Assembly: GCA_021292105.1 (NCBI GenBank)
Contig: CM037869.1
Location: forward strand, 50,155,234 to 50,219,233
Direction: 5' to 3'
Origin: Anadara kagoshimensis
Lineage: Eukaryota; Mollusca; Bivalvia; Arcoida; Arcidae
Length of the DNA: 64,000 bases
The translations under genes were made by a program, and so were the position numbers. Below the pieces are notes generated by a model that did not search any database, was not told where the DNA came from, and saw nothing but the letters and a program-made list of their open reading frames with translations. Shown here one piece after another: positions 1 to 64,000 of the stretch (position 1 is the stretch's first letter; each line of letters begins with the position of its first letter).

Positions 1-646
1 TAAAACTGTAAAATTAATAAAAAATTAATATATAATTATGTATAGTAAAGGTGCATTGAACGATGCCTTTTGAAAATTTTGACACCTTGTTAAGCGCCAT
101 ACTATTTTGAAGTACTAAAACTATTCCCTGTATCAAATGCTCCCTCGGTTTATAAATTCATAATTATTGTCAACAATCTTGCAAAAACCCAGAGAACAAA
201 TGGTGGCGATGAATCGAGGTTTTGTTGTATACTTACAAAGATTGCGCGGTAATTTTCACAAGCAACTAGAACTTTTTTGTAAAACTAAATCATATATTTA
301 AGAAACAGAAAAAGTTATGGCTTGCCCAAATGATGTCATAATGCAAGAAAATGATAAACACAATTTTGACAAACGTCATAATTTCTAGCGTGCCTGGATG
401 TCATTTTCAATACATTTTATCTTCAGTATCTATCAAGAATGTTACCCTAATATACAGTAAGTTTAGAATCTTTGAACAAAGTATACCTTGATCAAGACAT
501 TTTATCAAAGGTTGTCAAAATGTAAACCTATTTAGTATCGAATCATTTTTGTTCCCGGTGTCTAATTTCGTTATTATAAGAAAATATATATCATTTTGTT
601 GGTCGATTAATTCGTGACTTAATCAAAATGTAATTTACTAATTATT
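1..646. other. AT-rich non-coding stretch
   Basis: No exon with credible splice sites, RNA gene or repeat structure can be seen here on either strand. If FAIM continues leftward this is intronic DNA of that gene; otherwise it is intergenic. Confidence 0.4.
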
Positions 647-945
647 ATCAAAAACAAAAAACCCAATCCATGTCAAAATCGCAATCCCAAAGCAAAGTAA
701 AATAAATGAAGTTGGGCGAATTAAGACAAGCATGTTATACATAAGTAAATGTTTAAACGGTAAAAACGTATAATCAAAAACAGACACACTATTCCATGCC
801 CAAATCCAAAGCAGAGTGAAACTGAAAAACATGGAAGTGAGGGAAGTAAGTCGGATGTTTCAGAAGAGTAAGCGCCCCCTATTTAGCTAGTAGGTACACC
901 CGCCACGTTTGTAATAAAATTGAGAATGAAAGGAACATGGTACTC
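647..945 (+). repeat. F1 repeat fragments (two heads plus a body)
   Basis: Two diverged copies of the F1 head (CCAATCCATG near 667 and a second CAAAAACAGACACACT-type head near 773) are followed at about 835-945 by an F1 body with the GGGAAGT, TAAGCGCCCCCT and ACACCCGCCACG blocks. F1 is described at 18617-19605. No coding capacity is credible. Confidence 0.6.
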
Positions 946-968
946 TTGGTTGTAAAATGTAACATGTC

Positions 969-1229
969 AAAAACAAACATACTAACCCATGTCCGAATCA
1001 CAATCCATAAGCAAAGTAAAATCTTTGGACCTGACAAGTTAGGTTAGACACGTGAACTTCCACCAGGGAAGTGAGGCCGAATGCTCCGGAAGGGTAAGCA
1101 CCTCCTGTTTAGCTAGCTACACCCGCCACTTGTGTAATCAAAATTGTGTGAAAGGAACATGGATTTATGAGACGTCAAATATACCCAGGGCAATCCTGGA
1201 CACAGAGACATCATACTTATCTTATAAAG
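969..1229 (+). repeat. F1 repeat copy, + orientation
   Basis: A near-complete F1 arm: AAAAACAAACATACTAAC head, the GACAAGTTAGGTTAGACACG block, the CACCAGGGAAGTGAGGCCG block, the ACACCCGCCAC block and the CCAGGGCAATCCTGGACACA block, in that order. It is followed by an inverted partner at 1601-2062, so the two may be the arms of one foldback element. Short open frames over it are by-products. Confidence 0.75.
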
Positions 1230-1490
1230 GACTTTTATCAAAGCTTTTCGTAATGTCAATAAATGTCGCATGGCCAGTAAAAGATAAAAAGGAAAGTAGA
1301 ATATACCTTCCATACAGAAATAAACACTACATTTAATATTTCATAATACTGTAGTGAAATAATCCATCAAAATTAAGTGTTTAAATCCTTATAGGAAATT
1401 ACATTAAATTGACGTCAGAATGACAGGATATTGCTTACGGATATAGGTATGTGGATTACCTGATATAGAAGACACACAAAAGGGACATTA

Positions 1491-1580
1491 AAATAATTAT
1501 AATCAAATTATTTTTACGTTTATTTTCACTACAACTAATATAATCAAATTATCCTTACGTTTATTTTCACTACAACTAAG
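1491..1580. repeat. 48-bp tandem duplication
   Basis: Two adjacent near-identical units of about 48 bp, each containing ATAATCAAATTAT, then TTACG, then TTTATTTTCACTACAACTAA. Nothing suggests a function. Confidence 0.7.
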
Positions 1581-1600
1581 ATTTTATTACCATTACTACA

Positions 1601-2062
1601 GCAGTGTTGACAAGTATGAAATCTCTGTGTCCAAGGTTGTCCTGGTTATATTTGATTACACGTTATTCAATCTTTCTGCCTGAATAAATAATGGATTGTT
1701 TTGGTTTCTACAAGTGTATGTTGGATATTTAAAATAAAAAACAACCATACAAATCTATGTACAAATCAAAATCTTAAACCAAAGCAAACATTTGAGTACT
1801 TGCAAATCGAAAGGAATAATACCAATAAGTGCCCGAATCAAATTCCCAAAGCAAAAACTGGGTTGAAAATTGAGTTAAACAGAAACATCCCCGCGTGTGG
1901 TTGAGTGATCCGAAATGGTAAGTACCCCAGATTAGCTTGCTGCAATGGCCACGTGTTACTTCTCTGGTGGAAGTTGAAGAGCTTAACCTAACTTGTCAGT
2001 TTCACCTAAGTTGTTACTTTGCTTCTGGATTGTGATTCGGACATGCATCAGTATGTTTTTTT
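1601..2062 (-). repeat. F1 repeat copy, - orientation, interrupted
   Basis: Reverse-complement F1 blocks are visible at 1601-1660 (CTCTGTGTCCA) and 1960-2062 (CTAACTTGTCAG, GCTTCTGGATTGTGATTCGG, GTATG end). Between them is a degenerate + oriented head near 1735-1880. With the copy at 969 it forms a convergent inverted pair. Confidence 0.6.
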
Positions 2063-3327
2063 TCACTTCTCAACAACAATAATGTGATGACTTGACTTCT
2101 ATTCAAACTTTTTGAAGTTTTTAAAATAATATTAGTGTATCTAATACAAATAGTTTGATCAACATAGGAATAGCATTAAAAATAAAGACCACACAGTATG
2201 ATTTGCAGGGAATATAATACATAATATCAATTTAAAAAATGAATAAAAATGAAATTGACAACATATTTCATCGTACGTTACATGATTTACTAGCAAGTTA
2301 CCAATGGTTCACTAAAATATTAACTCTGATACTTTCAATTGATAAATATATTTTCAAGTTATTGATAATTTCATTTTTATAATTATCACATTTACAAATT
2401 TACAAATTTTGAAATTTTTAAAAATTTTGAATTTTAATATTTTTAATACACTTTGACTTTCTATATACGTTTGACGTCATGGAAAGTTAATAACGAGTGA
2501 TAGTACATAATATCTGACGTAGAATCCTTCATAAATGCGTGTTTTTGTGTTTCTGTTACATTATCGTTAGATATCTACCATAGAATTTAGCGTATTATCC
2601 TCTTCTCTGATACATAATTAATGTGTTGTTTTGTTTCACTTGACCAAGTTGTTGCGTGTGAAATATTTATACATAGCTTTCTTCAACGTAATCACCGACA
2701 TATGACATTTCAAAGGTACCCAGATCAATCCATTAATAGACATTAACCGCTGACATTTTAGTTAACAAAGAACTTCCATATTTATATTAAAATTAACACA
2801 ATAATAAAAAACTGTAGAGTATCCAAGCACTCGCAAAAATGTATTTTTTGTTAGAAACATTAACATAGAATTCCATACACTCGTGTTAGATAGATAAAAA
2901 TCCTACGAGGAAAGATATATAGCAGGTTAATCTAAATGCACTATTAAATCATTATCGGTAACGCTAACACAAATTTTGACAACCGTCAAAGATTCTTATT
3001 CAGAAAAAGTACAATCTACATCTGGTATCAAACAAATGCGGATACTTAAAAATTCTAAAGAATTACTTTAATATCTTGATTCTAATACTTTATCTTGTTT
3101 AATAAGTATTAAAAACATTTGATTTTTCTACACTATACACCACTATGTCTCAATCTAAGTTGAAATAACGTCTTATTATTCATTTTTACAAAAACGGTAA
3201 ACCACAAATATCTAGTGCTGAACATTGATTCTGGTTATTTTACTACATGGATTGTATGTTTGTTTTTTAATTGTTAGATAGTGTATTTTATTTCTGGAAT
3301 ATGCCCTACATTTCTGTAATCATAACA
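2063..3327. other. AT-rich non-coding stretch
   Basis: Very AT-rich sequence with simple A/T-rich words near 2390-2450. I see no exon, RNA gene or clear repeat. Confidence 0.4.
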
Positions 3328-3535
3328 AGAACAAACATACTTATCCATGTCCGAATCACAATCCAGAAGTAAAGTAAAAACGTTGAAACTGACATGTTAG
3401 GTTAAACACGTGAACTACCACCAAAGATGTGAGGTCTGGTGCTTGGAATTGTTAGCACATTCTGTTAAGCTAGTTACTCCAGCCACATATCAAAATGATC
3501 AAAATTGAGTGAAAGGAATATAGAACACTGTACTT
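3328..3535 (+). repeat. F1 repeat copy, single arm
   Basis: Diverged + oriented F1 arm with the head ACAAACATACTTATCCATG, the CCGAATCACAATCCAGAAG block and a weak CACCCGCCACG-equivalent block. No close inverted partner, so it reads as a solo arm. Confidence 0.65.
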
Positions 3536-3756
3536 TGAATTGCAATATATTTAACCTTAAATTCAGAAAAGAAATGTTAATCTGAAATATGCCTCAAACC
3601 TGTGTATAATAGACCTTGCATTTTAAGAAATAACTAATAACTTCGTATCCGTCCTAAAATCGTGTTAAATATAACCAAAATTCAAAACAAGGAACATTAA
3701 CTTGAATATTTCCCACACTCATGCAAAATGGATCTTGCGTTTAAAGTTAGAATGAA

Positions 3757-4135
3757 AAAAAACAAACATACCAGTCCACTATCAAATAAAAAATAAAAAA
3801 AATTAAAAAATTCTAAGAGATGGACTTGAGTTAGGCATGTTACTTTTACCAGACAAATAAGGCCAGGTACATCGGCAGATTAAACCCCTCCTGTTTTTCT
3901 GCCGTGTATGTAACCATAATTGAGAATTAAAAAAACACGAGGGACTTTAGAAGGACAATCAAAAGCAAACATACTAATCCATGTCCGAATCACTATCCAG
4001 GGTGCTCTGGAAGGGTACGTAAGCACCCCCTGTTTATCGATTTATCTCGCCACGTGTGTAATCAAAATTGTGTAAAAGGAACATGAAAATATTGGACGTC
4101 AAATATATCCAGGGCAATCCTGGACACAGGGACAA
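3757..4135 (+). repeat. Two adjacent F1 fragments
   Basis: A poor F1 copy (3757-3930) runs into a better one (3962-4135) whose head is fused by an internal deletion straight to the GGTGCTCTGGAAGGGTA block, then the CCACGTGTGTAATCAAAATT block and the CCAGGGCAATCCTGGACACA block. Confidence 0.6.
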
Positions 4136-5119
4136 TTCTCTCAAGTAACTTAAACCTAGTTTAATAAATCCATGATCAAATTTTTTCCCAAGGCAAATTG
4201 AAAAAGGAGACTTTAGTCGGAAAGTCCCTTAAAAACCATAAAGACCTTACGTTAGCAACATTAGATGAAATAGATTAGATGATGCGACATTTGAAATGAA
4301 ATCTATATCAATTTAAACAAATCCAAACAGTTACAAAAATTAATGCAGTATTGATCAGATACGCAAGTTGGGGGAGGATTATTCAAACGCAGAACATTTT
4401 TGCGATTTTTCGTGTAAACATACCAAAATAGAAAATATTGATAGAAAATAATCAGGTTCAACTCTAGATATTTAAAACAATAAGAGAATTAATAAATTTA
4501 AATTCAATACAGGTAATCCAGAATGTCAGGGTTTTCCTGTTTGACGTCATCGTGTCTTAAAAATCAATCAGTGATATTAATTGAAACACATGAAGCGTGA
4601 CATTCTCTTGTTCGTCAATAAAACCGTTTGACGTAGTCAGCTGACATATTGACAAATTAAAAATATACCACAGGACATTTTAATAATGGAAACATGTTCA
4701 CCAAAGATATCTTGAAATATCAATATTACATTGGGGTTACTGGCTTACTTTTGAAGATCAACAAAATGAAACCGAACTCTGCGTGTATTTGATTGTCAAA
4801 TGTCATGTTTTTTTCGAAAATAGAAATAACATGATTCTAAAATTGTTTGATTACCCAAAAATAGATTCAATGTGTTCACCAAAGATAACTTGATACACAA
4901 ATATTTTTGCTCGGTTGACTGGTATTTTGTCAGTAAAAATAAAATTTATAAAAACCATTAAAATCAATACTGACATGTACTTGATTGTTAAATTTAATGA
5001 TACCAACTCGATAGAAGTAGTCTGAAACAAACCAAAATAGATCATATAGACCAAAATATTTATTTTTGTAATTGGCGATCCGTAGTACCATTTCCTTATA
5101 ATTCTCAATTTTGATTTTA
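4136..5119. other. AT-rich non-coding stretch
   Basis: No exon, RNA gene or clear repeat seen. The minus-strand open frames at 4851-5181 lack protein-like composition and match nothing I recognise. Confidence 0.4.
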
Positions 5120-5225
5120 CGCGTGACGATTTTAGCTAACTTGACAGGAGGTGTGTACCCTTCTAAAGCACTCTGCCTCATTTACCTGATGGAAGTTCAC
5201 GTCTTAATTGGGCCAGTTTTCAAAG
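5120..5225 (-). repeat. Degenerate F1 fragment
   Basis: Reverse-complement remnants of the TTAGCTA, GGAGGTG, CCCTTC and GGAAGTTCACGT blocks of F1 are recognisable in order. Strongly decayed. Confidence 0.45.
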
Positions 5226-5941
5226 TTAATACATGAAGTTGTTGTTATAGTTTGATCATAAATTTTGTATGAATTTCGACCAGTGTGTTTGATAAATTAC
5301 TTAATAAATCAATTAAGTTGCAGGTTGTAAAATCATAAAATGGCCAAACGATGCAAATATACAAACAAAATAGGACGCCCGATTGTTAATCTATCTAGCT
5401 TGAACGGACACTAGACTGAATTAAAAATGGAATTTTTTCCATTCTATTGCGGTTTTTGGTAAATAATTTCCTTTCATATCAATAATTTGGGTGGGTTTTA
5501 TTTTGCGTCTTTTTTCATAATTGTGTATTAAATTTAAAAACTAAATGTTGTCGTGTTTCAATTGTAATGCAGTTTGGCATATTTTCATAAATTATTTATG
5601 AAAAATGTTAAAAAAAATCGATGTATTTGACTGTAGGATATTATTGATTTAATAACGTTTTATTCATATTAGCTCTTTGGAAATTCCAATGATAAGTCAG
5701 TTATACAATCGCTTATTTTTTCCCGATAACAGCCAATTATTGGTGTCATGCAGTGCGTTCACAATAGGAGTTAAGAACGTTATTGTATAACTCGGCAAAC
5801 CGCTGTATATTTATCAGGAAACTCAATTTATAAACACATCAGGGTCATCTTTACCTTTAATTAGAAAAGTTTTATATGATACATTTTGGCAAATGTCCAA
5901 GTTTTTCGGCGTCATATACTTATTAAAAGTTGTCATGTAAT

Positions 5942-6292
5942 AAAAACAAACATCCATGTCACAATCCAGAAGCAAAGTAAAAACTTTGGAACTGACAAGT
6001 TAAGTTCGACACGTGAACTTTCACCAGGGAAGTGAGGCCGGGTGCTCTGGAAGGGTAAGCATCTCCTGTTTAGCTAGATACACCCGCCACGTGTGTAATC
6101 AAAATTGTGTGAAAGGAACATACAACTATGAGACGTCAAATATATCCAGGGCAATCCTTGACACAGAGACATCAAACTTATCTACAATACTGTGATGGCG
6201 GCCATAAATCTTTTTGAGGGCCTTGATAAGCCTAGGTTTGCAATATTCCTGAGTCAACAATTTATTTGCAAGCAGCCTACTTCGTTGTACAA
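5942..6292 (+). repeat. Long F1 arm, left member of an inverted pair
   Basis: Long + oriented F1 copy. Beyond the usual blocks it continues through GTGATGGCGGCCATAAA, GAGGGCCTTGATAAGCC and CAACAATTTATTTGCAAGCA, showing that the full arm is about 350 bp. Its inverted partner is at 7046-7326, about 0.75 kb away. Confidence 0.75.
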
Positions 6293-7045
6293 AGTCCCTG
6301 TAGTGGGAACAAGCTCTACCATAGCGTATTAATTAAGAAAGAAATACACCATAAGCAGGAGAAGCAGGTATATTGCTGCATAAAAAAGGAGAGTCGACAA
6401 TAGAAAAATTGAAGTTATCACGTTTGTCAAATTTCAAGTTTCAAATGTAGCCTTATCTGTGCGTCATAATTTAGGTATAAGTCTAAATATGAAGCAGAAC
6501 TTGAGGAATCAGTCCTTTCTTTTATTTCAAGCTCACTAGAATATATGACATTACATAGTCTCCAAATTTAGGATTGATAAGAGACAGAACGTCATCTATA
6601 TATCTGTATGTTGAGTTGAATGATTCGCGACAGTCTTCTCTCCAGATTTAACAAGGTTCTGCATAAATTCTTCTTCATAAGAATAAAAAAAAAACAAATC
6701 AGCAAGCACAGTTTGTACCCATTGGTATACCGATTGTTTGCTGAAAAACTATATTACCAAACACAACAAATATGTTTTCTATCAAAAACTCCAACATTTT
6801 GTTGATGGTATCTTCAGTATATGTTTGTTTGGAATCCGTATGATGCTTGACAAAATAAGCAAAATCCCCGTTCAGCACCAGTTAACATTCATGGTATATT
6901 GTATAAAATTTTATTGATGGGTTCAGATTTGAATAATGATTTTTTTTCTGTTTTCAGATAGAAAATAATAGAATATACTCCGTTTTTAAGCAAATGATTC
7001 ATTTTTTGCATATCAAATATGTTCCTATTTTGTAAAAGAGACTTC

Positions 7046-7326
7046 AAAAAGCTTTATGGCGTCATCACAGTATTGTTGATAGGTTTGACGTCTCTGAGTC
7101 CAGAATTGCCCTAGATATATTTGACTCCCCATAGTTCCATGTTCCTTTTACACAATTTTGATTACACACGTGGCGGGTGTATCTAGCTAAACAGGAGATG
7201 CTTACCCTTCCGGAGCACCCGGCCTCACTTCCCTGGTGAAGTGTCTAGCCTAACTTGTCAGTTTCACAATTTTTGCCTTTCTTCTGAATTGTGATTTGGA
7301 CATGAATTAGTATGTTTGTTTTTTAT
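7046..7326 (-). repeat. F1 arm, right member of an inverted pair
   Basis: Reverse-complement F1 copy beginning with GCTTTATGGCGTCATCACAG and ending with TTAGTATGTTTGTTTTTTAT. It faces the copy at 5942-6292; the intervening 0.75 kb is non-coding and AT-rich. Confidence 0.75.
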
Positions 7327-8450
7327 TTTATCGTAAAAATATCTGAGAACAGCTATTACATTTACCATTTTCACAATAAAAATTGTTGACGCCATAGCGA
7401 GTGTAACTTCCCTATAGGATAGACAGAAAAACCTTCCCAGAAAAAAACGGGATTTGTTAGTCCGATAAAGGAGAATAACCAATGCCGATCTAGTGGGCAG
7501 ATATCTGACCACGAGGTATCTTGATCTGAAACGGGGACTGCTTTCTTAGTTAAGCATATATATTATTTTCTATATGCTTATTATGGAAACAGCAGTACTG
7601 AAAAATAGCAATTGTGAAATTATGGTGACTGAGATTCATATGTTAACAGATTCCATTTAAGTTTCGTCATATAGTAGAACTTTCTATCGTCACATCCACA
7701 ATTCTCTATCTGCCGCTCTACGTGAAGTATTGTGTTTCAATAGTCAAGCAAATGCTCTACTCATATATGTTTACTACGCTAAATGATTAAAATGGAATAA
7801 AATCAACAACAAGCATACAGATCCACGATCAAATTACAATCTCTAAAGCAAAGCAAATCTGTAAAATCTAGCAACCAAAACACGTGAACCAGTGCTCATT
7901 ACAAGATAAATTACTTATGTGAATGGTATTCCTTAACTCGTTGCAACCATAGTCAATATTACGAGAATAAGAGAAATTTAAACACTTTATATAGAAAATA
8001 ATTAAATTTTAATACTATCCAGTGTTGTAAATTTTTTATATGTATGATCCCATAGACAGATTTTTAAAGCATGATAAAACTACTTTTTTATTTCTCCGAT
8101 GACGTAATTGGCGTATTGTATACATGACGTTTGTTTACATGGTTGCCATTGGCAATCAGCTGTGTTCCGCTTTTTATTAATGCGCCATTTTTGTTTTAAT
8201 GTGCTGGTTTTTTGTTTCATGTGTATAATTTAATAAAAGATTCCATGAAGGTTATGAATATTGAACTTATTTTTAATTTGATTATTAAGAAATAGTTGAT
8301 TTTTTTTCTATCTATGGGATCATAAATAAAATTATTTTGTGTACGCGTATGCACGTGCACCAAATAATTTTATCTATGACCCCATATATAGAAAAGAAAC
8401 TACAATCATTCCTTAAATATATATTAACATATTCCATTTATTTTTTGCAG
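7327..8450. other. Non-coding DNA before the FAIM penultimate exon
   Basis: Contains a degenerate F1 head (about 7800-7905) and a small inverted-repeat structure: TGATCCCATAGA near 8046 and TCTATGGGATCA near 8312, followed by AAATTATTTTGTG / CACCAAATAATTT around 8327-8372. It runs to the polypyrimidine tract and TTTTGCAG acceptor ending at 8450, so its right end is FAIM intron. No earlier FAIM exon was found. Confidence 0.45.
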
Positions 8451-8500
8451 ATAAAGATACACTAGATGTTTACTGTAATGGCAATGAAGTCGAAAGCAGG
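8451..8500 (+). CDS. FAIM: FAIM penultimate coding exon
   Basis: 50-nt exon preceded by a T-rich tract and TTTTGCAG and followed by a good donor, GTAAGG. Two leading bases complete a split codon, then 16 codons end exactly at the donor (phase 0). Encodes the DVYCNG strand typical of FAIM. Confidence 0.85.
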
Positions 8501-11500
8501 GTAAGGTTTTGAACATATATTGACAATAACACAAAATATACCCTTTGCAATATGCAATAGCCCAAAATGGTTCCCTTGAATAACGCGTCGGTTGGTATCT
8601 ATGAACAAACTTTTCTTTATATGAAATATATCATAAAATTGTCCTTTAAAATGTTTATAATGTATTTTAAGCTGAATTATGTACATCAAATAACCAACAT
8701 TTCCAAAAACAAAATACATTCAAATCAATGAATGTCGTCGATATTAAAAGAACCTATGGTTATTATTAAAAGGTACTCAAAATTACATATTATACAAGTC
8801 TTAATTTCACAGCACACGACGGTCGTTTCAGAATACAATTCTTCATCAGTAATGCTAGGACCAAAATTATGAAACCAAAATTGTTTCAATATGTTGAAAA
8901 GATATCAAAGGACAATAAATATATTTTACTATATTTAGCTAAGGAAATTCTTTGCATGAGAGAGTATCCCTTTAGTTTTGAGGAAATTCAAATTTTACCT
9001 AGCAACAAATTTAGACAATAGTATATTTCTGACAATAATACACAATTATTGCCTACTGAGTTTGTGATATCCTTGGGGCAAGAGCCACCCGCAGAGATAC
9101 CGGCTCCGTGGTTTAATATAATAACCAGTCATTTACCTCAAAATTCTGCTGATAACATTTTAATTGTTTTCGAAAGATATCGTTATCATCAACTTAGAAA
9201 TAATAATAAAAAAACATACAATCCATGTCCGAATCCAAATCCAGAGGCAAAATATAAAACTTTGGAACAGACAAGTTTGGTTAGACACGTGAACTTCCAC
9301 CAGGGAAGTGCTTTCTTAAAGTTTTAAATAAAATATAAGGTGGTGATATGTCCTATTATCAATGTATAAGACATATAACATCATACCCTATACTTTTTAA
9401 GAAGAAACATGCGCGTTGATAAAATATTCGCGATTTTCACGGTGGCGTTTGTTCCGCGAAAATATCCTCTCAGCGAAAATTTCTTATTTTCATAGGTACA
9501 ATTTCCCTCAATTTAGAACCGTAAAAGTATCTTGCAGCAAAAAAGTTTGTACAGCGAAGTAGGCTTCTTGCAAATAAATTGTTGACCCAGGGATATTGCA
9601 AGCCTAGGCTTAACAAGGCCCTCAAAAAGTTTCATGGCCGTCATCACAGTATGTTGATAAGTTTGATGTCTCTGTGTCCAGGATTGCCTTGGATATATTT
9701 GACGTCTCATAGTTCCATGTTCCTTTCACACAATTTTGATTACACACGTGGCGGGTGTAGTAGCTAAACAGGAGGTACTTACCCTTCCGGAGCACCCGGC
9801 CTCACTTCCCTGGTTGAATTTAACGTGTCTAACCTAACTTGTCAGTTCCAAAGTTTTTACTTTGCTTCTGGATTGTGATTCGGAAATAGATTAGTATGTT
9901 TGTTTTTTATTAAATTAAAACCGCGAACCTTCCTGTCGCTGATGTGTCTTTTTCATAGTATTGTATGGTGGTTTGTTTTCTCACACTAAATAAGATTATC
10001 AACAACAAGCATACCAAATCCATGTTAAAACTTTGGACAATCTATGTGTCCTCTAAGAAACGTATCCAAACATTTTAAAGTTTCAGTTTTTACTTTGCCT
10101 TTAGAATTGATTAACACTGAGCGGTATGTTAGTAGTTGATGAACAATTTTGACATCATGGTAATTTCCCTTTTAAAATTGAATATTAAGAGCGATCATTG
10201 ACCACTTTTATAATAAACAACAAACAATAATCCATGTCCGAATCACAACCTAGAAGCAAAGTAAAAACTTTGAAACTTACAAATCAGGTTAGACACGTGA
10301 ACTTCAACCAGAAAAGTGAGGCCAGCTGTTCTGAAGGGGTAAGCAAAAGTTCCAAATTGCTGTTTGGCAAACTTTCACCAACCGAGGTTTTATTAGAAAT
10401 CTTTGATTTTATAAGTTTTTGATTATTACAACAACAACAATAATAAGGCTTTAAACATTCTTGCATATATAGTAGTTGAATAGACCAGTAGGAGTAGCCG
10501 TTATAATATTCTAATTATATTATTCAGACTAGACATTACCGACAACAATATTGTTATATTTGTTGTCCGTTTTTAAAGTTTCTTCTTTGCTTTCGATGTT
10601 CTGATTTGAACATAGAACATAAAAAAGTTTTATGGCCGTTATCACAGTATTGTTGATAAGTTTGATGTCTCTGTGTTCAGGATTGCCTTGGATATATTTG
10701 ACGTCTCATAGTTCCATGTTCCTTTCACACAATTTTGATTACACACGTGGCGGGTGTAGCTAGCTAAACGGGAGGTGCTTACCCTTCCGGAGCACCCGGC
10801 CTCACTTCCCTGGTGGAAGTTCACGTGTCTAACCTAACTTGTCAGTTCCAAAGTTTTTACTTTGCTTCAGGATTGTGATTCGGAAATGGATTAGTATGTT
10901 AGTTTTTGATTGGTATGCTTGTGCTTGAGTAGACTAATATTTTAACACAGGCATGTTATTTAATTAGTTGTATATCAAGTACGATGGTCAAGACATATAT
11001 CGGCCTTCTATTTGTTTATAAAACAACAATAAAAATAATTGACATAGGTTAACAACAGTGACCTGTCCATTTGACCTTTCATTAGGAATGTCCATATATA
11101 TAGGAGGGTCCATCCGGTAATGGGTAGTTAATACATATACACATCGACCATGATTACATGTGTTCACATGATATGACGAAATATACACGCGTGATCCCAA
11201 TCACTTAAATTTACTCCTCCATTATGAATATTTAAATCAAAGATCAAGCGGACAGGTCGTTATTGTTTGCCTATATCGGCATATAATAAATCAATAAAGT
11301 TATTGATAACTAACGGTCATACAGTTGTAAATAATGTCAATATTTGTCTAGAACATACATCACATTTATTTTGTAAATACGTTATTGACTGTGACGTGAA
11401 GAATGAAACTGAAATTACTTCTGAAACATTTATTGTTGTAAAACAAATAACAATTATAAAACAAAATATTGAACTGTACAAGTCCTTTGTTGTTATTATT

Positions 11501-13709
11501 TCGGAACCAGCGGGCACTTCCTTTGGTTTTGCGTTAGACTTTATTTAAAACAAAAAAGATATGATTGATTTTAATTCTAAAACGTTTAAAGCTCTTTATA
11601 TTAAAACTTTAGAGCATTTAAGTGAAATATAATACCGCGTATGTTTTTTATTTTAATTTTGGATAAAGTAGGTCTTATATTCGTAATTTTTGGCATTTGA
11701 ACTTTAAAAAGTATGCACTTTACACCAACAATTGAAATGCGAAATCATATTGTTTCTTAATTGTGATAAACAATTAAGCCAAATAATTTTAATACACGGC
11801 CGATAGACAGTGCGTCAAACCAAACTCAGATTTTTACGTATGTACGTCATATAAATTATAGGGTTATGCAAGCGCAAGTTGTAATCAAAATAATGCCCGA
11901 ATCACAGTCAAGATGCAAAATAGAAACGTTGGAACTGACAAGTTAGGTTAGACAAGTGAACTTCCAACAGGGAAGTGAGGCTGGGTGCTCCGGAAGTGTA
12001 ACCACCTTCTGTTAAGCTAGCTACATCTGCTATTTGTGTAAAGTGGTAGATAGGAACTTTCTTTCTAATTGTCTTTGTCACATATAATTTTATCGTTTCA
12101 GATTTTTAACGAAATGGTAAATTGCCGTAAAACTGACTGACAAGTGTTGCTCTAACCCATTTGTAACAACAACAATAACAACAACAACAAGTTGTATTTG
12201 CTTACTGTTATTGTCTTTAAATTAAAATGTTCTCAGAAACATTAATATATATTATACTTTTGATCATCGATCTTTTGAACATCTATTTTATGTTTTCAAT
12301 TCATTACAACGCCTATCTGGGGAATTAACAAAACAATGTCTCTTTTCAATTGCATTTATCTATGGTCTGTTTATTGGCCAAATATATTATGATGAAAAAA
12401 GTGTATAACAAAACATCTTTTTCCTCCCAGCAGATACATCAACTGTTGTTAGTATTATAATTGTCTCATTTATTATTATTAACGTCAGAATCATTTGGCT
12501 GGTATCGTTGTTGCTGTACTTACATCTTCGATGATATCCATGAGGCAATGTTTATTATTGTCAGGTTTTTCATAACATTTTATATTCATCGAAAACTTAG
12601 CAAATCGTTCAACGTATTGACTGAGGTGGATTTGGTAAAATACACTTCAATCCTATTTTTTCACTTAAAAAAATATTTGAATTCCACAAGGCCCAAGTAG
12701 TACTGGCGAGGATTTTTTTCGAAACGGCTGTCTAGTGCTGCAAAGAAATGAAGTATGAAAGCAACATAAATCTGCCTATTCTTCCTATTAAATAAAGCTC
12801 AGATGCTTACGGAAAATCGTTTAAAAATATATGAAGCTCAAAACAAATAATAAAAACTAATAAATTGTTAAATGAAATGATTTTTATGATTTGTTGTAAA
12901 TGTTGAAATTGAAATAATAACATTTTTTTATATTTATCGTCTAATATTAAATTGTAATTTTGTATCATTATTTTTTGTTTTAAGTTATAGAAACATCAAC
13001 TCAAAATATGGTTTTATTGTACGCTAGGATAAACCATCAATATTTAATAAAAACAAACATAATGTAAAACAAAATTATAAAAAATAGAACTGCGATGGTT
13101 AATGAATGATTATTACCGGTCTGATTGGAGATGGTTATTTTTTCGGTCATCATGGAATATGTAATACACATTTATGTTTTGATAGCAAGTTCGTAATCAA
13201 TCAAAAACAAACATACTAATCCATGTCCGAATCACAATCCAGAAGCAAAGTAAAAACTTTGGAACTGACAAGTTAGGTTAGACACGTGAAGTTCCACCAG
13301 GGAAGTGAGGTTGGGTGTTCCGGAAGGGTAAGCACCTCTTGTTTAGCTAGGTACACCTGCCACGTGTGTAAAACTCCAAAACTCTGAAAAGGAAGTAGTT
13401 TTTTGTGTACCTGCAAATCTTTAACCATACTTTCCATCTCTATTAAAGTTTGAATGCGAGATTGACAGTGATGGTTAAAGGATCTTTAAATAAAAAATTT
13501 AAACAATCGTTTAAAATTAACGTTCATCTACAAATTTAGATCATATGTCATCTCTATTTTAGATTGATTTTGAGGATGATGGTGAAGGCAATAGGATAGA
13601 TTTTGAAGTTGGTCCTCATAAAGCTAGAATCACCAGTGCAGTGAATCAATGCTCTAAGGAAGGAATAGTTCACTCACTTACAATTGATGGAAGTGCTGTA
13701 CCAGAATAG
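8451..13709 (+). CDS. FAIM: FAIM (Fas apoptotic inhibitory molecule), last two coding exons
   Basis: Partial gene, 3' end only: exons 8451-8500 and 13563-13709. The first enters with two bases of a split codon and reads KDTLDVYCNGNEVESR; the second joins in phase 0, reads IDFEDDGEG..., has KEGIVHSLTIDG near its end and finishes VPE before TAG at 13707-13709. This matches the C-terminal beta-rich domain of FAIM1: a KD-x-DVWCNG strand, a DDG turn, and the KEGI-HTL-VD strand with a terminal PE. Known biology: FAIM is a small soluble cytosolic protein found across animals, first described as an inhibitor of Fas-triggered death and later linked to protection against protein aggregation. About 65 of roughly 180 residues are here; the rest must lie upstream. 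Splice sites (TTTTGCAG/ATA, AGG/GTAAGG, ATTTTAG/ATT) and phases agree. Identification is from remembered family sequence, not a search. Confidence 0.85.
8740..9050 (-). repeat. Dispersed repeat, related copy at 52925-53205
   Basis: Read on the minus strand it contains, in order, TATTGTCAGAAATATACT, TCATGCAAAGAATTTCCTTA, GGTTTCATAATTTTGGTCC, ACTGATGAAGAATTGTAT and GTATAATATGTAATTTTGAG. The same order and spacing occur on the + strand at 52925-53205. Interspersed element of unknown class, with no reading frame I recognise. It lies in the FAIM intron. Confidence 0.65.
9207..9316 (+). repeat. F1 head, truncated
   Basis: F1 head and CACCAGGGAAGTG block, then the similarity stops at about 9316. 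Left member of a convergent pair with 9520-9912. Confidence 0.65.
9520..9912 (-). repeat. Long F1 arm, right member of an inverted pair
   Basis: Reverse-complement F1 copy including the long inner part (GAAGTAGGCTTCTTGCAAA, GACCCAGGGATATTGCAAGC) and all standard blocks, ending GTATGTTTGTTTTTTATT. Sequence just left of it (about 9350-9540), with GATAAAATATTCGCGATTTT and GTTCCGCGAAAATATCC, may be internal to the same element. Confidence 0.75.
10003..10140. repeat. Short F1 head remnants, convergent
   Basis: A + head (CAAGCATACCAAATCCATG) and, about 60 bp later, a reverse-complement head (TTTACTTTGCC...GGTATGTTAGT). They look like a miniature foldback derivative with almost no interior. Confidence 0.5.
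10216..10345 (+). repeat. F1 head, left member of an inverted pair
   Basis: F1 head through the GAGGCCAGCTGTTCTG block, then divergence. Its inverted partner is at 10622-10905. Confidence 0.65.
10622..10905 (-). repeat. F1 arm, right member of an inverted pair
   Basis: Clean reverse-complement F1 arm from AAAAGTTTTATGGCCG to GGATTAGTATGTTAGTTTTT, one of the best-preserved arms in the window. Confidence 0.75.
11885..12045 (+). repeat. F1 repeat copy, single arm
   Basis: F1 head lacking the terminal ACAAACATAC, then the standard TTAGGTTAGACAAGTGAACT and GGGAAGTGAGGCTGGGTG blocks. It lies in the FAIM intron. A short (AAC)n run follows at 12161-12192. Confidence 0.65.
13200..13372 (+). repeat. 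F1 repeat copy, single arm
   Basis: Well-preserved F1 head through the ACACCTGCCACGTGTGTAA block, ending about 190 bp before the FAIM terminal exon. Confidence 0.7.
13563..13709 (+). CDS. FAIM: FAIM terminal coding exon
   Basis: Exon of 147 nt (48 codons plus TAG) preceded by TCATCTCTATTTTAG. It has clearly protein-like composition, richer in G/C than its surroundings, and continues the frame of the 8451-8500 exon. Encodes the DDG turn and KEGIVHSLTIDG strand of FAIM. The 3' UTR begins at 13710. Confidence 0.87.
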   Translation: MDFEDDGEGNRIDFEVGPHKARITSAVNQCSKEGIVHSLTIDGSAVPE

Positions 13710-13852
13710 GGACATGTGATTTTTGCGTGGGTGATGTTTCCTGCATAGTGTACCTCTTTGCAATCTGTGATAGAATGAAATAGCGGTGTGACTGTTGACA
13801 GACCATAAAGGGACTGAAAAACAAAAAATATCATACATGTATTAATGTTTAC

Positions 13853-13858
13853 AATAAA
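13853..13858 (+). terminator. FAIM: Probable FAIM polyadenylation signal
   Basis: Canonical AATAAA about 145 nt after the FAIM stop codon. A second AATAAA follows near 13965. No transcript evidence, so which one is used is unknown. Confidence 0.55.
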
Positions 13859-13969
13859 GATATATAAAGAGATACAAAGTTTCCATTATACAGGATTTTA
13901 TTAAGAATGACAAATTGTGGAATTTTTATTCAAATATTTCAGAGAAATACAACACAATTTGTAAAATAA

Positions 13970-15200
13970 AGTTATGAAAAGTTTATAGACAATAAAACGA
14001 TACGGTTACTTGTGATATATGCAGCCGTTTTAAAGATTATTTGGTGGTTATTTTTTTAATACGCGTTGTTTACTTTTTCAAAATCCTAATAAATAAGGTA
14101 TTGCACAATTTACCTTTTTTCTTCACTTTTTATAAAAAAACCTTTTGCAATTTCAATCTGAATGACCAATTACTTGCAAGATTTTTTGGCAGTTTCCGAT
14201 TTTAAGGTACTTATATATATGTAATCCTTTATTTGTTGGTTATATACATAAAATTGGCTTCAACATTTTTCTTTAAATGATGTAACATTTAATTCATTTC
14301 GCCAGAGCGCCACATGATCACGTTTCTGCGGAATATGTTGAAAACAACATATACTTGCAAATACTCACAATAAAGTCGCTTCTTAGGAAAAAACGTTAAT
14401 TGATCTGATTCAACATCCATTAGATTAAATCTTTCCGCAAAAACTTGGTACTGGCGAAACCCATAAGCCTCAAAGCTTTATAAAAATATTCACAACCGTT
14501 TACTACCAAGCAGAATGAAACATCATGACAATAACACCTTATGCACTTCTAGAATCATTGTATGTCTTTTTCAGATTTGTGCATTAACCTATAATTATGA
14601 TTGTATTTTCCATCACAACTGCACACTGGAGAACTATCACTTTGAGATCAGATTCTATTGTTCTATAAGCCAGGAGATACGTGGAATGAGAACATAGTTT
14701 GTATATATTTGATTATACTATTTACATTGGTATTTTTGTCATATGATGTACATAATGACTTGTTATTCATTTTTCTTATATATGAATTTTGTTGATATCT
14801 TATAACATAAAATAGTCCGTCCTATAAATTTATAGAGAAAGTATATTTTAAATAGATAACCGATATATATATACAAATTTACGTATGAACAGTCAATAAA
14901 AATTTTCTTTTGTGACCGTATTTTTTAAAATATTTTTTAAAAATTATTCGCACATTTTGAGATTTAACTCCTCGCCCGTACTACAAATTAATGCTTTTGG
15001 AGGATATTTTTAACCTGAAAGATCATTAATTATAAAGACCTTTAAAATTTAAATATACATTCTTAATTATTGAACAATGGTTAATTCAGATGAAAAATTA
15101 CGATATTTTTCATGTTTAATGTTTAACTTTAAAAAAACAAATATTACTTTTACCAAATGTTTTATTCCTCTTACTTTGTAAATTAAATAATTAAAAAGAA
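13970..15200. other. Gene-free AT-rich stretch downstream of FAIM
   Basis: No exon or clear repeat is evident. The 60-aa frames at 14515-14697 and 15067-15249 have no recognisable domain. Confidence 0.4.
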
Positions 15201-15720
15201 ATTGGTTCATACTAATATTTGAATTTGGAATTCTCACAAATGATAACATTCAATTACAGTTAGTGCTAAATATCAATTAAAACAATTAATGAATCATAAT
15301 TTTTGTAAATTAAATGTGGCAATTAAAAAAGCCAGTGGTTGATAGTAATATCTGAATTTGGAATTATCAAAAATGATAATATTTGATTACATTAAATGCT
15401 TAATTCCAAAAAAGTCATTGAAATATAATTTTAACAATTCTTGTAAAAGTGACATTGTTTTGAAAGCCAGTGATTCATATTAAAATTTTATTTTAAATTT
15501 TAAAAAAAATGAAGATATTTGATAATATTTAATTCTAAATTTTAAGAAATTACTGAATTACAAATATTTCATTTTTTGTAAATATGGTCTTTTTTAAAAA
15601 AGAAGAAACCAGTGGTTTCAAAATTCGAAATTGATGAATCATGATTTTAACAAATATTTCCCGTTTTATAAATTAAGTGTAACTTTTTAAGAACAACCAG
15701 TGGTTCATAGTAATATTTGT
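15201..15720. repeat. Degenerate tandem repeat, ~130-bp unit
   Basis: About four diverged units each carry a CCAGTGGTTCATAGTAATAT-like block, then TTTGAATTTGGAATT, AATGATAATATTTGATTACA and a T-rich end. The CCAGTGGTT or CCAGTGATT block recurs near 15331, 15468, 15609 and 15699. Confidence 0.6.
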
Positions 15721-17350
15721 AATATACGTAGTTTATTTTTGTATTCTTTTTACTACTACTCATTTTCTATCGTTGTTGTATAATACATGTTTTATAAAAT
15801 TTAGTTATCACATTTTGTTTTGGATTTTGTTAATTTTAATGTTGTAATGGTGGGCTTCTTGAAGTTTTAAAATTGTTGTTATAATGATTATATTCATAAT
15901 TAAAATTAGAATTTAAAATTTGTGTCAATTCGTTGTTGAAACGAGGTATTTACAATCTTGTTATCTCGAATAAACTCTTAAACTTTTATTAGCGATGAAG
16001 AAGGAGAAGGACTAAAGATAGTTTTCAAATGGTTGTTAAAATATGTTGTTACTAATTTTAATTAAAAAATGGAGTTTATTGTCTCCCTTTGTTGTTGAAT
16101 CGAAGCACCTAAAACTTGTTTTTATCTTAAAAAACAAATCTAAAACTTTCACATCAGCCATGTAGACTTTATTATTATGGAGGGACCTTAATATTTTGCA
16201 AAGAAAATTGTTAGCAACACGTTTGATATTTTATGCATAAAGAGATTATTGTTGTTATTATTCAGAATACAACTATCGCTCATTGTCCAACGTTTCAACA
16301 AAAAAGAAAGTAGCGAACATTTGACTATTTATTTAATTGATACCTTTTTTGGGAATCATTTGTGAACAAAAACATTTTGGCATATACAAATCTAAATTAT
16401 AATCTTTAAAGTTACATTTATGTCTTATATGCAAATTTTCATATTCAAGTGCTTATTGTCGTTTTATAGTTTGTTATGTTTTAATCACAATTATTAACAG
16501 AATAATATATATGTTTGTGAAACATATTCTAACATGTTATGAGCATCATAAACTCTTTTTGTACATTTTACATTGTAATGTTATTTATTTGTCACAGTAA
16601 CTCAACTTACTCGTTAATTTGCACAAGATGAAACAGATTTCATCATCAATTAATTATAATTATGATAATTTTATCAACACTTTCTCTGTATAATTCAAAT
16701 GTTCAAAACTGTTGTTTGTTTTTTTTTGCATACTTATTTTTAACAATTAAAAAATGTTGTATTGGTTGACAATTGCATTTATTGAAATGTAAGCATTGCT
16801 TCTACTGCAAGAAAGCTCGATATCTTTTGTCAAATTTTAGCATTAATAAAGACAAAATAATACAGAAATTCTTAAAAACTTTTTTTAAATACATGACAAT
16901 ATTGTAATAAGACTTGCTTAACTACAGTTTTCATAAATAAGCATTGTATTTTTTCTTATTTAATGTATTAAACATATAAAGGACAATGTAAGAATTGATT
17001 CCAAAAATTCTCGTCCCATTTAAAAAAGTACAAAATAATACTAAGACACTTAAACTTGGTAAAACATTTAAAAGTATTGCAATTCATTATACTTCAGTCA
17101 TCCAAAACTTGTCTTAAAAATTATAAAACATATATAAATATTGCAAGTTATTATACTTCAGTAGTACAGTTATCAAAAACTATCTTTGGAAAGTTGTTTT
17201 TTAAAAATTGAATTAACACAAAAATTAAACAATGTTCCTAAGTTATTTGAAATAAATACATTTTTTTATGCTGCAGTTTTTAAAAACTAACACTAGAATT
17301 TTATTCTACATGTTTAATAAAATTACCTATCACTAACAAAAAATAAGAGT
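15721..17350. other. Gene-free AT-rich stretch
   Basis: Extremely AT-rich. A weak twofold repeat near 17040-17175 shares TATTGCAA and TTATACTTCAGT. No exon or RNA gene seen. Confidence 0.4.
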
Positions 17351-17354
17351 AATT

Positions 17355-17401
17355 ATAACATAACATAACATAACATAACATAACATAACATAACATAACA
17401 T
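17355..17401. repeat. (TAACA)n microsatellite
   Basis: Nine or so perfect 5-bp TAACA units. This is not a telomeric motif. Confidence 0.9.
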
Positions 17402-17516
17402 ATATTTTATTAGAGTGTCACCTCAATTTTACAAATATTAAAATATATTTAAACATTAAATATTCTGAGCCACTCTTAAAAGAGTTACAAGACTATATAC
17501 AAGTACACACAATACT

Positions 17517-17520
<4 letters not shown>

Positions 17521-17561
<41 letters not shown>
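17521..17561. repeat. (CA)n microsatellite
   Basis: Perfect CA dinucleotide run of about 20 units. Confidence 0.95.
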
Positions 17562-17563
<2 letters not shown>

Positions 17564-17829
17564 CAAAATAACATCATCAGAGAACATATAAAAAGCGTAT
17601 CTACTGCGTTTTAGTGAACTATAATATCAATTTAATAATAATTATTGATTACTTTGCTGTTATTATGAACCAACAATGCCTTAAACAAAATATTTATTGA
17701 ATTTTCTTAACATTTACATTTAAACTGAAAGCTAAGAAAGCACTCTTTTATTTATTCTTTGTCGATTAGAAAACACAAATAATGTCACTCAATATGACAT
17801 ACGTCATCAGAAATCATTTAAGCTTTTAT

Positions 17830-18335
17830 ATATTGTTTCTTTAGAACTTTTTAAACTGCATACTGTTATTTAAAAAAACAGCTCGAAGCACTTTCAGACA
17901 AAAAACAAACAATCTTTATGAAAACAATTTTTGTAATACATAACTGTTATTATGGAATAATTATACATTTCCAAACTGCATTTTTTTTATTTAAAAAAGG
18001 TTTGAAGCGCTTTTAGAAAAATAAAAATATTTTGAAAAAAAATGTAATACATAACTGTTATTTTGAAATAATTATACATTGTTCTTAACTGCATTTTTTA
18101 TTTAAAAAGGTTTGAAGCGCTTTCAGAAAAATAAAAATATTTTAAAAGAATTAACAATACAAAATTGCAATACATAATTGTTATTATGAAATATATTTAA
18201 TATTTTACATTGTTTCCAAACTGCATACTGTCATTTTTATTTATTGTTTAAGCGTTCAGACAAATAACAATATTTATGAAATAGTTTTGCAATACATAAT
18301 AGTTATTATGAAATATGTTTTATACAATACATTGT
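17830..18335. repeat. Degenerate tandem repeat, ~110-130-bp unit
   Basis: Four units each contain TGCAATACATAACTGTTATT-like, ATTATACATT, CCAAACTGCAT, TTTATTTAAAAAGGTTTGAA and AAATAAAAATATTT blocks in the same order. Units are diverged and differ in length. Confidence 0.65.
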
Positions 18336-18616
18336 TTTCTTTAACGATTTTTTAACATTTTAAATTTTTACTTGTATAATGTTAATTGTATATTAAGTGT
18401 TATAGATTTTCATGCGTTAGCTCAATACTGAACAATTTAATCTTTCTTAGATCGAATAAAATACTTGGTATCACATTCGTATGGTCTGTTTGTTTTGTTG
18501 TTTGCTTTGTGTAGCCATTAATAGGATACCTATTAAGTTTCATTGCACCAATGCATAGGGAAACCTTTGGAAACTGGCATATAAAGTGAACGTCTCGGGA
18601 AGTTAGTTCTAGTGTT

Positions 18617-18900
18617 AAACCAAAAACAAACATACTAATCCATATCCGAATCACAATCCAGAAGCAAAGCAAAAACTTTGGAACTGACAAGTTAGGATAG
18701 ACACGTGAACTTCCACCAGGGAATTGAGGCCGGATGTTCCGGAAGGGTAAGCATCTCCTGTTTAGCTAGCTACACCCGCCACGTTGTAATCAAATTTGTG
18801 TGAAAGGAACATGGAACTATGAGACGTCAAATATATCCAGGGCAATCCTGAACACAGAGACATCAAACTTATCAACAATACTGCGATGACGGCCATAAAA
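18617..18900 (+). repeat. F1 arm, left member of the reference inverted pair
   Basis: Reference copy of family F1. Order of blocks: AAAAACAAACATACTAATCC end; CCGAATCACAATCCAGAAGC; AACTTTGGAACTGACAAG; GACACGTGAACTTCCACCAG; CCGGAAGGGTAAGC; ACACCCGCCACG; GAACATGGAACTATGAGACG; CCAGGGCAATCCTG; GACGGCCATAAAA. The same blocks recur inverted at 19245-19605. The unit is non-coding. With outward-facing identical ends and no gene it fits a long-inverted-repeat (foldback or MITE-like) DNA element. I see no convincing target-site duplication, and the superfamily is unknown. Confidence 0.75.
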
Positions 18901-19244
18901 CGTATATAAAAGCAATTTCTGTAGGAGTGAAACGATTAATCGCTATTATGGTGAACCGCGATTCAGACCCCTCATTATTTGTTACTGGATTTCTGTTCGA
19001 TTCTTTTTCGTTTATTTTTTCCAAATATCCATGTATTACCGAAGTGCTTAAAACAGCCTGACTGATAAGTCAATTCTTATATCATTACATAGTCGTTATT
19101 TATCGATATAACCAATCAGAATGAGTTTCATTCCACATCAAGATATTAAGACAAGTTGTTAACAAAAGACAAACCAGCAACAAAACGGTGACTCTCTCTT
19201 ATTTTTTGGTATCGCTACTAAGGTTAGAAAAATGGCACTAAACT

Positions 19245-19605
19245 AGGTTGCTTGCAAATAAATTATTGACTCAGGGATATTGCAAGCCTAGGCTTATCAA
19301 GGCCCTCAAAAAGTTTTATGGCCGTCATCACAGTATTGTTGACAAGTTTGATGTCTCTGTGTCCAGGATTAATATCATTATTGCCCTGGATATACTTGAC
19401 GTCTCATAGTTTCATGTTCCTTTCACACAATTTTGATTACACATGTGGCGGGTGTAGCTAGCTAAACAGGAGAAACTTACCCTTCCGGAGCACGCAGCCT
19501 CACTTCCCTGGTGGAAGTTCACGTGTCTAATCTAACTTGTCAGTTCCAAAGTTTTTATTTTGCTTCTGGATTGTGATTCGGATATGGATAAGTATGTTTG
19601 TTTTT
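19245..19605 (-). repeat. F1 arm, right member of the reference inverted pair
   Basis: Reverse complement of the 18617 arm, including the inner GGTTGCTTGCAAATAAATTA and CAAGGCCCTCAAAAAG blocks, ending GATAAGTATGTTTGTTTTTT. A small duplication of an ATTG-containing word is visible at 19367-19384. Confidence 0.75.
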
Positions 19606-20224
19606 TTATTACAGAGCAATATTGAAGGCGATATTAAAAAGTTTTAATACAAAGTAAAGAGAAGTCAGATCTCGATTACAACAGACCACAATACAGCTTG
19701 GGTTTGTTTTCACAATACAGAATTACTTCCTTACCAAATTTCATTACATGGATGTGAAATAAGAGTCCTTACTAGACTTAAGACATATATTTAAATGATA
19801 AGATAATTAGAGATATTAAAATGTTAAATCAGATTTTTTTCTTTTAAAAAATGAATATTCGAAACTAATCGAAAATAAGCGAATCGCAAGGTCTAAAATC
19901 GAAAATCGAATCGCACCGCGAGATGGCCGAATCGTTACACCCCCCACTTACTGTCTAGATAACTAGACACCCGCAACTTGTGTAATTTCGTTAACATTAG
20001 CAAATCGATTGGATCCTACTATATGTTCCAAATGAAAGGTCAAGCGGAAAGGTCAGTTTTGCTTTCCTATATAAAGTACATCTATACATACAGCATGATA
20101 GTGACAATGTAGTTATCAAGTAATTATTATATCAGACAATGAAGTCATACATAGCACTAATTAATTCTCCATATAGCATAAAATACAATTTTTATTTTTT
20201 TATATGTTTAATTTTACGGATAAA
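19606..20224. other. Gene-free stretch
   Basis: Holds a TCGAAAATCGAATCG-like low-complexity patch near 19850-19930 and an AAAGGTCAAGCGGAAAGGTC word near 20036, related to sequence near 11240. No gene seen. Confidence 0.4.
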
Positions 20225-20282
20225 AAGTTCTGAATATTATATTGATAACACTGCAGAGTGCAGAAAGATCAGGCGGGAATGA

Positions 20283-20627
20283 GTTGAGTTTACTAATGGT
20301 ATTTAACGTCCCAGTCAAGAATATTTCACTTATATCGAGACGTCGCCAGCTGTAGGCGAAGGTGCAAAACTTTTGCCTGTGCGTTGCGCTGATGGCATTA
20401 TACAGCAGGGTTCTTTAGCGTGCCAAGCCCACCGTGACACGGGACCTCGTTTATTTTAAGTTTCCATTCAAAAGAACCGTGACTTTCATTTCGTAATGTC
20501 GAGTGCTTGGCGAAAGAACAGTCACTACCCACATTCAAGTCTTGGATCAGACTCGGCCGGGGTTTGAACCCACGACCTCCCACTTATGGAGCGAGCACTC
20601 TTCCAACAGAGCTACCACAGTGGTATA
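20283..20627 (-). mobile_element. SINE-A copy with near-perfect TSD
   Basis: tRNA-derived SINE, full length, read on the minus strand. The head near 20627 has an A-box-like GGTAGCTCTGTTGGAAGAGT and a B-box-like GGGTTCAAACCCC; the body carries AACGAGGTCCCGTGTCACGG and TGGCGACGTCTCGATATAAG; the 3' tail is GGGACGTTAAATACCATTAG. Flanked by AGGCGGGAATGA (20271-20282) and AGGCGGTAATGA (20628-20639), an 11/12 target-site duplication. It inserted into a unit of the 21.4-22.1-kb tandem repeat family. Non-coding; mobilised in trans by a LINE in all known SINEs. Confidence 0.85.
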
Positions 20628-20658
20628 AGGCGGTAATGATATTCTTCTCTATCGTTAA

Positions 20659-21380
20659 TACAAAGTTACAGACCTTTCGAAAGTTTAACAGTTCACTGAG
20701 CTAACGAAAAGGAGATGAAGCTCGACATCCGAGTAACAAAGGTATGGATGGCCCCTCATATGTTAATGTAAAAACCCATTTCTGTATACATGTTGTTCCA
20801 GATCGCGTTTGTTATACTAGTAATTCTCAACCCCCCCCCCCCCCCTTAAAAAAATCCTGGATCCGCCCCTGGGTAACCATTGGCAGGAGATATGAGCTGT
20901 CGATTTGGCACTTACTCGTAAGTTAAGTGGTAAACAGAGACGGGATACCACAGAAAAAATCACCGCGGTATACCACATTATTTTATCAAATACCACGGTA
21001 TACTACACATCCATTAAGATTTGAAATACATGTAGTATATCTATTCCTAAATAACGGCTAAGGAATTTGGGCATTAGATATTTTGAGAATATCAAGGATG
21101 CTAACACACAATAAAATTCACAGAATTGTCTGTATTTCAACCAAGTTTATTAAAAACTTGATATCTAGATCTCATAAAATTATTGTCAAACAAAAATTTT
21201 AACAAAATTCAAATAAACACATCAAAATTCAACAATTATCAACATAATATTGTTTGTTAAAACACCGGTATTCAAAGACTTTACCGCGTATTGCCGGTAC
21301 ATGGTTAGTACCACGGTAAACCTGTATACCGGTAATACCGCACACCACTAGTGTTAAACTTTCGACAAGTCTGTACTGTA
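20659..21380. repeat. F3 terminal-inverted-repeat element with nested insertions
   Basis: Left end TTACAGACCTTTCGAAAGTT near 20666 and right end AACTTTCGACAAGTCTGTAC near 21356 are the inverted ends of family F3 (best copy at 23671-23889). The interior holds a C16 run with a CTGGATCCGCCCCTG hAT-like end (20830-20875) and a second structure rich in TACCACGGTATAC words (20945-21345), so several insertions are probably nested. Confidence 0.5.
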
Positions 21381-21408
21381 AGTGCTTATGATGCATTGTA
21401 AGTACGAT

Positions 21409-22085
21409 AAAAATTTCATACCAAACACCTAAAATCCGTGAAGCGCTTAGTTAAATAACAGGGTTAATGAGCTCTGTTGAGTGTAAAAAGAGAAGGCGGG
21501 AATGACATTTACCAAACGTCGAGGGGTTACTATGTATTGTATGAGGTGGTATGCTTTAACGATAAAAAATTCTACCACACACACACATCAAATCCGTGAA
21601 GCGTTTAGTTAAATATCAGGGTTTGCCCTGGCCCTCTAAATGTTTGACCAAAACAGACCATATTGATTACACTGTTGAGTGAAAAATAGAAGGCGGGAAT
21701 GACATTTTAACTAACGTCGAGTTCTTACGATGAAGTAATCAGCATCCGCGAAAAAAACATTTCAAATCCGTAGGGTTTACTGAAATAACAAGGTTAGCTC
21801 TGTTGAGTGCAAAAAAGGCGGGAATGACAATTTACCTAACGTCAAGTGCTTACGATGAGATAATAGGCTCCTACGATTAAAAATTCATACCAAACACATC
21901 AAATCCGTGAAGCGTTTAGTTAAATAACAGGGTTAATTAGCTCTGTTGAGTGTAAAAAGAGAAGGCGGGAATGGCATTTTAACTAACGTCGAGTGCTAAC
22001 GATGCATTGTAAGAGTTATCAGCATCTACGATTAAAAATTCAAATCCGTGAAGGGTTTACTTAAATAACAGGGTTAGCTCTGACT
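21409..22085. repeat. Diverged tandem repeat with GAAGGCGGGAATGACATT units
   Basis: Five or so units of about 110-190 bp, each with CAAATCCGTGAAGCGTTTAG, TTAAATAACAGGGTTA, CTCTGTTGAGTGTAAAAAG, AAGGCGGGAATGACATTT, AACGTCGAGTGCTTACGATG and TACGATTAAAAATTCA. Detached units near 20250 (carrying the SINE-A insertion) and 22370-22440 show the family once covered about 2.2 kb. Confidence 0.75.
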
Positions 22086-22120
22086 CTGAAAAAGTTTGAG
22101 CCAAACTATTAGCCAATTTT

Positions 22121-22360
22121 AATGGTGTTTTACGTCCCAGTCAAGAATATTTCACTTATATCTAGCCAGTTTTAGGCGAAGGTCCAGAACTTTTGCCTGT
22201 CTGTTACGCTGATAGCATTAGTCTTTATCATGCCACGCAGACCGTGACACGGGACCTCGTTGATTTTAAGTTCTTATCCGGAAGAACCGTGACTTTCATT
22301 TCGTTATGCTGAGTGATTGACGAAAGAACAGTCACTGTTCACTTTTAAGTCTTGTATCAG
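22121..22360 (-). mobile_element. SINE-A copy, 5' truncated
   Basis: Body and tail of SINE-A on the minus strand (ACGGGACCTCGTTGATTTTA and GGGACGTAAAACACCATT forms). The tRNA-like head is missing and the body is worn by substitutions. Confidence 0.7.
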
Positions 22361-22692
22361 TATGATCTAATCAGCTTCTTCGACAAAAAAGCATAACAAA
22401 TTCATGTATCATTTAGTGTAAAATAACAGGGTTAGCTCTGGCTTTTGAAACAATTAGCCAATTTTAAAATGTAAGAGCCAATTTGAATGTTAACGAGCCA
22501 TTAATAACTAAGTTTGCAGTACAGAATTGTTCTTCCTTATTAAAAGTTTGTAACACTTATTGTGCTTTTTTAAACTTGTGTGTGTAAAAACCCAGTATTT
22601 TCCGTTTGCCTAGTATAATAATTAAAATTGATGAGAGTAATTGCATAAGGCTATTTTTGTAGCCTGAAATTATATATAAAATTTAGCAAAAT

Positions 22693-22975
22693 TAAGAAGC
22701 AAGTTTTATGGCCGTCATCACAGTATTGTTGATAAGTGTGATGTCTCTGTGTCCAGGATTGCCCTGGATATATTTGACGTCTCACAGTTCCATATTCCTT
22801 TCACACAATTAGGATAACACACGTGACGGGTGTAGCTAGTAAGACGGGAGGTGCTTACCCTTCCGGAGCACCCGGTGTAACTTCGCGTGTTTAACCTAAC
22901 TTGTTAGTTTTTTTTAGTTTTTTTTATGGTTCTGGGTTGCAATTCAAACATGGATTACGTATGTTTTTTTTTTTT
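22693..22975 (-). repeat. F1 arm, single, - orientation
   Basis: Reverse-complement F1 arm from GCAAGTTTTATGGCCG, with a deletion between the CACCCGG and GTAACTTCGCGTG blocks, ending in a long T run near 22960-22980. No inverted partner within 2 kb. Confidence 0.7.
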
Positions 22976-23120
22976 TTTTATAAAATTGGCGAATGGTAGA
23001 TCTAACCCCCTGGATAAATTAAACCCCCTGAATTAGTAAGCTATTGCCATGTACATGTGATTCAGTTGCAAAACGATTTGTACCATTGTAATACCGAAGC
23101 AATAATTATAAAGAGAAATA

Positions 23121-23181
23121 TTGATTGATTGATTTATTTATTTATTGATTAACTGATTGGTTGGTTGGTTGATTGATCGAT

Positions 23182-23232
<51 letters not shown>
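23121..23232. repeat. (GATT)n microsatellite, imperfect
   Basis: About 110 bp of GATT/GGTT/TATT tetranucleotides, most regular from 23183 to 23232. Confidence 0.9.
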
Positions 23233-23279
23233 CGTTTTACGTCCAACACAAAGTATTTCGTTTAGTCGTTCAATGCAAC

Positions 23280-23383
23280 TATAAGATATGACCCGGGCAC
23301 GATTTTACATGGACAGACAGACAGACAGACAGACGAGGTGGTTCCTATATACCCCCTAATACTAGTTTGCGGGGGATATAAAA
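23280..23383 (-). repeat. Fragment of a GGGGGATATA hairpin-ended repeat
   Basis: Read on the minus strand it starts with a hairpin (TATATCCCCCGCAAAC with AGGGGGTATATAG), then GGAACCACCTCGTCTGTCTG and a CTGT run. The same arrangement occurs in + orientation at 55577-55800, so this is an interspersed family. The CAGA run at 23311-23334 is part of it. Confidence 0.6.
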
Positions 23384-23435
23384 ATCAAAGAAATCCCTAA
23401 GACATTTCATTCGAGTTTTTCTAACACTATAATAT

Positions 23436-23436
<1 letters not shown>

Positions 23437-23469
<33 letters not shown>

Positions 23470-23482
23470 ACACACATATATA

Positions 23483-23513
<31 letters not shown>
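23437..23513. repeat. (AC)n then (TA)n compound microsatellite
   Basis: AC run to about 23475 followed directly by a TA run to 23513. Confidence 0.9.
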
Positions 23514-23670
23514 CCAAAAGAAATGTATAGTTGTATAGTTTCATAATAACAAACCTCAGAAAAAAAATTAATTAATTTCCCAAGTATTGATGAATCAAAT
23601 AATTGTAAGTCGGATAACTTATTTATCATTTTAATTGAAAATAATAGCAAAATACATGTATATTAGAGTG

Positions 23671-23889
23671 CAGTACAGGCCTGTCAAAAGTTTAACATTA
23701 AGCTAACGAATTAGTGCCGAGTCGACAACTCACTTCGGCCTCTCGTGAGCTAAATTCTCACTGCTACTAACTATCTTTCAGTGGACATATTTTTTCATTC
23801 ATTAGCTATCCGTTTCTTGGTCGCTCTGTAGCCGATTTTCGATTCTTTTCTCTGAGGCCCAGTGTTAAACTTTAGGCAGGTCTGCACTG
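23671..23889. mobile_element. F3 MITE-like element, best copy
   Basis: 219-bp element with inverted ends: CAGTACAGGCCTGTCAAAAG on the left and CAGGTCTGCACTG on the right, each backed by a GTTTAACA/TGTTAAAC word. Family members also occur at 20659-21380, 46893-47369, 47370-47411 (half) and 61706-61921. The last is bounded by TA on both sides, which hints at a Tc1/mariner-type TA target. Non-coding. Confidence 0.65.
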
Positions 23890-23993
23890 TATACCCGTAC
23901 AAAGCCAGTATCAGAATCAATATTTGATCATTAATGTTGTGTTTACCTACTTTGGTGACAATTATGGTAGCTTTTATATGTCATTTTGTGCTT

Positions 23994-24333
23994 TAACCAC
24001 TGCGGTAGCTCAGTTTGTAAAGTGCTCGCTCCGTAAGTGGGAGGTCATGGGTTCGATCCCCGGCCGGGTCTGACCCAGGACTTGAAAGTAGGTAGTGACT
24101 GTTCTTTTGCCAAGCACTCGGCATTACGATATGAAAGTCGCGGTTCTTTCGGATGGGACCTTAAAATAAACGAGGTCCCGTGTCACGGTGGGCTTGGCAC
24201 GCTAAAGAACCCTGTTGAATAATGCCATCAGCGCAACGCACGGACAAAATTTCAGCACCTTCGCCTATAGCTGGCGACGTCTCGATATAAGTGAACTATT
24301 CTTCACTGGGACGTTAAACACCATTACTCAACC
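23994..24333 (+). mobile_element. SINE-A copy, full length, perfect TSD
   Basis: Head with A-box-like GGTAGCTCAGTTTGTAAAGT and B-box-like GGGTTCGATCCCC, body with AACGAGGTCCCGTGTCACGG and GGCGACGTCTCGATATAAGT, tail GGGACGTTAAACACCATTAC. Exact 12-bp target-site duplication CATTTTGTGCTT at 23982-23993 and 24334-24345. This is the best reference copy of SINE-A in the window and, by its perfect TSD, among the younger ones. Confidence 0.9.
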
Positions 24334-24345
24334 CATTTTGTGCTT

Positions 24346-24719
24346 ACATGCAATTTTACCTGAAACCATTGCAAATTTTTAATGCTTTGCCTTTCGCTTA
24401 GGGACCTGTTATTTAAAGTTCCGATACCTTAACCAGATGGTTATCGAAAATTGGTATTTTGTTTATCGCAATATAAAAGAAATACAAGAAACGATTTAAA
24501 TAAAAACATTATTTTTTAATAAATATTTTGAATTTTTATATTATTTTCTAATATCGGTAACTATTTTATTAAGCTTACGGGGCTCTGAACTAACAACCAA
24601 CCGGGCCTTGAATTTCGCTTTTTCGCCTTTGAATTTTCTCTTACTATTTTTATCTATTTTTCCGTTTTCTCCTTCAGAAATTTCTCATATAATTTTGTTG
24701 TTCAAATGGCATTTGTTCA

Positions 24720-24723
<4 letters not shown>
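24346..24723. other. Gene-free stretch
   Basis: No exon or recognisable repeat. AT-rich with a short T/C-rich part leading into the TC microsatellite. Confidence 0.4.

Positions 24724-24756
<33 letters not shown>
24724..24756. repeat. (TC)n microsatellite
   Basis: Perfect CT dinucleotide run of about 16 units. Confidence 0.95.
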
Positions 24757-24760
<4 letters not shown>

Positions 24761-25109
24761 CAAACTTATCCACCATAAAGAACCGTGTGATGATCAATAT
24801 TTTGCCATTGATCAGCTTAATGCCTTATGATGTTAGGTGTCAAAAGTATATACATTATTAAAACGCTAAACCTTGTCAAAGATCGATTGCAATGAGATAA
24901 CAGTTAATGCTTCGGGATTTCATTGAATGAAAGGTAATTCTACATCACGTTGTCAATGCAATATGCACTCGTGTGAAACATAATAACATTCTGCTGTGTT
25001 CTATGGTGTCCTGTTAGGGCCAAATTTGCATTATCGCTTCTTCGCTCCTTCGACTTGAACTCGAAGAAGCGAAGTTGCAAAGACACGATGGCAAAGGAGC
25101 GACGTTGCG

Positions 25110-25190
25110 AAGATACGGAATAGCCGAAAATGTTGATGCGACGTTAGACAGCATTACAACAACAACAACAACAATGACAACAACAACAAT

Positions 25191-25224
<34 letters not shown>

Positions 25225-25346
25225 ACAACAACTCCAACAAAAATGACAACAACTCCAACAACAATAATAACAACAATAACAATGACAACAACAATAACAA
25301 CAACAACAATGACATTGACAACAATAACAACAACAATAACAAACAT
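25110..25346 (+). repeat. SINE-C 3' end followed by a long (ACA)n tract
   Basis: GCCGAAAATGTTGATGCGAC then GTTAGACAGCATT at 25123-25152 matches the 3' end of SINE-C (55215-55235). It is followed by about 190 bp of ACA/ATA trinucleotides, probably an expanded SINE tail. Long open frames here on both strands (poly-Thr, poly-Leu, poly-Val) come only from the trinucleotide repeat. Confidence 0.65.
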
Positions 25347-25550
25347 TTTTAAGAAGAGTGTAGGCGTTTTGAATATATTAAACGGTACCTACAGGAAATT
25401 TTGTTTTAAATCCGGGAATCGGGTTTAAATGTCGTGTCAACATAAAAGTTATATTTACATATAACTTAAGTATAGAATAAAACATATTGGAATATTAACT
25501 TTAGTTATTAGATTTTGTCAAATAATACATGTTTGAATGTTTTTTTTATG

Positions 25551-25838
25551 AATGGAGTGGAGTGGAGTAATGGTGTTTAACGTCCCAGTCAAGAATATTT
25601 CACTTATATCGAGACGCCGCCAGCTATAGGCGAAGGTGCAGAAATTTTTCCTGTGCGCTGCGCTAATGGCATTATACAGCAAGGTTCTTTAATAGCGTGC
25701 CGCGCTTACCGTGACGGGACCTCGTTTATTTTAAATTCCTGTCCGAAAGAACCATGACTTTCATTTTGTAATGCCGAGTGCTTGGCGAAACAACAGTTAC
25801 TACCCACTTTCAAGTCTTAGGTCAGACCCGCTCGGGCC
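25551..25838 (-). mobile_element. SINE-A copy, head truncated
   Basis: Minus-strand SINE-A body and tail (GGGACGTTAAACACCATTAC form near 25570). It lacks the A box. No TSD visible. Confidence 0.75.
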
Positions 25839-25889
25839 TGATGATGCCTAATGATAGTGATCGTAGGATAGGTATACTGCAAGTGGTTT

Positions 25890-26068
25890 GAATGGAGGGA
25901 TCGAATCGAGGTGGTGCAGCTCTATTTAAAATTTCGTGGTTTTATTTGATTGATGGAGGGCTCGAATCGAGGTGGTGCAGCTTTTTATAATTTCGAGGTT
26001 TTATTTGATTGATGGAATGCTCGAATCGTGATGGTGCAGCTCTTTATATTTTTCGTTGATTTCATTCC
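25890..26068. repeat. Three tandem ~60-bp units
   Basis: TGGAGGGCTCGAATCGAGGT and GGTGCAGCT recur at 25893, 25953 and 26013 with AATTTCG, then GGTTTTATTTGATTGA between them. No known family. Confidence 0.75.
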
Positions 26069-26260
26069 ATTTTTTTCATCAGCATTTACCTGCATTGTCA
26101 GCGAAGTAAAAGTGAAGTATATAATGATGTTAAGTTTCTTCCACTAATATCGTCGCGATGAGTTTAAGAATAGTTGAAGAAACTGAAGTATCCAAACCAA
26201 ACCATTGACCCTCCGCAAGGTGAGGCATTTAACAAACCTTCTCACAACAGGTCTTTCCCG

Positions 26261-26380
26261 AGTGGAATTTGATCATAGGGAGATTGGCTAGTAGAGATAT
26301 TGCTGTAACAAAGGAAGACAGTCTCTAATCACACTGATTAAAAACGGTCTAGATAAGTAGAAATACTCCAGTTACGAAGG
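26261..26380. repeat. 120-bp direct repeat, left copy
   Basis: Begins AGTGGAATTTGATCATAGGG and ends ACTCCAGTTACGAAGG. The second copy, also 120 bp, is at 26906-27025. Between them lies a perfect hairpin (26632-26744). Nature unknown. Confidence 0.7.
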
Positions 26381-26631
26381 CTAGCATTTTTTTTGTGGTT
26401 ACTGTATCATATTTTACACCTCCATGTGACTGAATATTTATATTAGTTAAAATGACCAATATTGAAACAATGGAAGTTTATAACAGTGAATACTTATTGC
26501 TATACAGCATTGTTTAAGAAATTTATGAAGGAAATTTAAAAATGCTTAATTTCACGTATACATTTAATTTATAGTAATTTTTAATTCAATAACTCTGTCT
26601 GTTTCAGTCTCTTCAAGTATATTCTCTGTGT

Positions 26632-26744
26632 CATGTGCTACTTTTGAATTATATTATTTCATAAAAATTCAAAACTTTTGTTTTTACATTTCTATTGAAA
26701 TAATTGAATTTTTATGAAATAATATAATTCAAAAGTAGCACATG
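26632..26744. repeat. Perfect 41-bp-arm hairpin
   Basis: CATGTGCTACTTTTGAATTA at the left edge returns as its exact complement at the right edge, with arms of about 41 bp around a 31-bp loop. Could be a small foldback element. Confidence 0.75.
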
Positions 26745-26905
26745 GCATCTGTAAAGGTGTCTTTAGTTGAGTTAGACATTGGACATACTTGGGGCTCTGT
26801 GAGTCAGCCTGGTCAGTATTATATCACTCGGTCATCCCCGGAGGTTAAACCCCTTACCATCCCTTATTATCCCTTACCCATTGCCATTCTTCTTATTTTA
26901 CAGCC

Positions 26906-27025
26906 AGTGGAATTCGATCCTAGGGAGATTGGCTAGTAGAGATAATGCTGTAACAAAGGAAGACAGTCTCTAATCACACCGACTAAAGACGGTCAAAATA
27001 AGCAGAAATACTCCAGTTACGAAGG
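26906..27025. repeat. 120-bp direct repeat, right copy
   Basis: Near-identical to 26261-26380, ending just before the satellite-filled foldback element. Confidence 0.7.
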
Positions 27026-27140
27026 TTCGAAGCTTGATTAGTTTAATCAATTGATAAGTCAAAATTTGAATTTTGCATTATTTGAGATATATATTGTGAA
27101 TTTAAAGTTGAAATGTCGAAAATACAAAAAAAAAAAGATA

Positions 27141-27410
27141 GGTAAAGTTAGCTACTTGTAGAAGAAAAGTTAGCTACTAGTAGCCAGTTACTTGTGGAAG
27201 AAAAGTTAGCTACTAGTAGCCAGTTACTTGTTAGAAAAGCAGTTGATTACTTTGAAAAAATATCATCTATTTAGTATTTGTACACATAACTACCTACTAA
27301 CGAATTAGATTTTATGGATAAAAACTTCCGCAAAACTACAAACAATTTCTTGTACCAGGAATGTAGTCCCGATATTTGTGAATGTGAATAACATTCCAGA
27401 CGAGTAGCTG
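27141..27410. repeat. Left inverted arm of the foldback element
   Basis: Pairs with 39777-40060. Contains two AGTTAGCTACTAGTAGCCAG units (the GCTACTAGTAGC core is itself palindromic) and a unique part ending CATTCCAGACGAGTAGCTGG, where the reversed satellite monomer starts. The right arm has an extra ~28-bp sub-repeat. Confidence 0.8.
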
Positions 27411-27636
27411 GGTATTTATTTTTAAGATAATCAAAATTCAAATATAGCATGATGAAGTATATTCAATTCTGCATCCACTGATACCAAATATTCAAACACT
27501 CAAGCTTCAATACGCTCAAATACGCTTCTACAAACGGGAAAGGGGGGTGCAAAAACGAGTAGGTTCAAGTGTAATTTCCATTCTTTTTCACATTCAGGAC
27601 GAGTAGCTGGGTATTTATTTTTAAGATATTTAAAAT
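27411..27636 (-). repeat. Reversed satellite monomer next to the left arm
   Basis: One monomer in the opposite orientation to the rest of the array (reading TTCTGCATCCACTGATACCA and CAAGCTTCAATACGC on the + strand). Orientation switches at about 27637, where TTAAGATATTTAAAATT abuts ACACTTCAGCATACCCG. Confidence 0.75.
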
Positions 27637-30600
27637 TACACTTCAGCATACCCGTTTTTGCACCCCCCCTTTTCCGTTTGTGGAAGCGTATTTGAGCGTA
27701 TTGAAGCTTGAATGTTAGAATATTTGGTATCAATGGACGCAGAATTGAATATACTTCATCATGATATGCTTGAATCTTCAATATCTTGAAAAAATATACC
27801 CAGCTACTCGTCCTGAATGTGAAAAATGATAGAAATTGCATTAGAACCTACCCGTACACTCACCCCCTCCTTTGTGGAAGCGTATTTGAGCGTATTTGAA
27901 GCTTGAATGTTTGAATATTTGGTATCAATGGATGCAGAATCATTATACTACATCATCATATGCTTGAATGTTCAATATCTTGAAAATAAATACCGAGCTA
28001 CTCGTCCTGAATGTGAAAAATGATAGAAATTGCATTAGAACCTACCCGTACACTCACCCCCTCCTTTGTGGAAGTGTATTTGAGCGTATTGAAGCTTGAA
28101 TGTTTGAATATTTGGTATCAATGGATGCAGAATTCATTATACTTCATCATGATATGCTTGAATGTTCAATATCTGAAAATAAATACCCAGCTACTCGTCC
28201 TGAATGTGAAAAATGATAGAAATTACATTAGAACCTACCCGTACACTCACCCCCCTCCTTTGTGGAAGCGTATTTGAGCGCATTGAAGCTTTAATGTTTG
28301 CATATTTGGTATCAATGGATGCAGAATTGAATATACTTCATCATGATATATTTGAATTTTGAATATCTTAAAAATATATACCCAGCTACTCGTCCTGAAT
28401 GTGAAAAATCATGGAAATTACACTTGAACCTACCCGTTTTTGCATCCCCCGTCCCGTTTGTGGAAGCGTATCTGTGCGTATTGAAGCTTGAATGTTTGAA
28501 TATTTGGTATCAATGGATGCAGAATTGAATATACTTCATCATGATATATTTGAATTTTGAATATCTTAAAAATAAATACCCAGCTACTCGTCCTGAATGT
28601 GAAAAATCATGGAAATTACACTTGAACCTACCCGTTTTTGCATCCCCCCGTCCCGTTTGTGGAAGCGTATCTGTGCGTATTGAAGCTTGAATGTTAGAAT
28701 ATTTGGTATCAATGGATGCAGAATTGAATATACTTCGTCATGATATGCTTGAATTTTGAATATCTTAAAAATAAATACCCAGCTACTCGTCCTGAATGTG
28801 AAAAACCATGTAAATTGCATTAGAACCTACCCTTACACTCCCCCCCTCCTTTGTGGAAGCGTATTTGAGCGTATTGAAGCTTGAATGTTTGAATATTTGG
28901 TATCAATGGATGCAGAATTGATTATACTTCATCATGATATGCTTGAATGTTCAATATCTTGAAAATAAATACCCAGCTACTCGTCCTGAATGTGAAAAAT
29001 GATAGAAATTACATTAGAACCTACCCGTACACTCACACCCCTCCTTTGTGGAAGCGTATTTGAGCGCATTGAAGCTTTAATGTTTGCATATTTGGTATCA
29101 ATGGATGCAGAATTGAATATACTTCATCATGATATATTTGAATTTTGAATATCTTAAAAATAAATACCCAGCTACTCGTCCTGAATGTGAAAAATCATGG
29201 AAATTACACTTGAACCTACCCGTTTTTGCATCCCCCCGTCCCGTTTGTGGAAGCGTATCTGTGCGTATTGAAGCTTGAATGTTTTGAATATTTGGTATCA
29301 ATGGATGAAGAATTGAATATACTTCATCATGATATATTTGAATTTTGAATATCTTAAAAATAAATACCCAGCTACTCGTCCTGAATGTGAAAAATCATGG
29401 AAATTACACTTGAACCTACCCGTTTTTGCATCCCCCCGTCCCGTTTGTGGAAGCGTATCTGTGCGTATTGAAGCTTGAATGTTAGAATATTTGGTATCAA
29501 TGGATGCAGAATTGAATATACTTCGTCATGATATGCTTGAATTTTGAATATCTTAAAATAAATACCCAGCTACTCGTCCTGAATGTGAAAAACCATGTAA
29601 ATTGCATTAGAACCTACCCTTACACTCCCCCCCCTCCTTTGTGGAAGCGTATTTGAGCGTATTGAAGCTTGAATGTTTGAATATTTGGTATCAATGGATG
29701 CAGAATTGAATATACTTCATCATGATATGCTTGAATTTTGAATATCTTAAAAATAATACCCAGCTACTCGTCCTGAATGTGAAAAACCATGTAAATTGCA
29801 TTAGAACCTACCCTTACACTCCCCCCTCCTTTGTGGAAGCGTATTTGAGCGTATTGAAGCTTGAATGTTTGAATATTTGGTATCGATGGATGCAGAATTG
29901 ATTATACTTCATCATGATATGCTTGAATGTTCAATATCTTGAAAATAAATACCCAGCTACTCGTCCTGAATGTGAAAAATGATAGAAATTACATTAGAAC
30001 CTACCCGTACACTCACCCCCCTCCTTTGTGGACGCGTATTTGAGCGCATTGAAGCTTTAATGTTTGCATATTTGGTATCAATGGATGCAGAATTGAATAT
30101 ACTTCATCATGATATATTTGAATTTTGAATATCTTAAAAATAAATACCCAGCTACTCGTCCTGAATGTGAAAAATCATGGAAATTACACTTGAACCTACC
30201 CGTTTTTGCATCCCCCCGTCCCGTTTGTGGAAGCGTATCTGTGCGTATTGAAGCTTGAATGTTTGAATATTTGGTATCAATGGATGAAGAATTGAATATA
30301 CTTCATCATGGTATATTTGAATTTTGAATATCTTAAAAATAAATACCCAGCTACTCGTCCTGAATGTGAAAAATCATGGAAATTACACTTGAACCTACCC
30401 GTTTTTGCATCCCCCCGTCCCGTTTGTGGAAGCGTATCTGTGCGTATTGAAGCTTGAATGTTAGAATATTTGGTATCAATGGATGCAGAATTGAATATAC
30501 TTCGTCATGATATGCTTGAATTTTGAATATCTTAAAAATAAATACCCAGCTACTCGTCCCGAATGTGAAAAACCATGTAAATTGCATTAGAACCTACCCT

Positions 30601-33600
30601 TACACTCCCCCCCTCCTTTGTGGAAGCGTATTTGAGCGTATTGAAGCTTGAATGTTTGAATATTTGGTATCAATGGATGCAGAATTGAATATACTTCATC
30701 ATGATATATTTGAATTTTGAATATCTTAAAAATAAATACCCAGCTACTCGTCCTGAATGTGAAAAATCATGGAAATTACACTTGAACCTACCCGTTTTTG
30801 CATCCCCTCGTCCCGTTTGTGGAAGCGTATCTGTGCGTATTGAAGCTTGAATGTTAGAATATTTGGTATCAATGGATGTAGAATTGAATATACTTCATCA
30901 TGATATATTTGAATTTTGAATATCTTAAAAATAATACCCAGCTACTCGTCCTGAATGTGAAAAATCATGGAAATTACACTTGAACCTACCCGTTTTTGCA
31001 TCCCCCCGTCCCGTTTGTGGAAGCGTATCTGTGCGTATTGAAGCTTGAATGTTAGAATATTTGGTATCAATGGATGCAGAATTGAATATACTTCGTCATG
31101 ATATGCTTGAATTTTGAATATCTTAAAAATAAATACCCAGCTACTCGTCCTGAATGTGAAAAACCATGTAAATTGCATTAGAACCTACCCTTACACTCCC
31201 CCCCTCCTTTGTGGAAGCGTATTTGAGCGTATTGAAGCTTGAATGTTTGAATATTTGGTATCAATGGATGCAGAATTGAATATACTTCATCATGATATAT
31301 TTGAATTTTGAATATCTTAAAAATAAATACCCAGCTACTCGTCCTGAATGTGAAAAATCATGGAAATTACACTTGAACCTACCCGTTTTTGCATCCCTCG
31401 TCCCGTTTGTGGAAGCGTATCTGTGCGTATTGAAGCTTGAATGTTAGAATATTTGGTATCAATGGATGTAGAATTGAAATACTTCATCATGATATATTTG
31501 AATTTTGAATATCTTAAAAATAAATACCCAGCTACTCGTCCTGAATGTGAAAAATCATGGAAATTACACTTGAACCTACCCGTTTTTGCATCCCCCGTCC
31601 CGTTTGTGGAAGCGTATCTGTGCGTATTGAAGCTTGAATGTTAGAATATTTGGTATCAATGGATGCAGAATTGAATATACTTCGTCATGATATGCTTGAA
31701 TTTTGAATATCTTAAAAATAAATACCCAGCTACTCGTCCTGAATGTGAAAAACCATGTAAATTGCATTAGAACCTACCCTTACACTCCCCCCCTCCTTTG
31801 TGGAAGCGTATTTGAGCGTATTGAAGCTTGAATGTTTGAATATTTGGTATCAATGGATGCAGAATTGAATATACTTCATCATGATATGCTTGAATTTTGA
31901 ATATCTTAAAAATAAATACCCAGCTACTCGTCCTGAATGTGAAAAATCATGGAAATTACACTTGAACCTACCCGTTTTTGCATCCCCTCGTCCCGTTTGT
32001 GGAAGCGTATCTGTGCGTATTGAAGCTTGAATGTTAGAATATTTGGTATCAATGGATGTAGAATTGAATATACTTCATCATGATATATTTGAATTTTGAA
32101 TATCTTAAAAATAAATACCCAGCTACTCGTCCTGAATGTGAAAAATCATGGAAATTACACTTGAACCTACCCGTTTTTTGCATCCCCCCGTCCCGTTTGT
32201 GGAAGCGTATCTGTGCGTATTGAAGCTTGAATGTTAGAATATTTGGTATCAATGGATGCAGAATTGAATATACTTCGTCATGATATGCTTGAATTTTGAA
32301 TATCTTAAAAATAAATACCCAGCTACTCGTCCTGAATGTGAAAAACCATGTAAATTGCATTAGAACCTACCCTTACACTCCCCCCCTCCTTTGTGGAAGC
32401 GTATTTGAGCGTATTGAAGCTTGAATGTTTGAATATTTGGTATCAATGGATGCAGAATTGAATATCTTCATCATGATATTTGAATTTTGAATATCTTAAA
32501 AATAAATACCCAGCTACTCGTCCTGAATGTGAAAAATCATGGAAATTACACTTGAACCTACCCGTTTTTGCATCCCTCGTCCCGTTTGTGGAAGCGTATC
32601 TGTGCGTATTGAAGCTTGAATGTTAGAATATTTGGTATCAATGGATGTAGAATTGAATATACTTCATCATGATATATTTGAATTTTGAATATCTTAAAAA
32701 TAAATACCCAGCTACTCGTCCTGAATGTGAAAAATCATGGAAATTACACTTGAACCTACCCGTTTTTGCATCCCCCGTCCCGTTTGTGGAAGCGTATCTG
32801 TGCGTATGAAGCTTGAATGTTAGAATATTTGGTATCAATGGATGCAGAATTGAATATACTTCGTCATGATATGCTTGAATTTTGAATATCTTAAAATAAA
32901 TACCGCTACTCGTCCTGAATGTGAAAAACCATGTAAATTGCATTAGAACCTACCCTTACACTCCCCCCCCCCTCCTTTGTGGAAGCGTATTTGAGCGTAT
33001 TGAAGCTTGAATGTTTGAATATTTGGTATCAATGGATGCAGAATTGAATATACTTCATCATGATATATTTGAATTTGAATATCTTAAAAATAAATACCCA
33101 GCTACTCGTCCTGAATGTGAAAAATCATGGAAATTACACTTGAACCTACCCGTTTTTGCATCCCCTCGTCCCGTTTGTGGAAGCGTATCTGTGCGTATTG
33201 AAGCTTGAATGTTAGAATATTTGGTATCAATGATGTAGAATTGAATATACTTCATCATGATATATTTGAATTTTGAATATCTTAAAAATAAATACCCAGC
33301 TACTCGTCCTGAATGTGAAAAATCATGGAAATTACACTTGAACCTACCCGTTTTTGCATCCCCCCGTCCGTTTGTGGAAGCGTATCTGTGCGTATTGAAG
33401 CTTGAATGTTAGAATATTTGGTATCAATGGATGCAGAATTGAATATACTTCGTCATGATATGCTTGAATTTTGAATATCTTAAAAATAAATACCCAGCTA
33501 CTCGTCCTGAATGTGAAAAACCATGTAAATTGCATTAGAACCTACCCTTACACTCCCCCCCTCCTTTGTGGAAGCGTATTTGAGCGTATTGAAGCTTGAA

Positions 33601-36600
33601 TGTTTGAATATTTGGTATCAATGGATGCAGAATTGAATATACTTCATCATGATATATTGAATTTGAATATCTTAAAAATAAATACCCAGCTACTCGTCCT
33701 GAATGTGAAAAATCATGGAAATTACACTTGAACCTACCCGTTTTTGCATCCCCCCGTCCCGTTTGTGGAAGCGTATCTGTGCGTATTGAAGCTTGAATGT
33801 TAGAATATTTGGTATCAATGGATGCAGAATTGAATATACTTCGTCATGATATGCTTGAATTTTGAATATCTTAAAAATAAATACCCAGCTACTCGTCCTG
33901 ATGTGAAAAAACCATGTAAATTGCATTAGAACCTACCCTTACACTCCCCCCCTCCTTTGTGGAAGCGTATTTGAGCGTATTGAAGCTTGAATGTTTGAAT
34001 ATTTGGTATCAATGGATGCAGAATTGAATATACTTCATCATGATATGCTTGAATTTTGAATATCTTAAAAATAAATACCCAGCTACTCGTCCTGAATGTG
34101 AAAAACCATGTAAATTGCATTAGAACCTACCCTTACACTCCCCCCCTCCTTTGTGGAAGCGTATTTGAGCGTATTGAAGCTTGAATGTTTGAATATTTGG
34201 TATCGATGGATGCAGAATTGATTATACTTCATCATGATATGCTTGAATGTTCAATATCTTGAAAATAAATACCCAGCTACTCGTCCTGAATGTGAAAAAT
34301 GATAGAAATTACATTAGAACCTACCCGTACACTCACCCCCCTCCTTTGTGGACGCGTATTTGAGCGCATTGAAGCCTTAATGTTTGCATATTTGGTATCA
34401 ATGGATGCAGAATTGAATATACTTCATCATGATATATTTGAATTTTGAATATCTTAAAAATAAATACCCAGCTACTCGTCCTGAATGTGAAAAATCATGG
34501 AAATTACACTTGAACCTACCCGTTTTTGCATCCCCCCGTCCCGTTTGTGGAAGCGTATCTGTGCGTATTGAAGCTTGAATGTTTGAATATTTGGTATCAA
34601 TGGATGAAGAATTGAATATACTTCATCATGGTATATTTGAATTTTGAATATCTTAAAAATAAATACCCAGCTACTCGTCCTGAATGTGAAAAATCATCAG
34701 GAAATTACACTTGAACCTACCCGTTTTGCATCCCCCCGTCCCGTTTGTGGAAGCGTATCTGTGCGTATTGAAGCTTGAATGTTAGAATATTTGGTATCAA
34801 TGGATGTAGAATTGAATATACTTCGTCATGATATGCTTGAATTTTGAATATCTTAAAAATAAATACCCAGCTACTCGTCCCGAATGTGAAAAACCATGTA
34901 AATTGCATTAGAACCTACCCTTACACTCCCCCCTCCTTTGTGGAAGCGTATTTGAGCGTATTGAAGCTTGAATGTTTGATATTTGGTATCATGGATGCAG
35001 AATTGAATATACTTCATCATGATATATTTGAATTTTGAATATCTTAAAAATAAATACCCAGCTACTCGTCCTGAATGTGAAAAATCATGGAAATTACACT
35101 TGAACCTACCCGTTTTTGCATCCCCTCGTCCCGTTTTGGAAGCGTATCTGTGCGTATTGAAGCTTGAATGTTAGAATATTTGGTATCAATGGATGTTAGA
35201 ATTGAATATACTTCATCATGATATATTTGAATTTTGAATATCTTAAAAATAAATACCCAGCTACTCGTCCTGAATGTGAAAATCATGGAAATTACACTTG
35301 AACCTACCCGTTTTTGCATCCCCCCGTCCCGTTTGTGGAAGCGTATCTGTGCGTATTGAAGCTTGAATGTTAGAATATTTGGTATCAATGGATGCAGAAT
35401 TGAATATACTTCGTCATGATATGCTTGAATTTTGAATATCTTAAAATAAATACCCAGCTACTCGTCCTGAATGTGAAAAACCATGTAAATTGCATTAGAA
35501 CCTACCCTTACACTCCCCCCCCTCCTTTGTGGAAGCGTATTTGAGCGTATTGAAGCTTGAATGTTTGAATATTTGGTATCAATGGATGCAGAATTGAATA
35601 TACTTCATCATGATATATTTGAATTTTGAATATCTTAAAAATAAATACCCAGCTACTCGTCCTGAATGTGAAAAATCATGGAAATTACACTTGAACCTAC
35701 CCGTTTTTGCATCCCTCGTCCCGTTTGTGGAAGCGTATCTGTGCGTATTGAAGCTTGAATGTTAGAATATTTGGTATCAATGGATGTAGAATTGAATATA
35801 CTCATCATGATATATTTGAATTTTGAATATCTTAAAAATAAATACCCAGCTACTCGTCCTGAATGTGAAAAATCATGGAAATTACACTTGAACCTACCCG
35901 TTTTTGCATCCCCCCGTCCCGTTTGTGGAAGCGTATCTGTGCGTATTGAAGCTTGAATGTTAGAATATTTGGTATCAATGGATGCAGAATTGAATATACT
36001 TCGTCATGATATGCTTGAATTTTGAATATCTTAAAAATAAATACCCAGCTACTCGTCCTGAATGTGAAAAACCATGTAAATTGCATTAGAACCTACCCTT
36101 ACACTCCCCCCCTCCTTTGTGGAAGCGTATTTGAGCGTATTGAAGCTTGAATGTTTGAATATTTGGTATCAATGGATGCAGAATTGAATATACTTCATCA
36201 TGATATATTTGAATTTTGAATATCTTAAAAAAATACCCAGCTACTCGTCCTGAATGTGAAAAATCATGGAAATTACACTTGAACCTACCCGTTTTTGCAT
36301 CCCCCGTCCCGTTTGTGGAAGCGTATCTGTGCGTATTGAAGCTTGAATGTTTGAATATTGGTATCAATGGATGAAGAATGATATACTTCATCATGGTATA
36401 TTTGAATTTTGAATATCTTAAAATAAATACCCAGCTACTCGTCCTGAATGTGAAAAATCATGGAAATTACACTGAACCTACCCGTTTTTGCATCCCCCCG
36501 TCCCGTTTGTGGAAGCGTATCTGTGCGTATTGAAGCTTGAATGTTAGAATATTTGGTATCAATGGATGCAGAATTGAATATACTTCGTCATGATATGCTT

Positions 36601-39600
36601 GAATTTTGAATATCTTAAAAATAAATACCCAGCTACTCGTCCCCGAATGTGAAAAACCATGTAAATTGCATTAGAACCTACCCTTACACTCCCCCCCTCC
36701 TTTGTGGGAAGCGTATTTGAGCGTATTGAAGCTTGAATGTTTGAATATTTGGTATCAATGGATGCAGAATTGAATATACTTCATCATGATATTTGAATTT
36801 TGAATATCTTAAAATAAATACCCAGCTACTCGTCCTGAATGTGAAAAATCATGGAAATTACACTTGAACCTACCCGTTTTTTTGCATCCCCTCGTCCCGT
36901 TTGTGAAGCGTATCTGTGCGTATTGAAGCTTGAATGTTAGAATATTTGGTATCAATGGATGTAGAATTGAATATACTTCATCATGATATATTTGAATTTG
37001 AATATCTTAAAAATAAATACCCAGCTACTCGTCCTGAATGTGAAAAATCATGGAAATTACACTTGAACCTACCCGTTTTTGCATCCCCCGTCCCGTTTGT
37101 GGAAGCGTATCTGTGCGTATTGAAGCTTGAATGTTAGAATATTTGGTATCAATGGATGCAGAATTGAATATACTTCGTCATGATATGCTTGAATTTTGAA
37201 TATCTTAAAAATAAATACCCAGCTACTCGTCCTGAATGTGAAAAACCATGTAAATTGCATTAGAACCTACCCTTACACTCCCCCCCTCCTCTTGTGGAAG
37301 CGTATTTGAGCGTATTGAAGCTTGAATGTTTGAATATTTGGTATCAATGGATGCAGAATTGAATATACTTCATCATGAATATATTTGAATTTTGAATATC
37401 TTAAAAATAATACCCAGCTACTCGTCTGAATGTGAAAAATCATGGAAATTACACTTGAACCTACCCGTTTTTGCATCCCTCGTCCCGTTTGTGGAAGCGT
37501 ATCTGTGCGTATTGAAGCTTGAATGTTAGAATATTTGTATCAATGGATGTAGAATGAATATACTTCATCATGATATATTTGAATTTGAATCTCTTAAAAA
37601 TAAATACCCAGCTACTCGTCCTGAATGTGAAAAATCATGAAATTACACTTGAACCTACCCGTTTTTTGCATCCCCCCGTCCGTTTGTGGAAGCGTATCTG
37701 TGCGTATTGAAGCTTGAATGTTAGAAATATTTGGTATCAATGGTGCAGAATTGAATATACTTCGTCATGATATGCTTGAATTTTGAATATCTTAAAAATA
37801 AATACCCAGCTACTCGTCCTGAATGTGAAAAACCATGTAAATTGCATTAGACCTACCTTACACTCCCCCCTCCTTTATGGAAGCGTATTTGAGCGTATTG
37901 AAGCTTGAATGTTTGAATATTTGGTATCAATGGATGCAGAATTGAATATACTTCATCATGATATATTTGAATTTTGAATATCTTAAAAATAAATACCCAG
38001 CTCTCGTCCTGAATGTGAAAAATCATGGAAATTCACTTGAACCTACCCGTTTTTGCATCCCCTCGCCCGTTTGTGGAAGCGTATCTGTGCGTATTGAAGC
38101 TTGAATGTTAGAATATTTGTATCAATGGATGTAGAATTGAATATACTTCATCATGATATATTTGAATTTTGAATATCTTAAAATAAATCCCAGCTACTCG
38201 TCCTGAATGTGAAAAATCATGGAAATTACACTTGAACCTACCCGTTTTTGCATCCCCCCGTCCCGTTTGTGGAAGCGTATCTGTGCGTATTGAAGCTTGA
38301 ATGTTAGAATATTTGGTATCAATGATGCAGAATTGAATATACTTCGTCATGATATGCTTGAATTTTGAATATCTTAAAAATAAATACCCAGCTACTCGTC
38401 CTGAATGTGAAAAAACCATGTAAATTGCATTAGAACCTACCCTTACACTCCCCCCCCTCCTTTGTGAAGCGTATTTGACGTATTGAAGCTTGAATGTTTG
38501 AATATTTGGTATCAATGGATGCAGAATTGAATATACTTCATCATGATATATTTGAATTTTGAATATCTTAAAATAAATACCCAGCTACTCGTCCTGAAGT
38601 GAAAATCATGGAAATTACACTTGAACCTACCCGTTTTTGCATCCCCTCGTCCCGTTTGTGGAAGCGTATCTGTGCGTATTGAAGCTTGAATGTTAGAATA
38701 TTTGGTATCAATGGATGTAGAATTGAATATACTTCATCATGATATATTTGAATTTTGAATATCTTAAAAATAAATACCCAGCTACTCGTCCTGAATGTGA
38801 AAAATCATGGAAATTACACTTGAACCTACCCGTTTTTGCATCCCCCGTCCCGTTTGTGGAAGCGTATCTGTGCGTATTGAAGCTTGAATGTTAGAATATT
38901 TGGTATCAATGGATGCAGAATTGAATATACTTCGTCATGATATGCTTGAATTTTGAATATCTTAAAAATAAATACCCAGCTACTCGTCCTGAATGTGAAA
39001 AACCATGTAAATTGCATTAGAACCTACCCTTACACTCCCCCCCCCCCTCCTTTGTGGAAGCGTATTTGAGCGTATTGAAGCTTGAACGTTTGAATATTTG
39101 GTATCAATGGATGCAGAATTGAATATACTTCATCATGATATATTTGAATTTTGAATATCTTAAAAATAAATACCCAGCTACTCGTCCTGAATGTGAAAAA
39201 TCATGGAAATTACACTTGAACCTACCCGTTTTTGCATCCCCTCGTCCCGTTTGTGGAAGCGTATCTGTGCGTATTGAAGCTTGAATGTTAGAATATTTGG
39301 TATCAATGGATGTAGAATTGAATATACTTCATCATGATATATTTGAATTTTGAATATCTTAAAAATAAATACCCAGCTACTCGTCCTGAATGTGAAAAAT
39401 CATGGAAATTACACTTGAACCTACCCGTTTTTGCATCCCCCCGTCCCGTTTGTGGAAGCGTATCTGTGCGTATTGAAGCTTGAATGTTAGAATATTTGGT
39501 ATCAATGGATGCAGAATTGAATATACTTCGTCATGATATGCTTGAATTTTGAATATCTTAAAAATAAATACCCAGCTACTCGTCCTGAATGTGAAAAACC

Positions 39601-39790
39601 ATGTAAATTGCATTAGAACCTACCCTTACACTCCCCCCCCCTCCTTTGTGGAAGCGTATTTGAGCGTATTGAAGCTTGAACGTTTGAATATTTGGTATCA
39701 ATGGATGCAGAATTGAATATACTTCATCATGATATATTTGAATTTTGAATATCTTAAATATAAATACCCAGCTACTCGTCTGGAATGTTA
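27637..39790 (+). repeat. Satellite array, ~196-bp monomers, about 62 copies
   Basis: Monomer landmarks: GTATTGAAGCTTGAATGTT, GAATATTTGGTATCAATGG, ATACTTCATCATGATAT, TAAATACCCAGCTACTCGTC, CTGAATGTGAAAAA, GAACCTACCC, TTTGTGGAAGCG. Three classes differ in the segment before GGAAGCG: class A (GTTTTTGCATCCCCCCGTCC, ~199 bp), class B (CTTACACTCCCCCCCTCC, ~194 bp) and class C (GTACACTCACCCCCCTCC, mostly before 30.1 kb and again near 34.3 kb). The left-most monomers are the most diverged. The recurrent ~78-residue minus-strand frame (starting MQFTWFF) is a by-product of monomer periodicity. Confidence 0.95.
30572..39610 (+). repeat. Three-monomer (~590-bp) higher-order repeat
   Basis: The class-B landmark CCATGTAAATTGCATTAG occurs at about 30572, 31163, 31752, 32346, 32929, 33521, 33912, 34106, 34893, 35481, 36072, 36657, 37246, 37832, 38416, 39003 and 39599. 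Most steps are 583-596 bp; the exceptions are 391, 194 and 787 around 33.5-34.9 kb. Within a unit the order is class B, class A with GGATGTAGAATTG, then class A with ACTTCGTCATGATATGC. Confidence 0.85.
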
Positions 39791-40060
39791 TTTACATTCA
39801 AAAATATCGGGACTACATTCGTGGTACAAGAAATTGTTCGTAGTTTTGCGGAAGTTTTGATCCATAAAATTTAATTCGTTAGTAGGTTGCTATGTGTAGT
39901 AAATAGATGATATTTTTTCAAAGTAATCAACTGCTTTTTTAACAAGTAACTGGCTACTAGTAGCTAACTTTTCTTACACAAGTAACTGGCTACTAGTAGC
40001 TAACTTTTCTTCTACAAGTAGCCAATTACTAGTAGCCAGTTACTAGTAGCTAACTTTACC
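39777..40060. repeat. Right inverted arm of the foldback element
   Basis: Reverse complement of 27141-27410, with three CTAGTAGCTAACTTTTCTT or CTAGTAGCCAGTTACT sub-repeats at the outer end. Ends GTAGCTAACTTTACC. Confidence 0.8.
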
Positions 40061-40092
40061 TATCTATAGGCATTTCTACTGAGATTATCCGG

Positions 40093-40093
<1 letters not shown>

Positions 40094-40126
<33 letters not shown>
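40094..40126. repeat. (GT)n microsatellite
   Basis: Perfect GT run of about 16 units, 30 bp outside the foldback element. Confidence 0.95.
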
Positions 40127-40128
<2 letters not shown>

Positions 40129-40309
40129 TTCATATTGTATGTGAATAGCATCGTTAAGCCGACATAAGGCCTTTAACTGGGTTCAAGTTAAGCTTTTGCA
40201 AATAGAAAAACTGCAACTATCAAGTTTCGGCATTGTGTCAGACACAAATACACCAATCACAACCCGTAAATCAAAGTATAAACTTGAAAATTGGCGACAT
40301 TTTTGTTTT

Positions 40310-40363
40310 AAATGAATAAATAAATAAACTAAAAAATAAATAAATAAATAAATAAATAAATAA
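40310..40363. repeat. (AAAT)n microsatellite
   Basis: AAATAAATAAAT run with one interruption (AACTAAAA). Confidence 0.9.
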
Positions 40364-40750
40364 AAGCATAACAGTTAACAAGTCTAAAAAGGGGGATTAA
40401 TGTTGGTTTATGTTGCTTCTATCTTTGAAAAGAGACTCTGTATAGATTAAGCAATATTTCTTTTCAATTTCATACAATAAATTCTAGATACATTTTTTTA
40501 CAAATTCTGCCATATAGGTACAGCAACACCAAGTAATGATGAAAATTTTAGTTAAAGTCTGTCAGATTTGGGTAAAACAAGGCCCCAAATATTCTTTTTA
40601 ATAACGGTTGGATTTCTCTTGATTCGTCTGGGCTTCACGGAAAGTATCATTTTTGCGATCCATTTTCTGTTTCAGTTTTTATGATACCTGTGCTTTGCCC
40701 AAAGACTTGCTTGCACTTCGAAGCTTGGTTCATTCTGGATATCAATTTGA
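40364..40750. other. Gene-free stretch
   Basis: No exon or recognisable repeat seen. Confidence 0.4.
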
Positions 40751-40751
40751 A

Positions 40752-40990
40752 GTGGCGGATTCAGCGGGAGGCGTACGCGTACGCCCAACATTATGTCGCT
40801 AATAATGCATACTATGATACAGGCATTTTGAATGAAAGATTTGTTCCTCTTTGATGCAGCTCAGATTGCACCAGAATGCAGGATTTTTGCGCCATTTTTT
40901 CAAAATTTTCCGGGGGACCATGCCCCCGGACCCCCCTAGATGGTTCGAGTATACACGCCGCCCCTTTCTAAAATTCTGGATCCGCCTCTG
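40752..40990. mobile_element. hAT-like non-autonomous element remnant
   Basis: Ends are inverted: GTGGCGGATTCAG on the left and CTGGATCCGCCTCTG on the right, the right complement starting CAGAGGCGGATCCAG, an end type common in hAT-like MITEs. The interior has a GGGGGACCATGCCCCC hairpin word and GC-rich CCGGACCCCCC. A detached similar end (CTGGATCCGCCCCTG) is near 20858. No clear 8-bp TSD. Confidence 0.5.
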
Positions 40991-41339
40991 ATTTAAACGT
41001 TGTTGCAGCCCCTAATGAAGTCCAGCGTTGCGCATTCGACGGTGCGTGACGTCTGCATTCCTTAGACGTTGAACTTTAATAAAAAGTTATGTGTTACTCT
41101 TATCGCTAACTGTCCAATAAATTTAACGATGAAAGCAAATAAAAATATTTATGAAAAAATAAATCAGCGACATTTGGTAGAAATTAAATACCGCTGTTGT
41201 GATTTAAATTTTGATATGTAATTTATGTTACTATCTCACTATACTAAGAAAGTAAGGTCTCAATATTTGTTGACATGACGTGGAAAGTACTGCACATTAA
41301 AGTGCGTCAAAGATCGGTTGCAACTACAGTAACAAGGCA

Positions 41340-41440
41340 AGTACCAATATGGCTGCGCCCTTGTGTAAGGCATGTAGCGTTTAGTAACTCTTGTTTTCAA
41401 TGTTTATTATATGTCTAGTTCGCGAATTTAATTAACAACA
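41340..41440 (+). promoter_or_regulatory. MARS2: Putative MARS2 promoter/5' UTR with YY1-like site and tiny uORF
   Basis: CAATATGGCTGCGCC at 41346-41360 resembles the AANATGGCGGC-type YY1 site often near animal housekeeping start sites. The same ATG (41349) opens an 11-codon frame ending TAG at 41382-41384, which would be a short upstream ORF if transcription starts before it. An in-frame TAA (41429-41431) lies just upstream of the main ATG. No TATA box is obvious. The start site is unverified. Confidence 0.35.
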
Positions 41441-41630
41441 ATGCATAGTTTTAAATTAATTACTCGGTTATGTAAAGGATACAGACTTAAAGAATTTTTG
41501 TCATGCAATGATAAAAACTTTTCTTGGTGCAGATACGCAAAATATTGTTCTGCAAAAACAGAGTTAAGCTCTTCTGAAGGTCAAAAGTCAACATATTTTG
41601 TAACAACTCCGATATTTTATGTGAATGCAG
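41441..41630 (+). CDS. MARS2: MARS2 coding exon 1
   Basis: Start codon to a phase-1 donor (GCAG/GTTGGT). Encodes the presequence and the TPIFYVNA strand. Intron 1 is 5124 bp. Confidence 0.9.
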
Positions 41631-44600
41631 GTTGGTATTAATGTTCTTTTCAATGTATGTATCTAAATAGAAACTAATATGAAAATAGGCATTGCCTATC
41701 CCGGGAAATGTCCAAATTTACTATCGGGTTATTGTGCACACACACACACACACCCAAAAAAGGGGTGGCACACATTGTTTTGTCTCACCAAATACTAGTT
41801 AAAGTTAAAGTTATTTAAAGTCTGTCCCGAGCCATTAGGCCCATCAGGCCGGAGCTTATCCCGGTTTCGGTGGCGTTAAGCGACTGAGAGTACTCTCCCC
41901 TGAATGGGACGCCGGTCCATCGCAGTGTTAACCCCCAGCATTTTGCTGGTACTCATTTATTTTTCAGCTGAGTGAACTGGAACAACGTGAAATTAAGTGT
42001 CTTGCTCAAGGACACAACACATCGCCCGGTCCAGGGATCGAACCCATGACCTTCGAATCATGAGTCCAACGCCTTAACCACTAGGCCACGCGCTTCCACA
42101 CCAAATAATAGTGGGACTGACTATAGTTAACTACTGCCGAGTTCTTTCAATCATGTTCTGTCACACAGAACTGAGATTTGGTATGATCTTTCCAGGGACA
42201 CAAAAGGCTATTCAATTATCCAATATAGTGAATATACTAATCCATACCACGACAACATTCTCACGTTGTAATGTCTTCTCATCTTAAATCACCTTTTACC
42301 ATACCATGTGAATAATTTAATCTACTGATTTATGATTGCATAAATAGCTACTCCTGTTTCTTAAAACAAGATGTGTATCATATCACAGTTCAAGATTGCC
42401 CCATTCAATTAATGAAGCAGTTATACCAATGAAAAACAAACATACTTATCCATGTCCAAATCACAATCCGGGAGTAAAGTAAAAAAAAAACTTTGAAACT
42501 GACAAGTTAGGTTAAACACGCGAACTTCCACCAGGGAAGTGAGACCGAGTTTTCTGGCCTGAAGGGTTAGCACCTTCTGTTAGCTAGCTACACCGGTATA
42601 GCATCCTCTTGGAGAGTGGAAGGTTTTTGGTTCCAACCTGACTTGTGTTATACATGACAATACTTCAAAATTTGAGTTACTGCTTCCTCATTTTGCAAGC
42701 CACATTTGGCTGAAAGGATAGATTATCGACTGGTTATAGAATTATATTAATTGGGAGTGGAATGCTTGTCTGTGACTCTGTTAGGCAGCACCTTTAACCC
42801 ACAACCCGATATTAATACAGTGGTATGAGGGTAAGCTCCTCTTGCACCTTCAACATTCACAGGCATATAAGTACCATGATGAGAATTTTCTAAAGCACAG
42901 ACCATTGCAATTGACAAATGATATGATTAAAACTTGACAGGCTTGTACCGAAATAATGTTAATTTTAGCCCAGCCCCTTTAAGTTTCACTGCATGAAGAG
43001 CCCCAGTCCCGGAGAGTTGCAAATGCTTTTTCACTTATATCGAGACGGTTAATTCTAGGATGGTGGGTTGAAGTTTTTTTTTTACCCCAGTCAAGATTAT
43101 TCATTATTCACCTAAATTGAAATGAAACATTCTGGGATGATATACTAAAAAGATGGTGCTTTAAGATTTATATTGAAATGGTCGCTTATGTGGATGATGG
43201 AGTGGAAATTGGCATTTATTCACTTATACCAACTTTTTTTCGAGAACCAAGTCTGGGATATTGAAGAAGGTAATGTTGATTTTACCCTAGTTAAAATTTT
43301 TATATTCATTCAGAGAACTAAATTATTGGAATCCCCTGCCAGCATCGGTAGTCCAGTCGCCATCCCTGGAGGTTTTCAAGGATTCAATTCAGACCTTATC
43401 CAAGAGGATCACAACTACAGTCAGCTGCTAAACTCAACATGAATGTTTTATTATTGTTATTTTCATCACAACTTTTTGGGACAGCGGTCCATCTCATTGC
43501 ACAACATGTACAGTTTCCTCATCAGTTATGTCCAAGTTAGATTTTTGATGAGTGCAGTCATTGTAGTTGAAGTCAGTTCTAGTCAGCACCTGGTCCAGCC
43601 CGATCAGCTGATCATGATATCCATGTCACATGTAAACAAACAAGAGGATTTGTCAATATTTACATTAATTCGGAATAAATTCAAAAAATTTTATCTGTAT
43701 TTTCATAAAAATGATTATTGGGACGAACTGTTAATTAATTCTTTTGAAAAACGCATTTTATTATTTTTCTTAAAAATCGATCGTTTGTGAAAACGTCTTT
43801 CCCGTCCTGACGAACGCCATTTTTGTTTATACTGCATTCAGCGAGGGTCACAGATGCACTCAAAATTTTGATTCAATTAGGTAATTATATGTGAAAAAGA
43901 GTTACCGTAGAAGTTGTATACTGTGGTTATGCTAACCTCGTAATAGTTTTGTGTCAGGTAACTATGGTTATCGATTTATCTAACTTGAAATCGGCAAATT
44001 TTGTATCTTCCCGCATTGTATACTGTGTGATCATGGTTGATGCACGTGGGAAAGTCGGTCGCTGATTGGCTTACAGTGGTTATCGATCTGAATTGAACTT
44101 TGACCCGATCAAAAGAAATCACGTCATCGCGAATCTTGAAACGCTACACTTGGAGATCAGCCGGAATGGCGAAAGAAACGTAAATATATTTGGTATTCGA
44201 TCAACCTATTTAAATTATTACTTGTTTCAATGAATTATTTTCACGATAATCGTTTCTTGGTTTCATTTCTGATGTACGAGACGGGCGAGATTTCCCCCCA
44301 TATGGAGCTCACTTCCTGTCGATTTGACCCCTTCAATGGCCTTGAGAAAAGTGAGAAAAGTGGTGCACGCGCGGCGTCAAATGATTTGGACGTACGGTCT
44401 ATAGAATTTTTCCACAATTTTCTATGACGTCATAATACATACGTGTTACCTATAGACGGGAAATTCCCGGCGCTTTGCGCCGGGACATTTCCCTTACAAA
44501 TGCCAAAATCCAAGTGGCTTACAAATTTCCTCCTTGAAGAATGCAGGGATTTATCAGGGTCTTTTGGGAAAAGGCCCTAAACTAAAAATTGGGAAAAACT

Positions 44601-47600
44601 ATCAACTTTCTGCTCATTTTGGGAAAACCTCGTCATCATGTCAGAAGTGTGTTTATTCACAACCTGAGTCCTCGGAAGCCTTTGATGTAGAAGCAGTATT
44701 TTCATCTTCCTTTGCAGATGTTGTTTTAAAATAATCTAGAATCTTTTACTTGATTTTGCTGACTGGGGGGCCTTCGCAAAATTTACTTACGTTTTCATTT
44801 AAAAACAACACAATTTTCTAATTGGGAATTTTCTCAGTCAATTTTGGGAAAAAATCAACTTTTTTTCCATTGGAAATGGGGCTGAATTTCGGCCCTAAAT
44901 AGGCCCTTGATGAATCCCTGGAATGTATCTGTCTTACAAATTACACTGGCCAAACTATCTGCCTTAATGATGGTAACTTACCATTTATCGTTGTCAGAAA
45001 ACCTAAGAATACACAAAAATTGTCGACATTACAGGTTTATGTAAAACCTCCCTTATTTTTATCAAGACAAGACTCCCTTAAAATGACCACTAATGTCACA
45101 GTTTGCTCCCATAAAAATATGGCATGTATGGGTAAGTTATTTTTATATCTGTAGCAATATGAAAATTAACTTGCTGTCATAAGGCAAAAAGTTCTGCCTC
45201 TACTGGGCTAATTGTATTTTATATATGCACCATTGAGAAAGGCATTTCAGTCTCCATGTAGATCCCCTTCTGTAGCTTTCACAACCATCCCCACAACACC
45301 CAGAGCTCCCACACACATAAAACTTCTGGAGTGGCCTTGACTTTTAGGAAGAGTTGAGTTGAGTAATGGTGTTTAACGTCCTAGTCACTTATATTGAGAC
45401 GTTGCCAGCTATAGGCAAAAGTGCTGAAATTTTTGCCTGTGCGTTGCGCTGATGGCATTATACAGCAGGGTGTTTTATAGTGCCAATCCCAGCCTGACAT
45501 GGTACCTCATTTATTTCAAGTTCCCATTCGAAAGAACGGTGTCTTTCATTTTGTAATGCTGAGTGTTTGGCGCTACCCACTTTCAAGTCTTCAGTCAAAC
45601 CTGGGCAGGGTTCTAAACCATGACCTCCCACTTATGGAGGGAGCACTCTACCAACTGAGCTACCACAGTGGTTACTTTTAGAAAGAATCGGCTGTTTTAT
45701 GTGTGACTTGACTCTTGAGATTTAAAAGACAGTAAACTTGCATCCTTAAAAGACGACAATTATTAACTCTTTTAAAAGATGATGATGGGAATTAGGCAAG
45801 TTGTCTCAGTCTATGGAGGAACCACATTGGTTGAGTGGTTTTAAACGTGTGCTTAAAGTGTCTCTCACCGCTTAGGAAAAATTTCACTCAGGACAAATCC
45901 TAATTCTAGAAAGTTTGTCAAAATGCATGCTGAAGTTCAGTGGATTTTCTCTTGGTACTCAAGTGTCCTCTGCCATTCCTAGACTGACTTCTTTGATATA
46001 AGTGAAATAATCTTGACATGGGGATTTAAAGCTGTTACTCTACTCCTTACTTAAAAATGAAAGGTTATGGAAGTTTACAAATCATGACCTGATTAGGATA
46101 TAAAAACAGATGCGAAATTAGGATGGATAGGTCATACAATCGGGAAACCTGCCAACAACATCACAAGACAAGCCCTAAAATGAAACCTGCAGGAAAGAAA
46201 AGGATGTCCTAAAACACCTGGAGAAGGGACACAGACATGAAATGGAAGGGATACAACTGTGTGGATGTGGAAAAATTGGTGCAAAATAGAGAGAGATGGA
46301 GAGATTTCATCAATGCACTGCATCCACTGCAGGGATTTATCAGGGTCTTTTGGGAAAAGGCCCTAAACTAAAATTGGGAAAAACTATAAACTTTTTGCTC
46401 ATTTTGGGAAATCTTTTGACATCATTTTTGATGTTATTGATGATTAAATCTAATGCTTTTAGTGTATTGAGCTGACTGAAGATTGAGAAAAGCAGCCACA
46501 TTTATGGCCAGACTTCAGCTATGTATCTGGTTAGATTTTCTAATTGGGAATTTTCTCAGCCCATTTTGGGAAAAAATCTAATGTTTTTCCATTGGGAATG
46601 GGGCCGAATTTTGGCCCTAAATAGGCTATTGATAAAATCCCTGCACCAGGAGTTATTTTAAGGCCAAATTTAAGTAAGTAAGTACCCAGTAATTCCACTC
46701 CGCTCCACTCAGTCATTCTGTGGAATTCTACTTTATTTGCTCATATCTTTTCAGCACCACATATTGGGCATGTGTATACTGCATATTTGGCAGATGTTGT
46801 TGCAAGATGGCACAGATTACTGGGAAATGAAGTTATATTTACCACTGGGACTGATGAACATGGTTTAAAAGTGAGTCACATTATTATAGCTACATATACA
46901 GTACTGTCAAAAGTTTAACACTGAGGTAACAGATTACCGATGCCAAATTAACAGCTCATCTCGGCACCATGTTACCTCCAATTGACAGCATTTTAGCAGT
47001 TTCCAGGATTCAAAATTGGCACTGGCATACTGGCAAAATGCCAGTGGTTATCACAAAGTGCCGGTTGAAAATTTTCTTGCATGCAAAAAAAAAGCGAGTG
47101 ACTTTTTTCCATGAAAACATTTCCTATTAACTGTAGAAAACATTTTTAGTATGAAACAAAATAAAATTGCCAATTGAAAACTAAGAATGCCATTAGAAAA
47201 AATATATACTGGCAAACGTTTGCCAGTGGGGAGAAAAATTAAATTCCATCCCCGAGTTCCTATACTGTTATCTCTTTGCAGCTTTTTTCCCACTCTTGCT
47301 CACTCAGTGCAAGTTTTGAGTTTAGTGGGATCTGTGTTAAACTTTTGACAAGTCTATACTTTACATGTACAGATCTGTCAAAAGTTTAACACTAAGCTGA
47401 AGAGTTAAGGCTAAATCAGAAGTTCATGTCATCCTTATTTGCTAACCCTTCAGTGATTTTGTTACATTTTCTAAAAATTAAGCTGCTTTCTGCCTTTAAG
47501 ATTGGGAAAAATTGAAGTTCTGAAATATAGCAAACTGTATTATGACATGTATGCTAGCAATAGCTAGACTCCTTAAGGCAAAGACACTGTATTGTGTTCT

Positions 47601-50600
47601 GTTTGAAATATGTTTCAGATACAACAAGCTGCAGCTTTAGCAAAGACAGAACCAGAGAAGTATTGTAGTGAAATGTCCAAAAAATTCATGGTATAAATAT
47701 ATTCTATTTACATATTTTACATGTTTTATTAAACCAGAGTACACAGAGACCACAGATCTTCCTCAAGCTAACTGACAAACTTTCTCGCAATAGAATCTGC
47801 CCTGAGAGGGAATCAAACCTAGTCATTGAGAGATACTGTGATCTGTAAGCATGCACTTTAGACCAATTACCACAGAGGCCCAAAAATAGCTATTGAACTG
47901 TTTAAAAATAATCTTCCATGTGTAGACATTTATGGTTCCTGTTTCGCTAGTTATAAACATTTATAAAATATGGAAACATTTAAAAGCTTCCTCACACATG
48001 ATTTTATGGGTTAAGACATAATCACAAAATTTGGTTCTGTGTGTCATCTATTGGCATAGAAAACTACTGTGGTAGCTCAGTTGGTAGAGTGCTCGCTCCA
48101 TAAGTGGGAGGTTGTGGCCGGGACTGAACCAAGACTTGAAAGTGAGTAGTTACTGTTCTTTTGCCAAGCACTCGACGCCATTACTAAACAAAAGTCACAG
48201 TTCTTTTGGTTGGGAACTTAAAATAAACGAGGTCCCGTATCATGGTGGGCTTGGCACACTAAAGAACCCTGCTGTATAATGCCATCAGTGCAATGCACAG
48301 GCGAAATTTCTGCACTTTCACCTAAAGTTTTCAACATCTTGATATAAGTTAACTACTCTTGACTCCGATGTTTAACACCATTTCTCAACTCTACTCAACT
48401 ATTTGCACAGAAATAACAGAAAAATTTAATATGTCAACAGCGTTGAAGAATTTTGATGTCTGAGAAATGGCCCCTTTTTATTTCAGGATTTATTTACAAA
48501 GGCAGAAATCTCACACACAGACTATATAAGGACAACAGAAGAGAGACATGTCAAAGCTGTACAAGAATTTTGGGTATTGTATCAATGTTTACAATGTAGC
48601 ATTCTGGGTAGCTCAGCGGTAGAGCACTCGCCTATAATGTGGGAGGTCCCGGTTTCGATCCCCGGTCTGACCCTGCATATTTTTTCCCTTTCCTATTACA
48701 TTTGGGGGCTAGTCCAACCCTGGGAATTGACCCACCAACAGGTTGGCCCCAGGGTGGAACCTGGTGGTTTTGATTCAAGGGAGTTGAATTGAAAAAAAGG
48801 AAGGGAGGAATGTAGCCGTCTTGGTAGCTCAGTGGTAGAGCACTTGCCTATAGTGCAGGAGGTCCCTGGTTCGATTCCCCTTCCGACCCTGCATTTTTTC
48901 TCTTTTCTGTTACAACTATATCACATGTATATAGAAAAAATTGTTTTGTATAGAAATTAAGCAATTAGGTGTTAGTATGCAAGTAATGTAGCATTGCCTT
49001 TCATTTTTGTTCAGTCTATTGAGAAATAGCTTGAATGAAGACTGTATGTACACTTTGCACGAATCACAGGTAGTGGGTTTATGTAAAAAAGTGTACAGTC
49101 TTCATTCAAGTTATTACTCAATAGACCGAACAAAAATGAAAGGCAATGCTTATAATTAAATTACATAAATAAAGAGACCAAACGAACTAGGTCCTATCTA
49201 AAAAATTAAAAGTTTATTGAACAATTTACACCAATGTTGACAACAATGAAAAATGTACATGAATTTATTATCAGGTATCCATATTACACAAAATAAAGTC
49301 TACAGAGCTGCCAATTGACCTGCAACCCGCGGGTCCAGCCCTCATTTGGAAATAAAATATCCGCTGACCCACCAAGAAGGGGGCTGACCCGCAAATGATC
49401 ATAGAGTTTGAGCATTTGCAGTGTTCATTCATTACCACTCTAATTCACCTGTGATCACAGCCAATCTGAGTGATTACATGGGTGGATTAAGGATGTAGTG
49501 GATTAATTTTGTGCTGGTATCAGGTGAAAAATCACTATGTGTGTACTGTATCCATTATCCTAAGACATCGCATGACAATGCACCATATTTTTATATCTAA
49601 TTTTCAGTTCTTTTGGAAGGGATATACCCCCACCCCCTTTTTGGTGGATTTTGGTCATACCCGCAATTACATAAAATGGGGTTGGCAGCTCTGAGTCATT
49701 GTAAATGAGCAAATTACCATAATTTTTAAGCAAATCAGAATGCGTAAAAATGGTAAAATTTAATTATATATCAATATTTGCACAAAATTTTGTTCCCCAA
49801 CACTAGAAGGGGGTTTTACCGGAATAATTGCGAAATTCCGGAATAGTAAGACACTTTCCGTAATCTTTGGGAAAATCCGGAATATTTAGATCAATTCCAG
49901 AATTTTTAGACCAAATCCGAAATAATCGGACAAAATCTGGAATAATTGGTCAAAATCCGGAATAATAAGAATATTTTTACGGTAAATTTTACGGATTCTA
50001 AAATTCCGGCAAGTGTCTAATTATTACGGTAACTTGTCTGATTATTCCGGTAAAAGACTGATTATTACGGTAAAAATCTAATTATTCCGGCAAATGTCCA
50101 ATTATTACGGTAAAAAAAATTTAAAAAATTATTATTTTTTAGAAAATTTCCCGTAATAATTGGACATTTGCCGGAATAATTAGACTTTTCCGTAATAATC
50201 GGTCATTTTCCGGAATAATCAGACACTTACCGTAATTTTTAAATTACGGAAAACTTACCGTAACAAAATAGTCCAATTATTCCGGATTTTGCTTGATTAT
50301 TCCGGATTTTGCCTGATTATTCCGGATTTTACCGGTTTATTCCGGATTTTACCTGATTATTCCGGATCAATTTGGTTTATTCCGGATTTGGTCTGATTAT
50401 TCCGGATTTTCGCAATTATTCCGGTAAAACCCCCTTCTAGTGCAAGTCCAGGTTTTCTGCGTCAATTTTACATATTGCAGGCTTTGTCGCGTGACTCTGT
50501 CTTTTATTATGTCATATGAATATTGTAACATGGCTCGTCTGAAGACATCATCACTGTGTTGTTGTCATATTGCACTAGTTCTTATACCCATATACAAAAA

Positions 50601-53600
50601 CTATTGCAATATTTGTATATTGTGAGACAATATTTTTGAGATGAAATACTAGTGGGAAGTAAATGTAATTTATTTTGTTTTTGTTTTTAAAAGGTTTTTA
50701 AAGCTGAAAATTTGAAAGATTGTCTTTCGTTGACTCATTATTTGCCCTTGCTTAAGCCAATGTGCAGTTGACTCTGGACAATATTTTACCATTGACTGTC
50801 TAGAAATGGCGTTTATAGTGCTATAACTGCCAGTGCCGTGCAAAGCAAACCGAATAATGCATTATGATTAGTTTGCTTTGCACGGCAGTGGCAGTTAAAA
50901 CACTATAAACGCCATTTCTAGACAGTTCAATGGTTATATTTACATTTCCCATTTTTTGAAAATCTTATTTTGTATTTTAGTACTAAAAAACTTTAAAACA
51001 CTGTAGTGTACGACACATATTTCCAATCGCTGGAACAGCCAATCATTGACATCACGCCTATAACTGCAAGGAAGAGACGAGTGACGTCATTTTAGCAATG
51101 GCATTTATACTCCTATAACTGCCATCTGGTCTTAAACAAAGTTCAATACATTAATACATCACAAAATAATGTAAATATTTCACAATATCACTCATTTCAA
51201 TAACTCTATGTTATTGTTCATGTATAATTACCCCAATAATCCATACAATTAGCCAGTGTTATAAAAATCATATTATACATTTTTCCTTGATTAATAATGT
51301 CGTGCAATTGTTGTAATATAATGATGTAATATTTCAGTCAGAGTGACTTTTGATATGTTATATTGGATTTATTAAACTTGTTGAATACACAAGGCTGGTT
51401 GCATACAAATTTGTTCAACTTGTTTAAATTAAAATATGAGGACATTTAATATGCAGGGCTGGTTAAGAGTTGACGCATCATCGGCCATGCCCACAATGTT
51501 CCGACAAATGGTCCGCATGATCGATTTACGTGCAAAAAGAATGAAAACTTGACCTAAATCGTGCCTTTTAATGATGTCACTGACACTTGTATGTCACTTG
51601 TTGCCGTGACACTGCTTTGGTACTGTGATGGCAGCCAGTGTCGGAACATAATAGGCATGACCGACAATGCGCCAATTGGTCAGTACTTTAATTATTGACC
51701 AAACCAGTTGTAAATTCTGGTTTTAACAGGACAATACTGGTCAGTTACTGGACATTGAACCAGTCAATTGTTCAAGTATTTAAATATTGACCAACCCAGT
51801 GGAAAATAATTAATACTGTTTTTAACTTGTCAATACTGGTCATTACTGGTCAGTTTTCAATACTGGTCTATTCAAAAATTTTTCACTGGTCAATATCCTC
51901 AATACGAAATCAAAGAATAAACTTACTTAACATTTGTTTAATGTTGTGAAGGTTTTCAGTCTGACCTGCTTTAAACATGCAGGGATTTTGGGTATCCACA
52001 GGGTCCGGTAAAGGGACCCATTGCCAATGCAAAAAACATACATTTTTCCCAATTCTGTAGTAAAAAAATCCCAATTAGCTACGTTTATCAATTTAAAAAA
52101 AAAATCACAAGATCATAAAAATCATATTCGGAGTATATCGCTTTCTGATAACGATTTTGCTCTATATTAACCCACATTTTGCTAGATGATTTATATAGAG
52201 ACAAAAGAGACAGCACTATTTTGCTGTGAAACTTATATAATTTGTTCAATTACCAGTATTCTAGTGGTCTAGAATTTTTAATATGTTGTTGTGATTTTTC
52301 CCAAAACTACATTTTTGTTGAGCATTTTCCCAATTTCATCCTAAGGTCCTTTTCCCAAAAAGGTCAGAAAAATCCCTGACATGTATAATAATTTATGGGT
52401 AGCAGTGTATAGCCATCACTATAGATAGTTCCCATGGACCTCTAGCAGAGGAATTTTTCAGTAGGGTGGTTGCCATTTTGTCAGGCAGTCTATATCATTT
52501 ATCTATCTATTTTTACCAAATTTATTAATTTTTGAATTATTGTTTTTCAAAAAGTAATTGAAATGTCAATAAAAATTTTAAATGATTTGGTATATCTTAT
52601 AAGATTTTTGTCCCCATAACAACGATGTGACAATAAATTTTATATACCCTATATAATTAAAATTTTTAGAAAAAAGTAATAAGACTCAATTTCTTATGCC
52701 TACCAAAATGGCTGCTACTTTACCTATAAAGTGGACATTGTGACGTCACATGGGAACTATCTATAGTTTTATGTCTAAGAGTGACCATTGAAATTATAGT
52801 ATACTGACCAGTAATGACCACTAACAACAAAATTATATTGACAAGTATGGATTGGTATTGACCAGTTCATTTTGGGAGTATTGACTTTGGCAGTTTTAAC
52901 TAATTTTTAACCAGCCAACAGTGAGAATATGTTGAATAATTTTGTATTATTGTCAGAAATATAGTATAATTGTCTAAATTTCCTGCAAGTTAAAATTTAA
53001 AATTCCTCAAAAACTAAGGTATACTCCCTCATGCAAAGTATTTTCTTAGCTTAATTTTGTAAAATATATTTTGGTCCTTTGGGTAGCTTTTCAACATCTT
53101 CAAAATAATTTTGGTTTCATAATTTTGGTCCAAGGACTACTGATGAGGAATTGTATCGTAAAATTAAAACTGGTATAATATGTAATTGAAAGGGAAGCAA
53201 CTCTTCTAAAACTTTATATTTCAGACAAGATTTCTTGTATTTCTATTACTGGTAGCTCTTATGGCTACTGATTCTTACTATCTTAGAAATACTTTCAAAA
53301 AGTAACCTGTTTTAGCAAATTTGTGAAAAAGATACAAAATGTACTTCAGAAAGGACTATATTTTTCACAAATTTTGAAATTTTGGCTACGGTATTAAAAT
53401 TTTATGTTTGTGAAAACCTAGCAATGATTTTGGTTGCCAACAAATAAAATCACCCAAAACAGTGATTTACTAGCAAATTAAATCTATTTGTCCTTACCTA
53501 CAATATGTTGGATATTGTCACAATATAACATTTTTGCAATAAGGATCTTAAACTGTTGCAAGCATGTTATGCATTTTGCTGTACTTTAGAACTTCAAATT

Positions 53601-56128
53601 TTCCCAATTTAAAACGCAGAAGGTGGTTTTTCAAAAAAATTAACAAAATAACTGCTTAGGATTTCACTGTTTTAAATAGATTGAAACGTTTAATATTCTT
53701 CGTTAATATTCAATATGTTTTATTCTATACTTAAGTTAAAATATCTTAATATAAATTTATGTTGACACAACATTTAAACCCGATTCCAAAACGTGTTTGA
53801 AAGTTTTTTCTTGTAGGCACCGTTAAATAAATGTGTCATTAAAAAGTAATATTTAAGAATTGACTGTCATTTTTTCCTGGTTCATCAAGTAATGAACCAG
53901 ATTTTAAAACTAGCAAATCTGATGAACTGCGAAGTTCATTTTAGATTTGCTAGTTTTAAAATCTGGTTCATTACTTGATGAACCAGGAAAAAATGACAGT
54001 CAATTCTTATATTTACAATTTATTCTTTCTTTACGAGAGCAAAATTGCAAATTCCGTTGAATGTAATAAATTCCAATGTTTTGAAAAAGAATTTTTAACG
54101 GCGGGGGTGACCTGGACATTGGAACAGCTGTTCAGAAACATTAAGTCCCGCCCATTTGACGTCATGTCTAGAAGAAACAAAATAGGTCATCAATCTTGGA
54201 TAATATTTCAAACAAATTTTATTTCAGTCAATGACAAAAAATTACATATTCATATTTATGGTCAAGTTACAGTTATTGAAGGGAGAGCTTGTTAAAAAAC
54301 CAGACTTAATAGACGATAGAGTGCTCGACATCTGGACTTGCGGATTGGTATTCGACTTGGTAGTATTGGTATTCATGCGCGATGTGAAAAACCGATGTTT
54401 ATGCGAATCTTGAAAAAAGAGATCAAACTGGGTTCAACGTAGAAGTTATTTTTCTATTGTAAATATTCTTCATTAATATTTCAAAATGTTTTATTCTATA
54501 CTTAAGTTATAATATCTTAATATAACTTTATGTTGACACAACATTTAAACCCGATTCCAGATCGTGTTTCAAAGTTTTCTCTTGTAGGCACCATTGAATA
54601 AATGTGTCATTAAAAAGTAATATTCTTCGTTACAGAAACGTCTTGAGAGTAAGGGCTACATCTACAAAGGATCTTATGAAGGATGGTATTGTGTATCTGA
54701 CGAAGCATTTGTTGCTGAGAGAGATATCAAAACAATTAAAGATTCTGATGGAAAGGATATCAAGGTATTGTGGTACAACTACAACCTGTTAATGTTGAAA
54801 TCAGCTTTATGATTAATGAATGATTATAAAGTAAACTTACATCTTTTTCTAGTCTTATGTTACAATTGACGTATCGCCAGCCATGCCTTTTATGTTCCTC
54901 AGTCTTCAAATCCAGGGTCTCTCACCGCTGTGAATTCGAGTCCCGCTCGGACCACATGTAGGAAAGTGAATTTTCCTTGCCGTTGGCCTTTACTGATTCA
55001 CCTGGTATCAGTATAATGGACTGGGGGAGTGGTACGCTTGTCTGCGGCATACTGACTCTGTGGGCTAGCACCGTAAAGTCGCCCCGAGTGCGCGCTAGTA
55101 CAAGGCAGACCATACAACACACTCGCACTTCACATGCATACACAAAATTGTTTATAGATTAATCCATAGAGATTAATTAAATAGTTCTCGACGTGAATAG
55201 CTGAAAAATTGCTGATGCGACGTTAAGCAACATTCAACCAACCAACCAACCAACCAACCTTTTATGTTCCAACACTGGCCACCATCACAATATCAAAGCA
55301 GCGTCACCACAACTAATGAAGTACTAGTCTTAGTGACATCAATAAATGATGAAATACAGGCCGAGTTCTTATTCTTTTTGTGTGTAATTCAAGCATGCTG
55401 GGCCTTTGACGGAACATTGTAGGCATGGCCGGCGATCTGTCAACTACTTGTTGCCAAGTACACAATACCTGATTACTTCATACAGTGCCAAGTAGTTTGA
55501 AAAATTTGGAGTGCTGACATTTTCTATATACACACACTTCAGAAGCTTTAAAAATATAAGAATGATATGATTTTTTTATATCCCCTCACAAATTAGTTTG
55601 AGGGGGATATACATAGGAAGCACCATGTCTGTCTGTCCGTCTGTCTGCGTAAATTTGTGTCCAGGCCATATCTCATCAATGCTTTAGACCACCGTCATGA
55701 AACATCACATGAATAATTTTCATGGTCCAAAGGTGTGTCATGACCTTAAACTAGGGTCATATAGGAAAGGTCAAGGTTGCGGGAAAACTTTAAATATTGG
55801 GAGCATTTGGCTCTCAATAGACAGTTCTAGTCTATGACTATTTTTTTATGAAATGACTAAATTCAATTACTCATGATAATTTTAATAACTGAATGGCAAT
55901 GAAAGTTACGGCATATTTGGATTATATGTTGGCATTTATATAACCATATAGAAAGAAATTGGTATTTTTTTTAGCTATACTGATCGAAAGATATTTACAC
56001 CATATTTTTTTCTGATTTATAGGTTTCTGTTGACAGTGAACAGCCAGTTGTTTGGACAAAAGAGGAAAATTATATGTTTAAACTGTCAGAATTTTCAAGT
56101 AGACTTTTAGGATGGTATGACAAAAATG
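41441..56128 (+). CDS. MARS2: MARS2, mitochondrial methionyl-tRNA synthetase, first six coding exons (partial)
   Basis: Class I aminoacyl-tRNA synthetase that charges mitochondrial tRNA-Met. Coding exons 41441-41630, 46755-46870, 47619-47690, 48487-48573, 54636-54764 and 56023-56128; intron phases 1, 0, 0, 0, 0, 1; all introns GT-AG. About 233 residues. Residues 1-50 are a likely mitochondrial presequence, basic and hydroxylated with almost no acid before residue 18. TTPIFYVNAAPHIGH at about 55-69 carries the HIGH ATP-binding signature. TTGTDEHGLK at 93-102 is the methionine-pocket segment. YEGWYCVSDEAF at 169-180 is the connective-peptide region without the four-cysteine zinc knuckle, as in the organelle/type-2 bacterial class. 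WTKEENYMFKLS at 209-220 is also family-typical. The start is the first ATG after an in-frame TAA. The catalytic KMSKS loop, anticodon-binding domain and stop lie past 64000. Introns are loaded with repeats. The human gene, as I recall, is intronless. Confidence 0.93.
41736..41752. repeat. Short (CA)n run
   Basis: Eight or so CA units in MARS2 intron 1. Confidence 0.85.
41800..42098 (-). mobile_element. SINE-B copy, full length, 14-bp TSD
   Basis: tRNA-derived SINE on the minus strand. The head near 42098 reads GCGTGGCCTAGTGGTTAAGG (A box), then GGGTTCGATCCCTGG (B box); the body has CTTGAGCAAGACACTTAATT and GCGATGGACCGGCGTCCCAT; the 3' tail is a TTAAC-type repeat at 41800-41815. Flanked by CACCAAATACTAGT (41786-41799) and CACCAAATAATAGT (42099-42112), 13/14 identical. 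The head resembles a class-II (Leu/Ser-type) tRNA, but it is not an intact tRNA gene. Confidence 0.88.
42425..42600 (+). repeat. F1 copy in MARS2 intron 1
   Basis: F1 head through the CACCAGGGAAGTGAGACCGA block and a worn TAGCTAGCTACACC block. The only F1 copy right of the satellite array. Confidence 0.7.
42601..42815. repeat. Decayed SINE-C-like sequence
   Basis: GGTTTTTGGTTCCAACCTGA resembles a B box, and GGGAGTGGAATGCTTGTCTG then CTCTGTTAGGCAGCACC matches the SINE-C body at 55025-55070. Tail not recognisable. Confidence 0.45.
43300..43431 (+). pseudogene. LINE ORF2 C-terminal relic (WN-x-LP motif)
   Basis: In the frame ending at TAA 43429-43431 the translation contains NYWNPLPASVV then PSLEVFKDSIQTL. 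This is the C-terminal signature of reverse transcriptase ORFs of jockey/CR1/I-type non-LTR retrotransposons, where a W-N-x-L-P motif is followed by a hydrophobic FK helix. Only about 40 codons remain, with no RT core upstream. It sits in MARS2 intron 1 and shows that a second LINE lineage, unrelated to the intact-length element at 56650-63439, once inserted here. The longer frame 43173-43442 is the wrong frame for this motif. Confidence 0.6.
43432..44457. other. MARS2 intron 1 sequence without recognised features
   Basis: Two moderately long + frames (43443-43790, 44230-44427) show no domain. The part from 43985 to 44430 is unusually G/C-rich with CG dinucleotides and may be an old element or an unidentified 5' exon. 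Unresolved. Confidence 0.3.
44458..44492. repeat. GC-rich hairpin
   Basis: GGGAAATTCCCGGCGC and GCGCCGGGACATTTCCC pair almost perfectly around a TTT loop. No terminator role is expected in an intron. It may be the end of a small element. Confidence 0.6.
44544..44920 (+). mobile_element. F2 MITE (CAGGGA ends), 5-bp TSD
   Basis: 377-bp element starting CAGGGATTTATCAGGG and ending CCTTGATGAATCCCTG, flanked by GAATG on both sides (44539-44543, 44921-44925). The body has repeated TTTTGGGAAAA words. Two more copies at 46330-46643 and, inverted, 51980-52378. Non-coding. Confidence 0.8.
44926..45339. other. MARS2 intron 1 sequence, nothing recognised
   Basis: No exon, repeat or RNA gene seen. Confidence 0.4.
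45353..45673 (-). mobile_element. SINE-A copy with TSD
   Basis: Minus-strand SINE-A with a worn B box, A box near 45645-45665 and the usual tail. Flanked by ACTTTTAGGAAGA (45340-45352) and ACTTTTAGAAAGA (45674-45686), 12/13. A small internal deletion removes the AAGAATATTTC part of the tail. Confidence 0.85.
46105..46325 (+). pseudogene. RTE-like LINE ORF C-terminal relic
   Basis: The frame, with breaks, reads GWIGHTIGKPANNITRQALK, then NLQERKGCPKTPGEGT, then ERWRDFINALHP. It matches the conserved tail of the endonuclease/reverse transcriptase proteins common in molluscs and other invertebrates (W-GH-x-R-K, ITRQAL-WNP, GK-RGRPK-TW-R, and a terminal W-x-x-x-I-x-x-L-x-P). At least one stop and one frameshift are present. 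It is followed directly by the F2 MITE at 46330. A relic in MARS2 intron 1. Confidence 0.65.
46330..46643 (+). mobile_element. F2 MITE (CAGGGA ends), second copy
   Basis: Same ends and GGGAAAA-rich body as 44544-44920, shortened to 314 bp. Flanks CACTG/CACCA agree only at three of five bases, so the TSD has decayed or the end is misplaced. Confidence 0.75.
46755..46870 (+). CDS. MARS2: MARS2 coding exon 2
   Basis: Acceptor CTTTTCAG, donor AAA/GTGAGT. Two bases complete the split Ala codon, then PHIGHVYTAYLADVVARW and TTGTDEHGLK. Contains the HIGH signature. Confidence 0.95.
46893..47369. mobile_element. F3 element in MARS2 intron 2, plus adjoining half copy
   Basis: Left end CAGTACTGTCAAAAGTTTAA (46899) and right end TTAAACTTTTGACAAGTC (47337). 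A second left end, CAGATCTGTCAAAAGTTTAA, follows immediately at 47370-47411. This fills most of the 748-bp intron. Confidence 0.6.
47619..47690 (+). CDS. MARS2: MARS2 coding exon 3
   Basis: 72 nt, 24 codons, phase 0 to 0. Acceptor TGTTTCAG, donor ATG/GTATAA. Encodes IQQAAALAKTEPEKYCSEMS and KKFM. Confidence 0.92.
48063..48399 (+). mobile_element. SINE-A copy in MARS2 intron 3
   Basis: Full length. A box GGTAGCTCAGTTGGTAGAGT; the B box has a deletion (TTGTGGCCGGGACTGAACC). Flanked by TATTGGCATAGAAA (48049-48062) and TATTTGCACAGAAA (48400-48413), 12/14 identical. It ends 87 bp before exon 4. Confidence 0.85.
48487..48573 (+). CDS. MARS2: MARS2 coding exon 4
   Basis: 87 nt, 29 codons, phase 0 to 0. 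Acceptor ATTTCAG, donor TGG/GTATTG. Encodes DLFTKAEISHTDYIRTTEER then HVKAVQEFW, the conserved DYIRTT segment. Confidence 0.93.
48600..48900 (+). mobile_element. Two tRNA-like heads, probable tandem SINE copies
   Basis: At 48608 GGTAGCTCAGCGGTAGAGCA with GGTTTCGATCCCC, and at 48823 GGTAGCTCAGTGGTAGAGCA with GGTTCGATTCCCC. Both are followed by GACCCTGCAT then T-rich sequence with TTACA. The D and T arms and an anticodon-like loop (CTATARW) fold, but the acceptor strands do not pair, so neither is a functional tRNA gene. Between them is about 150 bp including CCAACCCTGGGAATTGACCC. Best read as tRNA-derived SINE or tRNA pseudogene copies in MARS2 intron 4. Confidence 0.65.
48991..49149. repeat. 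Palindromic MITE-like hairpin
   Basis: GCATTGCCTTTCATTTTTGT on the left is the exact complement of the right end. Arms extend about 65 bp with few mismatches around a loop near 49060-49085. Non-coding. Confidence 0.7.
49303..49693. mobile_element. hAT-like TIR element
   Basis: Inverted ends CAGAGCTGCCAA and TTGGCAGCTCTG bound 391 bp. CAGAGCTGCCAA is a typical hAT-type end. The interior is GC-richer near the left end (CAACCCGCGGGTCCAGCCCT). An exact 8-bp TSD is not visible. Confidence 0.55.
49801..50442. mobile_element. CACTA-type foldback element with CCGGAATAAT sub-repeats
   Basis: 642 bp. Starts CACTAGAAGGGGGTTTTACC and ends in the exact complement; 3-bp duplication CAA outside each end (49798-49800, 50443-50445). 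CACTA ends with a 2-3-bp TSD are the hallmark of the CACTA/EnSpm superfamily. Both arms are built from 15-25-bp units of CCGGAATAATTGG or CCGTAATAAT with ACAAAAT spacers, the whole forming one large imperfect hairpin. No transposase. Confidence 0.82.
50789..50933. repeat. Palindromic MITE-like hairpin
   Basis: 145 bp. CCATTGACTGTCTAGAAATG and its complement end the two arms; the inner arms contain GTGCCGTGCAAAGCAAAC. A half copy (AATGGCATTTATACTCC then TATAACTGCCATCTGG) lies at about 51096-51130. Confidence 0.7.
51470..51682 (-). mobile_element. F4 MITE (TTGACG ends)
   Basis: Left end TTGACGCATCATCGGCCATG; right end CATGACCGACAATGCGCCAA. Read on the minus strand its interior (ACACTGGCTGCCATCACAGT, AAAGCAGTGTCAC) matches the copy at 54867-55442. 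Confidence 0.7.
51980..52378 (-). mobile_element. F2 MITE (CAGGGA ends), inverted copy, 5-bp TSD
   Basis: 399 bp, starting CAGGGATTTTGGG and ending AAAAATCCCTG, with ACATG duplicated on both sides (51975-51979, 52379-52383). The minus strand reads in the same order as 44544-44920. Confidence 0.78.
52419..52766. mobile_element. TIR element, 18-bp perfect ends
   Basis: CTATAGATAGTTCCCATG at the left is exactly complementary to the right end (348 bp apart). GTTGCCATTTTG and CCAAAATGGCTGC extend the inverted similarity inward. No TSD recognised. Confidence 0.6.
52925..53205 (+). repeat. Dispersed repeat, related copy at 8740-9050
   Basis: Same ordered blocks as the FAIM-intron copy: TATTGTCAGAAATATA, TCATGCAAAGTATTTTCTTA, GGTTTCATAATTTTGGTCC, ACTGATGAGGAATTGTAT and GTATAATATGTAATTG. 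Confidence 0.65.
53691..53853. repeat. ~163-bp direct repeat, left copy
   Basis: Starts TAATATTCTTCGTTAATATT and ends ATTAAAAAGTAATATT. Near-identical to 54461-54623. Separated by a palindrome and about 450 bp of unknown sequence. Confidence 0.75.
53854..54009. repeat. Near-perfect 156-bp palindrome
   Basis: TAAGAATTGACTGTCATTTT and its complement bound arms of about 75 bp that match except for a small indel beside the GCGA centre. Starts exactly where the left 163-bp direct repeat stops. Confidence 0.8.
54461..54633. repeat. ~163-bp direct repeat, right copy, abutting exon 5
   Basis: Second copy of 53691-53853. It is followed at once by TAATATTCTTCGTTA (54619-54633, overlapping its end), the same 15 bp that begins the left copy, and then CAG and exon 5. 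The exon 5 splice acceptor therefore lies at the edge of repeat sequence. Confidence 0.75.
54636..54764 (+). CDS. MARS2: MARS2 coding exon 5
   Basis: 129 nt, 43 codons, phase 0 to 0. Acceptor GTTACAG, donor AAG/GTATTG. Encodes GYIYKGSYEGWYCVSDEAF and the charged IKDSDGKDIK loop. Confidence 0.93.
54867..55442 (+). mobile_element. F4 MITE (TTGACG ends) split by a SINE
   Basis: Left end TTGACGTATCGCCAGCCATG, right end CATGGCCGGCGATCTGTCAA. Without the nested SINE the element is about 204 bp, close to the 213 bp of the 51470 copy. Lies in MARS2 intron 5. Confidence 0.75.
54899..55257 (+). mobile_element. SINE-C copy nested in the F4 MITE, perfect 13-bp TSD
   Basis: Body 359 bp with B-box-like GAATTCGAGTCCC near its start, GGGGGAGTGGTACGCTTGTC in the middle, GCTGATGCGACGTTAAGCAA at the 3' end and a CAAC/CCAA tail. 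Exact duplication CCTTTTATGTTCC at 54886-54898 and 55258-55270. The A box is not obvious, so the head may be altered. Related 3' ends at 25123-25152. Confidence 0.88.
55577..55800 (+). repeat. GGGGGATATA hairpin-ended repeat
   Basis: Hairpin TATATCCCCTCACAAA / TTTGAGGGGGATATA, then GGAAGCACCATGTCTGTCTG and GGCCATATCTCATCAATGC. Same family as 23280-23383. Length beyond 55800 is not defined. Confidence 0.6.
56023..56128 (+). CDS. MARS2: MARS2 coding exon 6
   Basis: 106 nt, 35 codons plus one base. Acceptor ATTTATAG, donor AATG/GTAAGT (phase 1). Encodes VVWTKEENYMFKLSEFSSRL. The next exon is beyond the window. Confidence 0.92.
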
Positions 56129-56147
56129 GTAAGTGTTTTCAAGTACG

Positions 56148-56397
56148 GTATTTCACTTATATCGAGAAGTCACCAGATTTAGGTGAAGTGTTAGAAATTT
56201 TGACCTCTGCAATGTGTACAGGGCAATTTTCAGAGAGGGTTCTTTAACATGCTGTGCCTGCCCTGACACAGGGCATCAGGTTTTAATAAAGATGTCTTCC
56301 AAGGGACATCATGACTTTCGTTTCTAAATGCCGAGTGCTTGGCAAAAGAACAGTCACTACTACATATTTTCAAGTCTTGCAGGTCAGACTCTGGTCT
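56148..56397 (-). mobile_element. SINE-A copy, truncated at both ends
   Basis: Minus-strand SINE-A body starting 20 bp after the exon 6 donor, lacking both the tRNA-like head and the ACGTTAAACACC tail. Strongly diverged. Confidence 0.65.
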
Positions 56398-56402
56398 ATA
56401 AA

Positions 56403-56649
56403 ATTTTTGAAAGATTAAAAAAGTCACTTTGAGCCAAAATTTTGATAGAATAAAAAAGTCAATTTGAGCCAAATTTTAGATAAAATAAAAAAGTCATTTT
56501 GAGCCAAATTTTTGATAGAATAAAAAAGTCACTTTGAGCCAAATGTTTGATAGATTAAAAAAGTCGTTTTGAGCCAAAGTTTTAATAGATTAAAAAAGTC
56601 GCTTTGAGCCAAATTTTTGATTGATTAAAAAAAGTCGCTTTGAGCCAAA
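56403..56649. repeat. 35-bp minisatellite, left block
   Basis: About seven units of GAGCCAAATTTTTGATAGAT plus TAAAAAAGTCRCTTT, period 35 bp. Continues as the same repeat at 63440-64000, interrupted by the LINE. Confidence 0.93.
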
Positions 56650-57011
56650 TTTTTTTTTTTTATATTTTTATTATTTTTAATGACACATTACATGCTATAA
56701 TCATACAACAAAAAGAGCATAGTATATAAATACTAACAGAAAGACAAATAAAGACATTTCTTAACACAGTTACATGTTTTATATATAAAGGGAGATAATT
56801 CACATATTTTGGGTGCTTATAAGGTTATATTAATTAATTCCACATATGTATATGGTAGAAATAATGCCTAATACATATCTAATGGTAGTCTTTAATATTT
56901 ATTATGTAAAAAATAAAATTGGATAGACAAATGGTTAATTGCTTATTTCCTTTTAAGGAAATCCTAAAGAATTTTAAAGGTCATTTGGGGAGGGAGGAGA
57001 ACAGTTATATC

Positions 57012-58172
57012 TTAAAACAAATTCATCCAGTGCTTCCAATATTTATCGTATTCTTGCCATTTACAGTTCTTAAACATAATATATTTTTCAATGAAAAAAT
57101 ATTCTTGCAAGAAGTTTTGTAAACTAAGTATGTGAACCTCTGATTTTTTCAATTTCATTTTAAAAATATAGTACTTAGTGTGTAAAATTATGAAGTTAAA
57201 AACTTTATTTGCTTTTAATGACATGGTTTTTCCAAACAGGATTGATAGTAGATCAAGGTTTAGGTCAATTTGTAATATATTTAGTATCCAGGTTTGTAAA
57301 TCATTCCATAGAGTATGTACCTTTGGGCAATAATAGAACATATGCTCTATAGATTCCTCTATATTCTTACATTGATTACAGGTTTTATCTGAAAAAATAG
57401 TTTTATATGTTAAATAGGAATTTGTTTCAACTATTCTATGTAAAACCTTGAACTGAAACCACTGAATTGTAGTATTTTGTGTTGTTTTGAATGTAAGTAA
57501 ATATATGTTTGACCATTTCTGGTTAGCAATGTAAATACCTTGATCAGACCATTTAGATTGACTAGTTGGTGTTTCTATTTTACTTTTGGCAAGAATATGA
57601 TAAATATCTCTGCATCCTTTTGGAGATTTTATTAGAATTTTAAGATTTGGTGGTATATGGCAATCAAAATAGCTGTTATTTAAGCTATTGTAGTCAAAAT
57701 TACATTTCTTTAGATAACATCTAACAGTGGTAATCAAACTGTTAAACTCCAAAAAATTTGTGTTTAAGTTGTAAACATTTGAAAAAGAATCATAACAATA
57801 TAAAATACCTTTCTCGTCAAACAGATCTGAAATAATTCTAATGCCATTATTAAAGTAATGCTTATAAAAAATAGTGTGTTTATCAATCATAATATCTCTA
57901 TTATACCAGATTTGAGCATTTAGAATATCACTATCACTAAGAGGGGTAGTTTTATGAGTAAAAAAGTTCCAGCTATTGAACACATCTAACCAAAATTTAT
58001 TATTCAGATTATCTGTAAGTTCTGAGATATATTCTGGACCTAATTTGAAGATGTTATCTAGTTTACCATTACAAATAGTTTCTGATAATCTGTACCATTT
58101 TGTATTTGTATATAAAAATCTTCTGATCCATGACACTTTTAGAGATTTCAAAAATAAATCTAAGTTAATCAT
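57012..58172 (-). pseudogene. LINE ORF2, C-terminal part (RT thumb to zinc knuckle)
   Basis: 386-codon frame. Begins with MINLDLFLKSLK, the same peptide that ends the upstream frame, because of a 47-bp tandem duplication. Contains a CNQCKNIEESIEHMFYYC knuckle (C-x2-C-x8-H-x4-C, at about residues 268-285), typical of the L1/Tx1 ORF2 C-terminus, followed by LWNDL. Part of the 56650-63439 element, out of frame with the RT core. Confidence 0.85.
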
Positions 58173-58234
58173 TTTTACACCCCCTTTAGAGATTTCAAAA
58201 ATAAATCTAAGTTAATCATTTTTACACCCCCTTC
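58141..58234. repeat. 47-bp tandem duplication inside LINE ORF2
   Basis: AGAGATTTCAAAAATAAATC through ATTTTTACACCCCC occurs twice, starting at 58141 and 58188. The unit is 47 bp, not a multiple of three, so it shifts the frame between the RT core and the C-terminal part. Confidence 0.95.
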
Positions 58235-59452
58235 TTCATAGTTTTGTATCATTACATTTCTCTTTATTCTATCCACCTTTGACTGCCATATAAACTGAAA
58301 CAGTGTTGAGTTTAAATCATCTACAAATTTAGAGGAAGGGTTTGGCAGACATAAAAGTAAGAATGTTAATTTAGATAAAATGAGGGATTTAAGGATTGTG
58401 ATTCTTCCCAGAACTGTGAGATTTCTTCTATTCCAAGATTTGATCAGTTTGTTTATTTCTAAAAGCTTATCATAATTCAGTGATTCAATTTCACTTATGG
58501 TTACAGAAAAATTAATTCCAAGCAATGTGAATTCTTGTGAACCCCAATTTAATTTCCATTTTGAATGGTGGAAAACTTCCTTTGAAAATTTTTTGCTACC
58601 TATCCAGATAACTTGTGTTTTTGAAAAGTTAATTTTCAAGCCTGAAATTTTGGCATAATAATCAAGAACATTTAGTGAAGAGTAAAGAGATTTGGCAGAA
58701 CCATCTAAAAGAAGAGAAGTATCGTCAGCATATTGCGATATTTTGTAAATTTCTTTGTCAATACAAATACCTTTTATATCTTTGTTATTTCTAATATAGA
58801 TACCTAATATTTCTGCACATAAAAGAAAAATGTATGGACTCAATGGGTCACCTTGTCTACACCCCCTGCCTATTGCAAAGAAGTAGGATAAAAAACCACC
58901 TTGGGTTACTGATGATGATATATTATTGTAGAAAGTATTTACCCAGTGTTTTATAGAGTGACCAAAATTAAAGAAATCTAATACTTGTGAAATAAAATTC
59001 CATGATATAGAATCAAAAGCTTTCTCAAAATCTATTAGAAGTAACATACCAGGTATATTTTTATCTTCAACATATTTCATGATATCGTATATTAAACTTA
59101 CATTTTCTCCGATGTATCTACCTTTTATAAAACCTGTTTGATCTGGGTGGATCAATTTGTCTAACACTGTTTTCATTCTTTCTGCGATACAACCAGATGC
59201 AATTTTATAAGAAGTGTTCAAAAGACTAATAGGGCGCCAGTTTTTTAAATATTGCTTGGGCTTGTCTCCCTTAGGTATACAACTTATCACCCCTCTCTTT
59301 TGTGTAGTTGAGAGTTCCCCGCATGCATAGCCATAATTTAAAGAACGTATTACAAAGTGCCCCAAATCTATCCAAAAAAACTTATAAAATTCAGTGGTGT
59401 AGCCATCTGTGCCAGGACTTTTGTTATTTTTCATTTTCTTAAGGTATGACAA
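58175..59452 (-). pseudogene. LINE ORF2, reverse transcriptase core
   Basis: 425-codon frame holding the non-LTR RT motifs in order: KSPGTDGYTTEFYKFFW, ISCIPKGDKPKQYLKNWRPI, HPDQTGFIKGRYIGENV, LLIDFEKAFDSISW (motif A, catalytic D), GCRQGDPLSPYIF (motif B), QYADDTSLLLDG (motif C, catalytic DD) and LKINFSKTQ (motif D). The style is L1/Tx1 clade. The polymerase core itself is uninterrupted. The frame is broken upstream (59453-60009) and at its 3' end by the 47-bp duplication. Confidence 0.93.
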
Positions 59453-60009
59453 TGTTTCTTGATATGTTAGTTCTCCATTTAGACTATTTGACTGTTCTTC
59501 ACTTAATTTTGGAATATTGTAGTTTTTTAAGTCTTCAGACCAATTTTCACTGATTTTTCTGAATGGCTAGAGTACAAGTTACTATAGAATTTTTCTACTT
59601 CTGATAATATTTCAGCTTGATTAGTAATAAATTTCCATCTCCTCTGTCAATTTTGGGTATTATTTTATTTATAAAATTTCTATTTTCAAGGTTACAAAAA
59701 TATTGAGATGGTTTCTCTCCTTTTTCAATCCATTTAGCTTTTGAACGTAGGACATTTCCTCTCATTTTTTCTTCTCTAATTTTTATAAGTTCAGTTTTTT
59801 TAGATTGTAGTATGTCTTGATTTGGTAGGGCAATTATTATTTTCTAAGGAGTCTATTTCTTTCACTAGTTTATCAATAGTTTTATTTTATTTCTTAATAA
59901 AAGACGAATATGAGATGGTTTTACCTCTTATCTCCATGAGCAAGGTTTCAAAGAAAAGTTGATCATTAATTGTAAATTTATTTCTGAGTTAGGAATTTGT
60001 CAATATTTT

Positions 60010-60857
60010 CTAGATTGTAAATAGGAAGGGAGAGTACTGTTTTTTAACTTCGTTAATAAGGTTTTTGATGTTATTTACATACAACTTATCTTTCAATAAT
60101 GAATTATTAAATTTCCAAAGACCCTTTCCACGTTTGAATTCATTTAATTTAACAGATAGCACAACAGCAGAATGATCAGTTCTGTAACCAGATTCGACAT
60201 TGCATTGTTCAAGACTTGGCATAAAATTGGAAGATACTAAGAAAAAATCAAGACGAGCTTGTTTGACAGGAGTTTTCTTTCTCCAAGTATAACGTTTTAA
60301 ATAGGGATGGAATTGTCTAAAGGGATCTATTAATGAGAGCTCTTCTATAATTTCTTTTTATTTTTTGGTGGCATTTGGGTTGTTATGATGTTTATAGTTG
60401 TAAGTGTCTAGTTTTGATTAGTACTAAGTTAAAATCACCACAAACAATAAGGGTTTCATTTTTAAAAGTTTCTAATACATGAAATATTTCATCATAGAAG
60501 CAGGGATTATCTTCGTTTTGGACCATAAAGTGTTAATAAAGTTACATTTTTATCGTTAAATGAGAGGTTTAAACCCAAATAATTACCTCTTGGGCATTTC
60601 TTAATGTCATGAACTTTATAATCAAAGTTGTTCCTGAAGAGAATGGCTACACCTCTAGAGTTTGATTTGTAAGAGCTAAAGTAGCAATCAGAGCCCCATT
60701 GAGTCCTTACATAGTTTTCTATTTCTGGAACAAAATGTGTATCCTGCAGACAGCATATGTTATATTGTTTGCTATGTAAAAAACTAAAAACGTCTTTTCT
60801 TTTCTTGTTATCACCCAGACCCTGACAGTTTATTGTAACAATTTTTATATCACACAT
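60010..60857 (-). pseudogene. LINE ORF2, APE-type endonuclease (frameshifted)
   Basis: N-terminal endonuclease domain in at least two frames. 60857-60507 starts MCDIKIVTINCQGLGDNKKR and contains CLQDTHF (catalytic acid segment), RGVAILFRNNF and TLLTLYGP. 60222-60010 holds the C-terminal part with YRTDHSAVVLSV, carrying the D-H catalytic pair. The segment between is shifted in frame and its middle motif is not cleanly readable. In active elements this domain nicks the target DNA. Confidence 0.85.
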
Positions 60858-62047
60858 ATTCTGTTTACCAATATACAGAAATGCAAGTAAAAAAGTTGAT
60901 GATATAACATGTTTGTGTCAATTTTGTATATAGAACACACGGACATGGGAAAAGGACAAATACAAAGAAGAACAGGACAAACATAAAACGGACATGGCGA
61001 ATGAAACTTACGTATGATAGGTATTGTTGGGTTATGGTCTCTGGAAAGTCAAGGGCGTCTAAAATATAGGTTCATATTCAATGTGATCTGGCGAAAAAGT
61101 CAAACGGAAGACACGATAATTAAATAATACTTTACAAGAAAAAGATATGGACTGGAATAGGACCGGAAATTTCTCTCCAAGGCTTGGTTGCAGTATTTTG
61201 AAAAGTATGGCTAAAATATTCCGACAGAGTGCATACCAACACGGAAGAGTCTATATAATATTAAAAAGGACCGTATATAAAGGCTATTTTAACAAATGAA
61301 CGCGTAGGCGCGAACACACGCATACCACAACAAAGTATTACTAATACCATCTACCCGGCTTTCTGTATTAGACCTGTAAATAGTATAAAAATAGACTCGA
61401 CCGTGCTTATAGACACTCCGCCAAACACATCACGTACACATCGGAGTACAGAAATAACACGATATGTTTGGAACTGCAGTATGACTGTATAACAAATAAT
61501 TTTTTTAAAAAGAACATGGTGACAGTATTCCGAAAAGACGTGAATGTACAATTAGTGTACATGATCAGAATTTGTCGAAATATATACCATGGGAAATACA
61601 GCATTGTTATACCACAAATACTTAACTATAAAGTTGGGTATACGGATGATAGTATTCTTAAAATATCAAAGTTTTATCTATATACATCTATTTACATCAT
61701 TTTACATTACAGATCTGTCGAAAAGTCTAAAATTGAGGTAACGAAAAGAATATCCAAACTGGCTGTCAGTAGGTGAAACATGGATAGCTAGTTTTAGAAA
61801 AGCTTTTGAGAGGTAGAAAAAACTGTTTAAAGCTTTTGGAATATAGCTGATAGGGGGATTAGCTTAACTAACCGTTTCGGTACTAATTTGTATTAACCTT
61901 TCGACAGGCCTGCAATGTATAGAGGTCGACTACATAATATCTAGTATCTTAGTATCGTGTCACACTCAATACATAAATAATCGGAAAATGTTTAACAGTA
62001 AATTTGTTACTAAGTTCGTGGGAAAAAATACTTCAAGATCGGAAATA
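60858..62047 (-). other. LINE inter-ORF region with nested F3 MITE
   Basis: No LINE protein is recognisable here. Part is explained by an F3 copy at 61706-61921; the remainder (60858-61705, 61922-62047) is probably the native spacer between ORF1 and ORF2, or degraded coding sequence. Open frames at 61351-61776 are not supported. Confidence 0.55.
61706..61921. mobile_element. F3 MITE nested in the LINE
   Basis: Ends TACATTACAGATCTGTCGAA and its near-complement TTCGACAGGCCTGCAATGTA, bounded by TA. Same family as 23671-23889. It must be younger than the LINE insertion, or have travelled with the LINE. Confidence 0.65.
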
Positions 62048-63272
62048 TTACAGTTTCGTTGCTAAATCGCGCACTAGATCCTCCATAATGTTAAAACGTT
62101 TCGGGCCGATGTGTTTGGTGAATTTGCGCGTAATAACATAAGTAATGTCAATAATATTGTTTTGTGTCATACATTGTAGGAGTTTTCTTCCGGCGCCGTG
62201 TTCCCCGTCATCGTGATATCCCTCGTGTAGTTTACCATCTCTGTCTCTGAATCTATAGACGAGTATGCGATGATGCGCGCGGGCCGCCTCTGGATCACAT
62301 GCGATTTTTTTACATATTGCGGACACTGTTGACTGTATTACATCGCGTTGCATAACCTGTAAATTGGTTTCCAGCTTCCGTAGTGCTAGCCGTTTCAACT
62401 GTAATGTTATCTAAAACCGTTTGTTCTTCTTGTCCGACTGACAAAATATCTTCAGCTCGGATCATTGGTATTTTTTCCCGGTAAACACTTCCGTTATTGA
62501 AGATAATTTTGTCTTTGACAATTCGTGTTTGCACATTTTGCTGTGTGTAGTTTTCGCGAACTTTGACCAGTTTTTTCCTTTGCTCAACAACTGGGACTGG
62601 GGATTGTGGTGTAATATAGAAGGGCAGTTCAACTTTCTGTTCTTTCTTTTGCTTTTGCGCTGCCAGAATATCGTCTTTCTGCATACGATTAACAAGTCGA
62701 CCAGTGATGGAACGTGGTTTTCCTCCAGTTTTATTGTAAGGACCGTTACGGTGTATATTAACAAAATCTACATTTATATCAAAAAGTTCTTTCAGGAGTT
62801 TTGGGATGTCAACTTTCAGGTTTTCCCCCCGATTTTCCGCCAAGTTGTGTATTAAAATGTTGTCTCGCATTGAACGACCTTTCAAGTCAAGTATTTCGGA
62901 AGCTTGTTCCGTTACCTTGCGATCCAAATTGATAACAACTGATTTTAGGAGTTCTATTTCTCTTACAAGTTCGGAATTTGTACGTTTTAGAGAGACAATT
63001 TCTGAAGCATTATCTTCAGACTGCTGTGCAATATAATGTACTTTACAATCAAGGCCATCCTTTGCCCAAACATCTGCCTTCAATTCATCCACAGTATATT
63101 TAAGCTGGTCATATTGTACTAATCGTGTGTTAATTTCGCGTAGACTGTCCTGTATACCAGGTAAAGTACTTAAAGCGTTACTTACTTCTACCGGTAACAT
63201 GTTACCTTGTACTGGTGATGAGTACTTTTCACGATTTGGTTTTGTAGTTTGTTTATGTCCTTCAAAGTTCAT
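62048..63272 (-). pseudogene. LINE ORF1 (coiled coil plus RRM), one frameshift
   Basis: 63272-62310 encodes 320 residues: N-terminal tail, heptad-like coiled coil at about 35-130, then an RRM-like start (MRDNILIHNLAE at about 135) and a C-terminal RNA-binding part (DILAAQKQKK, YREKIPMIRAEDIL). This is the usual L1-type ORF1p plan: trimerising coiled coil, RRM and CTD, an RNA chaperone of the retrotransposition particle. An overlapping frame, 62398-62048, one base out of register, carries a further domain (ARAHHRILVYRFRDRDGKLH, HDDGEHGAGRKLLQ, FTKHIGPKRFNIME). It is either the frameshifted continuation of ORF1 or a separate small ORF; the overlap of 89 bp argues for a frameshift. Confidence 0.8.
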
Positions 63273-63439
63273 ATTTTATGAAAATCTCACTAAAAATCCA
63301 AAATAGCAGATTCCTGAAGTAATATGTTAAATCCTGATGCCAAAATTGACTTCAGTTTCGCCTTTTTTCGCCCAAAATTTGACTTTTTACAGAGACCAAA
63401 AAACACCGTCTACACTGCTGACATTCGCTCACTCACCCC

Positions 63440-64000
63440 AATTTGAGCCAAATTTTTGATAGATTGAAAAAAGTCGCTTTGAACCAAATTTTTGATAGAT
63501 TAAAAAAGTCACTTTGAGCCAAATTTTTGATAGATTAAAAAAGTTGCTTTGAGCCAAATTTTTGATAGATTAAAAAGAGTCCCTTTGAGCCAAAGTTTTG
63601 ATAGATTAAAAAAGTCGTTTTGAGCCAAAGTTTTGATAGATTAAAAAAAAGTCACTTTGAGCCAAATTTTTGATAGATTAAAAAGGTCGCTTTAGCCAAA
63701 TTTTTGATAGATTGAAAAAAGCTACTTTGAGCCAAATTTTTGATAGATTAAAAAAAGCAACATTGAGCCAAATTTTGATAGATTAAAAAAGTCGCTTTGA
63801 GTCAAATTTTTGATATATTAAAAAAGTCGCTTTGAGCCAAATTTTTGATAGATTAAAAAAGTTGCTTTGAGTCAAAGTTTTGATGGAATAAAGAAGTCAC
63901 TTTAAACCAAATTTTTGATAGATTAAAAAAGTCGTTTTGAGCCAAAGTTTTAATAGATTAAAAAAGTCACTTTGAGCCAAATGTTTGATAGATTAAAAAA
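63440..64000. repeat. 35-bp minisatellite, right block
   Basis: Sixteen or so units of the same 35-bp repeat as 56403-56649, running off the window. Units vary mainly in SRCTTT and in A-run length. Confidence 0.93.

Follow-up and report, generated by a model that had tools for sequence, protein, structure and literature searches.

The array of about 62 tandem monomers enclosed by inverted repeats in this DNA raises the question whether a satellite can be part of a transposon and, if so, how it reached its present length. The window, i.e., the whole stretch of 64,000 nucleotides of Anadara kagoshimensis DNA that we analysed, holds one such array; the DNA studied has a GC content of 33.6%. The original prediction placed tandem repeats within a non-autonomous foldback element and had them expand to about 62 copies. 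This interpretation is supported, with corrections to the TSD and to the arms, and the observation on which it was built is confirmed in part. The 12.9-kb unit is very probably one copy of a dispersed family of non-autonomous foldback transposons.

Self-comparison of the window detected an inverted match of 491 bp between 27148-27637 and 40025-39545 (91%, E=0), and the 21-mer AGATAGGTAAAGTTAGCTACT, searched with up to three mismatches, occurs in the window solely at 27136-27156 (+) and 40045-40065 (-), none being expected from 100 shuffles. In the first genome search, the element ends at 8/8 loci open with AGATAGGTAAAG, which places AGATA inside the element. Both predicted arms (27141-27410 and 39777-40060) are real, but their outer ends now lie at 27136 and 40065, and the reading of the unit as bounded by TA, with ends TA + GGTAAAG, was given up, since AGATA belongs to the element and the TSDs of other copies are 8-10 bp. 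Nor are the arms exact, as had been stated: their terminal parts are identical at 230/243 positions outside gaps (94.65%), the alignment has 41 gap columns, and the left end lacks 28 bp made up of two 14-bp units that the right end has, as do the ends at the seven other loci of that search. The inverted homology continues inwards for about 245 bp through 1.25 inverted monomers, so that the array (27633-39788; 61.9 copies, consensus period 194, 90% matches) is real but is the expanded right arm and does not lie between the arms. The predicted count held, as we excised 61 complete direct monomers and found 62 direct and two inverted anchors. The features are listed in Table 1.

Table 1. Features of the window copy, in positions of the window.
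Feature	Position	Strand	Remarks
Left flank, position of a 9-bp TSD if present	27127..27135	+	AAAAAAAAA; no match to right flank
Left TIR, outer domain	27136..27390	+	Starts AGATAGGTAAAG; 36-bp subterminal repeats; lacks the 28-bp (2 x 14 bp) stretch
Palindrome GCTACTAGTAGC in subterminal repeats	27173..27184; also 27209-27220, 39953-39964, 39989-40000, 40039-40050 (one mismatch)	.	
Left arm array, ~1.25 inverted monomers	27391..27637	-	Contiguous with left TIR; 92.5% to mirror 39545-39789, gaps excluded
Centre, head-to-head, inverted to direct monomers	27609..27797	.	Last inverted to first direct anchor
Right arm array, ~62 direct monomers of 190-201 bp	27638..39789	+	Mostly trimer higher-order repeat, abb; older mixed pattern at left edge
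10-monomer block m11-m20	29757..31722	+	Duplicated at 34076-36041, mean identity 0.998
Second copy of 10-monomer block, m33-m42	34076..36041	+	Copy of 29757-31722
Right TIR, mirror of left	39790..40065	-	Includes the 28-bp stretch absent from the left end
Right flank, position of a 9-bp TSD if present	40066..40074	+	ATAGGCATT; no match to left flank

The palindrome in the subterminal repeats has five matches in the window, all within the arms (0.02 expected), and is possibly a transposase-binding motif. No RNA family or ribozyme matched the monomer at the gathering threshold; a lax RNA-family search confined to 26900-28600 returned six weak matches, all under gathering scores, and the best of them, which placed a Wolbachia sRNA model over the head-to-head palindrome (E 0.00018), was taken for chance. 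An exact 26-mer of the element end was absent from viral_contigs and genome_contigs, and an exact 25-mer of the monomer from viral_contigs.

The genome was searched over 1.115 Gb, where the family ends read AGATAGGTAAAGTTAGCTA. We counted 426 exact ends as matches of 20-base patterns (the 19-base end and one flanking base) summed over the four flanking bases, with controls at 0/0; the 16-bp end alone gave 224+225 exact matches (control 0/0). A search with the arm, as originally proposed, showed it to be dispersed, with 677 first-look candidates and 43 matches among 40 scored. As to whether the arms are unique or never paired, the pairing counts come from contigs C1-C13, where neighbours less than 30 kb apart among 287 exact ends were convergent in 88 cases, divergent in none and in the same orientation in eight, while 111 ends had no exact partner within 30 kb. 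The convergent ends lie 46 bp to 28.9 kb apart, and the window copy is the tenth longest among the 88 pairs.

The search for TSDs and empty sites, likewise suggested by the original prediction, was productive for the family. With lengths of 7-11 tried, a TSD was found in 23/26 end pairs, a count that includes L077/L078, probably mis-assigned because of a further end at C7:44029926, as well as L059, L061 and L064, whose common flanks make them one event. Twenty of the TSDs are exact (16 of 9 bp, three of 10 bp and one of 8 bp) and three have one mismatch; three pairs have none. When the two flanks of a copy were joined, matches spanning the junction turned up at 39 other places for L028 and at one for L018, i.e., two copies have paralogous empty sites; an earlier query with miniature copies with shared flanks gave half matches only among 40 scored. 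TA as the TSD was rejected, as AGATA stands in the element ends of all eight loci and TSDs of 8-10 bp fit 23/26 pairs.

Dispersed copies with TSDs, a criterion for foldback elements, were thus found for the family and not for the window copy, in which comparison of the flanks at lengths 7-11 revealed no TSD. The TIRs of the window copy diverge by 4.45%, more than the mean of 3.2% between different elements. With its TSD missing and with TIRs that match each other no better than TIRs taken from separate elements do, the window copy may be a recombinant of two insertions, formed by ectopic exchange or at an inversion breakpoint, or else an old copy with a remade end. The left end without the two 14-bp units is in line with this reading, for and against which we are evenly divided: the reciprocal left end (AGGCAT + 0-3 bases + AGATAGGTAAAG) was found 0 times in the genome, although a lost or mutated partner would also explain that.

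Monomers of about 195 bp are located inside the arms, and copies with monomers in both arms are built as TIR, inverted monomers, head-to-head centre, direct monomers and TIR. A single flip from inverted to direct monomers was seen in 11/11 pieces with a centre; each centre joins monomer to monomer, and no two of them are alike. The number of monomers between paired arms, which the original prediction had proposed to count, differs per copy: left/right anchors number 2/62 in the window copy, 5/8 in L009, 4/4 in L018, 15/8 in L025 and 11/8 in L028, with lower bounds of at least 44/5 in L027, 6/at least 43 in L024 and 23/at least 24 in L022, all array lengths resting on one assembly. Four inverted and 15 direct anchors lie in L079, inside a 5.4-kb pair. 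All monomers of the short copies L060 and L067 are direct, L006 has an inverted anchor only, and seven miniature copies have no monomers; L019 and L020 have no second end within the piece read, and L016 has 1000 N ahead of its array, possibly an assembly gap. The arms are therefore unequal, variable between copies and made up of tandem repeats, in the manner of FB-like foldback elements.

In short arms, monomers of two classes, a and b, occur mixed together. In arms of at least 22 monomers the nearest neighbour of a monomer was in the same arm for 319/325, as against 29/45 in arms of 7-14 monomers and 10/43 in arms of at most five, in a test where long arms have a greater chance of a same-arm match and in a biased sample of long pieces, chosen from the best arm matches of the genome search. 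The higher-order patterns of long arms are abb (window), aabb, two different 5-mers, ab, and a alone, and lag peaks exceeded the 95% shuffle limit in 6/10 arms tested, at 3, 4, 5, 5, 2 and 2 monomers. Such long homogeneous tandem arrays with higher-order repeats are satellite DNA. The local homogenisation of long arms, together with their differing higher-order patterns, suggests that mobile copies carry seeds and that arms grow in place. Mobile copies would carry few, heterogeneous monomers and be moved by a transposase supplied in trans, most likely Mutator-like judging by TSD size. After insertion, an arm could grow to a kilobase satellite array by unequal exchange or replication slippage, which would fix one of several higher-order patterns made from the two classes of monomer inherited. 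In the window copy it would be the right arm that grew, to about 62 monomers with the pattern abb, the left arm remaining at about 1.25.

Comparison of TIRs with monomers gives clues to the timing. L028, whose TIRs differ by 0.69% and whose same-class left-arm monomers differ by 0.21%, was counted for growth after insertion, its monomers being less divergent than its TIRs. L025 has equally similar TIRs (0.69%), and its 14 left-arm monomers differ by 5.8% within class, so that this copy, with heterogeneous 15+8 anchors, apparently moved when about 4.9 kb long. In C11a, a copy of 10.9 kb at C11:19676031-19686909, the TIRs are identical over 274 sites and the TSD is perfect, which indicates either very recent growth or transposition while giant. 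These last two copies favour the alternative that arrays grew once, before insertion, and that giants spread by transposing as giants. Giant arms derived from one mobile giant should, however, share neighbours and pattern, so the same-arm homogenisation and the higher-order patterns that differ between copies count against this scenario, and we consider it unlikely.

Rather, each giant arm is probably a satellite born independently out of a shared two-letter seed of a and b monomers, with different higher-order words fixed in place by chance amplification. If so, the family amounts to a natural experiment with replicates, in which alphoid-like higher-order repeats arise repeatedly and need no centromere role. 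How satellites and higher-order repeats originate has usually had to be deduced from isolated, old arrays. The present genome offers a graded series, from monomer-free miniatures through copies with few mixed monomers to arms of dozens, and many copies can be dated by their own TIR pair and TSD. The series permits direct tests of when growth occurred, of whether arms grow singly and of whether higher-order patterns are a matter of chance.

An unrelated inverted-repeat element might instead have invaded or captured a pre-existing satellite, which we regard as quite improbable. A single capture of the monomer would account for the outer TIR and the monomer sharing nothing above 300 shuffles, a result by which the origin proposed for Tetris, with the monomer derived from the outer TIR, was also rejected here. 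The miniature copies are monomer-free, and two of the 25 monomer clusters lack an exact end within 10 kb, as capture would allow. Against it, 23/25 clusters, scored by at least one monomer within 10 kb of an exact end, adjoin an element end on the expected side and in the right orientation (none on the wrong side only; random expectation 0.24% of 20,000 draws), and the junction of TIR and monomer is common to both window arms. These cluster and junction data are incompatible with repeated invasion and compatible with a single ancient capture. An assembly artefact or one-off inverted duplication, suggested by the dependence on one assembly, by the difficulty of assembling such repeats and by the 1000 N in L016, is refuted at the family level by hundreds of ends, 88 convergent pairs, TSDs in 23/26 end pairs and empty sites, and is extremely improbable.

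To which superfamily does the family belong? Tc1/mariner elements duplicate a TA target site; they were rejected because AGATA is internal to the element and the TSD is 8-10 bp. Mutator (MULE) elements have TSDs of about 8-11 bp, mostly 9 bp. The TSDs of the present family, 8-10 bp and mostly 9 bp, fit this superfamily, and the available portions of two reports support the Mutator range (PMC4079207; PMC3169594). Merlin elements have a terminal GG with an 8- or 9-bp TSD (PMC8101967); this superfamily was rejected, as the ends begin AGATAGG and not GG, and the four PF12762 matches in the genome all have stops. MULE and Merlin profile searches of the genome tied no transposase to the family. Of 76 matches to PF10551 (MULE) in the genome, 53 are on C1-C13 and none of these lies inside a convergent pair; one match on C5 is 4.6 kb beyond an element end, and the end motif was within about 1.5 kb of 0/30 MULE loci. 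No frame of L079 was recognised as a transposase on inspection of its frames.

The original prediction had suggested an undescribed family. No description of it was found in the literature surveyed, mostly through listings; the general idea is already known from Tetris. The closest known systems, likened by what the available parts of their reports describe, are Tetris and Tm1. Tetris of Drosophila virilis is a non-autonomous foldback element whose TIR consists of an outer flanking domain and TIR-220 tandem repeats, amplified within the element to as many as 66 copies per array; it has TSDs of 8-10 bp and shares its ends with a related MITE (DAIBAM), and no autonomous copy was found (PMC4079207, in part). 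The present family likewise is non-autonomous, joins an outer domain to satellite-size repeats, amplifies them within the element and has TSDs of 8-10 bp. TIR-220, however, has a 37-bp stretch in common with the flanking domain, whereas TIR and monomer here share none above shuffles; Tetris has a middle domain, whereas the 11 centres read here run from monomer to monomer, each different; and copy-specific higher-order patterns, present here, are not mentioned for Tetris in the portion available (PMC4079207).

Tm1, a Mutator/Foldback group of root-knot nematodes, has composite TIRs in which tandem repeats of about 14 bp vary in number, and TSDs of 8-10 bp, mostly 9 bp, in 45/53 elements. Its arms differ in length, there are both MITE-like members and members that encode a Phantom-type transposase, and the ends have asymmetric 7-bp motifs (PMC3169594, in part). 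The present family resembles it in 14-bp repeat units, TSDs of 8-10 bp and mostly 9 bp, miniature members and unequal arms. It differs in its 195-bp monomers and kilobase arrays, neither of which the available part of that report mentions beside repeats of about 14 bp, and in that Tm1 has transposase-encoding members and none is tied to the present family. In the MITE-to-satellite model for miDNA4 of Xenopus, internal tandem repeats lengthen into arrays (PMC12628747, a review, in part); here too, internal repeats of a small inverted-repeat element expand to arrays, but the model arrays lose their terminal repeats and those sampled here stay at intact ends (23/25 clusters). Helitron/Helentron elements of the Pacific oyster carry and spread short satellite arrays (PMC8268682, in part), so that there, as here, satellite arrays are borne by a mobile element; by that partial account the end boxes of Helitrons are different and long inverted arms are lacking, whereas the present family has TIRs and TSDs.

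Tandem Repeats Finder placed a single array in the window copy of the foldback family (period 194, 61.9 copies, 90% matches), and comparison of the window with itself gave a reverse match of 27148-27637 to 40025-39545, 91% identical over 491 bp, which bears out the array of about 62 monomers between inverted arms that the original prediction described. Even with up to 3 mismatches allowed, the 21-mer AGATAGGTAAAGTTAGCTACT matches the whole window at just two places, the left and right outer borders. Some details had to be revised. The arms had been called near-identical, and inverted homology is indeed present at both borders, but identity of the outer arm parts is only 94.65% with gaps set aside (95.55% over 247 sites in a second extraction). 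The array had also been described as enclosed by the arms; terminal inverted repeats (TIRs) do stand at both borders, but the monomers belong to the arms themselves. On the left the inverted homology extends on through 1.25 monomers, so each arm consists of a TIR and monomers, 1.25 (inverted) on the left and about 62 on the right, with a TIR-monomer junction common to both.

The window lies at C13:50155234-50219233 of a 1.115-Gb genome of 36 contigs. A search with the left arm alone showed it to be dispersed (43 matches, from 40 scored of 677 first-look candidates). Exact matches to the 16-bp end GGTAAAGTTAGCTACT number 224+225, against none to its reversed control; the end AGATAGGTAAAGTTAGCTA occurs 426 times, following A, G, C and T in 164, 64, 68 and 130 cases, respectively. 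Pairing was analyzed on contigs C1-C13, for which the listed positions of AGATAGGTAAAGTTAGCTA ends are complete. Neighboring ends less than 30 kb apart were convergent in 88 cases, divergent in none and in the same orientation in 8 (287 ends), so convergent ends do recur, as the original prediction requires; 111 of the 287 ends had no exact partner. Convergent ends lay at least 46 bp and at most 28,923 bp apart (13 pairs below 150 bp, 22 of 150-300 bp and 11 of at least 12 kb), and the window copy, at 12,930 bp, ranks tenth in length among the 88. All six interior samples, drawn from four large pairs (C4, C6, C7, C9), contained monomers; two of these pairs were sampled on both sides, and in each the left monomers were inverted and the right ones direct. 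A monomer 21-mer occurs 1428+1036 times in the genome (control 0), and the exact-to-fuzzy ratio of the sampled arrays suggests a total of about 2,960 monomers. Among the 25 monomer clusters within the first 100 places listed for this 21-mer, 23 had an exact end no more than 10 kb away on the side expected, compared with 0.24% of 20,000 random draws, and none had one on the wrong side only; for C1:17903943 and C2:15346259 no exact end was found within 10 kb. Several family ends, mainly in one orientation, are clustered at C1:5006141-5081587 and C3:38291227-38357096, perhaps segmental duplications.

Target site duplications (TSDs) of 7-11 bp were sought at 26 end pairs, a sample including L077/L078, probably mis-paired, and three miniature copies with common flanks (L059, L061, L064). 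Exact TSDs were present in 20 (16 of 9 bp, three of 10 bp, one of 8 bp), three had one mismatch, and three had none (the window copy, L063 and L077/L078). Empty sites, also suggested in the original prediction, were sought with eight joined flanks, 40 of 4340 candidates being scored. Among these, 39 places matched across the L028 junction at 93-96%, covering 169-176 of about 180 query bases with small gaps somewhere in the match, and one place (C2:58183444) matched across that of L018 at 93%; the remaining six joined flanks gave no match among the scored candidates. TSDs and empty sites together suggest that a transposase acting in trans would move the copies. TSD size points to a Mutator-like enzyme; the genome has 76 MULE profile matches, none tied to family ends. 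Membership of the Merlin superfamily is unlikely. The three miniature copies share flanks and the TSD ATAATAGAA with other places; 22 of 26 matches to their right flank on C1-C13 adjoin a listed exact end, and thus such copies travel within a larger repeat.

Arm anatomy was compared in 21 pieces including the window, a biased sample since L009-L028 were fetched from the best arm matches. The centre was present in 11, and in each of these inverted monomers gave way, in a single flip, to direct ones. The central anchors (monomer markers) lie 87 to 345 bp apart. Alignment showed a different centre in each of the 11 and no middle domain conserved among them; the palindrome centre may thus often be remade. 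Anchor counts, which the original prediction had proposed to compare, vary from copy to copy (Table). The two-arm plan has exceptions: seven miniature copies have no monomers, L060 and L067, both short, carry monomers in direct orientation alone, and L006 has one inverted anchor. For L019 and L020 the piece read includes a single end, and 1000 N precede the L016 array.

Table. Copies of the family in the genome, and other features of the window
Copy or feature	Window position	Anchors left/right	Class string	Within-element TIR divergence
Window copy (array)	27633-39788	2/62	abb repeated	4.45%
L009		5/8	a only (right arm)	3.8%
L016			aabb	
L017			mainly one b per five monomers	
L018		4/4		4.8%
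L021			abaab	
L022		23/at least 24	ab (both arms)	
L023		5/2		1.5%
L024		6/at least 43	a only (right arm)	
L025		15/8		0.69%
L026		4/2		1.8%
L027		at least 44/5	a only (left arm)	
L028		11/8	ab (left arm)	0.69%
C6a				1.0%
C11a				0
C17a				3.1%
Dispersed family	840-1221, 5959-6293, 7044-7329, 9546-9912, 10622-10911, 18618-18901, 19241-19615, 22701-22978			
Inverted-repeat element	49801-50442			
35-bp tandem unit	56401-56654, 63442-64000			
LINE-like element (frames on minus strand)	57012-63275			
Synthetase-like frame	48457-48792			
tRNA-like stretch	48607-48667			
Short palindromes	53840-54022, 50788-50934, 48990-49150, 26629-26747			

All 413 monomers cut from the 21 pieces were compared. 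Sorted by a short motif (at most 2 mismatches), 248 belong to class a and 149 to class b, and 16 remain unassigned; distances were 9.3% for a-b, 5.1% for a-a (2.1% within versus 5.5% between elements) and 4.3% for b-b. Whole-monomer clustering agreed, giving at five groups, besides unassigned monomers, one group of 246 a and 1 b, another of 148 b and no a, and three single outliers, because of which the split is unseen at two to four groups. Lag peaks exceeded the 95% shuffle limit at 3 in the window, 4 in L016, 5 in L017 and L021, and 2 in both L022 arms; the top lag was 23 in L021, reflecting a block duplication, and 14 in the right arm of L022. Peaks merely equaled this limit in L024 and L028 (10 monomers), and none exceeded it in L025 or L027. 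The ab pattern need not have arisen independently in the two L022 arms and L028; it may be inherited. In literature listings, mostly without subscription papers, and in the papers cited below, no foldback element was seen to be described with higher-order patterns that differ from copy to copy.

Same-arm nearest neighbors were the rule for monomers in arms with at least 22 (319 of 325), less so in arms with 7-14 (29 of 45) and a minority in arms with up to 5 (10 of 43; 26 of these 43 had theirs in another element); arms cut by piece boundaries, as at the ends of C6a, C11a and C17a, seem shorter than they are. The better evidence is distance, as long arms offer more same-arm neighbors: their median nearest distance was 0 within the arm versus 0.5-3.6% to other elements. 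TIR divergence within the ten elements of which both TIRs were read (Table) can be set against a mean of 3.2% between elements. Same-class monomers diverge by 0.21% in the left arm of L028, which is no older than its insertion, and by 5.8% in that of L025 (14 monomers). The latter arm is older than its insertion, and hence L025, about 4.9 kb long, apparently carried its array along when it transposed, unless TIR-TIR conversion reset the clock.

In the window copy the left edge of the array is divergent and its core trimeric (3-period statistic 0.044; maximum of 5,000 shuffles 0.024), and a 10-monomer block is present twice at 99.8% identity. Block duplication and divergent edge suggest that arms would lengthen by unequal exchange or slippage. 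This copy has no TSD, its left end lacks 28 bp, and its TIRs differ from each other at least as much as TIRs of separate elements do. We read it, at about even odds, as the product of recombination or as an old copy with one end remade; a genome search for the reciprocal end found none.

Of known elements, Tetris (PMC4079207) most resembles this family in architecture and in the notion that satellites arise inside a foldback, and Tm1 (PMC3169594) in TIR build and TSD; MITE-to-satellite models are described in a review (PMC12628747).

The window holds further repeats (Table). An inverted-repeat element of 642 bp, nearly symmetrical and with subterminal repeats of 20 bp, has CACTAGAAGGGGG at both ends and CAA flanking either side; it thus looks like a non-autonomous CACTA-type foldback. 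A dispersed family of about 250-370 bp recurs many times, in either orientation, within the first 23 kb, and the short near-perfect palindromes look like unrelated MITEs. Copies of one 35-bp tandem unit border a LINE-like element on both sides; the frames of this element, on the minus strand, are reverse transcriptase and endonuclease-like. A frame weakly matching methionyl-tRNA synthetase (PF09334, E 0.0002) leads into a tRNA-like stretch, an arrangement that would fit an exon with a tRNA-derived SINE behind it.
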